DNA from: Siphonodentalium dalli
Taxonomy: Eukaryota > Mollusca > Scaphopoda > Gadilida > Siphonodentaliidae
Assembly: GCA_032622095.1 (NCBI GenBank)
Contig: CP136066.1
Coordinates: 107,155,319 to 107,219,318, forward strand
Direction: 5' to 3'
DNA: 64,000 nt
Below the pieces are notes generated by a model. The model worked only from the letters and a program-made list of their open reading frames with translations, did no database searches and was not told the origin of the DNA. Shown piece by piece: positions 1-64,000 of this stretch. The first letter of the stretch is position 1. Each line of letters begins with the position of its first letter. Made by a program: the position numbers and the translations under genes.

Positions 1-201
1 ACTGACTCTGAGAAAGACGGTGAGTGTGAAGATGTTATGTTTGTAAATCCACTCGCCGCATTGACGAAGGATCAGATTGTTGGTATTGCTGGAGAACGAG
101 ATTCCTCTGATGATGGTGATGCGAAATTTCAATGTGGCGTCTGTTGCTCTTCATTCTCAAATAGTTCGGAATTGGAAATGCATGTTGAAACACATGTTTA
201 G
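1..201 (+). CDS. C2H2 zinc-finger protein, C-terminal end (partial)
   Basis: The first 66 codons are open in frame 1 and end at TAG 199-201. The peptide has an acidic Ser/Asp-rich stretch (residues ~38-46) followed by one classical C2H2 finger, C-x2-C-x12-H-x3-H, whose last His is two residues from the C-terminus. This is the end of the last exon of a zinc-finger gene that begins before the window; no start or splice acceptor is visible. C2H2 fingers usually bind DNA, but one finger does not identify the protein or target. Confidence that it codes is high because of the exact finger spacing; the identity is unknown. Confidence 0.8.
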   Translation, partial: TDSEKDGECEDVMFVNPLAALTKDQIVGIAGERDSSDDGDAKFQCGVCCSSFSNSSELEMHVETHV

Positions 202-1617
202 TTTACACCAGAGTTTAACTTTTAGTTGAATGTTAAAGGAATACCAGCATTGAAGTTTTCTTCTTTTTTAATTGGATGTATTAAATGTTGATAACATTTT
301 GTAGAAGGTCCATCAGAATCTGATTATAAATACACAAGGTATGGTTTGTTAATTATTAGTACTCTCAGGTGCCTAATAATCATGTTGGCCTAATAATAGT
401 GATGGGTGGAGATTTAGGCTGAAATTAATAATAGTGATTGCAGTTTCACTGTATGTCTCAATGCCAAATAATTTCTCCAAAATTAATAATCGTGCTGACA
501 CTATTTTTAGGCACTTGAGAGTACATACATTTGGGTTCAGACATATGCCTCTATGCATAATTTCCTTGCCTTAACGTTTGGTTAAAGATAGTGTATATCT
601 TCTGGGCCACAATTAAAACAACAGCTTAATTTTTATAAAACCCAATTTCAAGACTATTATATGTTCTAAAAATAGCCACTTTTACTGTCTTGGGATTATA
701 TGGGGATAATTCTAAAATAATTGATATAAATGATAGAAGCTTTTCTGGACAGGTGTCCTCAATACATAATTATTATTTTATATAAACTTGTCAGGAAGTG
801 ATACACTACAAATATCTTTAGAACATGAGGGAAACCAAGACAACTGCTCTCACCAAATCATGCAAGACAGCTTCTTCATGATATCACTTCATTGTACAAG
901 GCTTTTTAAGGTTGGATAAAAGGTCTGGTCTTTGTCAGAGTTCCATGGTATTAATTTTGTCTCAAAATAAAAAACTATGATTTTGGAAAACATCAACATT
1001 TTATTACTAATAATGTAATAAAGAAAATCCGCAACCAAAGGCATTTGATTTTTACAGAGTATTAACTGACAAATTTATCCTTAAAATATTATTTAATTGA
1101 TTTAAGCGTCGAAGAATTTACCAAAATGATTGATTTAAGCGTCTAAAATAAAAAAAATGGCACAGATGCCTGTACCCAATTGCTTGTATTTGACAAAACA
1201 TATCTCATTCGTTTATGGACAGATTCTACCAAAGGGTTCAGTGTGAGCTGCCGGCTCTGATGAGAAAGAGAAAATTTTAACAGTAGTATATTTATTTATT
1301 ATTAGTTTGATTTTTTTCTACTTGTATCTTTTTTCATTGGAGCAACTTCACTTATAAATGTACATGCCTACTTTCAGCTGCCAGTTATGGCGATACAGTC
1401 TGAATAAATTGGAGACTACCTAACACCAGTAACAGCTTCATGTTCGTTGGTCTGGAACAAATATCAAGGAATCTAAGTGCACCATTCAACTGACAAATAA
1501 AAACTTGTACAAATGATACTGTATTGGTATATCGCTTAAAATCTTTTCTGCTTCTTGGGGTGTCCAAATTTTACTCATTACGGTATTTACCCGAAAATTT
1601 ATGCAAAGTGCTACAAC
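202..1617 (+). other. Probable 3' UTR and AT-rich spacer
   Basis: No coding signal is visible. Candidate polyadenylation hexamers AATAAA lie at 966-971 and 1017-1022, so the zinc-finger transcript may end near 1.0 kb. The UTR extent is inferred. Confidence 0.35.
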
Positions 1618-1619
1618 TA

Positions 1620-1995
1620 CCCTGCTGGACAAAACAAGTGTCCACTTAACCGCGGTGCGGTTAGCATTGCCACCGCGGCTGAAATGCAACTACACCGCGG
1701 CTCCATGGGCTAACTACAGTTGGGCCGCGGTGTACTTACCGTTCGGCCATGGCGTAGTTGCCGCAATGTACGTTCATTAAACTGAAAAAAAGACGATACA
1801 AACCAGAAATCTAACCACGGTGAACATGCCGTTCACCCGCGGTGCAGTTGCCTTTCGGCCGCAGTGTACTTGCTGTCCGGCCGCGGGTACTTGCCGTACG
1901 GCCGCGGTGCTCAACTGCAGTTACAAACTCTGACACCGCGGCCGAACGGCAAATACACTGCGGTGCCAATGGACACTTGTTTTGTCCAGTGGGGT
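1620..1995. repeat. GC-rich foldback element full of CCGCGG motifs
   Basis: A perfect 20-bp inverted pair, CTGGACAAAACAAGTGTCCA (1624-1643) and its complement (1970-1989), bounds a ~370-bp body with many degenerate CCGCGGTG / TTCGGCCGCGG copies in both orientations. Base composition is sharply unlike the AT-rich surroundings. Short open frames here are by-products of the repeat. Confidence 0.7.
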
Positions 1996-2015
1996 AATGT
2001 TTTATTTCACACCCA

Positions 2016-3135
2016 TTGGTTTTTTTTTGTGAAATCGGGGGGAGGGGGTCGAAAAAAAATTCAGGCACGTATGATGGGGTGGGTGGGTGTCTCTCGGGTC
2101 CGAAAAGCAGTTTTTTCCATGTGCCAAATTTTTTTCTATTTCTGCTGTTGAGTCTTATTTTGATGCGTTTTCTACCGATACAACAAAATAAGAATAACTA
2201 TGCAGAACTCAGCTGAAAATAAGCAATAAAATGAAAGCACACCATATGTGACATGGAAATAAAGATATAATAAATAATGGAATAAAATAGACTTTTGACA
2301 ACGTAAAACATAAAATCTTAACATATAAATTGAAGGCCAGCCGGGCCAGCTTGAACAATTTCAAATTGTTTTCCAAGTTAATGTGGATCAGCTTGTAATG
2401 TTAATCACAGTAACAAAGATTTTATCGTCACTGATATCGTGAGCAAAAAAGAAGTGAGATTGGGCTATCCATCCATATGTTATTCCCAATTATTACGAAG
2501 CCTATTACTTCAGGCAGTGGCTACCAGCCTGCCATTACACGCTATAACATGTTTCCTCAGTTCTGGTTTCTGAGATGCCCCAAGAAGAGTCATGCGTGTA
2601 TATCATGCTTATGTTTGGTATTAGCATTATTCTATGAACTGGGATGAACAGTTGTATTTCCACATGTGTTGATAAACAATTTGGTTCAAGCAATATATCA
2701 CATAGCAAATATCAAAATATCAAATAATCTGAAATGTGTTGTACCATGTAGTCTGTAGAATACTCAAATGTGATTATGTGACTAGATCATGTGACTATAT
2801 ATTATGAAAATGAATGTTATTAAAAACTTTGGCACTCTACCTGTCCCTAGAAATGTGATTATGTTGACACATTTCTTGATTAATGACACTTATATGATAA
2901 ATTCAAATAGTATCGTTATCTTCATTATGCACTGTTCTATTAAAATCTCACGCAATAAACTATTTAGGGGCTGGGTGTCCAAAACTGACCGAAAAAAAAA
3001 GGGTGGGTGTCCATAATTGCCTGGAAAAAAAGGCCGGAAACGGAAGAAATTGGGTGGGTGAGTGGGCCGAGGCCGAAAAAAATTAAAATGATCATACGTG
3101 CCTGGAAATTTTTTCCTACCCCCCCCCCAAATGCA
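2016..3135. repeat. Purine-rich interspersed repeat fragments
   Basis: Two G/A-rich patches (about 2025-2130 and 2965-3130) share phrases such as GGGTGGGTGTC, GAAAAAAA and CACGTATGAT / ATCATACGTGCC, partly in opposite orientation. They look like halves or copies of one old repeat. The ~800 bp between them shows nothing recognisable. Confidence 0.35.
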
Positions 3136-3256
3136 GTAAAATACAGAAGATTTTAAAACGTTCAATAAAACTATTTGTCTTGTCCTTTCTACATGTGGAA
3201 TCTAGTCACTGGAGGATTATTGATAATGAAAATAAGAACAAATTCCTTCTATTTAG

Positions 3257-3980
3257 TCAAGATTGAGCTATTGCCATGGGTTGGCACCCGTCGTCCGTCT
3301 GTCAACAGTCTCCTTTAGCACACCCTTCAGGTCACATCTCATAACTGATTGTCACCAACCTTGATATGGATCTTCAGGATGACTTCTAGATGGGACCAAT
3401 ACATTTTTTCTGAAATCTGTTATAAAACATGGCTGCCAGCAGCCATCTTGGATTAAAAAAATTTGTCCATCAGCAAACCATGCCGCCCACATTGTTTTGA
3501 AATTATACAGGCATGTGGATGATCACCTCAAAATTAGAGCTATCAAATTTGAATGGTTTTTGATGAAAAACATGTGGTTCTTCTGGGTGACCACTAGATG
3601 GGAGCCATCAAATTTTCAGAATTTCATTAAAAACATGGCCACCAGCAGCCATCTCGGATTCACATTTGAATTCATTGGCGCGCTCTACAACTGACATTTA
3701 TTGGAGAAATGTTTTTTAAAAGTCTACAGGCATGTTTAGGTTCACCTCTAGATGAAAAACATGGCTGCCGGCACCCATCTCGGATTTGACTCTTTGCATC
3801 ACTAAATACTTTGGCGTGACCTACTGTCATAATTTTTCATCCAATTGATCCCAAACTTCATATGGCTCTTCGGGTTGACCTCTGGTATTACTTAAACGTT
3901 TAGACTATGCACATTCCTTATCCCCTCCATTATTGCCTCTCAAAGTTGAGCTGCAGTGTCATGGTCACTTTCATTTCATG
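3257..3980. repeat. Degenerate copy of the AGCTCAACTTA tandem-filled family
   Basis: It has the same head (GAGCTATTGCCATGG followed by GTCGTCCGTCTGTC), internal phrases (AACATGGCTGCC, AGCCATCTTGGATT) and tail (AAGTTGAGCTGCAGTGTCAT) as the large arrays at 26.1-29.4 kb and 33.5-35.9 kb, but is more diverged. Confidence 0.6.
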
Positions 3981-4553
3981 TTCTTCTTGATAATAATAGT
4001 TTTAACAAACTTGGTATGATTTTTCAATTGTACCCACTGCGAACACTTTCTGTGTCTTTAATTGAAAATAGAAGGTTATACCTACTCAAAGATGGTAGAA
4101 TCATACAAATGCCAAACTTTGTTGTCTTCTGTCAAACATAATTATATTTTATATGGATTGAAAAATTCATGCTCACTGAGAGTGGTTGACATAATTGTAC
4201 TAGTGGGTTGGATGGTATTCTTAAAGAATTGTCTCTTGATTTTTGATGTACGAAATGAATGCTGGTGTCATATATTATTATTTAATTTTGAATGTGACTT
4301 TCTCTCACAATCTCATTTGTTAAGAAATGCTTGTTTCAGGAGTGTTCAAACGAATCTGTTGCGTTGAATTTTAAATACAAATTATAGCCCTAGGTTGTTT
4401 AGATGGTGGCTATATGTATAATCCGTCAATGTACATATTTTCAATGCAAACCATGGTAATTACATGTGTATGGTAATTAGCGTGTGCGTCATGACGTTTC
4501 TTGATATTAATTGATAAAAGCATGTACACCATCACATTTCTTGTTTTCACTCT
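3981..4553. other. AT-rich sequence, nothing recognised
   Basis: Short open frames occur but have no domain, no convincing splice context and biased AT composition. Confidence 0.3.
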
Positions 4554-4786
4554 TTAACCCTTTGAGTGCCAGGTCGATTTTTGTATCAACCCATATACCC
4601 TGTGCCAATGCATTCTCTTATATATGCGAGTCGACCATAGGTCGCCTCGCATATATAAGAGAATGCATTGGCCTAACAATTGTTTTTGTTTTTTTTTTTA
4701 CAATTTTTTACAATTTTAATAATTTATTGTTATATTCTTTAACAGACTTATTTTGTAGGAGCCATTTTTGGCACTCAAAGGGTTAA
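4554..4786. mobile_element. piggyBac-type MITE (TTAA-flanked)
   Basis: Both ends are TTAA with terminal inverted repeats CCCTTTGAGTGCCA and TGGCACTCAAAGGG. The interior holds a long palindrome around ATTCTCTTATATATGCGAG. TTAA target duplication with CCCTTT termini is the piggyBac signature. There is no transposase frame, so it is non-autonomous. Confidence 0.75.
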
Positions 4787-5286
4787 AAGATAGCGACTCT
4801 GTGAAGCGAAGAAAATTTGACTTGCATTTATGTCAATAAAGTGTTAGTTGTTGTGATTTGACAGGTTTGACATTATCGTAGAATTCATTTATAACAGATA
4901 GATTGATTTGCTATATTACATTCATTCCAATATAGAACATATTAGCTACAATCGGAAGCTCTGCATTACAACCAATTTGAATGGCTTAATGCAGACAATG
5001 GATCATGTCATCGCATTGGACCATCGCAACGGACCAATGCAACACTTTTGTCTGAACACTACTTTTCTCAATCAAGATTGTGAAAGCAGCACAATAATAT
5101 AAATTCAGCATTAGTTGTTTTGTGTACAGTTTAGTTTGTTTAATTTATTCTTTTATTTTCTATCCAAAAATAACTTGTGTCATATAATGGATAAGTTAAA
5201 AAATGAAATGACCAATTATCGATAAGAGGATACATGTATAATTCCATCAATATAAATTATAAAATTAGATGATGTACTTAAGTCAT
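4787..5286. other. AT-rich spacer, nothing recognised
   Basis: No supported gene or repeat. Confidence 0.3.
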
Positions 5287-5505
5287 TTAACCCTTTCTAT
5301 ATTAAATGGAATCTCCCACTCAGTTATAAAAGTGTACATTGGAAGGGTCTTATTCATCTGGCGGGATGTTCAGGAGGAAGCAAAAGGAATCCCATTCATT
5401 GGTGGGAAATGTTCAGATAATCAGTTCAACAAATGAGCTAACTTATTGTCTGAACATTTCCTGATGGATAACTACTCGTCAAGCATTTAGTATAGAAAGG
5501 GTTAA
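5287..5505. mobile_element. piggyBac-type MITE, second subfamily
   Basis: TTAACCCTTTCTATA at the left and TATAGAAAGGGTTAA at the right give TTAA duplications and ~11-bp inverted ends. The interior differs from the 4554 and 7261 copies; it has inverted phrases GAAATGTTCAGATAA and TCTGAACATTTCCT. Related degenerate copies sit near 33.3-33.5 kb and 55.18-55.34 kb. Confidence 0.7.
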
Positions 5506-5674
5506 GAACAAGTCATGTTTCTGTGTTTTATGGAATAAAAATGTGTTTATACTTCCAAAATAAGTGTTGATAAAGTTGATTTTTTAATTCCAAAATCCAT
5601 CAGTAAATGTCCTAAAATCACATCAGATAATATTTTTATCCATTCTAATCTAATGCACTCAACCTGACAACTCA

Positions 5675-5934
5675 AACCCTAATATGATGGGAGCTTCCTG
5701 AAATTTTGCAAAAACCCTGTGCCAATGCATTCTCTTATATATGCAAGTCTTCCATAGGGAGCCTCGCATATATAGGAGAATACTTTGGCCTAACAATATT
5801 TATCTTGACCTTGTAAGCCAGTGCATTCTCTTATATATGCGATGCTCCCTATAAGAGACTCGCGTATATAAGAGAATGATCTGGCACAGGATCTTTAATC
5901 CTGCACCAGCGCAGCTCCCGTCATGAAAGGTTAA
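5675..5934. mobile_element. Degenerate piggyBac-type MITE
   Basis: Internal palindromic phrases TTCTCTTATATATGC and GCATATATA match the 4554 and 7261 elements. The right end (TCATGAAAGGTTAA) is kept; the left end has decayed to AACCCTAATATGA. Confidence 0.6.
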
Positions 5935-6590
5935 GCAACAATCCAAGAACCTCAACTAAGACTTCAGTAAATTGATATGCATTGTGAATGAGGTAAAAGA
6001 ATCAAAATATTGATTGACCTGTGAATATATTCAGCAGTATAATCTATATTCCCATCAGCAATAGCAATCACTATAAATTAACTCCATGTTGCATTGCATT
6101 TTGTCACTTTGTAATAATGTGGAAAGTCATTTAATGTCTTGCCAACCAATTGTGAGAAATGCATAAAACTTATGATCTCTGGGTATACATGTATTGTTTT
6201 ATAAAACAATAAGTTGTATAATTATTCTCTGTGATTAGATTGGAAACCAAGGGCCTCCTCCGGTATTTAAAATAATAATTCTCAGTCAAGGACATTTGCA
6301 GTTTTGGCAAATTATATTACCTGAAAAGTCATATATTCTTGATTAAGTTGATTTCTTTATTTAATTTAACAGCTTTATTTAATAAAAGTGTGTTATTATA
6401 TTGATTTGCTATTTTTTTTCTTCAAAAGTCTATCAGATACTAGTATATATAATGTATTTGAAAATGTATTGAAATTATCTGTCCTCCTGGTCTCTTTCAA
6501 TTATTTTATAGAGGATCTTATTGTTTTTCCTTGTATGAATTTTTATTGTGGTCAAAACCCATGACCATGTTGATTCCGTCATTTATTACA
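5935..6590. other. AT-rich spacer, nothing recognised
   Basis: No supported feature on either strand. Confidence 0.3.
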
Positions 6591-6591
6591 T

Positions 6592-7255
6592 ATTTACATA
6601 CTGAAACATACCATGTCCAATTTATCACCCCTAATGTACTATTTCTTCGGCTTCGGGTGTAAAAATATTGAGTTGAGGAACCTACTCTTCAAGTTCAGAA
6701 ATGTTAGATTTTGATTTTTGAAATCTATTTATTTTCTATACCTCACATAATTGTCAGCCAAGCAAAAATTCTACCAGAAATATATGCAGACATGCTTAGA
6801 CGCAGTAAAGAGAGTTTGCAAGGTTACGATTTGCCATGGCTTTCGCAGATCAGAATTGATTTTTGGAATAAAAGACGAAAAAAATTATCATCAGAAACAA
6901 AATTGACAGCATCTTGTGATAGTCGGCATGCGGATACATAGGTATACCGTACTTATTCCCGATTCAGTAAGCATGTTTTATTCATAAAAATAGATAAGTT
7001 ATAATACAATGCTGATCACATGTGAAAGACGATGTTTATTTATATTTGTGATGGGGGAATTTCCAGTTCGAACCAGGCAACACCTTTTATGGAATTTGAG
7101 ATGTAGAAAATAAATAGATTTAAAAAATCAGAATCTGATTACTCTGTGCATTGAAACGTGGATTCTTTGACTAAAATTGAATGTTTTGCACCCCCGAAGG
7201 CATAGAAATAGTAATTTATGGGTGTTAAATTTTACAGGGTATCTTTAAATATATT
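6592..7255. repeat. Inverted-repeat pair flanking a coding-like segment
   Basis: The left arm (~6597-6750) and right arm (~7080-7250) are diverged reverse complements: each carries GAAAATAAATAGATTT, a 'GGTTCC..GACTCAA' zone, CCCCGAAG..AGAAATAGTA and a GGGTGTTAAATT/AATTTATCACCC end. Single arms of the same family occur at 13.37-13.60, 40.53-40.61, 41.43-41.59 (continuing at 46.41) and 47.34-47.43 kb. This looks like a long-TIR transposon family. Confidence 0.55.
6753..6941 (+). CDS. Coding-like segment, possible terminal exon, unidentified
   Basis: After an acceptor-like CTCACATAATTGTCAG (AG about 6756) a frame runs to TAG at 6939-6941. The peptide is balanced and soluble-looking (for example LPEIYADMLRRSKESLQ, then a Trp/Arg/Lys-rich part with WNKRRKKLSS), unlike the other low-complexity frames nearby. 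I do not recognise the family. It lies between the two arms of an inverted repeat, so it may be a transposon-borne exon, a captured exon, or the last exon of a host gene with repeats in intron and UTR. It could also be chance; no upstream exon was found. Confidence 0.35.
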   Translation, partial: VSQAKILPEIYADMLRRSKESLQGYDLPWLSQIRIDFWNKRRKKLSSETKLTASCDSRHADT

Positions 7256-7260
7256 TCTAT

Positions 7261-7504
7261 TTAACCCTTCCATGACTGGAGCATCCTGAAATTTGGTGAA
7301 AACCCTGTGCCAGTGGATTCTCTTATATATGCGAGTCTCCCATAGGGAGCCTCGCATATATAAGAGAATGCATTGGTCTAACAATATTTAACTTGACCTT
7401 GTAAGCCAGTGCATTCTCTATGGGAGACTCGCATAAATAAGAGAAAGCACTGGCACAGGATCATTTATGCTGCACCAGCGAAGCTCCAGTCATGAAAGGG
7501 TTAA
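7261..7504. mobile_element. piggyBac-type MITE, well preserved
   Basis: TTAACCCTTCCATGACTGGAGC at the left mirrors GCTCCAGTCATGAAAGGGTTAA at the right, with TTAA at both edges. Two internal hairpins are built from ATTCTCTTATATATGCGAG and its complement. No transposase frame. Confidence 0.78.
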
Positions 7505-8575
7505 ATGTGATAATTCAATTACAATATTTTTTGGGGAAGAGAAGCAACTTCTATACCCTTGTTATGACAGCGATATTTGTGAGGATTTTAGTGGTACTTT
7601 GACAGGAGCCAGGTACATTTATGGGACAATAAGTCAATTTTTTTTTCAAACTTTACCACTTTGTCTGTACTATTTTAATACAGAACTCAACATAGATTCT
7701 TCGTATTGAGGAAGATAATTGTCTGGCTAAAATGACCACAGAATGTTAGAATATATGAACGATTGTTGGTAGAGAAACACTTGGCTTTTACTTCCCCTTC
7801 ATTTCTGAATACACAACATGAGTATGTGAGCTGGCTCTATTTGATATGTGCTGGTTTCTTCTGGTAATGTTATTTTAGAAAAAATTATTGTTTACTTGTG
7901 TACTGTTTCTCTTGATATGTACATGTATCATATAAAACATTTTTGAGTATTTAGAGTAGAGTTATTATATTAAATGTGTATACAATCATTTATTAATATA
8001 TGTAATCTTAGTTGTTCTTAGTTTTCTTGTTCTAAATTTGCATATGCTATTTTATGCCAGAAAGAGAGAGAGAGAGACAGAGATGTGAGACTGTTGTACA
8101 TGTACATTGAACCAGTATATTACTGATTGCTTCATGATAGGACGACAACTGCACAGCTTCAAAGGACCGACCACAGAGCTTTCATTTCATACTAATTAAG
8201 GGAATCAAGGCCTTCAAAGTGTGTTCATGCAAAATAACATAAAAGTCTGTAAAACAACTATCATCAACAAGTACATGAAACAATGCATTGACCTTGTTCT
8301 TATTTTCATTATTAAAAACTCCAATAATGATATTTTGCATATCAAAACCATTGTTAAGTTAACAATAGAATTAAGGATAAAAGTACAATTAGTCCAATAA
8401 GATACAAAAGTTTAATAAAAACTTGACCGTAAATATTGGTTTATTTGTTGTCAATTCACTGTAACATTTTTGTTTGCATAACAATGATTTCAAGAGGCAA
8501 AATTATGTTTTTGGAAAACTATCAACAATGATTATTTTAAAGAACAAAGTTTATCTATTTCTCCATGTTCTTCTT
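7505..8575. other. AT-rich spacer with a short GA microsatellite
   Basis: An (AG)n run sits near 8061-8078. Otherwise nothing supported. Confidence 0.35.
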
Positions 8576-8578
8576 ATA

Positions 8579-9016
8579 GGCCCATTTTTATACGTTGAGC
8601 CAGACACGGGTCGCGCCAGCCTAATCAGTGTGAAAATGACAAAGTCCAAGATAGTGTGACTCGGGCACGATGTATAAAACCAACTGGCTCCTCAGAATTT
8701 CTCTGGTATGACCCGGCGTGCTCCACGTCTGGTGATGATGTGATACACGTCAGCGGCTCGATGCTGTTTTATACCACGTGATAAACACGGGTCACGCTAA
8801 GATGATTAAGGTAAAATCACTCCCAATTTAGGACCCCTTTGGCAGAGAGCATGCGCAATTTGAAGTTTTTGGCACCATTACATCATCTCTGAGTTGTTCA
8901 AGCACGAGCAATGTCTGGCCCGTGGCTCGACGTATAAATAAAAAAACGTAGAACGTGCCAGAGACGCGCCGATGTCGAGCACGACCCGTGTTTGGCGCGA
9001 CGTATAAAACGGGCAT
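8579..9016. repeat. Foldback element with CACGGGTCGCGCC ends
   Basis: The left end (GCCCATTTTTATACGTTGAG, then CACGGGTCGCGCC) is mirrored by the right end (GACCCGTGTTTGGCGCGACG, then TATAAAACGGGC). More copies of CACGGGTC / GACCCG and ACGTATAAA phrases occur inside in both orientations. CpG-rich relative to its flanks. Confidence 0.6.
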
Positions 9017-9189
9017 TAGTGGTGATGTTTTTGCAGACTTTTATAATTTTTGTACATTTCCCCACTGCAAGTGCCTTGGGTCCCTTTATTATTATTCAGG
9101 CCTCAAATGTAACCTAGTAATTTATTATTATCACCTTCCAGAGACCGTAATAGGTTGATAAATATATGAACGACTTATATATTGCATAT

Positions 9190-9650
9190 GCATAGATCTC
9201 CTAAACGTTGATTTGGTTACCCAGAATTTCCTGAACGTTGATTTGGGTACCCAGGAACTCCTAAATGTTGATTTGGGTACTCAGGTTTCCTAAACGTTGA
9301 TTTGGGTATGCAGGATTTCCAAAAACTTTGATCTGAATACCCAGGATCTCCTAAACGTTGATATGGATACTCTTCAAAGAGAGAATTAATGAAATGGTGA
9401 CGATTTCCAAATATATAATTTTTTCACGTGACTGGATTTATAATGGAAACTCTTAATAAATTAGTTTTGTTCTCGATTAGTCAAAATCTGCATGAATGGT
9501 TTATAACAGATGATGTGTTCTTATGGAATCAAAGCAGATGATATATTTAAGACTCCGACTTTGGTGAGATGTTAGAAATCCTGGGTAACCTAATCAACGT
9601 TTCAGACATCCTGGGTACCTATCAATGTCTCAAGATCCTCATTACTCTAA
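9190..9650. repeat. 31-bp tandem repeats with inverted copies
   Basis: Six diverged units of about 31 bp (CTCCTAAACGTTGATTTGGG plus TACCCAGGAA) occupy 9190-9370. About 210 bp later two to three units return in reverse orientation (CCTGGGTAACCTAATCAACG) at 9578-9650, giving a foldback with minisatellite arms. Confidence 0.65.
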
Positions 9651-9697
9651 TTAACAGAAACATGTGAACTGGACCAACTCAGCAATAAAAGGAGCTA

Positions 9698-9910
9698 GAG
9701 TAATGCTCTAAATAATCGACTCCTTAACCACAGCAGAATTATTGGTAATTTTTCAGGATTTAGTCCGGAATATGGCTTGTTGCCATTCATCGGAAAGCTC
9801 TCAGTGAGAGCTTTCCGATGAATGGCAACAAGCCATAATTCCGACGAAATCCTGAAAAATTACCCATAATTCTGCTGTGGTTAAGGAGTCGATTCTTTAG
9901 AGCATTACTG
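9698..9910. mobile_element. TA-flanked MITE with AGTAATGCTCTA ends
   Basis: Near-perfect foldback. The ends GAGTAATGCTCTA and TAGAGCATTACTG are flanked by TA dinucleotides (9696-9697, 9911-9912), and long arms contain CGACTCCTTAACCACAGCAG. TA duplication suggests the Tc1/mariner superfamily; no transposase. Confidence 0.72.
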
Positions 9911-10442
9911 TAATAATTAATAACTGTTAATGAATTTCTCTCATTTCAATACAGTCTCAATAAAGGGACTCAAGGTCTTCGTGGGCACATGTGAAAATTC
10001 ATATACATCTGTACATAGGTCAACTTTGTTCTTATTATCGTTATCAATTATTCTCCAATGACGAGATTTTCCATGTCAAAACCATTGTTATGAATACATT
10101 ACTCTTACAACTATGTTGCCGATCAAAGTCAAATAATTCCAAGAGAATACCAAAGTCCAATCAAAACGTAAATCTAAACATTGAAAAAGGTCTAAGCGTT
10201 GAAAAATATTCTGAAAAACAGATTTAGACTTAAAATATTTGAATTTAATACAGGTATATGTGGGATCAGTGATGTTTTTTGACAAATTGCTGTAGCAGTA
10301 ATGTTTACAAAACAATGGTTTCAACATGTGAAATATTGTTATCGGATTATTATTTATAATCGATATGAGAACAAAGTTGATCTAATGTTATTATTGATGA
10401 TAGTTGTTTTTACATCTACTCTCTGCAAAGACCTTGAGTCCA

Positions 10443-10801
10443 TTAACCCTTCTGTGACTGGAGCTTCCTGAAATTTTGCGAACCCTGCATTCTCTTACAG
10501 TAATGCTCTAATTAATCGACTCCTTAACCACAGCAGAATTATGGGTAACTTTTCAGGATTTAGTCAGAAATATGGCAACAAGCCATATTTCCGAGGTAAA
10601 TCCTGAAAAGTTACCCATAATTCTGCTGTGGTTAAGGAGTCGATTAATTAGAGCATTACTGTATATATGCATTTATACCTTGACCATGTAAGCAAGTGCA
10701 TTCTATTATATACGCAAGCTCCCTGTGGGAGACTAACATATATTACAGACTGCACTGGTTTTTGCAAAAATTCAGGAAGCTCCAGTCATAAAAGGGTTAA
10801 C
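10443..10801. mobile_element. piggyBac-type MITE interrupted by another MITE
   Basis: The outer ends TTAACCCTTCTGTGACTGGA and CCAGTCATAAAAGGGTTAA match the 7261 family. The body is split at the ATTCTCTTA hairpin by the element at 10498-10661. Confidence 0.75.
10498..10661. mobile_element. Nested TA-flanked MITE
   Basis: Same family as 9698-9910: CAGTAATGCTCTAATTAATC at the left, its complement at the right, TA on both sides (10496-10497, 10662-10663). The 164-bp element is an almost perfect palindrome around the CATATTTC region. Confidence 0.75.
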
Positions 10802-10899
10802 AAGTCCCTTTATCTCAAAATCAGCATTGCTTGATAGGACAACCAAATTTTATACATATGTTCTCTATTCTTGAGATTGGGCTTCTCATGTCAAGACTC

Positions 10900-11315
10900 A
10901 AGCCTGCAAATAGTGTGTCTGTCAATTACAGAATGAGGTACCCAGAGGGTGAATTTAGTAATGCTATCCTGCATGGTGGCTAGCATCACAAAATTCACCC
11001 TCTGGGAACCTCATTCTGCTTAGGCCTTAACTTCTATGGGGACCTAGGATCAGATTGAAGTTCCCCAGTTGAAGTTGGTGATGTTCACCCATTAGTCACC
11101 TTGATTATGCATTTGATCTTCTGCAAAATATGGAATATAGAAACTTTCCAGAAGAGAAAAAGTACCTAAAAACAATGTTAATTTGAGACTATAGATACTT
11201 CCCAGAAGATGAGGCCTAAGCAGAATAAGGTCCCTGGAGGATGAATTTGGCATCACTAAATTCACCCTCTGGGGACCTCACTCTGCAAATGACAGATTCA
11301 CTATTTGCAGGCTTG
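10900..11315. repeat. Foldback element with AGCCTGCAAATAGTG ends
   Basis: The ends (AAGCCTGCAAATAGTG / CACTATTTGCAGGCTT) are inverted. The interior carries two hairpins built from AGAGGGTGAATTT and AAATTCACCCTCT with AATGAGGT / ACCTCATT. Confidence 0.65.
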
Positions 11316-13340
11316 CTGTTCAGAGGACACCATTGAGGGAAAATAGCACTTGCTACTCCACCTCAAGGTTATCAATAGTTTTTTTTTTATATAAATGACA
11401 AAATTCTTGCTTCGCAGCAACCGTGATGTCAGCGGGCAGATAAATAGTTTGAAGACTATAACCCGGGTGATAGTTTGCAAAATTCTTCAAAGGCTTTTAG
11501 ATTGCACACATTTAAATACAGATATCATTAATTTATATGGAAGTCTGAATGGTCATGTTACATGCTACAGCTGTCATCTGAGGAACAGCCTATCGAATGG
11601 CTGAAATTCAGCTTGCAGGTCTAAACGCCTGGTGCATATATCTTATCTCTAACTCAATCTGTTAAGCACAATATCCTTTCATTGTATGCTCTGTTACTTT
11701 CAATTCATATGACAGTGATATTGTTATTTGTAGAAACTAAGTTAACGTAGAATTTTAAGTTATTACTCAAGAGTTACTGGCAACAAATTGTTGCTTTCTT
11801 CTTCATTTGTACTTCATTCCAAGTAAAGTAATCAATATCTCCCCAATTATTGTAAAGCAACTGACAGCTGCTTTCTGTACAAATCAACTGATAATTCAAA
11901 TAACCATTTCAGTTTTTCGTAGATTCAGGCCTTTAATAGTTAGTTAAAATGATGAAATAACAGGATATAATGAAACTTGCCAATTATTCAATTAACTGTA
12001 CATCAATCACTCACAAAATGAGAAGTTATCATGCTTAAGATTTTTATATCAACTAAAACTGAGGACTAGTACTACTAGTAGTGTCAAACTTGGAAATTCA
12101 AGATATTTGGATGTTTCCTTGTGCAATGATTTGGTTGCAATTGAATGCAGTTCTCAAAATGCAGAGCATTCTAATGTACTTTTTTAAAAACAATTTTACA
12201 TATGTAGGGAAATCTTATTCAAATTTTTTGCAGATACTATAAAAAGTTGTCATAAAAGTAGCGAACTCAATTGAAAGCACATGCATGTATGAGTTATGTA
12301 AACAATTCATGGGTGTCAATCACCATTGGGAACCCTGTTTGAAGTAAAATACATATGTTCAATACTCTGGATTGGAAGGTGATTGGTCTTCTGATGTAAA
12401 GGTCATTATTATGATAACATGTCTTTAAAGAGAGTGTAGATCTCCTCCAAGCAAGTGTTATATAGATTCCGGGGTATAACTTAATAGATATCAATAGATG
12501 ACAGCTGACCGAAAAAGAAAGGCCCACTTTATTTTCGAACCCCCAGATCACATATATAAAATATGTGCCATATTATATACCATTTGAAAGAGAAAGCTCC
12601 AAAACATTGTATTATCAACTTATCCGTGTAATAAACTGTGAACATGTTGTTTTTGTTGAGTTACTGACGTGTTTTTTTCATCTGGATTGCAGTTCAAATT
12701 ATATTCAATGGAGAGGGAATAACTCTAAATCATAAAGATTGCGTTATTCCCCTTCCATTGAAAGTACATTTTTAGTTTGAATTCTGATGCATTCTGGGAG
12801 CCAAAAGGGTGGTAAACTTTATATGATTTCAGCTGTTTTCTATTTCTCTATGGAGATCTTCTGAGGCACAGACGTTTCAAAAGGTGATGAATTATAGATT
12901 GTTATTAAAACCGAATATCAAGGCACTATGAAATAAATAATCAATGACTCGAAAATTAAGTGGGCCTTTAATATCAATTTTATTTAGAATTTCTTAACAC
13001 ATTTGCGGGACTTGAAAAGGGGCTATTTTTTGTATTTTTGAAATTGGGTTTTATAAAAATTATTTTGTTGTAATAGTGACCAGGAAGAGATAAACTATCT
13101 TCAACTATTCACACATATATAATTGTTTTGAGTTAAAGGTACTCAATCCAATTCGCTGGTCCCCAAATCATCAGATTCCAACAACAACAACAAAAATTTA
13201 AATGCCGCCTCAGTTATCAGAATCAACTAATTGCCCAAAAATAATGCTGACCACAGTCAACTATAGTATAAAATTGCCCAAAACGTGTTATTAATTAATC
13301 ACATTTTGTTCAAAAAAATTTGACTGGATTCTCAAATATC
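11316..13340. other. AT-rich spacer
   Basis: No supported gene. A short inverted pair occurs around 12697-12770 (TTCAATGGAGAGGGAATAAC versus GTTATTCCCCTTCCATTGAA). Confidence 0.4.
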
Positions 13341-13369
13341 TAACACCCAAAGTCACTTGATTTTAGAGT

Positions 13370-13600
13370 TATATATTTTCATCCACAATTTGGTCCGAGA
13401 CCGTCGGCTTGGCGATTATTTGCCAGGCCGCCAAAATTTACATATCTCGGGAAATAACAAATTTCAAAAATTGATATCTGATCACTCAGAGCTTCGATGG
13501 CTGGGTTCCTCGACTGGTATCAAATATTTTTTTACCCCCGAAGCCAAAGAAATGGTAATTTGGGATGCATAAGTTATGCATCTTTAAGCTTTAACACCTG
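13370..13600. repeat. Solitary arm of the 6.6-7.25 kb inverted-repeat family
   Basis: Contains TTCAAAAATTGATATCTGAT, GGTTCCTCGACTGGTATCAA, CCCCCGAAGCCAAAGAAATG and a final GCATCTTTAA in the same order as the right arm near 7080-7250. Confidence 0.5.
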
Positions 13601-14039
13601 TGAATCGATCCCATCTATTTTCGGATACCATACTGACACCAATTGTGTACAGATCCTATAAATTGCACAACAGCCATGATATCTAACAATGCTAGAGAGA
13701 AATTTAAATCGGATATAAACTAAATTGTTCATTGTAATATTAAATGGTCACATACCAACATAATATAGTTAGCCATATGAAAGTCATTTTGAGTGAGTAA
13801 GATTCCAATGTCTTGCAACAACAATTTTTATTCCTTTTGTGAAATTCAAATGGGACCTAACCTTTCAAGTATAACAAATTCTCAGAAGTAAACACATTTA
13901 AACACCCAAAACAGATAGTATACTAGTTACAGTGCAAAACATGTATTGGAATGGTTGTGTGTATTTGTTATTATGTATCTGTTGTTTATGTGAATAAATG
14001 TGTTAAAGCAGTTCTGTTTCGATTTCATCTGCCTCCCTA

Positions 14040-14680
14040 CAATTGTTTTTTTAGGCCATGCTGTGGGGCAAAAAGATTCTATTAAGAAAACCGCCAGCGT
14101 CCATCTTGGATGTCACATTTGAATCCTTTGGCACACCCTGCATTCCACAATTATTGGCGAAAATGTTTTGAAAATTTAGAGGCATGTTTGCGATCACTTG
14201 AAGATGGGAACTATTGTATTTGAACGATTTTCAATGAAAACATGGCTGCCGGCAGTATTGATAGTCCAATTTGGATTTCCTTTGGCATGCCGGTAGACCA
14301 GCATTGTGGAAAGGATCACCACATAGGGCAGGTTTTGTCCGCACTTTTTCCCCAGAGTTATGCCCTTTGCTGGACTTAGTGTAAAACACGTTCATAACAA
14401 ACATTATGCTGTGGATGTCTTTATTATTGGATTAAGTTGTCTTTGGCATGGTGATAGTACAGGTTGGGGGAAAGGATATCCACATACTACATGTTTTGTC
14501 CATTAATTTTTGCCAGAGTTATGGCCCTTGATTGACTTGGAAATTTGTGAATGGAGGATTTGATGTATATAGTGGAGACCTTCAAGTTCATAGTACAGGT
14601 TTTGCGCGCACTTTTTTCCAGAGTTATGGCCCATTACCAGAGTTATGACCCGGGGTTAGACTGAGAAATGCCCCACTATT
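14040..14680. repeat. Old tandem-type repeat fragments
   Basis: CATCTTGGATGTCACATTTG, AACATGGCTGCCGGCAG and repeated 'AGAGTTATGGCCC' phrases link it to the 160-bp families at 26-29 kb and 16-18 kb. Highly diverged. Confidence 0.45.
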
Positions 14681-15380
14681 ATTTTATTTTCTCTCTAAAT
14701 AATAGCCAATATAATGCAATAGTGTGCGTACAGTCGGGGCATTGGCCCACGCTTGGCGTTGCCCTTGTTGGATAGATGCCGCTGACATATGTCTTAAAAG
14801 GGCACTAATGATTAATTTATATATATTTTGGCTACAGGCAACCAAACGGCTAGACCCTCGAAGTTATAATTTATACACATGTAAATTAACCGTGACGTTA
14901 ACCTCAGACGAATTAAAGGGACAATAATAAACAGATATGAGCAATAAAGAGCATTCCTTTTCAGCTTAGATATGTAGGAAAATTGGTACACATGGGTCAC
15001 TGACTGGTGCGCAAAAAATAGTACTGAGCGAATTTAAATGGGTACTAAACGTCCAGGTAGGACAAATACGTATACTACCACATGTCCATGTTAAAGACGT
15101 CTAGAAGCCAGCGTCACCAAACTTGATTGATTGATTGATTTTTATTTTGATAAATTAGATCAGCATTTTACAATATATAATTACAGAATACATAAATTTG
15201 ATAAAAGTGATAAATAAAGTTGACAGAGCTGAAAATTTGAATGAGAAGGTATTTGTGATTGGCTTATAAGAGGCTGTAAAGATAGTGATATTAGAGAAGA
15301 GAGTAGGTGGGCAGACTAATCGAAAATAGGAAGATAAATGCCGAGGGCTATCAAGGATGACACAAAAAGACCCAGAAGGG

Positions 15381-15500
15381 ACTTATTTATGGGAGGCCAA
15401 ATTCACATTTAATAATGAATTGCGCTTAAGCGCAAATACCACATATTGTGCTTGAGCTCAAATAGGGCATTTACGCTTAAGCGTAATGAATTGTGCTTAA
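15381..15500. repeat. Left arm of a 4.9-kb inverted repeat, GCGCTTAAGCGC motifs
   Basis: GGAGGCCAAATTCACATTTA followed by several GCGCTTAAGCGC-like palindromes. The reverse complement occurs at 20150-20250. Confidence 0.6.
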
Positions 15501-16033
15501 GCGTAATTGTGACTACTATCTAACCTACCCATAAACTATTGGCATGACCTGGTGTATCACCTAGCAACACAAGAGGAGCATTGGGCTAATTTTAACATGT
15601 TTTAATTAGCCTGAGTACTCAACAGTCAACTGTGAGTATGTGTTCAATAATGATTATCCCTAATTACATATTATCCTCATCCCTATATATTTACATACTA
15701 AGTGTTGTCATCACTAAATCCAGCATTCTGATTGGTCGGCGCCCATGTGGCTAGTTGCAGTTATTTCTCGGTGAATGCGCAACGGCTCACAACACCAAGC
15801 TCATAACACCATCGATATGTCATTGGGTTTGGAAAGACGAACGCGTAATGTTTTGGGTGCATTTGGACTCGCGCAGGATTGACTTAATACATCATCGGGT
15901 TTCAATATGAAGAGAAATTGTTCCTATTAACTTTTGCCAAGGGGCTATTGGGTATTTTGGGCTGTTTTTGTCACGATACACTTTTCGATTTAAATACATT
16001 TACAAAAGTGGATTTTTCGCTAAATGTATATAA

Positions 16034-16203
16034 ATATAAGGATTAACTGGACATCATGTGGACTATTTTTATGGAGATGTAACCGTGAGATAAGTGGTCA
16101 TAACTTGTATGTAAAACCCTTCGGGTTTTACACAAGTTATGTCCACTTACCTCACGGTTACATCTCCATAAAAACAGTCCACATGACAGTTAATCCTTAT
16201 ATC
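16034..16203. repeat. 170-bp near-perfect palindrome
   Basis: Arms of about 80 bp (GATTAACTGGACATCATGTG ... ACTTGT) meet at AACCCTTCGGGTT. The open frame across it is an artefact of the palindrome. Confidence 0.75.
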
Positions 16204-16474
16204 CAAAGAATTGATGTCTCCTTCCCGGAACTCTGGTAATTTTTTATATGATGTTTTTTAATGTATTTTTGCACAGATTTGGGCCATTACTATGGTCATA
16301 TACTATAGCATGCATGTGGTGTTACTGCATGAGGGTTTGCTTACCTCATATGGTTTACTTATTGACTTAAATCAGGGGAAAAACCCCATTTTCAGATTAT
16401 CAGCATCCCTGTCCAAAAAAATTGGTGTCTCATTCCTGGAGCTTTGGTGTCTCAGTCATCGAGCTATAGTTTTT

Positions 16475-16554
16475 ATGTTTACCCATACCATAGTATGGTA
16501 AACATAGTGTCGTTGTCCGGATTGACCACTCGTCATTAGTCCGTCCGTCCGTCC

Positions 16555-16592
<38 letters not shown>

Positions 16593-17045
16593 AGACACTT
16601 TACGCATGGTGCGATAACTGAAATATTTTCTATCTGATCGGAACCAAATTTTGTATATGAATTTCTCAGCACCAAATACAGATCGAGTTCGAATATGGGT
16701 TTGATCCGAGTTTTTTTTTACAGAGTTATGGCCCTTTTTCGACTTAAAATTCATGCATGCTGCCATAACTAAAAAAAAAATTATCTGACCGGTACCAAAT
16801 CTGGTATGCGAGTTTCTCAGCCCAAAATACATATCGAGTTCGAATATGGGTTTGATCTGATATTTTTTAATGGAGTTATGGCCCTTTGACATTGAATTCA
16901 TGCATGCTTCCATAAATACACCATTTCTCAACTGATAGGAACCAAATTTTGTATGTGAGTTTCTCAACTCAAAATACAGATCGAGTTCGAATATGGGTTT
17001 GATCCGTTATTTTTTAGTGGAGTTATGGCCCTTTTTTAACTAAGA
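16475..17045. repeat. CCATACCATAGTATGG family element with ~150-bp internal repeats
   Basis: It begins with the palindrome CCATACCATAGTATGG, then GTTGTCCGGATTGACCACTC and a (GTCY)n microsatellite (about 16540-16592). Three ~150-bp units each contain GAGTTCGAATATGGGTTTGA (near 16685, 16836 and 16983) and GAGTTATGGCCC. Confidence 0.7.
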
Positions 17046-17429
17046 ATTGAACAGACAACCCTAGCAGTCTACAATTATTTACCAGTGATATGAAGTTTAA
17101 CTCCTTAGAGAAGGAGATAAGCAGTAATCTGTATTATGAGAAATAGAGTTATTTTTAGCCATCAGTATGAGGCCTAACCAGAGATACTTTATACTGGTAC
17201 CTGTGGAGAGATAAGAGCTCTATGTAATTAATTTGCCCTGGGTTTCTGAGGAGGTCTCTATGTCAAGAAAGATGGCTTGCAATAGAAAACTCATTGGGAA
17301 TAAATTGTGTTTTATCACATAATCTGTCATGTTTGTCCAGTGTTTCACAAAAATCACATACATGCCCATGCTAGTGGAGATGGGGAAAATTGATACTTAC
17401 CCACAAATGACTAATTTGTATGTTAATTT

Positions 17430-18450
17430 ACCCATACCATAGTATGGTATTAAAACATAGTATCAACGTCCGAATTGACCACTCGTCGTTAGTCCATCCG
17501 TCCACATGTCTGCCTGTAGACACTTTACACATGGTGCGATAACTCAAACATTTTCTATCTGATCGGAACCAAATTTTGTATATGAATTTTACAGCACAAA
17601 AGACAGATTGAGTTTGAATATGGGTTTGATCAGACTATTTTTAAGTGAGTTATGGACCTTTTTCCAAAAAAATATTCACTCTTAACAAAAAAAAAATTTA
17701 GTTTTAATTTCTTGCACAATTTAACATAAAATGAATAAATAAATAAATAACAACAAAAAATAATAAAATTGTTTTTTTATAATAATTAAAAAAAAAGTAG
17801 TAACAGTAACAGAGTAACTTACTATCGCCAAGGGATGGGTTAACATCTGCCGATCGTGATCGGCCTCTCGTTTATGTTTACCCATACCATAGTATGGTAA
17901 ACATAGTGTCGTTGTCCGGATTGACCACTCGTCGTTAGTCCGTCCGTCTGTCTGTCTGTCTGTCTGTAGACACTTTATGCATGGTGCGATAACTGAAATA
18001 TTTTCTATCTGATCGGAACCAAATTTTGTATATGAATTTCTCAGCATCAAATACAGATCGAGTTCGAATATGGGTTTGATCCGAGTTTTTTTTATGGAGT
18101 TATGGCCCTTTTTCAACTTAGAATTCATGTATGCTGCCATAACTATATTATCTGACTGTAACCAAATTTGGTATGTGAGTTGCTCAGTCCAAAATACATA
18201 TCGAGTTCGAATATGGGTTTGATCCGATATTTTTTTATGGAGTTATGGCCCTTTGACATAGAATTCATGAATGCTTCGTTAAATCAACAATTTTTCAACT
18301 GATAGGAACCAAATTTTGTATGTGAGTTTCTCAACTCAAAATACAGATCGAGTTCGAATATGGGTTAGATCTAATTTGTTATACCAGAGTTATGGCCCTT
18401 TTTCAACTAATAATTGAACAGATTTGAGTTTTTGATAACCCAGGTGGATT
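17430..18450. repeat. Two further copies of the CCATACCATAGTATGG family
   Basis: A short copy (17430-17680) and a full copy (17878-18420) repeat the head, the GTCTGTCTGT microsatellite and the ~150-bp GAGTTCGAATATGGGT units. Confidence 0.7.
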
Positions 18451-18869
18451 ACAATTAACTACCAGTAATGCAAGCTTAACTGCATAGATAGTGTTCTGAG
18501 AGACTGCAGAACTGATGTCTTATTGAAATATTAGTTATTTTTAGCCACTGTATATAGGACATAGCTCTATGATAGTGGTGAAGCTGTACCCATTCATGAT
18601 TCAATGGATTGTCCCATTCAGTTCTAAAGTTTTAATTGGAATACTCTATTATTGTAGGGATGTTCTCATTTTAAATTTCAATTAATCATTCTTCTGTTAT
18701 CTCCAGGTTTCTCCTCATTCACTTGCATGGATTTCTGTAGTTGAAGATTAACACATCTCAACATTCCTGATACTTTCATCTGATACCATGTCTCATTTTA
18801 TATTGGTTTATTTTGACACACTCTTTGCCCCTATTGATTGATTAATTTATTTTGATTTTTATGTGTACC

Positions 18870-19300
18870 TATACCATATTGTGATGTCCGGATTGACCAC
18901 TTGTTTTCATTTAGATATTGATGATTATGATACAAGTTGATTAAAAAGGTTCCCAATGTGTCCCTTTTTTAAAATAATTAAAAATAATTATTGTTTTAAG
19001 TTTGAAAATTTGAAAAACTAACACCATTATAACTCTGCCAATGGGTACCCCGAATCACCACACCAAATTTGTTTAAATCGGTCCAAAATCTTGTGTTATG
19101 TACTGGTAAATCTGTTTGGAGCAACATTAAATCCAATTCACCATAGTATGGTACACATATTGTGATGTCCGGATAAAAACTAACACCATTATAACTCTGC
19201 CAAGGGTACCCCGAATCACCACACCAAATTTGTTTAAATCGGTCCAAAATCTTGTTATGTACCTGTAAATCTGTTTGGAGCAACATTAAATCCAATTCAC
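18870..19300. repeat. ~130-bp direct repeat within the same family
   Basis: AAAACTAACACCATTATAAC, CCCCGAATCACCACACCAAA and CTGTTTGGAGCAACATTAAA occur twice (about 19014-19142 and 19173-19300), each near a degenerate CACCATAGTATGG or GTGATGTCCGGAT head. Confidence 0.65.
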
Positions 19301-20149
19301 CAATTTTATGCCATGCCTTTGGACTACTTAGCTATTGATAAGGCTATATCATTTTCTGATGTCTCTTATGCCAATGTGCAAATAATCTGATAAAGAAGGC
19401 TATGGTATCTAATTTAAAATAAAGATTCAACAATAAACATCACATGATATTAGCAGTAGACTTGGACTCTCTTAACCCAAGTATTCCATGTTCAGGTCAC
19501 ACCTTTCACATTGAACCCAAGGCTGTGGTGGTTTAGCATTACATATCTTGTACCAGTGCATTCTCTTATATAAATGCCGGTGACCCATACATTCCAATAT
19601 TTGTGTTATGTACATTTGTCTATAATAGTACATACAGTATACTCATATAATTCAACACCAAAACTCTCATTTATGATTCCGATCATAGTAAATTTTTATC
19701 GCCAAGGGATGGGTTAACATCTGCCGATCGTGATCGACCTCTCGTTTTATTAAATCAGAATCTCTTGCACAAATCTAGAGTATTTCCATCATCATATAGT
19801 GTGAATGTGGTGTCACCGAGGGCTTGCTTCCCTCATATGGTGTGCCTGTATACCCGAAAATTGAAGAAAATCAAAGTCGCTCCGACTAATACAGAAAGTA
19901 ATGCTATTGCGAGTAGCCCCAACTAATATATACCGAAGATAATATAATGCTATCACGAGTCGCTCCAACTAAAACAGAAGGTGATACTATTGCGAGTCAG
20001 CCATTTTGATAAACAAGTTGGGCTAGCTCCCTGCCCATCCAAATCAATGAAAACAAGAGGTGATATGTCAATAGGAGTAAGGTTAAGTTATGGATAAACC
20101 TATTTATTCACCAGGGGTGTTTAGTTACATATAACCATGAATATAACAA

Positions 20150-20250
20150 TTGATTGCGCTTAAGCGTAATTGATTGCACTTAAGCGCAATTGATTGCGCT
20201 TAAGCACAATTAATTATTAAATGTGAATTTGGCCTCCGATACTTATTTAC
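20150..20250. repeat. Right arm of the 4.9-kb inverted repeat
   Basis: GCGCTTAAGCGTAATTGATT units followed by TAAATGTGAATTTGGCCTCC, the reverse complement of the left arm at 15381-15500. Confidence 0.6.
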
Positions 20251-20359
20251 ATTGTGGTCCTTAGGAAGCTCCCAGCGATACGAGTGTTGAAATAATTCCA
20301 CTGTTGAGTTTTGTATTAATTAAAATAGTATGAGACTACTCTATGACAGGAATTGGGTT

Positions 20360-20477
20360 TTAAATATTGGTATAAAATTACTTCATTTAACAGTTTCAAT
20401 TGATAATTGAAGATAACTAAAAACTTCAATTATCAATTGAAAGTGTTAAATGAAGTAATTTTATACCAATATAAAAG
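20360..20477. repeat. ~115-bp palindrome
   Basis: Arms ATATTGGTATAAAATTACTT ... TCAATTGATAATTGAAG fold back on each other with a short AT-rich loop. Confidence 0.7.
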
Positions 20478-21027
20478 GCAAGAGGTTAACTAGACTAATA
20501 AGTATGCATCTCTTCTGTGAATAGTGTGATTAGCATTTGTCATCTATATTCAAAATATACAAAAAAACGGAGATTGGGGAAAGGAATAGATTCTTCACTT
20601 TGTGTACGCCAGCGCACAGCAAGGCCAATTTCACATTAGCAATACAGACGACGGTGTTGTCCAGAACCAGAAATATGTGCACGACTTTGCTACGGTACGA
20701 AAAAATGTGGTTTGTTTACTTCCGGTAGAAAATAGAAACGCGATATTTTCAAAATTCGACAAAAGACATGGTTTGTTGCTTCCCTAGTGGTATATTGAGC
20801 GTGGCGGGCACGATAATCCAAACTAGAATATATACATGGTGTTCAATGATTTTAAAATGATTACGGTAGTTCATTATATTCAAAAAAATTAGAGCTTCAA
20901 AATTCGATACGTCGAAAATAGGAAAGAACTAATATAAAATAAAAAATATGAACTCCTGCCGACGGTCAGCCATTAATGTCCGCATGCGATCGGACAGCAC
21001 ACTGCACCGACGACAACATACAGACAT
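20478..21027. other. Spacer, no supported gene
   Basis: Two overlapping short frames near 20537-20790 lack domains or splice support. Confidence 0.3.
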
Positions 21028-21265
21028 CAAAATAAATGTCCCTCGACCGTGTTAAGACTGCGTTGAGAATTGACCATCAACGGTTGGTTGCAACGCGATT
21101 CTTGAATCTTGTGTTAACGCAACACAGTCGTAACTTTACTCCAACGCGGTTGTGATTTTTCTCAACGCGGTCGAGGTAACCGTCAACGCAACATAACGCG
21201 GTCGGCATGACAGTCAATGCAACAAACCCGGTCCAGATAACCGTCAATGAAACATAATACAACAG
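21028..21265. repeat. Degenerate AACGCGGTC tandem array
   Basis: About seven ~25-35-bp units of the form GTCAACGCAACA...AACGCGGTC. A related array with opposite-looking ends lies at 30780-30945. Confidence 0.55.
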
Positions 21266-21269
21266 TCCT

Positions 21270-22310
21270 TCGATTTTGAGGCGCGCAATTGCGCTTGCGC
21301 GCCTTGGCGCGCGCGGATCTAAAAACCAGCGAGTTATTAAATGCGCACGCCGAAAATTTTAAATGCGCGCGTCGGAATTTGCAGCCAGTGAACGAGATTT
21401 TAACAAACAGCACATAAATGGTTAAACGCCGACAAGACTATTCACCGTGTATATTTCTCAGCAGCAATGACGTTGATTACGAACATGACAACAAAGATCA
21501 AAGCGGCCGCCGGCGTCTTTCTCACTCAATGATTGGGGTGACACCTCATCACAACTGCTGCACGTGCGAGTTCCCGCAAAAAAAACGGTGTCAATTCTTT
21601 GACGGCCTCGTTTGATGTTTCGGCATGCGGGATTCGCCGATTCATTTGTATACTATTGCCATAGATTAGGGTTTAAGTTTAACTATACTTCGAAGCTATA
21701 CGTCGAAGCCAGTATCTCTCGACTCGGAGAAAGCGAAAAATGGACATTGGAGCCTCCGAAATACCAACTCTTATCAAAACGAAAGAGAGCCCCCGGCTGA
21801 TTCGTCGGATTCCGGTGAATCTGATTGCGGTAACGATTCCACTTCCGAGTTTGAAGTTTTAAGCGACTGCGAGTCTGATGAGCATGCGCTCTCAGACGCG
21901 GAAGTGGACTCATTACCGTGATTAGATTCACCTGGATTGCCGGATAATCGGATTATTGTGGACTAGATACTGTACTACAATCTAAACATATGTTTTTATT
22001 TCTGTTTTTCACTTTATGTTGCCACAGGCACACTTGGAATTATACGTGTGTATCATTATACTTGTGTTTGTCTTTTATTCAGTAATCATTTCATCCATGT
22101 TAATTTGAATTGTGCTCCCTCAAAAAAGGCGCGCGCAAATTCCAAAAGCTCCGAGCGATATATCGCGCACCTACGTTTTCCAAATTCGAAGGACTGATAC
22201 AATGCCAATGGCAATGGTGGGAGGCATGGATAATTGTGACGAGCACAGGATTCACATACGATCCGGCAACAAGTTGCACACAAGCTGCAAGTCCCGACTA
22301 AAAGTCACTT
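21270..22310. other. CpG-rich tract, possible promoter/CpG island
   Basis: CpG and GCGCGC-type words (CGCGCAATTGCGC, TTGGCGCGCGCGG, GGCGCGCGC, ATATCGCGC) are concentrated here while most of the window is CpG-poor. Several short frames are open, among them one ending in a Ser/Asp/Glu-rich peptide (~21790-21921, stop TGA). No domain, exon pair or transcript evidence. Confidence 0.3.
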
Positions 22311-23160
22311 CCTGTTTACGTTGTCAAGCAGACAAAATCATCTTGACAACAAATGTAATTGTGCGGAGCACAGATCCATCACACAAATATCGTTCCAATA
22401 AGCTATACATATTATATTAACCCAAATTATATTCCCCCATATTCAGATCATATCAGGGCACATTTAGAAGCATTTATTTGGAAGTTTTGAGGTCGCACAT
22501 TTATGTATTTAACATTGAAGCGAGTGCGTCTCCGGCAATGTCGGAAGCTTTTTGGCCTGCGACCCCGGTTATCACAAATAGCGAATTTTCACATAAAAAT
22601 GGTAACTTCCCATGATATATGGTTGTTATGCCTATAACAATCATATATCAATGCACCCCTCCACAATTATCCAAACCCTGGAAAAGTTCGGGAAAGTCAA
22701 ATATATTCAATTATAAAACACCCCAAATTTCGATGCACATAAAAGAAATCAACCCGGTGCTTCCCGATTTCCATAAATAGTGAGAAAACAACAAGGTCCC
22801 ATTTGTTGAAATTATAAGGCAATTGTCGGGTATACATGACTATATTACCCCGAACAAATGCCAACCCGAGGAAATGTCAAATAAGTGAGTTTTGATCCAA
22901 AAATATGACGGCATATTTTTGCATTACGAATACATGGCCGCCCGTTTCGTCACTCACCTCATCTCCGGAGTATGAATCTATTCCCGTCCAAATATTTCCA
23001 ATAGCCCAATTATAGTTATCAATAAACTCCTTATACATAACTGTAATTAAATATCCAGGTACTAGTAACATAGGAATTTCCCGAATTCCATAATACCTTG
23101 GAATATTGCCATGATTAAAATTAGACTGCGAGCAAAAAGGGAAATCCCCGATCACAAATA
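22311..23160. other. Spacer, nothing recognised
   Basis: No supported gene. An inverted pair around CCATGATATATGGTTGTTAT / ATAACAATCATATATC sits near 22609-22650. Confidence 0.3.
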
Positions 23161-23184
23161 TAGAAGCAGATCGGTGCTCTCAAG

Positions 23185-23760
23185 CTAGCCTGTGATTGGC
23201 TGGGTTTCAACGATTCTGATTGGTTGCAACTTTGTGCCACCAGGTGCCCTGAGATGGGTAAAAAAGGAGGTCTCAGACCCGGAGAACCTCAGTTGGGTCA
23301 CGGCTCAATTCAATGTAAGCTAGCTCGAAGCCTAAGTGCTCGAAGCAAAAGCTCGAATCTTTAAGATCGAAGCATAAAAGCTTAAGTAAGGTGTTACCCT
23401 AAGTGGTAAACCTTGGAAGTGTATAGAGACTAAGTGGGCAGTTTTACGAGGTTAAAACTGCCAAAGTCCTGCCACGGGCAGAACTTGAACAGACAGTTAG
23501 CTGGAAACTGTCGGTCTCTATTGTGTTTACAGATTGGCAAGGCCAAGTCTGTGTAGTGTATAGAGACTAAGTGTGCAGTTTTACGAGGTTAAAACTGACA
23601 AAGTCCTGCCACGGGCAGAACTTGAAGACAGTTAGCTGGAAACTGTCAGTCTCTATTAATATTTACAGATTGGCAAGGCCAAGTCTGTGTAACTGGTGAT
23701 AGTTAGGGGTATAGTGTAGTGTTTCCCTTGAGCACTTAGAAAAATAAGGGTGGTGGCAGC
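23185..23760 (+). mobile_element. LTR-like remnant with PBS-like motif (tentative)
   Basis: Two CCAAT-type boxes (GATTGG), an A-rich TATA-like stretch, a CTCGAAGC-rich leader and two direct ~150-bp units (each with CAGTTTTACGAGGTTAAAAC, CCTGCCACGGGCAGAACTTG, CAGATTGGCAAGGCCAAGTC) end at GGTGGTGGCAGCAACTTT. TGGTGGCAGC resembles primer-binding sites of metazoan Gypsy-type elements. No flanking coding region, partner LTR or target duplication was found. Confidence 0.35.
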
Positions 23761-23799
23761 AACTTTATTTAGAATCAACCCAGACATTAAAATCCCCTT

Positions 23800-23885
23800 G
23801 GGCGTCTGGGCGACCCACGAGTCGGAATCATATTCCCTTTTATGGCATGCAGTCGTTAGACCGCTCGGTTAGTTTATACCCCCGG
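23800..23885 (-). other. tRNA-like patch (degenerate, Leu/Ser-type)
   Basis: On the minus strand ACCGAGCGGTCTAACG resembles the A box/D arm of a tRNA-Leu. About 45 bases later CGTGGGTCGCCCAGACG resembles a decayed T arm. The cloverleaf is not intact, so this is not a functional tRNA; it may be a tRNA-derived SINE head or a pseudo-tRNA. Confidence 0.25.
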
Positions 23886-24228
23886 TTGCATGTTACATAA
23901 TGCATGATTGATTGGTGTTAAATGTTTTTCATTCAAATTTTTCCGAAAAAAGCTAATAAATAAATGTAGATCTCATTGATCGTGCTGCACGAATTAATAG
24001 AGATGCAATTGAGATTTCTAACAAACAAAACTCTCTTGAGTTCACGTCACAATGTACATGTATTTTTGAATATTTAATATTCAGCGTCACGTCCGATTAA
24101 AGGTCGATTATCTGTACGCCAAGTGTCCGATGTCATTTGAAATCTTTGTGAGGATATGCTAACTCATAACAGATCTACAATGATGTAAATAATTTAACAT
24201 ATTAATTATCCGTGTGTTCTTCAACCTG

Positions 24229-24955
24229 CAAAACTAGTCCAACAAATTAGACGATTCGGATTAAGACCTATTTTAATATTTGGACATTTATGTGGTCTTA
24301 ATCGTCCAACAAAGGACGTGAAAACTAGCAAAGCGTAGAACCCGATAATTCGATTGGCAAGGACATGCCCCTTTAACTTACACTGTTCACGTCTAATGAC
24401 ACAAATAAAACTACAAATAAAAAACACATACCTTTTGTTGGAATGTTAAATATCATGACTGAACTAACTAGCATAAATTTGTGTCACTATTAATCCATAT
24501 AATTTTATAACAACTCAACCGACAGAAATATTCAAACCCGTCTACGCTAGCGAACACATACGAAAGCACGTGCATGCGTAATAGATCAGAAATCTGGGAA
24601 AACACGCGAAATTAACATAATTTATTTGTATTTGAAAATGGTGATATGTTTTCCAATCCGGGATTAAACTAACAAATCTGTAATTCTGACAACTTTTATA
24701 TCACAATCTATGTGTGAACACAAAGAATACTATCTCCGCTAAAGGTATAAGACTAATGTATTTGTAGATAATTTAAGAGAAAATGGTATTTTGATGGGGT
24801 CATATCGGTGGTCACTGATGTTGACCTGCTTCAAAATTTGTGTTAAGTTCGGGTCTTTTATTAGAATATAAGGATTAATACAATCGTAAATGTCCAAATA
24901 TTAAAATATGTATTAATCCGAATAGTCTAATTTGTTGGACTACTGCAAAACATGC
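24229..24955. mobile_element. ~720-bp terminal-inverted-repeat element
   Basis: The left end (GCAAAACTAGTCCAACAAAT, then TAGACGATTCGGATTAA) is mirrored at the right (TTAATCCGAATAGTC, then TAATTTGTTGGACTACTGC). A second internal TGGTCTTAATCGTCCAACAA repeats the end in shortened form. No transposase frame. Confidence 0.6.
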
Positions 24956-25350
24956 AGCGCTCTGACATGGTATTAAACCAATGATTTGTCATTTTTACTG
25001 ACAGGCCGCGGATCAAAAGCCTACCGTGAATGATTGACAGCGGTGTCAATTAACTCAAATACAACAGGGGCGTGTCTTCGGTGTATCCCAAAGCTTCCAA
25101 CACAGAATTCTCGATTGAACACGTGCCGTCATAACTTCGTCGGTTTTGATTGGCTACTAGTAGGTGACAGCGTGCACTGCAATGACCACTCGATGAGGTC
25201 GTGTTACTTTCATGATGATATAATAATGAAATCGTAGTCAATGTGGCTTCGAAGAGATACTTGTATACCGGTACGAGATCTACGTTTCAGTAATTGTCCG
25301 CTATTGTATAGACAAGCATATAATATACCAATAACTTTATTTTGGAGGAC

Positions 25351-25474
25351 GTTATGGTTTATTAACGGCCCTCCAGAAATGATTAACAGCCCGAGGGGTT
25401 CATTAAAGACGAAGTCGAGGGCCTTTAATGGCCCGAGGGCTGTTAATCATTTCTGGAGGTCGGTTATTAAAACT
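25351..25474. repeat. ~125-bp palindrome with a CCCGAGGG core
   Basis: CCTCCAGAAATGATTAACAG...CCCGAGG is mirrored by CCCGAGGGCTGTTAATCATT...CTGGAGG. Confidence 0.7.
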
Positions 25475-25897
25475 AATGCCCGACAAAATCAAGTTATTAC
25501 TATTATTACCACTCTCTGAAATGAAACCCAACTAGAACATAGATGAGTGAGTAAGCAGCAATTTATGTCAAATGAAATAATAACTCTTTTAATAATTTGG
25601 TGTTAATTCTGAATTTTGTCACAAAGCAGTGAACATTAACTTAGCAGTCTAAGTTCTGAACAGTATCTGAGAACTCATCATTTCCCATAATAGTTCGGCG
25701 TAAAATTTCCGCAAAAGAGAGGCCAGTTCATCAGGAGAAATTTGGAAGAAATCACATTGCTTATTCCTGTTTGCAAGCCATTCTGAGAATTTTCTCACTC
25801 CCCACTGGGTTGATTTTGTTGTCGATGCTGGTTTTTAAAACTGTTTTCATGAGAATTTAAGACTCCTCATCTATGTGTCCATGTGTCGTCTGTTTGT

Positions 25898-26000
25898 TGT
25901 CAAACCGGAAGCGGGCCATTAGTATCGTTAACACATAACTTCCGGTTTGTCAAATCGGAAGCGGGCCATTAATATCGTTAACGCATAACTTCCGGTTTGA
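25898..26000. repeat. Tandem duplication of ~52 bp
   Basis: GTCAAACCGGAAGCGGGCCA...AACACATAACTTCCGGTTTG occurs twice in a row. Each unit is itself bounded by inverted CCGGAAG / CTTCCGG. Confidence 0.65.
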
Positions 26001-26002
26001 TG

Positions 26003-26027
26003 CCCCCCCCCCCCCCCCCCCCCCCCC
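26003..26027. repeat. Poly-C tract (25 C)
   Basis: Uninterrupted C run. Exact length is liable to sequencing error. Confidence 0.8.
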
Positions 26028-26130
26028 TCATGTACGACTAAAAAATAATTTCACTCATTTGATATCGTTTGGTCCTGAAATGGCCAGAAAAAAGTTTTTT
26101 GAGATTTAAATTTTCTTGTTATTAATTTTT

Positions 26131-27218
26131 AGCTCAACTTAGTTTGAGCTATTGCCATGGTTTGGCGTCCGTCGTCCGTGTGGCCGTCAACAATTTCCTT
26201 TGGTGCGGGCTACAGGTCGTACCTTTGGTCTGATCTTTATGAGATTTGTCATGAATGTTGACATTGACATGTAGATGGGAACGAGTCATTTTGGTGTCAT
26301 TCGGCCAAAAAACATGGCCACTGGCGGCCATCTTGGATTTCAAAATTCAATCCATTGGCACGGGCTACAGGTCGTACTGTTCGTCTGATCATCATGAAAT
26401 TTGTCATGGATGTTAATATTGACATGTAGATGGGAACGAGTGAATTTGCCAGCAGCCATCTTGGATTTTACTCTTTGCATGACTAAATCCTTTGGCGCGG
26501 GCTACAGGTTGTACCTTTGGTCCGATGTTTATGAAATTTGTCATGAATGTTGCCATTGACATGTAGATGGGAACGAGTCATTTTGGGGTCGTTCGACCGA
26601 CAAACATGGCCGCTGGCAGCCATCTTGGATTTCAAATTTCAATCCATTGGCGCGGGCTACGGGTCGTACTGTTCGTCTGATCATCATGAAATATGTCATA
26701 GATGTTAATATTGACATGTAGATGGGAACGAGTGATTTTGGGGTCGTTCGGCCAAAAAACATGGCCGCCAGAAGCCATCTTGGATTTTACTCTTTGCATG
26801 ACTAAATCCTTTGGCACGGGCTACAGGTCGTAGCTTTGGTCGGAACTTCATGAAATTTGTCATGGATGTTAACAATGACATGTAGATGTGAACGAGTCAT
26901 TTTAGGGGCGTTCGGCCGAAAAACATGGCTGCTGGTGGTCATCTTGGATTTCAAAATTCAATCCATTGGCGCGGGCTACAGGTCGTACTGTTCGTCTGAT
27001 CATCATGAAATATGTCATAGATGTTAATATTGACATGTGGATGGGAACGAGTGATTTTGGGGTCGTTCGGCCAAAATACATGGCCGCCAGCAGCCATCTT
27101 GGATTTTACTCTTTGCATGACTAAATCCTTTGGCACAGGTTAGACATTTCAATTAGCACCTTTCCTATTCCTCCATTTACTGTCAACCATTAAATTATTC
27201 CCCTACCTAAGTTGAGCT
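26131..27218. mobile_element. AGCTCAACTTA element filled with ~160/319-bp repeats, copy 1
   Basis: Left end AGCTCAACTTAGTTTGAGCT, right end CCTAAGTTGAGCT. Between them tandem ~160-bp units alternate as dimers; the phrase GACTAAATCCTTTGGC recurs at 26481, 26800 and 27119 (319-bp spacing). Units share CATGGCCGCCAGCAGCCATC, CTACAGGTCGTAC and TTGACATGTAGATGGGAACG. No coding capacity. The last part (CATTTCAATTAGCACCTTTC onward) is a unique tail shared by all copies. Confidence 0.75.
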
Positions 27219-27234
27219 ACACTTTCATTTTTTT

Positions 27235-29370
27235 AGCTCAACTTACTTTTGTAAGTTTGAGCTATTGCCATGGTTTGGCGTCCGTCATCCGTGTGTGCGT
27301 GTGTCCGTCAACAATTTCCTTTGGCGCGGGCTACAGGTTGTACCTTTGGTCTGATCTTCATGAAATTTGTCATGAATGTTGACATTGACATGTAGTTGGG
27401 AACGAGTCATTTTGGGGTCATTCGGCCAAAAAACATGGCCGCTGGCAGCCATCTTGGATTTCAAGATTCAATCCATTGGCGCGGCCTACAGGTCGTACTG
27501 TTCATCTGATCATCATGAAATTTGTCATTGATGTTAATAATGACATGTAGATGGGAACGAGTGATTTTGGGGTCGTTCGGCCAAAAAACATGGCTGCCAG
27601 CAGCCATCTTGAAATTTACTCTTTGCATGACTAAATCCTTTGGCGCGGGCTACAGGTCGTTGTTTTGGTCGGAAGTTTATGAAATTTGTCATGGATGTTA
27701 ACACTGTCATGTAGATGGGAACGAGTGATTTTGGAGTTGGTCGGCCAAAAAACATGGCCGCCAGCAGCCATATTGGATTTTACTCTTTGCATGACTAAAT
27801 CCTTTGGCGCGTGCTACAGGTTGTACCTTTGGTCTAATCTTTATGAAATTTGTCATGAATGTTGACATTGACATGTAGATGGGAACGGATCATTGTGGGG
27901 TCATTCGGCCAAAAAACATGGCCGCTGGTGGCCATCTTAGATTTCAAAATTCAATCCATTGGCGCGGGCTACAGGTCGTACTGTTCGTCTGATCATCATG
28001 AAATTTGTCATGGATGTTAATATTGACATGTAGATGGGAACGAGTCATTTTGGGGTTGTTCGGCCAATAAACATGGCCGCCAGCAGCCATCTTGGATTTT
28101 ACTCTTGGCATGACTAAATCCTTTGGCGCGGGTTACAGGTCGTTGTGTTTGTCGGAAGTTTATGAAATTTGTCATGTATGTTAACACTGACATGTAGATG
28201 TGAACGAGTGATTTTGGAGTCGTTCGGCCAAAAAAACATGGCCGCCAGCAGCCATCTTGGATTTTAATCTTTGCATGACTAAATCCTTTGGCACGGGCTA
28301 TAGGTTGCCTTTGGTCTAATCTTTATAAAATTTGTCATGAACGTTGACATGTAGATGGGAACGAATCATTGTGGGGTCATTCGGCCAAAAAACATGGCCG
28401 CTGGCGGCCATCTTGGATTTCAAAATTCAATCCATTGGCGCGGGCTACAGGTCGTACTGTTCGTCTGATCATCATGAAATTTGTCATGAATGATAACAAT
28501 GACATGTAGATGGGATCGAGTCGTTTTGGGGTCATTCGGTCAAAAAACATGGCCGCCAGCAGCCATCTTGGATTTTACTCTTTGCATGACTAAATCCTTT
28601 GGTGCGGGCTACAGGTCGTAGCTTTGGTCAGATGGTCATGAAATTTGTCATGAATTATAACAATGACATGTAGATGGGAACGAGTCGTTTTGGGGTCATT
28701 CGGTCAAAAAACATGGCCACCAGCATTTTACTCTTGGCATGACTAAATCCTTTGGCGTGGGCTACAGGTCATACCTTTGGTCTGATCTTTTTCTTTATTA
28801 AATTTGTCATGGATGTTAACACTGACTTGTAGATGGGAACGAGTGATTTTGGAGTCGTTCGGCCAAAAAACATGGCCGCCAGCAGCCATCTTGGATTTTA
28901 CTCTTTGCATGACTAAATCCTTTGGCACGGGCTACAGGTTGTACCTTTGGTGTAATCTTTATGAAATTTGTCATGAATGTTGGCATTGACATGTAGATGG
29001 GAACAAATCATTGTGGGGTCATTCGGCCAAAAAACATGGCTGCCAGCGGCCATCTTGGATTTCAAAATTCAATCCATTGGCGCAGTCTACAGGTTGTACT
29101 GTTCGTCTGATCATCATGAAATTTGTAGGTCGTAGCTTTGGTCAGATCTTCATAAAATTTGTCATGGATGTCGATTTGTCAATTATACGTAGATGGGAAC
29201 GAGTCCTTTTGTGGTCAATTGGCCAAAAAAAATGGCCACCAGCAGCCATCTTGTATTTTACTCTTTGCATCACTAAATCCTTTGGCGCAGGTTAGACATT
29301 TCAATTAGCACCTTTCCTATTCCTCCATTTACTGTCAACCATTAAATTATTCCCCTACCTAAGTTGAGAT
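27235..29370. mobile_element. AGCTCAACTTA element, copy 2 (longer array)
   Basis: Starts AGCTCAACTTACTTTTGTAA, ends CCTAAGTTGAGA with the shared tail. GACTAAATCCTTTGGC-type marks fall at 27629, 27793, 28112, 28277, 28588, 28741 and 28911, alternating about 155-170 and 311-319 bp, so monomers and dimers are mixed. About 13 monomers. It directly follows copy 1, separated by 16 bp. Confidence 0.75.
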
Positions 29371-29439
29371 ACAGTGTCATTGACACTTTCATTTTATTTA
29401 CAAAAAAAAAGTGATTTTTTTTTTCTTCACACATTTCAT

Positions 29440-30310
29440 TGTTTGTTCCTGAAATGGCCAGAAATGTCTGGGTTTTTTTAATTATGTATTATTATTTTTT
29501 CAAATGTCCAGGATTGGATATTCCCCCCCCCCCCCCCCCCCCAGCACCTACATGACAAAAAAATCAATGCATGGTTTTATTGCTTATTTTGCTTTTAATA
29601 TAGTCATGAAACAGAGAGAAATTAACTTCTTCTGAGAACAAGTTTTTTTGTCATGTAGGTGCTGGGTGGGGGGAAGATATCCTGACCTGGACATTCCCCC
29701 CCCCCCCCCCCCCCCCCCCCCACCCCAAACGCTGACTCAAAAAACTTGTTCTCAAAAGAAGTTAATTTCTCGCTGTTTCATGACTATATGAAGCAAAATA
29801 AGCGATAAAACCATAAGATAATTTTTTGTCATGTAGGTGCTGGATGAGGGGAAGATATCCTGACCTGGACATCCCCCCCCCCCCCCACCTCAAACCCTGA
29901 CTCAAACAACTTTTTCTCAGAAGAAGTTAATTTCTCGCTGTTTCATGACTATATAAAGCAAAATAAGCGATAAAACCATAAGATGATTTCTTTGTCATGT
30001 TGGTGCTGGGTGGGGGGAAGATATCCTGACCCATCCCACCCCAAACCCTGGATCAAACAACTTTTTCTCAGAAGACCTGGACATTTGAAAACAATTAAAT
30101 AAAATAAAAACAAATTTAAATCTCAAATGTCATTTTTCTGGCCATTTCAGGATCAAATAATTAAATGTGTGATAAAAAAAATTTGTGACTTGAAAACAAA
30201 TATAGTTTGATAAAAAAAAAAATGAGTGAAATTATTTTTTAGTCATATATGGGGGGAGATATCCAGGGTGGGGGGAGATATCCTAGGATAATTCCCCCCC
30301 CCCCCATCAT
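29440..30310. repeat. Poly-C-bearing tandem/inverted repeat block
   Basis: One inverted and about three direct ~170-bp units carry GTCATGTAGGTGCTGG (29650, 29828, 29994), GGGGGAAGATATCCTGACCT, poly-C (29523-29542, 29696-29721, 29873-29886, 30294-30305) and GAAGTTAATTTCTCGCTGTT. The block is bracketed by CCTGAAATGGCCAGAAA and TTTCTGGCCATTTCAGG. Confidence 0.65.
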
Positions 30311-30779
30311 TCACTATTATAGTTCACGAAGTTATTCTGGTTTCGTCAACTACCAAACCAGAATTTTAGTCAATTGTGGTTTATTTACTGCTACAAAGCC
30401 TATTAAATGTATTAATGATTCCATTTGCAATAATCGACATGTAGCAGACATTTATGGCAATATATTCGTGTGTAGTGTTTTACTCCATACATTAGGAAAC
30501 ACAACCACACGACCACACCGTGTGATACACATGTTCATTGTACCTGTATATATCATTAAAAAGTCTAACACCAGTCAAAAGCTGCAAATAAATTGCCTGA
30601 TTTGGAACGAACGAATGCGTAGATATGTGATATGAGATATGCGTGATATGAGAGTGGGGCAATGACACTAAATTAGTCATAGGTGATCGTAAATAAAACA
30701 AAAATTGAATGGTATAAAATCTACATATGCGATTCATCGTCTGTATACTTTTCGGCGTGGTGATTGTAATCTTCGCGTG

Positions 30780-30945
30780 TGCATTGATCCTTAACGCAAC
30801 ACGTTTAACGTAAACGCAGTCTGCGTTAAACTTCAACGCGGTCTGCATTAAACTTTAACGTACCATCAACACGTTATCAACGCAATGACCACGTTGCTAA
30901 AGCCTGAGGACCGCGTTAAAAGGGACACTTAATTTGAGAAGGTCT
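30780..30945. repeat. AACGCGGTC-type array, second locus
   Basis: Repeated GTTAAACTTCAACGCGGTCT, TCAACACGTT and GACCGCGTTAAAAGGGACAC phrases relate it to 21028-21265. Confidence 0.5.
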
Positions 30946-31601
30946 GTACCTGAACAAATGTATCCGGGGGAAGTCAGCATTTTGCATTCTGATCTTTATT
31001 CAGTGATCTAGAATCAGACTTTTCAGCACGACAAACTTGGTATCTGACCGGGTTCTGATTTTTGTCAGAATACACTGACCAGGTTGCGATCCCATGCAAG
31101 TCTGAAGGTAGTGCAGGGTTTCTTCTTTTCCACCATAGGTTCCGTCATAGATTAGCATGCCAACAGACCCGTTTAATCTCCCGCTTTGCACATGAGTCTG
31201 CTGATTTGATCATCGACACCCGCCTTTACCCCACAACCATCTAATCTAACGGTTTGTGCAAATACATGTACACGTAAAGACAAACATTTATTTCATAAGT
31301 TGGTAACAAGGAAGTCATTATATTACACTACGGCCGAGATTTCATCAATGTTGGTGTGATCTATTGTCTATCGTGATTGGACAAAGAAAACTTGCAGAAA
31401 TAACAAGTATATCCAGGGAATCAATATAAAATACAATCTTTAACTTCAGAATTCAAAGTATTCATACCGGTAATTTTTTTCTTAAGATGTATTCTGAGAA
31501 TGACATGTCATCGAAACCAAACCACCCGGCTATGTTCGAGGAGCAATAACTCTATAGTTTGTTGATCGAATGACTTCGGGAATTTCCGGTTTATTATTAA
31601 A

Positions 31602-31613
31602 ATGGTGGTGAAG
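31602..31613 (+). CDS. WDR61: WDR61 exon 1 (start, 4 codons), tentative
   Basis: ATGGTGGTGAAG followed by GTCACA. It supplies Met plus three residues before Tyr, the same spacing as vertebrate WDR61, is in phase 0 with exon 2, and has a strong Kozak context (A at -3, G at +4). The donor is weak (C at +3). An upstream ATG at 31570 opens an overlapping short frame ending at 31611. Confidence 0.5.
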
Positions 31614-34600
31614 GTCACAACGAATATTACCCTAGCTGTTTATATAAGCAATGCCGGCATATCTTACGGGATTCAATTATTTCAATTTGATATTATCAAA
31701 CTCCAGTGAATTCTAGAAACTTATTTCGAACTACTCAGGTGAAAGGAACTTTTCGGATACAAAAATTTCAAAATTTGCATAGGACGGGCCGAACCATGAT
31801 TGGCCCGTCCTATCTTAGGTCCTACAGACCCCACTTTTAGAGCCTAGCAGAAACCCTGGGTACAGTATACTTTAAGATATGCATAGAAATTTGTGGTCAT
31901 TGTGGCACCGAAGGGCAGTATTTTGGGCATCTTAAGAAAAAATATCATTTGCTTTGATTCACAATGATGTTCAAATCGTAGTTTCATTCCTGGGTCATTG
32001 ATATCTTTTTACCAATCAGTAAAAAATCATGATTGATTACGCAACAGTAGTTTGTCACAAGTTGTGCAACAATGCCTGTCAATTAGTTGACAGTGGAAAC
32101 AATAGGCATGACATTGATACACTCAGATTACATGTTGGGTGTGGTTACATTTTAACATGGCAACTGACATTAAGTGGGGTCTCCCCGGTGTTGAGTGTTT
32201 TGCTTATTGTATACTTGCATAATGTTTGTTTACATAACACTGCATTTGTTTACATAACAGAGAGTATGACATGTCAATAACATGCAATTTACGCGATATT
32301 TATGATTAGTATAAGAATAAAATTTGTCTAAAATATAATATTCTTTCTGTCTGTTTATGGTGGTTTTAATGGATTTGACTATTTTAACAGCAACTCTTGA
32401 TTCAATCATTAGCCTAATTAATTGGCAAGATTTCTAGTGAGTCAAATATTGGGACTTGATTTCTTCTAAAGTATATACTAGTACCATATCACAAGAATAG
32501 CCCGCTGCCACACAACATTTAAAGATACGGTAAGAGTTGGTGTTAAAATACAAATGAGAATGGACATGTTTTTGTTATCAGTAGAGATATAAATTTTAAA
32601 ACCATGAAGCAATGGCTGTGTGGTAAATTTTATGTGATATGGATGGTACTAAAGCCTTTTTACTCTCTTCTTTTCCAGTACTCCATCATATTCAAACAAG
32701 AACAAGGTCAGTCTAAATACTAATAACACATGCAAAATAGATCACTTGTGAGTCCAACAGATGGGCTGAACAGACATTTCCACAAGGCAGTTAATATCTT
32801 AATATTAGTTTTTCAAAGGGTGATAACAATTGTAACTAGCTTTTCTTGTCTATTTTTAACATGTGATATATAGATAGAACCGCATGAGTGTCTGGATTTT
32901 GACGAAATTATCGCACGAGATTTGTTGGCGGAGCGATACCTCGAGTGCGGGACTCAGTCCCGCAAGAGAGGTATCGCGTTCCGCCAACAAATCGAGTGCG
33001 ATAATTTCGTCAAAATCCAGACACTCATGCGGTTCTATTTTTATTACATATCTCTGTATCATAGTAAGTTGACTCACAATCATACATCTCCGGTACAGAA
33101 AATGTGAATTTAATTGAGTTTTAACACTGAATGAAATAGTTCGTCGACAGATTGCACTAGTGCGATTCTGAGAATTATCACACGACTGGAAAATCGTGCG
33201 ATCATGCGAATTACTGTGATAGATATGTAATAAATAGTTTTATGCTTTGATCCAAAAATGAAGGGCATTCGTTATTTCTGGTGATACCGTGTTCTAGCAA
33301 TGGATTCTCCATTTCAGTTATAAAAGTATATGTTGGAATGATCTAATATTAATCTGGTGGAATGTTCAGGAAATATAAGCAGACGTGTGCATAATACAAG
33401 TACAGAAGGTTTCCTAATAATTGGTGCGAAATGTTCAGATAAAAAATAAATGGTTGTTGAACTTTTTATCTGAACATTTCCTAATGGAACTGGTTAAAAG
33501 AAGGATACATGATTTTAGCCCAACTTTACTTGTCAAGTTGGAGCTATTGCCATGGTTTTTGGTATCCGTCGTCTGTGTGTGCATGTTGTTCATCAGCAAT
33601 TTCCTTCAGCACAGGCTACAGGTCGTACTTCTGGTCAGATCATTATTAGCTCAACTTACTTTGTAAGTTTGAGCTCTCTCTCTGTAGCTTTGGACTGATC
33701 TTTATGAAATTTGTCATGAATGTTGACATTGACATGTAGATGGGAACGAGTCATTTTGGGGTCATTCGGTCAAAAAACATTGCCACTGGTGGCCATCTTG
33801 GATTTCAAAATTAAATCCATTGGCTTGGGCTACAGGCCATACTGTTTGTGTGATCATCATAAAATTTGTCAAGAATGTTGACATTTACATGTAGATGGGA
33901 ACGAGTCATTTTAGGATCATTCGGCCAAAAAACATGGCCGCCGTCAGCCATCTTGGATTTTACTCTTTGCATCACTAAATACTTTCGCGCTGGCTACAGG
34001 TCGTATCTTTGGTCGGATCTTTATGAAATTTGTCATGAATTTTGATATTGACATGTAGATGGGAACGAGTCATTTTGGGGTCATTCAGCCAAAAAACATG
34101 GCTGCTGGTAGCCATCTTGGATTTCAAATTTGAATCCATTGGCGCGGGCTACAGGCCGTACTGTTTGTCTGATCATCATAAAATTTGTCGTGAATGTTGA
34201 CATTTACATGTAGATGGGAACGAGTCATTTTAGGATCATTCGGCCAAAAAACATGTCCGCTGGTGGCCATCTTGGATTTTACTCTTTGCATCACTAAATC
34301 CTTTGACACATCCTACAGACCACATCTCTGATCCGATCATCACCAAACTTCATAAGGATCATCGGGGTGACCTCTAGATGGGTATGAGTCATTTTGGGGT
34401 CATTTGGCCAAAAAACATGGCCGCCGGCAGCCATATTGGATTTTACTCTTTGCATCACTAAAATACTTTTGACACACCCTAGTACCCTACATACCACATC
34501 CCTGATCTGATCATCACCAAACTTCACATGGATCATCGGGGTGACCTCTTGATGGGAACGAGTCATTTTGGGGTCAATCGGCAAAACAATATGGCCACCA

Positions 34601-37600
34601 ATGGCCATTTTGGATTTTACTCTTTGTGTGACTACATATTTCTACAAAATCCATTAGTATGGGTTATAGACCGATCTGTTTGTTTGATCTTCATGAAATT
34701 TGTCATGGATGTTGACATTGACATGTAGATGGGAACGAGTCATTTTGGGGTCATTTGGCAAAAAAACATGGCCGCCGGTGGCCTTTTTAGAATTTACTCT
34801 TTGCATCACTAAATCCTTTGGCACACCCTACAGACCACATCCCTGATCCGATCATTATGAAACTTGTCATGAATGTTGATATTGACATGTAGATGGGAAT
34901 GAGTCATTTTGGGGGTCATTCAGCCAAAAAAATCTTGTCTTACTTAGACATTTCAATTAGCACCTTTCCTAATTCCTCCATTTACTGTCAACCATTAAAT
35001 TATAGTAGGGCTACAGTGTCATTGACACTTTCATTAAATTTGTCGCGGCTGTTGAAATTGACATGTAGATGGGAAACGACTGATTTTGGGGTCATTCGCC
35101 AAAAAAAACATGACCACCTGTGCCCATCTTGATTTTAGAATTCAATCCATTAGCACGAGCTACAGGCCGTACCATTTGTCTGATGATAATGAAATTTGTC
35201 ATGGTTGTTGACATTGATGAAAAACATGGCCACCGGCAGCCATCTTGGATTTTACTCTTTGCATAACTAAATCCTTAGGCACACCCTACAGACCACATAG
35301 CTGATCCGATCTCACCAAACTTCATATGGATCTTTTGGGTGATTACTATATGGGAGTCATCTAATTTTTTCTAATTTTATTTGAAAACATGGCCACCAAT
35401 GGCCATCTTGGATTTCACTCTTTGTAGTTTGTATGACTAAATCCTTTGGTACACCACACAGAAACATCCCTTGTCCGATCATCACTTAACTTCAGATGGT
35501 TCTTCGAACTGACAACAAGATGGGGGTCATCTAATTTTTCCGAATCTCGTTAAAAAACATGCCCGCTGGCAGCCATCTTGGATTTAAATTTTTGTATGAC
35601 TAAATTTGTTAGCACACATCCAATCATCAATAAATTTCATATTGATTTTCAGGGTGACCACTAGATGGGAGATATCAAATTATTTTGAATTTCATTGGAA
35701 GACATGGCTGTCAATGGCCATCTTAAATTTACTTTATATTTATCTCTTCATGTTCACATCTAATATCACATTGACATTTCAACTTTCTGGCTCCATTGAC
35801 TGTAACACATGAAATTATCCCCTCTCAAAATTGACCTACAGTGTCATTGATACTTTCATTCTACATTTTTTCAGCTCATGACGATAGTATTTGGAGCTGT
35901 GCATGGCGAAAAAGTGAGAAAGATAATACAGAGAATATTGTAACAGGGTCAGTGGATGACACAGTCAAAGTTTGGAAATGGTAAATATATTTCCTCTACC
36001 TGTGTAACCTGCAGGCACGAAGCTTTCAAGTTTGTGTCAAAAAGCATTGTCACAAGTATTTTTTGCATTTCCAGGGAACTGGCAGTTGCAGTTAGGCTAA
36101 TGTGCAGAGTGATGGTAGATTAGTTTGTATTATCCACCCTTCAACTTTTAAATTTTGACTATTGAAGTAAGACTGATTTTTCACAAATCTATCAAACCGT
36201 GTATTTTACCTTTGCAATACATACAATTAAAGATACCTGCTGATTTAACATTCCTAAATTACTATTTCTTCTGATTAAAGTTTAGCGAGGGAAGCCTAAC
36301 TGTCTTAGTATAGCGTTGGTCGAGTTGAGTTCTCGTAAGTTGCTTGTTAAGTATGATAACTTAGGTGATAAGTATGTGGTATACTAGTACTATGTTTATA
36401 GTTTAGTGGTTTTACTGATTTTGCTTGGGTTAAGCTCTTCAGGTGTGACAAACACCTGAAGAGCTTAACCCAAGCGAAATCAGTAAAACAACTAAACTAT
36501 AAACATAGTACTAGTATACCACATACTTATCACCTAGTGACAAACACCTGAAGAGCTTAACCCAAGCGAAATCAGTAAAACCACTAAACTATAAACATAG
36601 TACTAGTATACCACATACTTATCACCTAAGTGACAAACACCTGAAGAGCTTAACCCAAGCGAAATCAGTAAAACCACTAAACTATAAACATAGTACTAGT
36701 ATACCACATACTTATCACCTAAGTGACAAACACCTGAAGAGCTTAACCCAAGCGAAATCAGTAAAACCACTAAACTATAAACATAGTATTAGTATACAAT
36801 GTACCACATACTTATCACCTAAGTTATAATACTTAACAAACAATTTACGAGAACTCAACTCGACCTACGCTATACTAAGACAGTTAGGCTTCCCTTGCTA
36901 AACTTTAATCTTATAACTAATCACCCCAACTTCTTACTAAATGGCTACACATATTACACCCGCATCATCAACCAGTGATTTATGGCTCACAGACACAGAA
37001 GTCGAACAATCCGACACAGGTGAACCAAACTCGAACACGGATAATAGGAACGCCAAACGAAGGCGTGTCCTATCACATCCCGCCAAAAAACACGATAAAA
37101 CTCCACACGTGAAAATCAATGTCCCCTTAGACAAAATTCCTTTATACAAGGCCAGGAGAAATGTCCGAATTAAAATCGTCAAAGCGGAACAACACATAGA
37201 ATTTCTTAACCGCTGCTTGACCGAACGGCTCATACCTCTTAGTCAACGAGTTAGTATCCAACCAACTAATATCTGCACACAGGAACCACACGCACAAAGA
37301 CAAAAAGAGACACTCCTTGAAGCTTCACTCAACATTATACAAATCAACAAAGACCTCACACAATTCCGACTTGACCAAAACAAATCGGATTTCATTGCCA
37401 AAAGCACTGAACTTAATGCCTCATTCTCACTAACTGAAAGAAACGAGACAGAAGAAGCAATAGGCACACTCCTAACAAGACTCAAATTGGAGCTAAGACA
37501 GAGGAATATGGTCAGAATAGAATCCCTAAAAAAGGAAAAGGTCAACGACCCCTACTTCATTTCAGTCACTGAACTCAGACTGAACAAAGATACCCTACCA

Positions 37601-40600
37601 CGCAAACGCCCTCTAAAGGCCAAAAGACGTACAATACGTCACAGTGCTGATGCACCAAGCACAAGCACAAACAATCTAACAAATATACTCAACATTGACA
37701 AAGCCCTGGCCAGTATGCAACTCCCTAATACTGGCCAATAACTTAGTGGTACACCCCTCAGAAACCTGACAGGACATAAATATCAAACACTTGACATTAG
37801 CACTCAACAAACAGTTTATAAAAAAATAAACCCCCACCAACTATATTTTTAAACTCTTGCATCAAGAATCCATCAACACATTATGGATACATCAAATGCT
37901 CACAAACAGCTAGTCAGTAAACACAACTACCTCTCATATCGTGTCACTAGCCTCACACACTGACTCAGACATCGAGAACAATACTCGATGTCGGCGAAAC
38001 AATACAAAACTGGATTTTCCAACTAAGGACTAAATATCCAGAGGGCATGAACAGGTCAGACACCTTATGGTGAAGAAGTACACAGCCGACAAAACTAATA
38101 CATACATAATAGGAGGCGACTTTAACTGCCCGGACATCAATTGGGAGAAACTGACAATAAAAGAAGGAGCACCTGATAAAGAAATCCAACAGGCGCTATT
38201 GGATGTTTGCATCAGAAATGGAATGACACAGATGCATGAGGAACCAACCAGAGAAGACAATTTATTTGATATAATACTAACTAATAATCCATCACTAATT
38301 AAAACATCCAACAATGTCCCAGGTATATCTGACCATGCCATGATTGTTACAGACTGCATACCATCGCCGAAGTACCAATCAAAAGGAGCGAAGGAGGTTT
38401 ACCTCTTCAATAAGGCAAACTGGACAGAAGTCGCAGCGGACATGAATAAATTGGGCGAAGAGATTACGTCATTACCACCAGATGAAGACATAAACACCAT
38501 GTGGGAGAATTTAAAGGAGGAGTGTCAGAAATAGTGAAAAACAGGGTACCAACATTGTCAAAAAGAAAGAGAGGAAAGCTACCATGGATGAATAAAAAGC
38601 TGTTACAACAAATCAGGAAAAAGGAGAAATTATATAAGATATCAAAGAAAACAGGGACATGGGATAACTACAGACACCAACAAAGATTATGTAGAAGACA
38701 ACTCAGACGAGCGGAGAGTGATCATATCAACAAAATCATTGAAGAAGGAAAAGAAAAGAAGACCACAAAACCCTTCTGGCGATTCATGAAAGCGAAAAAA
38801 CAAGACAACATCGGCATACCTCCAAGGAACAACACTAACCACCAACAGTATAGAGAAGTCTGAGTTGCTCATCAACCAGTTCAGGTCAGTTTTCACCAAA
38901 GACCCAGGCAAAGAACTACCAGACCTACCAAAAAAGGCACTGGACATAGAGAACGTGAAAATCGACAAGCCAGGGGTAGCTAAACTACTATCAGACATAA
39001 AAACATCCAAAGCACCTGGCCCCGATGGCATCCCAAACAAAATCTTGAAGATCTGTGCCGAGGAAGCCGCAACATCACTCACAACGATATTCCAATGATC
39101 GCTTGACACAGGTGAATTACCAACTGACTGGCTCGAGGCTAACATCACACCAATATTTAAAAAGGGCGACGTCCACCTGCCAGAAAATTACAGGCCAGTA
39201 TCACTAACATCGGTGGCCTGCAAAATCCTTGAGCACATACTATGCCGGCACATCAGAGACCACCTTGAAAAATACGACATCCTCACTGACAGAAACCATG
39301 GATTCCGCTCTGGACACTCCTGCGTGACACAACTGATCAATGTAACACATGAACTGATGGAGAATTACGATAACGACATCCAGACAGACATAGCAGTATT
39401 GGATTTCTCAAAGGCATTCGACACAGTACCTCACCGAAGCCTACTACACAAACTTAACAGCTATGGTGTTACAAATCAAACTCTCAAATGGATCGACACC
39501 TTCCTAACAAAACGGCAGATGAGAGTAGCAGTGGAAGGAGAATTCTCAAAACACGTAGCAGTCGAGTCCGGCGTACCACAGGGTACTGTACTCGGTCCTC
39601 TCCTCTTCCTGTGTCACATAAATGACTTACCACGAGCAGTCACATTGCAAGTCAAACTCTTCGCCGATGATTGTCTGCTTTACCACCAAATAAAAAGCCA
39701 ACAAGACCATATTGCTCTTCAAGAAGACCTGAAGTCATTAGAAAAATGGGCAGCTGTTTGGGGCATGCGGTTCAATGCGAAGAAATGTAACATCTTATCA
39801 ATAAAACCCAAGTCAACGCATATGTACCAGCTGGATAACCAAATACTCCAAACAGTTGAAGAAACACATTATCTAGGGCTAACCATCAACAACACCCTCA
39901 CTTGGTCATCCCACATATCAAAGATAGTAAGAAAAGCTGGCAGTACCCTTGGATTCCTCCGTTGAAACCTTAGGAGAGCGGACAAAAAACACACAAAAAT
40001 GGCCTATGAATCCACAGTAAGATCCACCCTTGAATATGCAGCAGAAGTTTGGGATCCATACCAACAAAAAGACATCAACGCCATAGAAAGAATCGAAAAC
40101 AACTACCACGCAAGAACAAAAGGGGCCGTAACTGAAATGCTAATGGAACAACTTATGGAGCCACTACACCAAAGAAGAAACACGATGAGAATGAAGCTGT
40201 TCGGCAGAGTAGTGGATGGGCTGGTGCCGGCTATTCGATCAAAAGACATATTAATACCAAAAAAGAAAGGAAGGAAAATAAAGGCGAAAAAGTACCCAGG
40301 CTATATAACATCAAACCCTGTCGAAAAGGAGGAGTGTATTAACTCTTAACTCCATCGAAAGGATATGAGCTAACACGGCACAATTTAGACACTCGTTCTT
40401 TGTTCGAGCTATCGAGGAGTGGAACAGCCTGGAGGATAGCACATGCGAGGAAACAACGGATAAAACAGCATAGTCCTCCCACAGCGCAAATACAGTCGAG
40501 AGGCCCCAGCGCTGAAACACATACAGATACAGATATTAATCTCTACTATTTCTTCTGTTTTTGGGGAGACAAAATATTGATTTGAGTCGAGGAACCCACC

Positions 40601-43600
40601 CTTCAAAGCTCAGAGCTAAGGCCAAAAAAAAAAAGTGTTTTGGTTCTCGGGCAATTTTTTTTTCAAATCAATGAGGGAGGGAGGGTTTTATTTTTATTTT
40701 TTATTTTTTTCTGCGCATAGTAAGCATGGACAAAGATACCTTCCTCTGTCTAGTAATAACCAGAAAGGTAGAGGGAACTGTTATGCATATAAACTCATTT
40801 AGTCTTATATAAAAATGACATTGTACTACCAGTGTATGACTGGGATTACCTAACAATATATAATGCCCCTGACATTAACTACTGTTATTGTTGTCTAAAA
40901 ACTGATAACTCCCCATTCTAATATGTGATCCTGAATTTAGTCCTGTGCCTTTCAATTGTATAAAGTTACAATTAGTGTAAGTTGTTCACAATGACTAATT
41001 GTAAGAAGAGCATGAGGATCAGCTAATCATTTTCTTAATTGTAGTCATCTACTTTATGTTGTAAGCCTGCAAGTCACTTTTTAACACATTACATGTTAGA
41101 GCTCAATGCACACTAATATTCAACACATATCTGCTATGGACATGTTGATTAAATCCCCCAAAAAAAAAAATGTTTTTTTTTTTTTTTCCAAATTTTTTTT
41201 TTCGTAAGTTTTTTTGTCGTAACATCGGGCATTGCAATAAAAAGGCCTAATGCGGCCCTTTTTATTCAATGCGGCGGTGCCTGAGAACCAAAACCTTTTT
41301 TTTTTTTGGCCTAATAGATTTAAAATTTGTATGCATGTCATGTTTTATGCAAGTTATATTACCATGCCGAAAGACCACGTGAAAGAAGATGTTTATTTAC
41401 ATTTCTGATGACCTATCCTGGGGAATTCCAGTTCAAACCAGGCATCACCTTTATGGAATTTGAGTTCTGGAAAATAAATAACATAGATTTCAAAAATTGA
41501 AATCTAAAAGCTCTGACCATTGAAGGGTGGGTGGGTTCCTTGACTCAAATCAAATATTTTTCACCTCCGAAACCATGGAAATAGTAATTTTCCGCCAAGG
41601 AGAAGCCCTCAACTGAACTATATGGATTACGTCTCCGGCCTTGTGTCAATCAGGAGGGTTAAAATTTTATTGCTGTGCCGACCCCACTCACATCCGTGTC
41701 CAGATTAGTCTCGCATGAATACACCCGCATTCTATCTATTGTCTAGTCAGTTTTTATTCCTCCTCGCCAGGACAGGATCGTTTCTATTTTCTCAAGGTTG
41801 TATCTTTCTGTGTTGCGAGTTTATCGACTCAATATTTATTGTTGATATTACAAACTTGCAATTTATTGTACCCGATAGTTAATTAATATTTCTCACATCC
41901 GAAACGGGAACTTTTTTCGTTTCACTGTATCCGTAATTTGTTTCCGTGTTTTCTGTTTTCCTCACGACGGCTTTATCTTCCAACAATTGGAATTAAGATG
42001 GCCATCTTGACAATGACTAAAGAAGCACATAGCTTACTTGTGGCAAAACCACATAGTGCATATTGTGCCACACATACGGCGTGATGACTATCATGACTTA
42101 CAATTGAGGACGCAATGTAGTACGGTATGCGATGTCTCCTAATTTCGTGCTACACGTGTTTCACTTTACATAAGTTTCCGTCGACTCGCTTCGGTTATTT
42201 CGTAAGTTCCGTTGCTTTGTATCCTAATGTATACTGCCAAATCATACATGGCACTGCTCTGTTAATTCGCAGAAAGTTGCACAGGACAGCCATATCCTCC
42301 TTTGTAATAATTTACATGAATAAATACGAAAGATAGTACTTGTTATCACTATCAGATGACAATTCACATTTCTTTCGACTGAGCGATCTGTAATATTGTT
42401 TTAACGATCAATACCTGCGAATCTACGCACGCCAGTATGTATGAGCGCGTGGTCTTGTTAGACACATGACAAATGTAATAACACATTACATCGACTTCAA
42501 GGTATTTAGAAAATTCTACCTTGTCTATCACGATTAAATATCATATAACTCATTGTATCATCAGTACAATAGTTACTAACACTCCGTAACAGGGGGATGG
42601 TATTCGTTTTCACATATATAACCACACTTCGAATTGATGTGTTGTCTGACGTTCTAAATATTGTGTTGCATTCGTTACATCCATGTATGTACAGTTTGGG
42701 TTCCTACGAACTATTGTTCACCAACTGCAATGAAGTGAAAACTTTGTGGCCTGACACTAAGCCATCTTACCGTAGGCTCTAATATGCCTCGGCGTGGGCG
42801 AGCTTGCAATAATGTATTGCACGCCGTAATAGTTCCATACATTGTACATGACAATCATATCGTATCAGGGCCTCATGTATGCTGTCAGACCTGACTACTA
42901 GTATGCTTACATATGGTGAACAGTTTTCATCCCAATACTGACATACTTTGCAGTTTCATCAGTGAATGATAACGGCAAACAGCGAAATAGAACGAATACA
43001 TATTGTCACGTGCTCCAGATTCACTGCCAATAGTCTTTCCAGTAGAGACCATCACTTGGCTCACTAACTTCTATTTCCACATATATCAAAACGATATTCT
43101 GCCAAATAGCTTTCACTAGTGTATGATGCGCAGTTACCTGCAACACATTTATATTGCGCGGAATATCAGAAAGGACTGCATTTGTATTGTTACATGTCTA
43201 AAGCGAGCTTACATGCGCAGCGTTTATATTGCCACATCTACTGCCAATATATTTCCGAAACCGGCCAAGACATGGCTCTTCGTCTATTGTCACATATCCA
43301 CTGATTATGTGACAAAACGATTCGATACAATCATGTCGAAAATGAAGGCATTCGTATCTTCACGTCCGCTGTAAGCGCACTTTCCTAACGGAAACCGCCT
43401 AGTTCTTGCCTATGTGCATTCGGAACTCATCGTCCTCATATACGAGAAAAGACAGTATCTTACCTGTCATAGCAGGTAAGATCACGTGGCCAGGGGTATA
43501 ACGTGATTTTATATTAACCTTCCTTTATACTCAATAACCTAGGTTGTATTGTGTTATGTATATTAACCTTGCTTTGTTATAACTAACAGCATGTCTTGCG

Positions 43601-46600
43601 GTCGAACATGATTCGAATTTGATGGCCACACACCGTGCAGGTTGCTCATTCACAGGTGTATTACTTGTTATAGTTGGGTAAGGGCATATTAGTCAATGAT
43701 TTCCTACTTTGAGCAACCGTACCAGTCTTTACCTCGGGCAGGACCAGTTCTGGCCCCCCAGGTCCTGCTACGGCAGTATGAACCAATGGTAGGCGGGTGC
43801 TGCAAGTGGTTGATTCGGGAAACCAATCTTCACGGGCGATTGCTCCGGCACCTTTCTCTCAGGTGCCTAATGGTAGTGGCAATACGATTATTAAATTTCG
43901 AAAAAATTCACATCGATATACTATTATTCCACATAGAGTGAAATTTCCATCAGTATTTTGATTTCGGCCTGGATTCCTGCCACGAAGATCTGTTTATTGG
44001 GCACCTGGGAGTAGCCTTTGGCGGCTGTTCTGGGTGGGGAAGACTCGTTGTCACGTGACGCTCTTGCTCTCATAGACATAGCGCACCAGCCAAATGGCCT
44101 TCTGACTCTTCCCCATGGTGCAGTGGCCCACATCATACAAGATGGGGTCCAGTCGATCCCCTGGAATCGTAATACCTTCGGGATACATCCGGGCCTGCTC
44201 CTCCGCCGTCATGCGATCATAGTGGTATGTCATCGACATTTATTCCAGTTTGGTCAGGACCACCTGCATTTGGGGGATTCCATGGAAGGGGCTTCCTCTG
44301 ATCAACTGGCTCATCAGAACTTATTCCCTCTGGCCTTGGGGGCGCAGCTTGATGATGCCCCAGAATTTGAGGGGGTGACCTTGGACAGGCCATAGCTACT
44401 TATCCCAAATGCAAGAGCATTTGTCTTGCGTCGAACCATTTCAGAGTAGGCCTCTTCCACAGTCTGGTATCCCAACCTGATGCAGCCAATTCTGTTGGCT
44501 GGCGTCGATCTTGACATGCTTCTCTGCATCGCGTGGCGTCGGCAGGTTTGACGACGATGAGCAAGAATCGCGGGTCGACAGTGGGTCGTCAGGCACACTG
44601 TCGGACGAGGATTCTTTTTAAGAAAAAGAAGAGGAAAAGAAAAAGAAGAAAAAAGAAAGTTCTGGGTGGGGAAGACTCGTTGTCACGTGACGCTCTTGCT
44701 CTCATAGTCTAGACATAGCGCACCAGCCAAATGGCCTTCTGACTCTTCCCCATGGTGCAGTGGCCCACATCATTACAAGATGGGGTCCAGTCGATCCCCT
44801 GGAATCGTAATACCTTCGGGATACATCCAGGCCACTCCTTCACCGGTAGGAAAGTAAGGCTGAATGATCTGGGTGGGGAAGACTTGTTGTTGCGTGCCTC
44901 CAAGTGCTGCACCAACCAACCTTCTAACTCTTCCCCATGGTGCAGGGGCCCACATCTCCACAAGATGGGGTCCAATCCCCTGGAATCGTAATACCTTAGG
45001 GATACCTCCAGGCCACTCCTTCACCGGTAGGAAAGAAAGGCTGAATGATCTGGGTGGGGAAGTCTTGTTGCGTGCCTCCAAGAGCTGCACCAACCAGCCT
45101 TCTATCTCTTCCCCACGGTGCAGTGGCCCACATCTCCACACGATGGGGTCCAATCTCCTGGAATCGTAATACCTTCGGGATACCTCCAGGCCACTCCTTC
45201 ACCGGTCATTTTGCAATTTTGATCATTCTGCTACATTTGATCATTTCGAAATGTACCCGACACTCGTTATGTGCGCCATCATAGATCACTGATGCTTCTA
45301 TGCTTGTTCATCAAGTCCGCAGTGGTGTTCTCTAATCCCATATATACTGGTATGCAATGATACCTTGGATCATGATGGCGTTCCCTGCTCTCTACATTAT
45401 ACGAGGCTGGAGTACAGATGTGTGGCATGATATAATGAAACCTCATACCTCGCTATGATATCTGCAGCATATCATTTTTATATCTGGTTTGTGTATCACA
45501 GGGAGCAATTTACTTTCGATATCTGATTAGCAAATAATCTCACTTTAACATGATTAGATAGCATTTTTATAACATCATACATGTATAAAGAAATTCCTCG
45601 CTATTACCGGTATCCACATTTCAGTGGCAAATCGCGATGCGATTCCAGTTAATTTGCTCCCTGGTGTATCATAAGCATTCTGATATCTTATGGCCTACAC
45701 AATGGCTGCATGTGACATCAGTTCATAATGTGAACTGTCGAGAGAGCGAAGAAGATGACACAGAGAATAGGATGCAGCAAAGTTATACTTGCTCGGTTGT
45801 CTCGCTAGCATGAATTCTATGGCACTACCTGGGATGTTTATTCCAAAAACAAGGGGGGCGGGCGGTACACATTTGAGCAATGTCGTAATCTGAATTGGGA
45901 GCTCTTTCACGTAACATAATCATATCTGATTCATGACTAAATCACATTTACATGAATCATGTTTCGGAAGAGTACATTCCCATCGAATTTGGATATTAAT
46001 TAACTTTATTGCTCGTGCCTCCTCCTGGGCTTGCATTCTAATCCATATAGTTCAGTTGAGGGCTTCTCCTTGGCGGAAAAATATAATATTTATAAATAAT
46101 ATTACTTTTTCCTTAAGGGAAGCCCGAAACTGAACTATCATAGATCCCTCCCATGGTGGTGCCATTCCCAACCCCGCGACTCGCAAATCTCATGATTAAG
46201 TCGGAAATAAAAAACTGACTAGACAATAGATAGAATGCGGGTGTATTCATGCGAGACTAATCTGGACACGGATGTGAGTGGGGTCGGCACAGCAATAAAA
46301 TTTTAACCCTCCTGATTGACACAAGGCCGGAGACGTAATCCATATAGTTCAGTTTCGGGCTTCCCTTAAGGAAAAAGTAATATTATTTATAAATATTATA
46401 TTTTTGACAGGGCACCTTTAATTACATATTTGGTAAAGATAACAGAAACTATTATAAATTTGTTCTGGGTAGATTTAGCAAAAATTTCAACAATTAAAAT
46501 ACATGAATTTCAATAAATTTGGCATATACATAAAACATGAAATGACTGTGTACAGATGAACTTGATTATTAATGTTTTCATGTCATTCAAATACATTACT

Positions 46601-49600
46601 GAAACCTTTGATGATCCACCATAAGGTCACATGCAATTTTCAAATTAGACCAGTAATTTCTTGCTTTGGTTGTTTCGTGAAATAAAATATCTTGATAATT
46701 AAATACATGAAATATGTGTATAAACTTTACGTACCTCAGAAGTACTTTGGAACTTGAATACTGGACATTAGTTGGTTGAAATGACTTCATGTAGCAACAC
46801 ACCAATTCCTTACTTTTTCCGCATTATATAGAAGCAACTTGTAATGCCAGATTGAGCGAGAAAAAATAACACCCAAATTGGGCACTCAATACTTTTTCAA
46901 TTTTTGCTTGTTGAGTTTAAATATGAAGAATGAATATTATGTACCACAGTGTAAAGATGCAACATTGTCTGGCACAACATGTCAATGCAACTTACATCTG
47001 TACTCCATGTAACACCACAAAATAAAAATGTATTTTAATCCATTTAAAATGTTGAATTTGTTTTACAGGTCAGAAGATAAGTTAGAGTTACGACACAAGC
47101 TAGAAGGTCATCTATTGGGTGTGGTTTCTGTCGACATAAATAAACTTGGAACGTGTATCCTTTGGTGATTTTATATCAAATAAGGCAGTCCCAATTTTAA
47201 AGTCTGAGATGGGTCGAAATTAGTATTACACCCCAATGAAAATACCCCCCCCCCCCCCCCATAAAAACCCACCTCCCCACAAAACATTTGAACAGAGATT
47301 TTCTTTTTTCGATTACAAATACGTTGATATAGCTACCCTTAAAGATTCCTGTCCGATATAACACCCCCAAATTATTATTTCTTTGGCTTCAGAGTAATTA
47401 GCTTTCAATTTTTAAAATCTATTTAATTTAATTTTAATCTGCATTCTGGTTTGTCCATATCATGAATACAATTACATTACTTGGACTCATACATGTCTTG
47501 CCATCATCAAAGCAGGGACCAGCCAAGAGGGCGACATGGGCGAAGAAGTCTCCCTATTCTTGCTCACTTCGCCCTAATTTCGCAGCCGGGCGAAGTTTAA
47601 GTCGCCCTGAAATTTCCGAAGTTGACCAACGAAAATCGGCAAAATATCCACCCTAATTTACTGCCAACATTGATTGGACCCAGTAATCCATTGACACTGT
47701 CGTAAGTAACACCATAGTTACTATTAACATCTGTATTAATCCGATTTGGGAGCACATTCACACCTGAGTGATGATTGCAGACAGCTGTGAATACATCGTC
47801 AGGTGTCCAGAGACTTGTGATTTTGAGATTATCACACCTGAAGATTACAACTCTACACCTTACACCTACACCTTGTTAAATTATGTAAACGCCAGAATAA
47901 CTTTGAAAAAAAATTCATTTTTGCAACATAGTAATATCTGTACCCATGTTAAAGATTTCGTTTTGTTTTTAGCATTTTTTTCGTATTCATAAGCATTTTG
48001 TAATTTTTATTTCTTTTTGTATTCATAAGCGGTTGTAAAAATGCCGTTCTTCCAAAATTATTATATAAAATGCTACCATTCTCTCACAATTATGTTTGGA
48101 CATTATTCATAGTTATTAGAGTGATGATTTGCACATAAAGTTTCCACATTTGAACCATTGTTTCATCATTTTAATTTAAATATTTCTCCTATTTTCTTTG
48201 TATAGGCGACTACAGTGTGGGCCAATTTCAATTTTACAAACGCATTTCGCCCTGGAGAACGCTTACTTCGCCCTATTTTTGTGATAGGGAGAAGTCACTT
48301 CACCCTGAAAATCAGGCCTAGGCTGGTCCCTGCATCAAAGAAAGAAAAGGAACACTTCGTAAAATGAAAGTTTTCCTATGCAAAGGAAAATTTTACGCGA
48401 TGGATGGATGGATGTAAAACTAATGTCGTCGCTTAAACTGCTTTATGTCCGCTCTCACAGAAATATCAGTTCCTCAAAGCTGGAAATCAATAAGACTTGA
48501 TGCCACTGATTTGCATGTATAGTAAACTGCAGTCTGGAGTAAACTACATACCCACATATACAAAATAGTCAGAATGAATCTGAGTGTATGTTTACAAAGA
48601 CTGAGTAAACTGTACATCCTGTCTTAACTATAGCTACTGTTGGGTTTCAAAGGGAGGTAATTTATTCCTGGAGCTGGAGCTGACACGAAAATCACAAAAA
48701 CAGAAAACTGACATTGTGATATAGTACACTCTCTGGTTTAAATATTAGTTCAAAGGGATTCACTTCCATAGAGAACATGGACTTTCTTTTGAAAACCAGG
48801 AAGTTTTGAATGAAGTGTCCAAAATTGCTTCAGTAAAATCAGTTCCCTCAAAATAAGCCACTGCTTGCACTAGTTAAGTGTCTAGCTTTTCAACGAATCC
48901 ATTAGTTTGTGGATGTAGCTTCTATTCTGGAAGATTAAGTTTCTAATCAATTTGCAAGACTATTAAATGATGAAATAATTCAATTCTGCACCACCTTAAT
49001 CGATGGAATTAGCTACATTGTACATATTCTAAAAAAAATATTTGGGCAACAATTTTGGTAAATATATTCCAGTTTGAAGAGAATGTTGGCTGGTCCCATT
49101 TCTGAGTAGTCCTAACCACCATCATCAACCATTATATTCATTCAGTTCAACTTCTCCATCTTCCTTAACACATTTTGTATATAGTGGCAGCATCTAGCAG
49201 TCTAGACAGTCACATAAAAATATGGGATTTGGAAACAGGAAAGTTGGCTAAAACCATGGATGCTGGACCAAGTGAGTTTCCTTCATTTGAACTTAACCGT
49301 TAATTAATATTTTTTATCAATTAGATATGACATTTTTGTCCAGAATAGCATGTTATCTAACTGGGGTAATATCGCCCTCAAACCAAGTAATATCAATTTG
49401 TGACATCTCCAATCCGAGTAATATGAATTTACGACATTCCAAAAATCTACTTCACTGCTATGAAATAACTTGTAGGTATCCATTTATGCAACATCACTCA
49501 CATGAAAGAGTGGTCAGTTACTAAGAGGCGATTTAATTAATGAATAGGATATTACTTGGGCCACATAAAAAAAGGTGTTTGTTTCTCAAGGAATTTTTTT

Positions 49601-52600
49601 TTTCAAAAGTGATGAGGGAGGCAGGTATATGTTATTATTATTTATTTCAAATTTTTCAGATGAGGGAGGCAGGTTTTTGTTTTTTATAATTTTATTTTAA
49701 TGATACCGTGTAACAAAACACTCCTTATTCAAATTTATCATATAACATGGAAAGCCTTAGGTGGTGGACAGAGTACATGCAGCTAAATGATAACAGATCT
49801 GAAATGGGAAAGTATCTGAAAGTCTGAAACTATATTCCATTTGGGAAGGAATTTATATATGCAATTAGAAATGATATAGAAGCAGACAAATTTTATTATT
49901 TTTTAATTTTTGGGGTCATTATACCCAATGAAATGTTCAAACATTTTTGATAAAGAGCATGCCTTTTGAAATCCAAGTGTTCTCATTTCATTGAAATACA
50001 CAAAGTCTCTCGATAAATCATCTCTTCTTGGTTTGCTGTTGTATGTTGGAAATGTGGTACTTTCCTTCTCCATTAGAATAGAAGTTCAAAAGCGTTTTTT
50101 TTTTCTAATACATGAATCACCAGCATAATTTGGAACTGTAACATCAATGTCATTCTTTTTTATAATTATTTCGAGTTGTATGTATCGACCGAACATCCGA
50201 ACGTTGTTGCAACATCAGAGGCATTTAACTGTTCATCAACACAATAAAAATCCGATGTTTTCAATTTTGAAACGTGAACTTGAAACAGTGTGAAAAGTGA
50301 TTTCAGAATTGTTCGCCTGAGTTTCCTCTCGGTATTCAGTAAGAATTATCCATTTGTTTTCGTCAATAACTTTCTCCCGAAGGAATTGAAAAGAATGTGT
50401 ATTAGGGCACGGTATAACTGTCCATGGTACAAGGTGTTGAAGAGATAAAAAGTGCCAATGCGCACAGTTTTTTAAGACGCAGCGGTCCTTGAGAAACGAA
50501 GTTGCATTTTTATGTGGCCTTGGTTGGTTTGATATTATTGGCCTGATATATCAGCCCTCAGAAACCTCATATCAGCCCATGACCTTCGGTCTCAGGCTGA
50601 TATGATGTTACCTCGGGCTGACATCGGGTCTAATATCAAACAAACCAAGTAATATCCTCTAAATATTGTCATTCAAACTATCAGTATATCACCCTGTGTT
50701 GTGTTTATAATGCTTTTATTTATTTCCAGTGATATCGATAAAAGTCTTCATATGTTCAAACTTTTGCTCTGATTACACTACTGTAAAGGGCTTTAAATTT
50801 GTTGGTATAAATGCTCGTGGTTCAGCCTTGTTCATGGGTTCGTAAATTTGTGAGTCCGCTGGTATTAATTGTCACCTCCAAACCAGGGCTCAAAATACAT
50901 TTAATTTTTCGAGAATCAAATGCTGAATCAAGTTAGTCATAGAGTATTAAAAATTGAAAAGTTTCACAAGACCCATTATGAGAATCGATTCAGTGATTCT
51001 TGTCAAATCTTAAGGCCAAACCCCCATTAATAACAAACAAGTCTAACTAAAAGATTTGCAGCCACCTCAGTGGGCCATCGGAAATTTCACGTCCACTCTA
51101 CAGGCATAATTAGCACGTTGCATGTCCGAGCTTTTGTTGCCGACTATCAAGAATGGTAACGAAAGGATTTTATTACATAAGTCAACATAAGCTAGGTGAA
51201 AGTTTGTCAACAAAGTCACCTTGTGATAAGGGGCATGCAGGAAGAGAATTGACCCTAGATGTAGAGAAGTGAAGTCACCATATCCTTTCCTGATGATAAC
51301 ACAGATCACAGTTCTCCTAGCTGGCTGTGACAAAATTTTTTAATAAATCCATGCCCACGAACTCATTGCGACAAAGTAGACTTAATTGTGTCAGGTTTCA
51401 CAGAACCTACATATATGTATGTGTTATTTACTTTTATCGAAACGTTCATGTATCAATTGGAATGGCACATTGAGATGTCACTAACACATTGTTACGCTAC
51501 CAATTTGCCAAAGCTAAAACTTTACCAATTTTTTCCGTTAACACAGAGCACAAGGATATCGAACAACATTAACAAATTTCATTGGGTATATATATCGTTA
51601 TAGACGGTATATTAAGAGTCCCTCGTGATATTTAATTTTTCAGAAGACAGAAATGAAGCTCAAATCACACGTTTTGCGACACAATTTTGATCACGTTGAC
51701 CACTTCAAATGTAATAAAATCTTACAATGGATCAAAACTGGGAATATGTCGTCATTTTTATAATGTTCATTTTTTAAACAGCCTGACCTGGAATTATTAG
51801 ACTTTCATCTGATTTCATATACTTATGGGAGTATTCCTGAGTAAAACAATATACATGACAGGCGATTATTCGTTCCCCTCAAGGCGGTTATTCATTGGCA
51901 GACAAATCTGGTGTGTCCTTATTCGATGCATTGAGAATCAGCATCTAAATATGACAGATAATTCTCGATAATAACACTGTCATTGTAATTTTTAGATTTG
52001 GAATTAAAGAGCCTTTCAGGGTAGGTTATTCGGATGCATTTGAAATCAAATCTGGGCTTCGAAACGACGACCCTCGTATTTGCTATAGCCCCAAAATCTT
52101 CGCCAAACTGAAGATGTGTTAATAGAATGTCACCGAGTAATCGATATGATTAGCCCAAAGACACTTTTTATACGCCCGGTTTTTTTCCAAAACGTATCGT
52201 ATTATAGTATTGGTCTGTCCGTCCGTCCGTCCGTCCGTATGTCCGTCCGTTAACTTTCCGGATGATAACTTTTGTTAACCTCAATCAATCTGAACCAAAT
52301 TCGTTACATGAGTTAGGTAGGTCAAACGCACAGTATACATATGTATATTATCATATCGTCAAAACAATAGGACACTCAGACATTTAGTCCTTCCCTCCGT
52401 GGGCGTTTCTTCGATGGCGATGGTATGACTGCTTCCAGTTGAACACTTTACCACACACGTCGCACGTAAACTTCAAGTCTCCGTGTTTGGAACGCATGTG
52501 TATGTGCTTTATGTGTTTTGTGGAGAATGTCGCATCACACAGACCACATTCTAGTTGCTCTCCCTGGAAGGCTTGGATATGGCGGTTCAGTTTCTTCTTC

Positions 52601-55068
52601 TGTGTAAATTCCCTCTTGCATGTTGAACATTGAAATGGGGTATTACCGTTATGTACGTTCATGTGTGCCTCTAGATCGGTTCTGGTGTACATAACCTTTT
52701 CGCATATGTTACATTTGTGCTTGTCTTTTAGATGTTTCACATTCATGTGAACCCGCAGACCATTCTTTGTGTTGAATGTTTTTGGGCACAGATGACATAA
52801 TATGGATGACTTATTTGTGGTACCGGTACTGTGTTGGGTGATGTCATCTTCGGTTTCTATGTGTTTCCCCTTCACATGGCGTGCCAAATTCTGCTTATAA
52901 TTAGAGCTGTATGAACACTCAGCACACTGGAAGGTCTCGGAACGCGGTTTGATAGGTGTGCTGGAAAACTGTTCGTTCAATTCCATTGCCCCAAATATAC
53001 TCGCTTCACCAGTGAAGATATCCGATCCATCATGAATGGCTGATTCGTTGGCAATGGTGGCTACGGACAAATCGAGCAGGAGGGCAGATTCTTCCAAAGA
53101 TAACACCTCACCGATAACACCCGTATACAATCTGAAATGGAAGATAGAAAAAAATAAATAGATTCTATAGATACATTCATAACAATATGTTCTGATTCAA
53201 TATAGACATTGCGGGAAGAATTTGACTTCTGATGACGTAGCCGAGTAAGAATATGATTCCAATGGGGGACAATCCACAATGCTGTCTACATCGAGTCAGT
53301 TCGACAATTAATTTCACTTTTCCAACTATACCAGTCTCTTTAAAAAGAAACGTACACTCCCTATAGCTCGAGATACCGCGAGTGTACATTTCTTTTTAAA
53401 GAGACTGCAACTATATTATGTATTATGAAAATTTTATATTCAACTTCGTTTATTTTCATGGAGATATTCTATTGGCAGATATGGCTATACATTCCAGTAC
53501 TGCACATTAAATATATATAGAGAGAGAGAGTACGATTGCAGTAGATTTAAATACACACCATACATTATATAGGCCCTATATCATACTCAGATTCCAGATT
53601 TTCGAAACATAGTAACATACAGGTTATGCCTTTGGTTAACAGTTGTGAGGTAACACATGAAATACATTAAAGGTGCCATGTGTGCGTACCTTCAAATCAG
53701 TTCACAAACATTTATTGGCGATTAATGTAGAATTTACTCGCCAATAAATGTTTGTGAACTGATTTGAAGGTATGCACACATGGCACCTTTAATGTATTTC
53801 ACGTGTCACCTCACAACTGTTTATTTAGTTAGTTTACTTCGGTGGAACAACCCTATTTTAGACCAAACCTAATCATGCGCACACACAAAATGACACAGGT
53901 TACATGTATATATGGTATTAACGGCGGCTACTTTGGCAGCCATTTTGTAAGATGTCATAATCTGATAATAAACTTAACATTTACCAGACTCACGTTAGTT
54001 TCTTTTTGAACAGAATCAACTCAATTCCCCCCTCAAATGTTTGTATATATATGGGAACTGACACCATTTTGCTGGGAACATTGAAAAATGGAGATATTTC
54101 GGGTTCTCGTTCTCATTAAATTAGATGGAGTGGACAGTGGTCTACCTTGATGCCAAATTTGACGGTTGTGTCGTCATTTGCACGATTGTAACAGTCAGCC
54201 ACGCTAAGAATTGAAGTTGCTAATCAGGAATGAATCATCGCCTTTTGAGAGGGAATGAACATGATTGGAACCTCGAAATCACGAATGAATCAACGCTTTT
54301 TTCAGTTGATATTCGACGGTAAATATCTCAAGAATGGCGATGATTTAACTCATGCTAAATGTTTTCATGTCATCACGGGGATCAAGTATCTGGTTTTACT
54401 CCGTAATAATCGTCTCATATTCTCTGGAAATGTTGTAGTGTCAACGAGAATTTTGCTATGGGAAATCACATGCAAATTTTTTGTTTTAATTGGTAGCGAT
54501 TTTTGACTACGAAAATGACCCATTCTGGTACACAAATACCTTATACATATGCTAATCAACTTCATTGTTCGATAAAACATTTTAGGTACTTACCTTTCAG
54601 TCATAATTTCAAATTTCGAGCGCAAAAACTTTCTGAAGCGTGAAAGACCGTGTTTAAAAATCGGGAACGAATAAGCGCGTAACCAAAACGAATCATCGCG
54701 CAAAATCGGAAATGAACAGATTCTTTGATCGCAGCTGAGCCCCAGTGAGTGTATAAATAACAACTGAAACAGTCCAGAGGGCATTTTATGCTCCATGTTA
54801 CCTGCATTTGTTGTTCGTATATTGTGAGACACACGCTAGTCTTATTCTATTCTCTAACATGCATGAACTTATTTTTTATAACTTCAGTTAAAACTGGAAA
54901 TGAAAACTTTTTTTTCCAGTTGATGCCTGGACCATAGCTTTCTCACCTGACTCCAAGTTCCTGGCATCAGGCAGTCACACAGGAAAAGTTAATTTATTTG
55001 GTGTTGACACTGGAAGAAAGGAAGCATCATTAGACACGAGAGGAAAATTCACACTCAGTATTGCTTAT
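31602..55068 (+). CDS. WDR61: WDR61/SKI8 orthologue, WD40-repeat protein, 5' half (six exons, continues beyond the window)
   Basis: Six exons (31602-31613, 32679-32706, 35875-35980, 47069-47154, 49185-49271, 54920-55068) join in phase to 156 codons with GT-AG introns. The family protein is about 305 residues, so about half is present. The product follows metazoan WDR61: a Met-x3-Tyr start, [55 protein letters not shown], then [18 protein letters not shown] and [12 protein letters not shown]. These are blades of a beta-propeller. In animals WDR61/SKI8 is a subunit of the Ski complex (cytoplasmic 3'-5' mRNA decay with the exosome) and associates with the PAF1 elongation complex in the nucleus. 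Introns are enlarged by transposons. The missing blades should lie past 64000; I found none between 55069 and 64000. Confidence 0.88.
32679..32706 (+). CDS. WDR61: WDR61 exon 2
   Basis: 28 bp between CTCTTCTTTTCCAG and GTCAGT. Encodes YSIIFKQEQ plus one base, the family's conserved N-terminal strand. Confidence 0.85.
32876..33038. repeat. ~160-bp near-perfect palindrome in WDR61 intron 2
   Basis: AGAACCGCATGAGTGTCTGG ... TTTGTTGGCGGAGCGATACC is mirrored across GGGACTCAGTCCC. Frames read on both strands are palindrome artefacts. Confidence 0.75.
33290..33500. repeat. Degenerate relative of the 5287 MITE
   Basis: Shares CAGTTATAAAAGT, GGAATGTTCAGGA, GCGAAATGTTCAGATAA and TCTGAACATTTCCTAATGGA with 5287-5505. 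TTAA ends are lost. Confidence 0.5.
33513..35866. mobile_element. AGCTCAACTTA family array inside WDR61 intron 2
   Basis: Heads at 33513 (AGCCCAACTTTACTTG) and 33648 (AGCTCAACTTACTTTGTAAG). Many ~160-bp units with AACATGGCCGCC, AGCCATCTTGG and GTAGATGGGAACGAGTCATT. Tails near 34945-35030 and 35822-35866 indicate at least two joined or nested copies. The second tail ends about 10 bp before the exon 3 acceptor. Confidence 0.7.
35875..35980 (+). CDS. WDR61: WDR61 exon 3
   Basis: 106 bp between CTACATTTTTTCAG and GTAAAT. Encodes (A)[10 protein letters not shown] ... VKVWKW, the first WD blade. Confidence 0.92.
36275..36908. repeat. Tandem plus inverted repeat block (pseudo-LTR-like)
   Basis: Four direct 92-93-bp units start at 36447, 36539, 36632 and 36725 (GACAAACACCTGAAGAGCTT...). 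The left arm 36275-36445 is the reverse complement of the last unit plus its downstream flank (to 36908, GGCTTCCCTTGCTAAACTTT). Tandem units with one inverted copy in front of an ORF resemble the pLTR arrangement of Penelope-like elements. Confidence 0.7.
36456..36479 (+). other. Hammerhead-like core motif (4 copies)
   Basis: CTGAAGA, a hairpin GCTT-AACCC-AAGC, then GAAA matches the CUGANGA / stem II / GAAA part of a hammerhead ribozyme. It recurs at 36548, 36641 and 36734. A convincing stem III with NUH cleavage site was not found, so activity is unproven. Confidence 0.35.
36941..37741 (+). CDS. Mobile-element ORF of 266 aa, possible Penelope-like N-terminal protein
   Basis: An intact frame starts 33 bp after the repeat block and ends at TAA. 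A polar Ser/Thr/Asp-rich start is followed by a basic NLS-like KRRR (residues 39-42). A helical segment at ~77-100 ([18 protein letters not shown]) resembles the coiled 'hxxFLxxCxxxxxIPxG' region I associate with the N-terminus of Penelope-like reverse transcriptases, and a second basic cluster lies at ~225-240. There is no RT or GIY-YIG domain after it; the next coding sequence is a LINE in a different context. It may be the leading ORF of a truncated Penelope-like element or ORF1 of another retroelement. It lies in WDR61 intron 3, same strand. Confidence 0.5.
   Translation: MATHITPASSTSDLWLTDTEVEQSDTGEPNSNTDNRNAKRRRVLSHPAKKHDKTPHVKINVPLDKIPLYKARRNVRIKIVKAEQHIEFLNRCLTERLIPLSQRVSIQPTNICTQEPHAQRQKETLLEASLNIIQINKDLTQFRLDQNKSDFIAKSTELNASFSLTERNETEEAIGTLLTRLKLELRQRNMVRIESLKKEKVNDPYFISVTELRLNKDTLPRKRPLKAKRRTIRHSADAPSTSTNNLTNILNIDKALASMQLPNTGQ
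37968..38000 (+). other. Strong hairpin followed by GGCGAAAC
   Basis: GACATCGAG and CTCGATGTC pair perfectly (9 bp) around AACAATA, with CACTGACTCA before and GGCGAAAC after. This 'CUGA..stem..GAAAC' layout resembles a decayed hammerhead or a retroelement 3'-end hairpin. Confidence 0.4.
38040..40349 (+). pseudogene. Jockey/CR1-type non-LTR retrotransposon ORF2, 5'-truncated and broken
   Basis: The order endonuclease - linker - reverse transcriptase - C-terminal region is clear. The C-terminal half of an APE-type endonuclease has GGDFN (from 38112) and GISDHAMI (about 38322). A basic linker follows, then the RT with [63 protein letters not shown] and the catalytic LFADD (39657-39671). The N-terminal half of the endonuclease is missing. 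Two frame changes (near 38505-38530 and 38825-38865) and in-frame TGA stops at 39096 and 39963 make it dead. The encoded enzyme would nick DNA and prime reverse transcription at the target. It lies inside WDR61 intron 3. Confidence 0.88.
40520..41587. repeat. Interspersed repeat fragments with A/T homopolymers
   Basis: Arms of the 6.6-7.25 kb family occur at about 40530-40610 and 41430-41587. Between them are A/T tracts and a hairpin near 41229-41273 (GCATTGCAATAAAAAGGCC with GGCCCTTTTTATTCAATGC). The right arm is cut by the DIRS-like element and resumes at 46406 (GACAGGGCACCTTTAA). Confidence 0.5.
41588..41758. repeat. DIRS A left inverted terminal repeat
   Basis: Starts TTTTCCGCCAAGGAGAAGCC. 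Complementary over ~150 bp to 46206-46355. Confidence 0.8.
44027..45205. repeat. Four ~180-bp repeat units inside DIRS A
   Basis: Units at 44027-44220, 44660-44855, ~44867-45040 and ~45050-45205 share CTGGGTGGGGAAGACT, TCTTCCCCATGGTGCAG, GATGGGGTCCA and CCTGGAATCGTAATACCTT. Unit 1 is separated from the rest by ~430 bp that contain TTGGTCAGGACCACCTGCAT, matched in DIRS B. Open frames on both strands arise from the periodicity. Confidence 0.7.
46041..46138. repeat. DIRS A internal complementary region
   Basis: 46041-46080 (ATCCATATAGTTCAGTTGAG...GGCGGAAAA) is the exact complement of the left end. 46076-46138 (AAAAATATAATATTTATAAA...CTGAACTAT) is the exact complement of the right end. Confidence 0.85.
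46206..46405. repeat. DIRS A right inverted terminal repeat
   Basis: Ends in CTTAAGGAAAAAGTAATATT ... ATATTTTT; extends ~50 bp beyond the part shared with the left ITR, as expected for DIRS ends. Confidence 0.8.
47069..47154 (+). CDS. WDR61: WDR61 exon 4
   Basis: 86 bp between TTTGTTTTACAG and GTATCC. Encodes [20 protein letters not shown] ... NKLGT. The donor was chosen because it restores the conserved spacing to AASSSLD in exon 5. Confidence 0.9.
47505..48340. mobile_element. hAT-type MITE with 8-bp target duplication
   Basis: The element 47513-48332 (820 bp) has termini CAGGGACCAGCC and GGCTGGTCCCTG and is flanked by perfect 8-bp CATCAAAG copies (47505-47512, 48333-48340). CAGGG ends with 8-bp duplications are diagnostic of hAT transposons. 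The interior has TTCGCCC / GGGCGAAG phrases in inverted positions and no transposase. It lies in WDR61 intron 4. Confidence 0.85.
49185..49271 (+). CDS. WDR61: WDR61 exon 5
   Basis: 87 bp between CATTTTGTATATAG and GTGAGT. Encodes [19 protein letters not shown] ... MDAGP, the second WD blade with its WD dipeptide. Confidence 0.93.
49272..52383. other. WDR61 intron 5, first part
   Basis: Mostly unique AT-rich sequence. A palindromic element around 50525-50655 (TTTGATATTATTGGCCTGAT ... CTAATATCAAACAAACCAA) and a (GTCC)n microsatellite at 52217-52250 are the only structures seen. Confidence 0.5.
52384..53131 (-). CDS. C2H2 zinc-finger protein, terminal exon with six fingers
   Basis: Reading right to left, an acceptor (TCTTCCATTTCAG, AG at 53133-53132) opens a frame of 248 codons ending at TAA 52386-52384; the first codon spans the intron, so there is no start here and upstream exons must lie above 53133. 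Residues 1-60 are acidic and Ser-rich. Fingers: C69/C72/H85/H90, C112/C115/H128/H133, C140/C143/H156/H160, C168/C171/H184 with no second His, C195/C198/H211/H216, C223/C226/H239/H244. The second His of finger 4 is replaced. Likely a sequence-specific DNA-binding nuclear protein; orthologue unknown. The exon is nested, antisense, in WDR61 intron 5. No upstream exon was recognised. Confidence 0.8.
53332..53407. repeat. 76-bp palindrome
   Basis: CAGTCTCTTTAAAAAGAAAC...TACACTC pairs with GAGTGTACATTTC...AGAGACTG. Confidence 0.75.
53638..53822. repeat. 185-bp near-perfect foldback
   Basis: AACAGTTGTGAGGTAACACA ... CCAATAAATGTTTGTGAACT structure: arms of about 85 bp meet over a short AT-rich loop (GATTAATGTAGAATTTACTC). 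Confidence 0.75.
54920..55068 (+). CDS. WDR61: WDR61 exon 6
   Basis: 149 bp between TTTTTTTTCCAG and GTGAGT. Encodes [20 protein letters not shown], then [13 protein letters not shown] and [12 protein letters not shown], ending in phase 0. Confidence 0.95.
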
Positions 55069-55183
55069 GTGAGTTATTAACATATTATAGGAGGAGGGCA
55101 ACTCTAAAATATATGGCAGTGCCATTCACAAATCTCATAAAATATTTTGATGCAAATGCACATTGTATTCTTCAGGTCATGAT

Positions 55184-55340
55184 TAACCCTTTTATAACTG
55201 AAAAGTTTCTCCCTTCAGTTATAAAAGTATACACTGGATTGGTTTATTTGGAGGCGTGTTTTCATAATACGCATCTAGATTCTCATTAATTAATTTGTCG
55301 GGAATTCAGATAATACCTAAGTCTCTTTCTTAAATTGATT
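55184..55340. repeat. Truncated relative of the 5287 MITE
   Basis: Keeps the left end TTAACCCTTTTATAACTG and the CAGTTATAAAAGTATACACT phrase. The right end is missing. Confidence 0.5.
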
Positions 55341-55839
55341 TCATTGGAATTATATGTTGCCTCATTATTACACCTAATATTAGTCATATTTATTTAAAAT
55401 AAATACAACCCGAACAAAGGTTATGAATTTGGGTCCAAATATGATTGGCCTAAATCTCTGTCTATAGTAATTAAAGTTGAATATTTGTCGCTGAAACAAT
55501 GATTCTGGTCGGCTGAAAGCTGCTAACTTTAGTTTTCGAATACAATGTCATGGTACATACAGTTAATAGGAAGTTGTTAAAGAGTAACAACAATGAACAT
55601 GCCCAGAGATTTTATCACTGAAAAAAGGATTTCTCCATCAAAAATGTCTTGCTCACTGAACTATATGGTATAATTCCATTCTTTATTCTCGTAGCAGAAA
55701 AGTTTAAAAAACAATTCACAGTTACTCCCAGATCCATTTTATCGAAAATTCTATGATGCATTTATTTATTCATGGGAATTAAAAAAAAATTATGTAATGA
55801 GTTTATCGTAGGATTACCCTGAAATTGGACCATGTGACA

Positions 55840-57050
55840 TTTATTTGGAATATAAGAACGTGAGCCAGGTAATACTTATAGTGTGGTCGTGGTACGCAAA
55901 AAAGGGGGTTGACCCAGAAGAAATTGGTAAAGAAGTGATTTTGGTGTCATTCAACGCGGGAGAATCTCTGGTACAACATATCCAAAATCCGCTAAAATCC
56001 GCTTTGGGGAAAATCCAGGATCCAAGATGGCGTCCAACATGGCCGCCGTTTGTCAAAAGAGACTGACTGAGATTAATTCGATTAATTGTGAGAACAAATG
56101 TTGTCATATGTATACAAATGTATACATTTATGCGAAGGTAAAATATTATGCCACCTGTTTATGGCGAAAATGGAACCCCTCGTCCCAGATGGCCGCCAAA
56201 ATGGCGGCCTAAACTCGAACATTTGAAGTTTTTACGTAATATCTTAAAGATCAGTTCCTGCTGTTTGATAATGGTTCAGACTGGCGACTTTGCTTTGTCT
56301 TATTCATGTTAATTCAGCATTGGAGCAATGAAAGATACCACAAATGGGGTCCCAGACTCATCCACGCCATCAAAAATTTGATTTTACAGAACGCGGTATA
56401 AAATTTCACAAAGATCGCCATTGGGATTCCAGTCATATATCATGACATGTGTAATCGTTAGGTCATAGTTTACTGCGGTCCTTCACTCATTAGTTCTAAC
56501 GAATGCGGTATGAAATTTAACCAAAATCGGCGTTGGGGTTCTGGTCATATTTGATATTTGGGATGAGCAGATCTTGTCTACAAAATAATTGAGCGTTTCT
56601 TTTATTTGTGAACATTCCATCTCAAATGGACCAAAAGAATAATAAATGTTATCTAATATGGCTTCCAAAACGAAAATGGTAGACCCTGCCCAGCTTGTCA
56701 TATACTGGAAGTTGTGACTGGTGGATGCAGCTGATAGTTGGCTAATCTATGTGCCTTATATAGTATACATCAAAACTAATATATATAATAATGGAGCCTT
56801 TGTTTATTTTCAATCTTTTGGTGGCTTCCCGCGGGTTGGCAAATATTAACTATTCGGGCTCGGAAATCATTTCGTACACTTACGGTACACGGTCGCGATA
56901 GTCGCAAAAGAGGTTGATCCAGAATAAGTAAGCAGAAAGCGATTTTGACTTCAGAACACCCTATCGGATATCGGATAAAATCAGCTTTGGGAAAACTTTA
57001 AGATCCGAGATGGCATCTAATATGGCCCCCCGACAACGATAGAAGTCATA
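55840..57050. repeat. Two related ~180-bp repeat segments
   Basis: About 55890-56060 and 56890-57040 share GAGGTTGATCCAGAA / GGGTTGACCCAGAA, AGTGATTTTGG, ATCCGCTTTGGGGAAAA and CCAAGATGGCGTC..ATGGCC phrases. Short frames here have no domain. Confidence 0.45.
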
Positions 57051-57799
57051 AATAGGATATTTGCTCTTTGATTCCTTTTCGAATATTATTTTTACGTGCA
57101 TATATATCTTATTGAATACAGTATTGTTTTAATCTGAAATATGTATGAAAAATCATATTCCCCAACCTCTTAAGAAGGTTACCAAAACAGGAACGTGTCC
57201 GATTTAGGTTGAGATACACTGGAACAAAAACTCTTTGGTTGGACGGTTTCGATAGAAAGTAAAACATAATGACTATAAATATCCACTAAACGGATTGTGA
57301 ACGCACATTTTTCGACATCATTGTTAGTGCTAGCTGGAACTAAATGTAGCCCATGGATTCCCCATTTCGACATGTACGAAAAGTGGTTTCAGTCTTAGCT
57401 CTTCTCAGATATCAACTCTCCGGTGAATGATGATGTCTTATGTCCTAGAAAATATTTGTGCCAAATACATATATGTATGAGGAAACTATCCCCATACATT
57501 GTTTACACATCGAATCAGCAAGTCTGTGGAGGTCTTCTTGGACAAGCGAGATTTTCAAAACTCGAAACCGTCTTTACAAACAGTAAAAGTTCATATGAAT
57601 GCCGTTGGGTGTAGGTCTAGAGTATGTCGTCTGCAGGAGATAGTTTTCATGTCAATAATTTGCACATATTTCGTGCTCTGATCAGCATGGACGAAAGCCT
57701 TATGTGGCAGTTTGATTGTCTAGCATCCGGAAAAGAACATGTTCATTGTTCACATTTCTTTGACAAACATGTTGTTGGTCACCATGTTCATGTGGCATA

Positions 57800-58003
57800 T
57801 TTCCGCCAAAGGAAGCCCTCACACTGAACTATATGGATAGATGTCCTGCGTTTGTAAACCATAGCAGAAAAGGGGTTAACTTTTTGGTCGCCTACGGTCA
57901 TTCACGGTCTGTACTTTTCAGTGGCTTGCCTCGGAATCAGTCACGCATGCGCAGTCCCAATATAATTCACTGTACAGATTGAATTAGCCAGTTTATTTTT
58001 CTG
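57800..58003. repeat. DIRS B left inverted terminal repeat
   Basis: Starts TTTCCGCCAAAGGAAGCCCT. Complementary over ~190 bp to 62907-63090. Confidence 0.8.
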
Positions 58004-58366
58004 CTACCAACCAGACGGATCTAAGGGAGTATTTTTCCGAATTTGTCGTTTAACAATAGCGACAAATTCAATTTATCGATACAATAATTACTGGTCGCCT
58101 ACGCGTTCGTTTTTATAATTATCGTTTCGAATTCACGGACCGTTTCGTTTCAAACATATAATGGTTCGTGTTTTTCGAACAGGCGGCGAACTTAAAAACA
58201 ATTTATCGAATATGAAAATCAGCATTTCGCCATAATTAGCCGCCATTTCAAGGCCTTACGAGGCGCACAGATTATTGTGAGAAATACATCTATGGAATTA
58301 TTATAGCACCTATAAGGTATGATAGAATTTGTCAGATATCAAAAATGCCACGTGATTCACCGCCGG

Positions 58367-58934
58367 AAGTATCCTAATTTCGTGGGAATTATTTTGACGT
58401 TTTAATGCGTGGAAATTTATTTAGCAATAATTCCATCGCTACTGACGCTTTCTCTCGTCATGTTATGAACGAAGTGCTTTCACATAATACTATGTTGTTT
58501 TATGTTTCAATACAAATGATCCAGATGTGTTAATCACGTTTGACCTTGAAGTTGATTACAATCTACACAAGAATACTGACAGTTGATTAGATCTTGGTTT
58601 ATCAATGTCATATGCATAACAATAACTTCATATGACAGTAGTACCGTCAGAAGTATCCTAATTTCGTGGGAATTATTTTGACGTTTTAATGCGTGGAAAT
58701 TTATTTAGCAATAATTCCATCGCTACTGACGCTATCTCTTGTCATGTTATGAACAACGTGCTTTCACATAATACTATGTTGTTTTATGTTTCAATACAAA
58801 TGATCCAGATGTGTTAATCACGTTTGACTTTGAAGTTGATTACAATCTACACAAGGTCAAGAATACTGACAGTTGATTAGATCTTGGTTTATCAATGTCA
58901 CATGCATAACAATAACTTCATATGACAGTAGTAC
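58367..58934. repeat. 284-bp tandem duplication inside DIRS B
   Basis: AAGTATCCTAATTTCGTGGG recurs at 58367 and 58651. The two units are nearly identical apart from a few substitutions and a short insertion (AGGTCA) in the second. Confidence 0.85.
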
Positions 58935-59054
58935 CGTAGTGCTACGAATAAAATCTCAGCCATGTCATAGATGTATGTCGATTAATAGCTACTAGTACCT
59001 TGTATATAGGTCTAATGAACAATACCGCTATTCTCAGAGTGGTTGACCAGAAAA

Positions 59055-59335
59055 ACGAGGTGATACCCCGGTCATGACCGCGGTGATACCGGTAATAAAT
59101 GGTAGCGGTATCGAGACGGTCATGGCGGTGGAGTTACGGTATTGGGCGATAATGATACCGCGGTCTTTTAGCGGGCACCGCATTAATTTTGTTGAATACC
59201 GCAGTGATTTTCATGGAACTCTTTGAGGGGAGGTATTTACTCACACATACTTGTTCGCGTTAACAAGCGGTATCAGTACCGCGGTATTGGAGGATACCGC
59301 GGTATAGTACCGCCATATTAACGGGGTGATACCAC
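59055..59335. repeat. Cluster of ATACCGCGGTA-type motifs
   Basis: A dozen or so copies of GATACC, ACCGCGGT and GGTATTG words in both orientations. CpG-rich island within relic B. Confidence 0.5.
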
Positions 59336-59649
59336 GTTATTGGTGGTCAATTACTTTAAGTATGGCGGTAGCTGCGATTATACACCAGCCGGTTCAGCAA
59401 GCCGGTCTGAACCGGTGGGCTTGTAAATTTCTGAGAAGGATCCAGGGATGTTTTTCTACCTGTTACAGGTTTGGGCGCTCAAACTCTGGAGACCCTGGGG
59501 ATAGTAATTATTCAAGTTGGTTCTCCATTATTTCAACGAATTTTTCTATAATTCAACAACTAAACATGAAAATCGGATAAGATATAGAGCCTTTATTTGC
59601 ACCATCTCTGGATCCTCCCCAGGTAGTATTTCTCGGTCGGATCTCTTCT

Positions 59650-60178
59650 CGGGCAGGAACAGTTCACGCTCCCCCGATTATGCCTCGGCATTAAATCAAT
59701 TAGTGGGAAGGCGACCGGTGGCGATGCAGGGGTACTTGGGACCCCCAGGACATTCGGTCCCACACCGGCGCAAGCGGTTCTGTGTGCTGAAGTTGCCAAA
59801 ATCGCGTGCGAACGTAACGACACCGGCTGGGCGGCCTACGGCGACTTCGGCATAGGGCAGTGGCCCTACCCATGAGGTAGCAAGCCCGGTCCCCTTGGTC
59901 ACGATCTATATAAAGACACGGCCTTGCCTGCCTCTCAGCCGTCTTGGGCTTTCTGCTGCAATGGCCTCTACCCATCGTTCTGCTTGGACAGGACATTCAG
60001 CTTGGTCGGGACCACCTGCATTTGGGGGGGGGGGGCTCACCCCGGTCCGATGGCTCCACCTCCTTCCGGTTATCAGAAGAAACCAGTTTTGGCTATGGGA
60101 TTCTTCATTTCGACACTGGACTCCAAAATTGGAACTCAGTTTATCAGCCTTTTGCTCAAACAGTTGGCCATAGCTTAA
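59650..60178 (+). pseudogene. Degenerate DIRS-type gag remnant (tentative)
   Basis: One frame runs from about 59650 to TAG at 60176-60178 with a single in-frame TGA (59873-59875). It shows an Ala/Val-rich helical part followed by TGWAAYGDFGIGQWPYP, reminiscent of the 'GW..YD..FR' block I associate with DIRS/Ngaro gag proteins. Downstream a Cys-rich patch ends in a GGGAHPGP segment, resembling a decayed 'C..C..H..C..CGGAHP' knuckle. This is family-level resemblance only; several key residues differ. Gag would package element RNA. Confidence 0.35.
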
Positions 60179-60839
60179 AATTCCATGGGAGGTATTTACA
60201 CCTCGATTGAGCCATCGCCGGAATGGGCCTCCCTCTAGTGTTTTGTCGTCCATTATTGCAGGTCGTTCCGACGCTAGGGCAGAGAGCGACATGCTATCCT
60301 TACACCCCAAGGCGTCTGAGGCTTTCGATGACGACCCGTCTGCGCACAATACGTCAGACTGTGGGTCTTTTCGGTCGTCACAGTCTGGCATCGGTAAGGC
60401 AGAAGCTGCGGATCGTGATTTCCTATCCACGGATTATCTCATCTATAGGCTTCTTCCTACTGAACTATGAACTCTCAAGCCCTCCTGGCACGCCCTGCGC
60501 AATCGTACCACCGTCTTCAAAATGCATCGAGAACTCGATCTATCTTACCTGTGATATACATTTCATAGGTAAGGTACACGACCCGCGACTGACACACTGG
60601 TCAATAGACTTCACACATGAATGAAGCACATTTCCATGGAAAGCATTTCTCTTGTCACGTGCCACAACGACCCTGCCAATGGCCTGGCCGACAGAGTACA
60701 TCTCATGGCTCTTCATACTCCTATTACCAATATCAATTTGATTATCTGGCACAGGGCACAGGGCACAGGGCACTGCACGCCTATAGACAATAGACAATAA
60801 CGCGGGCAAAGACGTTTGCACTGTCCATCTCAGCTTTCT

Positions 60840-61195
60840 AGGAAGCTCATTGACTAGCGTTATAGACCTTTCCTTGCAGGCAGGGGACCACCCAGTCCGA
60901 GTGGATCCCAACCCCATGGCACCCGATCATAAGGGCCTGAAACCATGCTGCCAACTCTGCGCGCTTCGGTATATGCCGGATTTGTCCTATCAACATTCGA
61001 CAATAAAACAGGCAAAGACGTTTGCGCTGTCCAGCTCAGCTTTCGAGGAAGCTCATTGACTAGCCATCAAACCTTTCCTTGCAGGCAGGGACCAACCCAT
61101 ATGAGGGGATCCCAACCACATGGCACCAGCCACCCAATCATAAGGGCCTGAGACCATGCTGACAACTCTGCTCGCTTCGGTCTATGCTGGATTTG
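60840..61195. repeat. Two ~205-bp direct repeats in DIRS B
   Basis: CTTTCCTTGCAGGCAGGG, ATAAGGGCCTGA.ACCATGCT and GGATTTGTCCTAT occur twice in the same order (about 60867-60992 and 61073-61202). Confidence 0.65.
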
Positions 61196-62741
61196 TCCTA
61201 TTTTCCTTAAACATGCCTTCAACAGGACCGCTTAGGTCGGGGGAGCTCCTCTCCATCATGGCTCTTAAAATTCAATAAGTAACAACATTATAAAGGGATG
61301 TGTGTCCTTTACTAGGAGGATAAAAATTTTCATTTGTTTCCTTCAGCGAGCCATTTTGGAGGGGGTCTTCCCCTAGTTTGCTGCATGCCTCACACTAACA
61401 TATCACACATCTAGGTCGTTCTGCTGCATGTTTGGGGGGGAAAGTGACATGATGTTCTGGGCAGAGGCTCAGAACTGAATATTCCGTATGGTGACAATTT
61501 ACCCGTGGTTATCATCTGATTACATTGTACATCATTTGAACTGATTTCAGTTGTCAAAGAGCCAAAGGGCCTTCTGCAATGATCTCATTGTGACTTATAG
61601 ATCACCTTGATATATATTTTTTATATCATTTTTATATATTTATATCAGTCCTTCCCAGGAGACGGAGTGATTGCTCTCACACCCGTATGCACTCGTAATT
61701 TTCAATTCACTGGTGCTAAAATTCGCACCCGTCCTTCTTCACAAAATACTAATGGAGACTGTAATTGTTGGTTCAATATTGAACTATTTTAAGGTTTATT
61801 TAGATGCTTTACCATCTCAGTGCAACTATGGCATATTAAAGTGTAACTAGACATACATGTAGGTCTATTCCACAATCGGCACAATGACTTTTTGTTTGAG
61901 CAAAAACCCACCTTACATGTACAATTATGGTATCGTATGGGTGCCTTATTACACCCGTCTTCTGCATTACGGGAGCAAATAAATGCTCTCGGTGTGTTTT
62001 CCTCATGGGAAGGACTGTTTATATACTCGTAAGATTTGTATCACAGGGTTTCTGTCGGATATCTTGTGATGCATAGGTACCTCAGAGACATGTGATCAGT
62101 AGAAGAAAAACAAGGAAGCTGTTCTAAGAACGACAGGGGGCATGACCACCTTGCAAGATGCGTGGGTGGGGGCTCCCTCTGTTCAGATGGCTTGACTCCA
62201 TTATCGTTGTACAACCTGTTTGGCCTAATGGGTTCTCAACTCAATCCCTGTGCCACAAATTTGGCATCAGGTTCTCTGGCTTTTTCTTTGGCGAATAGCA
62301 GTTAGTTAACTTTGGTTGTCTCGCCATCGGCGGAGTGGGCCTCCGTCTGTGCAGGTCGTTCTGTCGCTAAGGCGGAGAGTGAGTTAGTCTCCTTCCTTCA
62401 TGATCCTGCATCATGGGACCTTGACGGGTGGGACCTTAGAACAGACAGCTGAAGACGACGACACAGAGAAGAACGAAGAGTTTCTTCTAACGTTATACTT
62501 GCTCGGTTTGCTCGCAACTATGCATTGGATGGCACCTCATGGGATGTTTGTTTCAAAACAAGGGGGGCGGTACACATTTGAGCAATATAGCACTCTAACT
62601 ATATGAGTTATTTCACATAAATAATCCTAACAGATTCATTAAAGTGTTCATATATGGTACAATCTGTTTTAGAAGAGTACCTTTACTCAAAATTTGGCTA
62701 TTAACTTTATTGCTCGTGCCTCCTCCTGGGCTTGCATTCTA

Positions 62742-62842
62742 ATCCATATAGTTCAGTGTGAGGGCTTCCTTTGGCGGAAATATGATATTTTAAAAAATAT
62801 AATATATATTTCCTTAAAGAAAGCCTGAACACTGAACTATCA
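62742..62842. repeat. DIRS B internal complementary region
   Basis: TCCATATAGTTCAGTGTGAG...GGCGGAAAT complements the left end; TATGATATTTTAAAAAATAT...CTGAACACTGAACTAT complements the right end with a few differences. Confidence 0.82.
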
Positions 62843-62906
62843 TAGTGCCCTCCCATGGCGGTGCCATTCCCAACCCCGCGACTCGCCAATCTTCTGATTG
62901 AGTTGA

Positions 62907-63133
62907 AAATAAACTGGCTAATTCAATCTGTACAGTGAATTATATTGGGACTGCGCATGCGTGACTGATTCCGAGGCAAGCCACTGAAAAGTACAGACCG
63001 TGAATGACCGTAGGCGACCAAAAAGTTAACCCCTTTTCTGCTATGGTTTACAAACGCAGGACATCTATCCATATAGTTCAGTGTTCAGGCTTTCTTTAAG
63101 GAAATATATATTATATTTTTAAAAATATCATTT
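62907..63133. repeat. DIRS B right inverted terminal repeat
   Basis: Shares its outer block with the left ITR and ends in an AT-rich extension, ATTTTTAAAAATATCATTT. Confidence 0.78.
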
Positions 63134-64000
63134 CTATCCAATGACAACCTTCAAATACCAGTTCATCAAGCTAAACGTTTACGCCTACGGGTAGAGGAAT
63201 GGTAATAACGTGGAGATGCAGAAACGTGTACATCGAAGTACAGTGAATAGTCTAAAATTTGCAGTTGGGACAATGGTGTGTAGTAGATATCGATGCGTAT
63301 ATATATTTACTAGAATGTTTCTATCCACATGTATATACCCTCAGTCGCATGACACGGAATTGTCACATGGAGTGTGAAGGGTATACAATGTACGTGCGGA
63401 ATTTTCATTTTTCCTCTTGATATTGAAGAAAATAATTTTACTTTGAAACTACCTAGCTCCGATAACCAACTTGCCCACCCATTAAGTAAACCCCAGATTA
63501 TTCGCTCTTCCTTTGTGTCCTTTCCACTTTCCAGCTTCGCCATCACTGGGTGACCCATTATAGCCTGATGCTTCCGGACTAGACCACCGATGCCCATATA
63601 TTTGCTGGAAACGTTCCGAATAGTCGTTGTATAAGTAGAAATATTGACACTGTGTTTGCAAATAATCCAGATTCGTGCGCAATTTAATTTCTTTCTAATT
63701 AATTTCCAGATATTCCCTCGTAATAAGTGGACATGATGTTGGATCCTGCAGTAGATACTGCTTCATTGGAACATTACGCGCTGAAATGGTTGTGGTAGTA
63801 GATATTATTGGCAACATGTTTAATGAGTCTGGCATCGTTAGCTCACAACCGAAGTGTTATTTCGACTTTCCTCTGAGCAGAACTTAAATGTCAACAATTT
63901 TCTGTGGCCATTTTGTTAGCCATCTTAGAATTTTGAATCGCGCTTGGCTACTCATACCCACAAAAACATACTGATTTCTATCAGTGATGTATATTGGTGC
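63134..64000. other. Intron sequence, nothing recognised
   Basis: No WDR61 exon, repeat arm or other supported feature was found up to the window edge. Confidence 0.35.

Follow-up and report, generated by a model that had tools for sequence, protein, structure and literature searches.

Does a DNA element with inverted termini, an internal copy of its own joined ends and no recognizable replication enzyme belong to the DIRS-type retrotransposons, and if so, what mobilizes it? The element, here called A, lies in a 64,000-nt window of the Siphonodentalium dalli genome (GCA_032622095.1, CP136066.1, positions 107,155,319-107,219,318); coordinates below are within this window. Our analysis indicates that A belongs, with high probability, to a DIRS-type tyrosine-recombinase (YR) retrotransposon family that is enzyme-less (non-autonomous), was amplified recently and is presumably mobilized in trans.

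Layout of element A and of its neighbor B

Element A is ordered as left inverted terminal repeat (ITR), body, ICR, right ITR and right extension. The features of A and of a second element, B, are as follows:

41588..46401, + strand: element A, in our reading a complete non-autonomous DIRS-type element, from end matching, repeats and comparison with other copies
41588..41755, + strand: left terminus and left ITR, the first 40 nt mirrored in the ICR
43615..44277, + strand: probable decayed gag relic in pieces 43615-43686 and 44080-44277, from tblastn with the L118 gag
44027..45206, no strand given: internal repeats of families D1-D5, ~178-185 nt apart for three units
45779..46040, + strand: 3' tail of A, common to element B
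46041..46138, - strand: ICR, corresponding to the right and left termini joined and reverse-complemented
46210..46405, - strand: right ITR (46210-46363) and right extension; 46402-46405 are probably target bases
57796..63131, + strand: element B, in our reading a second enzyme-less DIRS-type element, with ITRs at 57808-57999/62906-63097, ICR at 62742-62840 and gag relic at ~59638-60469

Inverted terminal repeats of the kind found in DIRS1-like elements are present in A as two arms (41602-41755 and 46210-46363) that are 99% complementary over 154 nt. The 98-bp ICR, when reverse-complemented, matches the right terminus (46344-46405) at 62/62 positions and the left terminus (41588-41627) at 40/40, the two end-derived halves overlapping in TTTT/AAAA. 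By comparison, 300 random 62-mers of A show a median of 33 mismatches to their best inverted match in A. The proposal of the initial annotation that the ICR is an exact reverse complement of the joined termini is confirmed. The low tail of this control, at 0 mismatches, is expected from samples falling inside the ITRs and ICR themselves. In 11/11 copies read (the window copy and 10 others), the ICR equals the copy's own joined ends (40/40 and 58/58), and so represents a circle junction as in DIRS1-like elements. The A1...B1-A2-B2 split direct repeats of Ngaro, VIPER and PAT were not found in A, as its termini are inverted.

A six-frame Pfam scan of A detected no RT, RNase H or YR, its only match being an unrelated DUF (E=0.12); RVT_1 was recovered in the positive controls L015 (5.7e-18) and L118 (1.3e-21). 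The RT and YR proteins of three DIRS elements of this genome (L076, L077 and L118) gave a best match to A of E=0.25, or none at E<=1. The RT/RNase H and tyrosine recombinase of an autonomous DIRS1-like element are thus missing from A, as was first noted from its reading frames. Most of the 4.8-kb body is non-coding, and part of it is repeated. No origin was recognized for about half of the body, save a stretch of 119 nt near 42987-43104 with 66% identity to B. The tail had suggested by eye a decayed YR C-terminus; this idea was dropped, as it found no tblastn support and the tail aligns downstream of the L118 YR stop.

Element B lies 11 kb from A in the same window, and its Pfam scan in all six frames likewise gave no enzyme match. 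Its gag relic is strong (E=4e-59), and it keeps far more gag than A, with 841 nt at 84% that directly adjoin sequence from the ICR end. The tails of A and B are 79% identical over 443 nt (A 45779-46211), and their circle junctions agree in 73/99 columns.

A young family and its candidate helpers

The genome (2.23 Gb) contains 277 exact matches to a 40-mer of the A ICR and 212 to a 40-mer of the body, against 0 for the reversed control of each. The best 25 of 5520 candidate copies genome-wide are 99-100% identical to A, 15 of them uninterrupted. The copies of this young family number in the hundreds and are nearly identical, in agreement with the recent mobilization initially suggested. The exact body probe is carried by 51 of 100 listed A-ICR loci; 16 of the other 49 were fetched, and all proved to contain A bodies, at ~94-99% over the aligned pieces. 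Of the 74 exact body probes in the range compared, 21 had no exact ICR 40-mer within 8 kb. The hypothesis that loci with the ICR but lacking the exact body probe are autonomous partners was rejected for this sample, in which all 16 lack YR and RT. The absence of enzymes is thus, as far as examined, a property of the family, rather than a loss in the window copy as the initial annotation had worded it.

DIRS-type RT and YR sequences are abundant in the genome. A search for DIRS-type RT yielded 150 scored places from 1606 candidates, all at a 37-55% match, and 56 of the 150 were fetched (16 + 40) to survey their tails. ICR/right-end pairs of the same design were found at 15/16 of these RT loci (L035, when rechecked, had none), at 23/40 in fixed 751-nt windows, and in 17/20 YR-clade tails. 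Around the ICR, only L027, L028 and L059 among the 56 fetched RT places match A or B. L025 contains one A/B terminal 10-mer and no further similarity. The clade sharing the tail of A was reached through the YR search, after the RT-locus survey.

Within this clade, L118 possesses open gag, RT/RNase H and YR frames, ITRs of 237 nt at 98% and an ICR matching its ends at 41/41 and 63/63. Its RVT_1 and RNase H are above the Pfam cut-off; its YR falls below the curated cut-off of the Pfam recombinase family (E=0.0017, 18.6 vs 27.1 bits), so the YR name also rests on position and a conserved C-terminal motif. The segment of A at 46012-46056 extends 16 nt into the ICR. Over 46 nt it shows 91% identity to DIRS elements with a YR frame, including L118, and the identity of the tail to L106, L107, L108, L110, L111 and L116 is 89-91% over the same length. 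The circle junctions of A and L118 agree in 59/100 columns, and junction/outer-end identity among five families is 51-74%. This tail, the shared terminal words and the probable gag relic indicate common ancestry with enzyme-bearing DIRS, as for a non-autonomous derivative, and on these sequence matches the L118 clade would provide the nearest helper candidates found.

It is possible, if somewhat doubtful, that the helper is instead an autonomous DIRS family that is still unsampled and has termini like those of A (a CCGCCAA... left end). The terminal words CCGCCAA and AAGCCCTCA are common to A and B and missing from the junctions of L118, L076 and L027 (= L077 locus), but the tail of A matches the six elements named above, and 0/16 sampled A-ICR loci are autonomous. 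The search of the genome for YR- and RT-bearing partners proposed at the outset came out in favor of the proposal, with abundant DIRS relatives and one clade carrying the tail of A; no autonomous element with the outer ends of A was found, whether among the relatives or at the 16 fetched ICR loci.

Elements with PF00589 were also followed as a route to the helper and were ruled out. Seven of 150 listed places were read as 9-kb stretches, along with six smaller loci; the seven stretches each contain one YR frame of 548-659 aa, and none carries A/B termini or, at E<=1e-3, resembles the gag, the RT or the YR of L118. Their matches to the A/B stretches at E<=0.01 fall only in the flank left of A. 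Cryptons carry a YR gene and no RT or ITR/ICR; in A, ITRs and an ICR are present and no YR was detected. Amplification of A mainly as DNA, in which a helper YR would excise and re-insert circles in a Crypton-like manner without reverse transcription, appears improbable. YR-type insertion would explain the junction data below, and elements with Pfam-strong YR genes are abundant, but under the established DIRS model an ICR is needed only where ends are rebuilt from RNA, the seven PF00589 loci match nothing in A itself at E<=0.01, and the tail of A matches RT-bearing DIRS elements.

Right boundary, insertion sites and gag relic

In the 10 other full-length copies, the right end of A is constant only to ...AATATTATAT; the three bases that follow vary among them (TTC, TTT, ATT, ATC, ATA, TTA), and TTTT follows ...AATATTATAT in the window copy alone (1/11 copies). 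Wherever an empty site was read, these variable bases equal the target sequence, with the exception of the third base at L093/L092 (A, vs T and G in its two empty copies read). On this evidence A strictly spans 41588-46401, with the TTTT at 46402-46405 probably target-derived. The initially reported AAAA overlap of the two ICR halves is thus present as 4 bp but includes target bases of the window insertion and is peculiar to this copy. The circle junction of A would accordingly read ATATTATAT/TTTTCCGCC.

In a first empty-site screen, 11 joined flank pairs of A copies were compared with the window, and A-free repeats there match two pairs, both from the 10 other copies (116/120 ungapped; 108/118). 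The second match has one 1-nt gap ~20 nt from the junction. Two further insertions were sought genome-wide and empty versions of both were found, for L088/L089 at 119/120, twice, and for L093/L092 at 113/118 and 114/120, where the gaps do not lie at the junction but away from it. All four insertions show zero target duplication and zero target loss. The target read from filled and empty sites is T-[A/T]-T-like, and A thus inserts as DIRS1-like elements do, at a short T-rich junction without target-site duplication.

These sites bear on the reading of A as a DNA transposon with long TIRs (MITE- or foldback-like), in which the internal complementary segment would be a chance or secondary repeat. 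Long near-perfect inverted termini with no enzyme detected would suit such an element, as would the 2-base flank matches seen in 3/11 copies, all of them copies for which no empty site was read. We nevertheless consider it very unlikely: flank matches across the 11 copies never exceed 2 nt, the target-site duplication of a TIR transposon or MITE is absent from these flanks and from the four empty sites, the ICR equals the joined ends exactly in every copy, the same design stands beside RT/YR elements of this genome, and the tail is shared with L118. Insertion without duplication or loss fits a tyrosine recombinase and not a TIR transposon. The alternative that the initial annotation had set against itself, a TIR transposon in a genome without DIRS relatives, fails on both counts, and its assignment of A to the non-autonomous DIRS-type elements is upheld by the insertion data, the exact ICRs and the relatives present.

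A search of A with the L118 gag (tblastn without composition correction) gave E=4e-7 for aa 110-180 and E=0.007 for aa 6-34, and the best E for the reversed-sequence control was 0.05; with composition correction the two matches were weak (E=0.003 and 0.019). In addition, 31 nt at 44246-44276 are 87% identical to L118 gag DNA. The body of A thus probably keeps a decayed gag of the L118 clade, at most a relic of the gag of DIRS1-like elements. As A copies are 99-100% identical and the gag homology is ~35-38% at the protein level, decay preceded amplification. The probable relic might also suit a decayed autonomous DIRS copy kept by chance, with no mobile non-autonomous family, but this is hardly credible given that disparity in identity and the enzyme-less body at 51 of the 100 listed ICR loci and all 16 fetched of the other 49.

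Proposed mobilization and comparison with known systems

We infer that A is mobilized in trans by the machinery of DIRS relatives in the same genome, with RNA-mediated copying presumed from its family membership. The RT of a DIRS helper would copy A RNA, the ICR would serve as the template for rebuilding the ends and linking them into a circle with the junction given above, and the helper YR would recombine this junction with a short T-rich target. Recognition may perhaps proceed via the words TAGTTCAGT.../...ACTGAACTA at the termini, together with the conserved tail CCTCCTGGGCTTGCATTCTA. A broader proposal, whose chances we judge to be even, is that A and B exemplify a class of large parasites of DIRS elements, copied entirely by foreign DIRS proteins and recognized via the ~46-nt ICR tail and TAGTTCAGT words, the ICR being a heritable template that rewrites both ends in each cycle. 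Such rewriting would allow a parasite family to drift to new outer ends, yet stay self-consistent.

LTR, LINE and DNA transposons all have well-known non-autonomous partners. The terms "non-autonomous DIRS" and "nonautonomous DIRS" were absent from the open-access literature searched (subscription literature and Repbase being outside its scope), in which we found no earlier description of a non-autonomous partner of an ITR/ICR-type DIRS. That a young enzyme-less family of hundreds of copies has perfect ICRs suggests that ends, ICR and a short tail may suffice as the cis sequence for DIRS replication. The family also provides natural empty and filled sites for reading the target rule, so that the long-standing circle model can be tested solely on variants of the ends and the ICR, without the constraints that coding imposes.

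TOC1 of Chlamydomonas is a large enzyme-less relative of YR retroelements with split direct repeats rather than ITRs and an ICR; a description of it as a DIRS relative was not found in the literature searched. Within the S. dalli genome, A resembles B, L118, L077 and L076 in its related tail upstream of the ICR, TAGTTCAGT-type terminal words and ITR/ICR layout (the left end of L077 lying at the edge of the fetched stretch), while L118 and L077, unlike A, have open gag, RT and YR frames. DIRS1-like elements have ITRs with a divergent outer part, a right extension, an ICR that lies close to the 3' end and complements the two ends, a T-rich junction without target-site duplication, and a short word common to both ITRs and both ICRs (PMC3266345). 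A shares all of these features and differs in lacking RT, RNase H and YR, with at most a gag relic. In Trypanosoma, the non-autonomous element SIRE, which derives from the YR retroelement VIPER (PMC6681497), is like A an enzyme-less derivative of a tyrosine-recombinase retrotransposon. SIRE, however, is ~0.4 kb long and tied to the split direct repeats of VIPER, its mobility left open in that text, whereas A is a 4.8-kb element with ITRs and a perfect ICR.

Structure and copies of element A

41588-46401, forward: element A, an enzyme-less DIRS-type element (TTTT at 46402-46405 probably target-derived)
41602-41755 and 46210-46363: arms of its inverted terminal repeat (ITR), 154 nt, 99% complementary
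44027-45206: its internal repeats
46041-46138: its internal complementary region (ICR), or circle junction
57796-63131, forward: element B, a second enzyme-less DIRS-type element

The initial annotation described the ICR of A as an exact reverse complement of the joined termini, and this holds to the base: reverse-complemented, it matches 46344-46405 at 62/62 positions and 41588-41627 at 40/40, the two matches overlapping by four T. Six-frame Pfam scans likewise upheld the absence from the body of an RT, RNase H or tyrosine recombinase (YR) frame: none of these was detected in A, and the sole family listed was an unrelated DUF (E=0.12). RVT_1 is matched in DIRS loci of the same genome, at 5.7e-18 in L015 (with stops written as X) and 1.3e-21 in L118. 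The internal repeats sit in a GC-rich part of A (53% GC at 44001-45000), and the stop-to-stop frames on their reverse strand reach 141 aa.

In the assembly searched (2.23 Gb, nine contigs), the right end of A as query gave 2071 candidates; each of the 40 scored is listed as 100% identical over 405-411 of 411 nt. With the whole of A, 25 of 5520 candidates were scored, their main pieces being 99-100% identical. Fifteen of these (window included) are full-length and uninterrupted, eight carry the same variation of the body around query position 3116-3160, and the last two are broken up otherwise; a few more diverged pieces (65-90%) lie beside some scored copies in the same listing. Genome-wide there are 277 exact occurrences of a 40-mer spanning the ICR and 212 of one from the body, the reversed pattern of each being absent. 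When listed matches were compared, the body probe lay upstream of 51 of 100 ICR matches, at 2263-2405 nt in 44 of the 51, and the exact ICR 40-mer was absent within 8 kb of 21 of the 74 body probes in the compared range. Sixteen of the 49 ICR loci without the exact probe were fetched: all contain the A body (approximately 94-99% over aligned pieces), and none of the 16 has an RT or YR match. As far as examined, the A family is large, young and enzyme-less throughout.

Insertion sites of A copies and other repeats of the window

26181-29381 and 33674-35741: arrays in which 155-nt and 164-nt units alternate
4558-7419: four palindromic units of approximately 69 nt (GCCAATGCATTCTCTTATATATGC...), also pairing with one another in inverted orientation; they may form a small foldback element
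36273-36910: a tandem repeat of four 93-nt units, with flanking inverted arms of 75-109 nt (93-99%)

Ends and flanks were examined in the window copy and in ten further full-length copies (of 14 found). All 11 have the left end TTTTCCGCC and the right end ...AATATTATAT, and in each, 40 nt at the left end and 58 nt at the right end agree with the ICR of that same copy at every position. Past the constant right end, six copies have T and five have A as the first base, and all 11 have T as the second; T precedes the left end in 10/11. Flank matches of 2 nt occur in three of the 11 copies and longer ones in none.

Empty versions of the target were found for four insertions. The alternating 155/164-nt repeat is the target of two copies, and the window therefore holds their empty sites: the joined flanks of L086/L087 align with 34333-34452 at 116/120, ungapped, and those of L080/L081 with 27989-28106 at 108/118, where a single 1-nt gap lies approximately 20 nt from the junction. 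No empty site was found inside the window for the other joined flank pairs. Two of these were searched genome-wide, and each gave two empty matches: both at 119/120 for L088/L089, and at 113/118 and 114/120 for L093/L092. In the latter the gaps lie at a distance from the junction, and the third base past the junction in the filled copy differs from that in both empty ones. In all four cases filled minus empty site is A itself, with zero duplication and zero deletion. Conservative recombination between a circle junction and a short target predicts such insertion, and ordinary transposition by terminal inverted repeats does not. The four-base overlap of the termini, initially annotated as AAAA, is present, and the empty-site comparison indicates that in the window copy it includes target bases and is not wholly the element's own.

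DIRS relatives and the descent of A and B

With 72 aa of a DIRS-type RT as query, 1606 candidates were obtained, and all 150 scored match at 37-55% identity. The ICR/right-end inverted pair was found in 15 of 16 tails of RT loci, the exception being L035 (rechecked), and in 23 of 40 further tails taken as fixed 751-nt windows, where misses may represent misplaced windows. Among the surveyed tails, only those of L027, L028 and L059 match A or B in the ICR region. Searching with a YR sequence of this clade yielded 118 rows; of 20 tails examined, 17 have the ICR pair and 16 carry TAGTTCAGT. In a stretch of 46 nt that extends into the ICR, A is 91% identical to L106, L107, L111 and L116 and 89% to L108 and L110. 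The motif CCTCCTGGGCTTGCATTCTA(AT)CCATATAGTTCAGT, which straddles the start of the ICR at 46012-46056, is common to A, B and the YR-frame elements of the first four of these tails, and may serve in cis as a priming or recognition signal. Elsewhere in the genome, seven loci (L007-L013) have one YR frame of 548-659 aa with an inverted repeat downstream in 7/7, and are possibly Crypton-like.

A stop-free 985-aa frame is open in eight of the 118 YR rows. One of these, L118, was read whole. Its open frames are a gag-like one of 543 aa, one of 752 aa that matches RVT_1 (1.3e-21) and RNase H (3.8e-6), and the YR frame of 985 aa; its ITRs span 237 nt (98%), and its ICR agrees with the ends at 41/41 and 63/63 positions. 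Its YR frame matches Phage_integrase at only 0.0017, below the family cut-off, and the predicted YR identity rests also on a conserved C-terminal motif ahead of the ICR, seen with a simple pattern in 8/16 tails. A second relative, L077, has gag-type (683 aa), RT-type (730 aa) and YR-type (984 aa) frames. The gag-like protein of L118 (L118:1362-2990) has a PAM2 motif just over the Pfam cut-off (20.2 vs 20 bits); PAM2 is known to bind poly(A)-binding protein.

At the level of sequence a gag relic in B is certain, the L118 gag matching at E=6e-76 uncorrected and 4e-59 composition-corrected, with 841 nt shared at 84% in DNA. In A the relic is probable: two pieces in the right order match at 4e-7 and 0.007 uncorrected and 0.003 and 0.019 composition-corrected (best reversed-sequence control for any L118 protein, 0.05), and 31 nt at 87% to L118 DNA in the same place add support. 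The correction weakened the relic of A and left the odds for the reading of A unmoved, since these depend on its ends, its insertion sites and its copies. The 130 nt directly after the gag stretch of B start, in L118, 6 nt inside the ICR end; gag is joined straight to ICR-end sequence, and the ancestor of B therefore seems to have lost everything between. B as it stands is a mosaic, with 8176 first-look candidates genome-wide and main pieces of 95-100% in the 28 scored.

The circle junction of A is identical to that of L118 in 59/100 columns and to that of B in 73/99, and each family's ICR corresponds to its own ends (one mismatch in 102 in B, exact in L118). Ends and ICR change in step, which is what templating of the ends by the ICR would produce.

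Proposed mobilization and comparison with known elements

What is established for A is its structure, its number of copies, the exactness of its ICR, its conservative mode of insertion and the tail it shares. We propose that A would be transcribed and its RNA copied by the RT of a DIRS helper, after which the ICR would guide circle formation and a YR would insert the circle; the published DIRS model covers the last of these steps (PMC3266345). Among the elements found, the L118 clade is the likeliest helper, given the tail and terminal words that it shares with A. A closer, unsampled DIRS family is a serious alternative, as the outer ends of A and the L118 clade differ considerably.

Phrases for a non-autonomous DIRS occur in no paper of the open library searched (Repbase and subscription journals lying outside it), and the portions seen of PMC8498967, PMC12477816, PMC5633606 and PMC4157794 describe no enzyme-less ITR/ICR family. 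Degenerate families and remnants are reported from Xenopus (PMC9210276) and from fungi (PMC3783388), the fungal survey being confined to elements in which a protein domain could be detected; VIPER has a non-autonomous derivative, SIRE (PMC6681497). DIRS1-like ends, the ICR, the right extension and insertion without target duplication are well documented (PMC3266345; PMC8969392).
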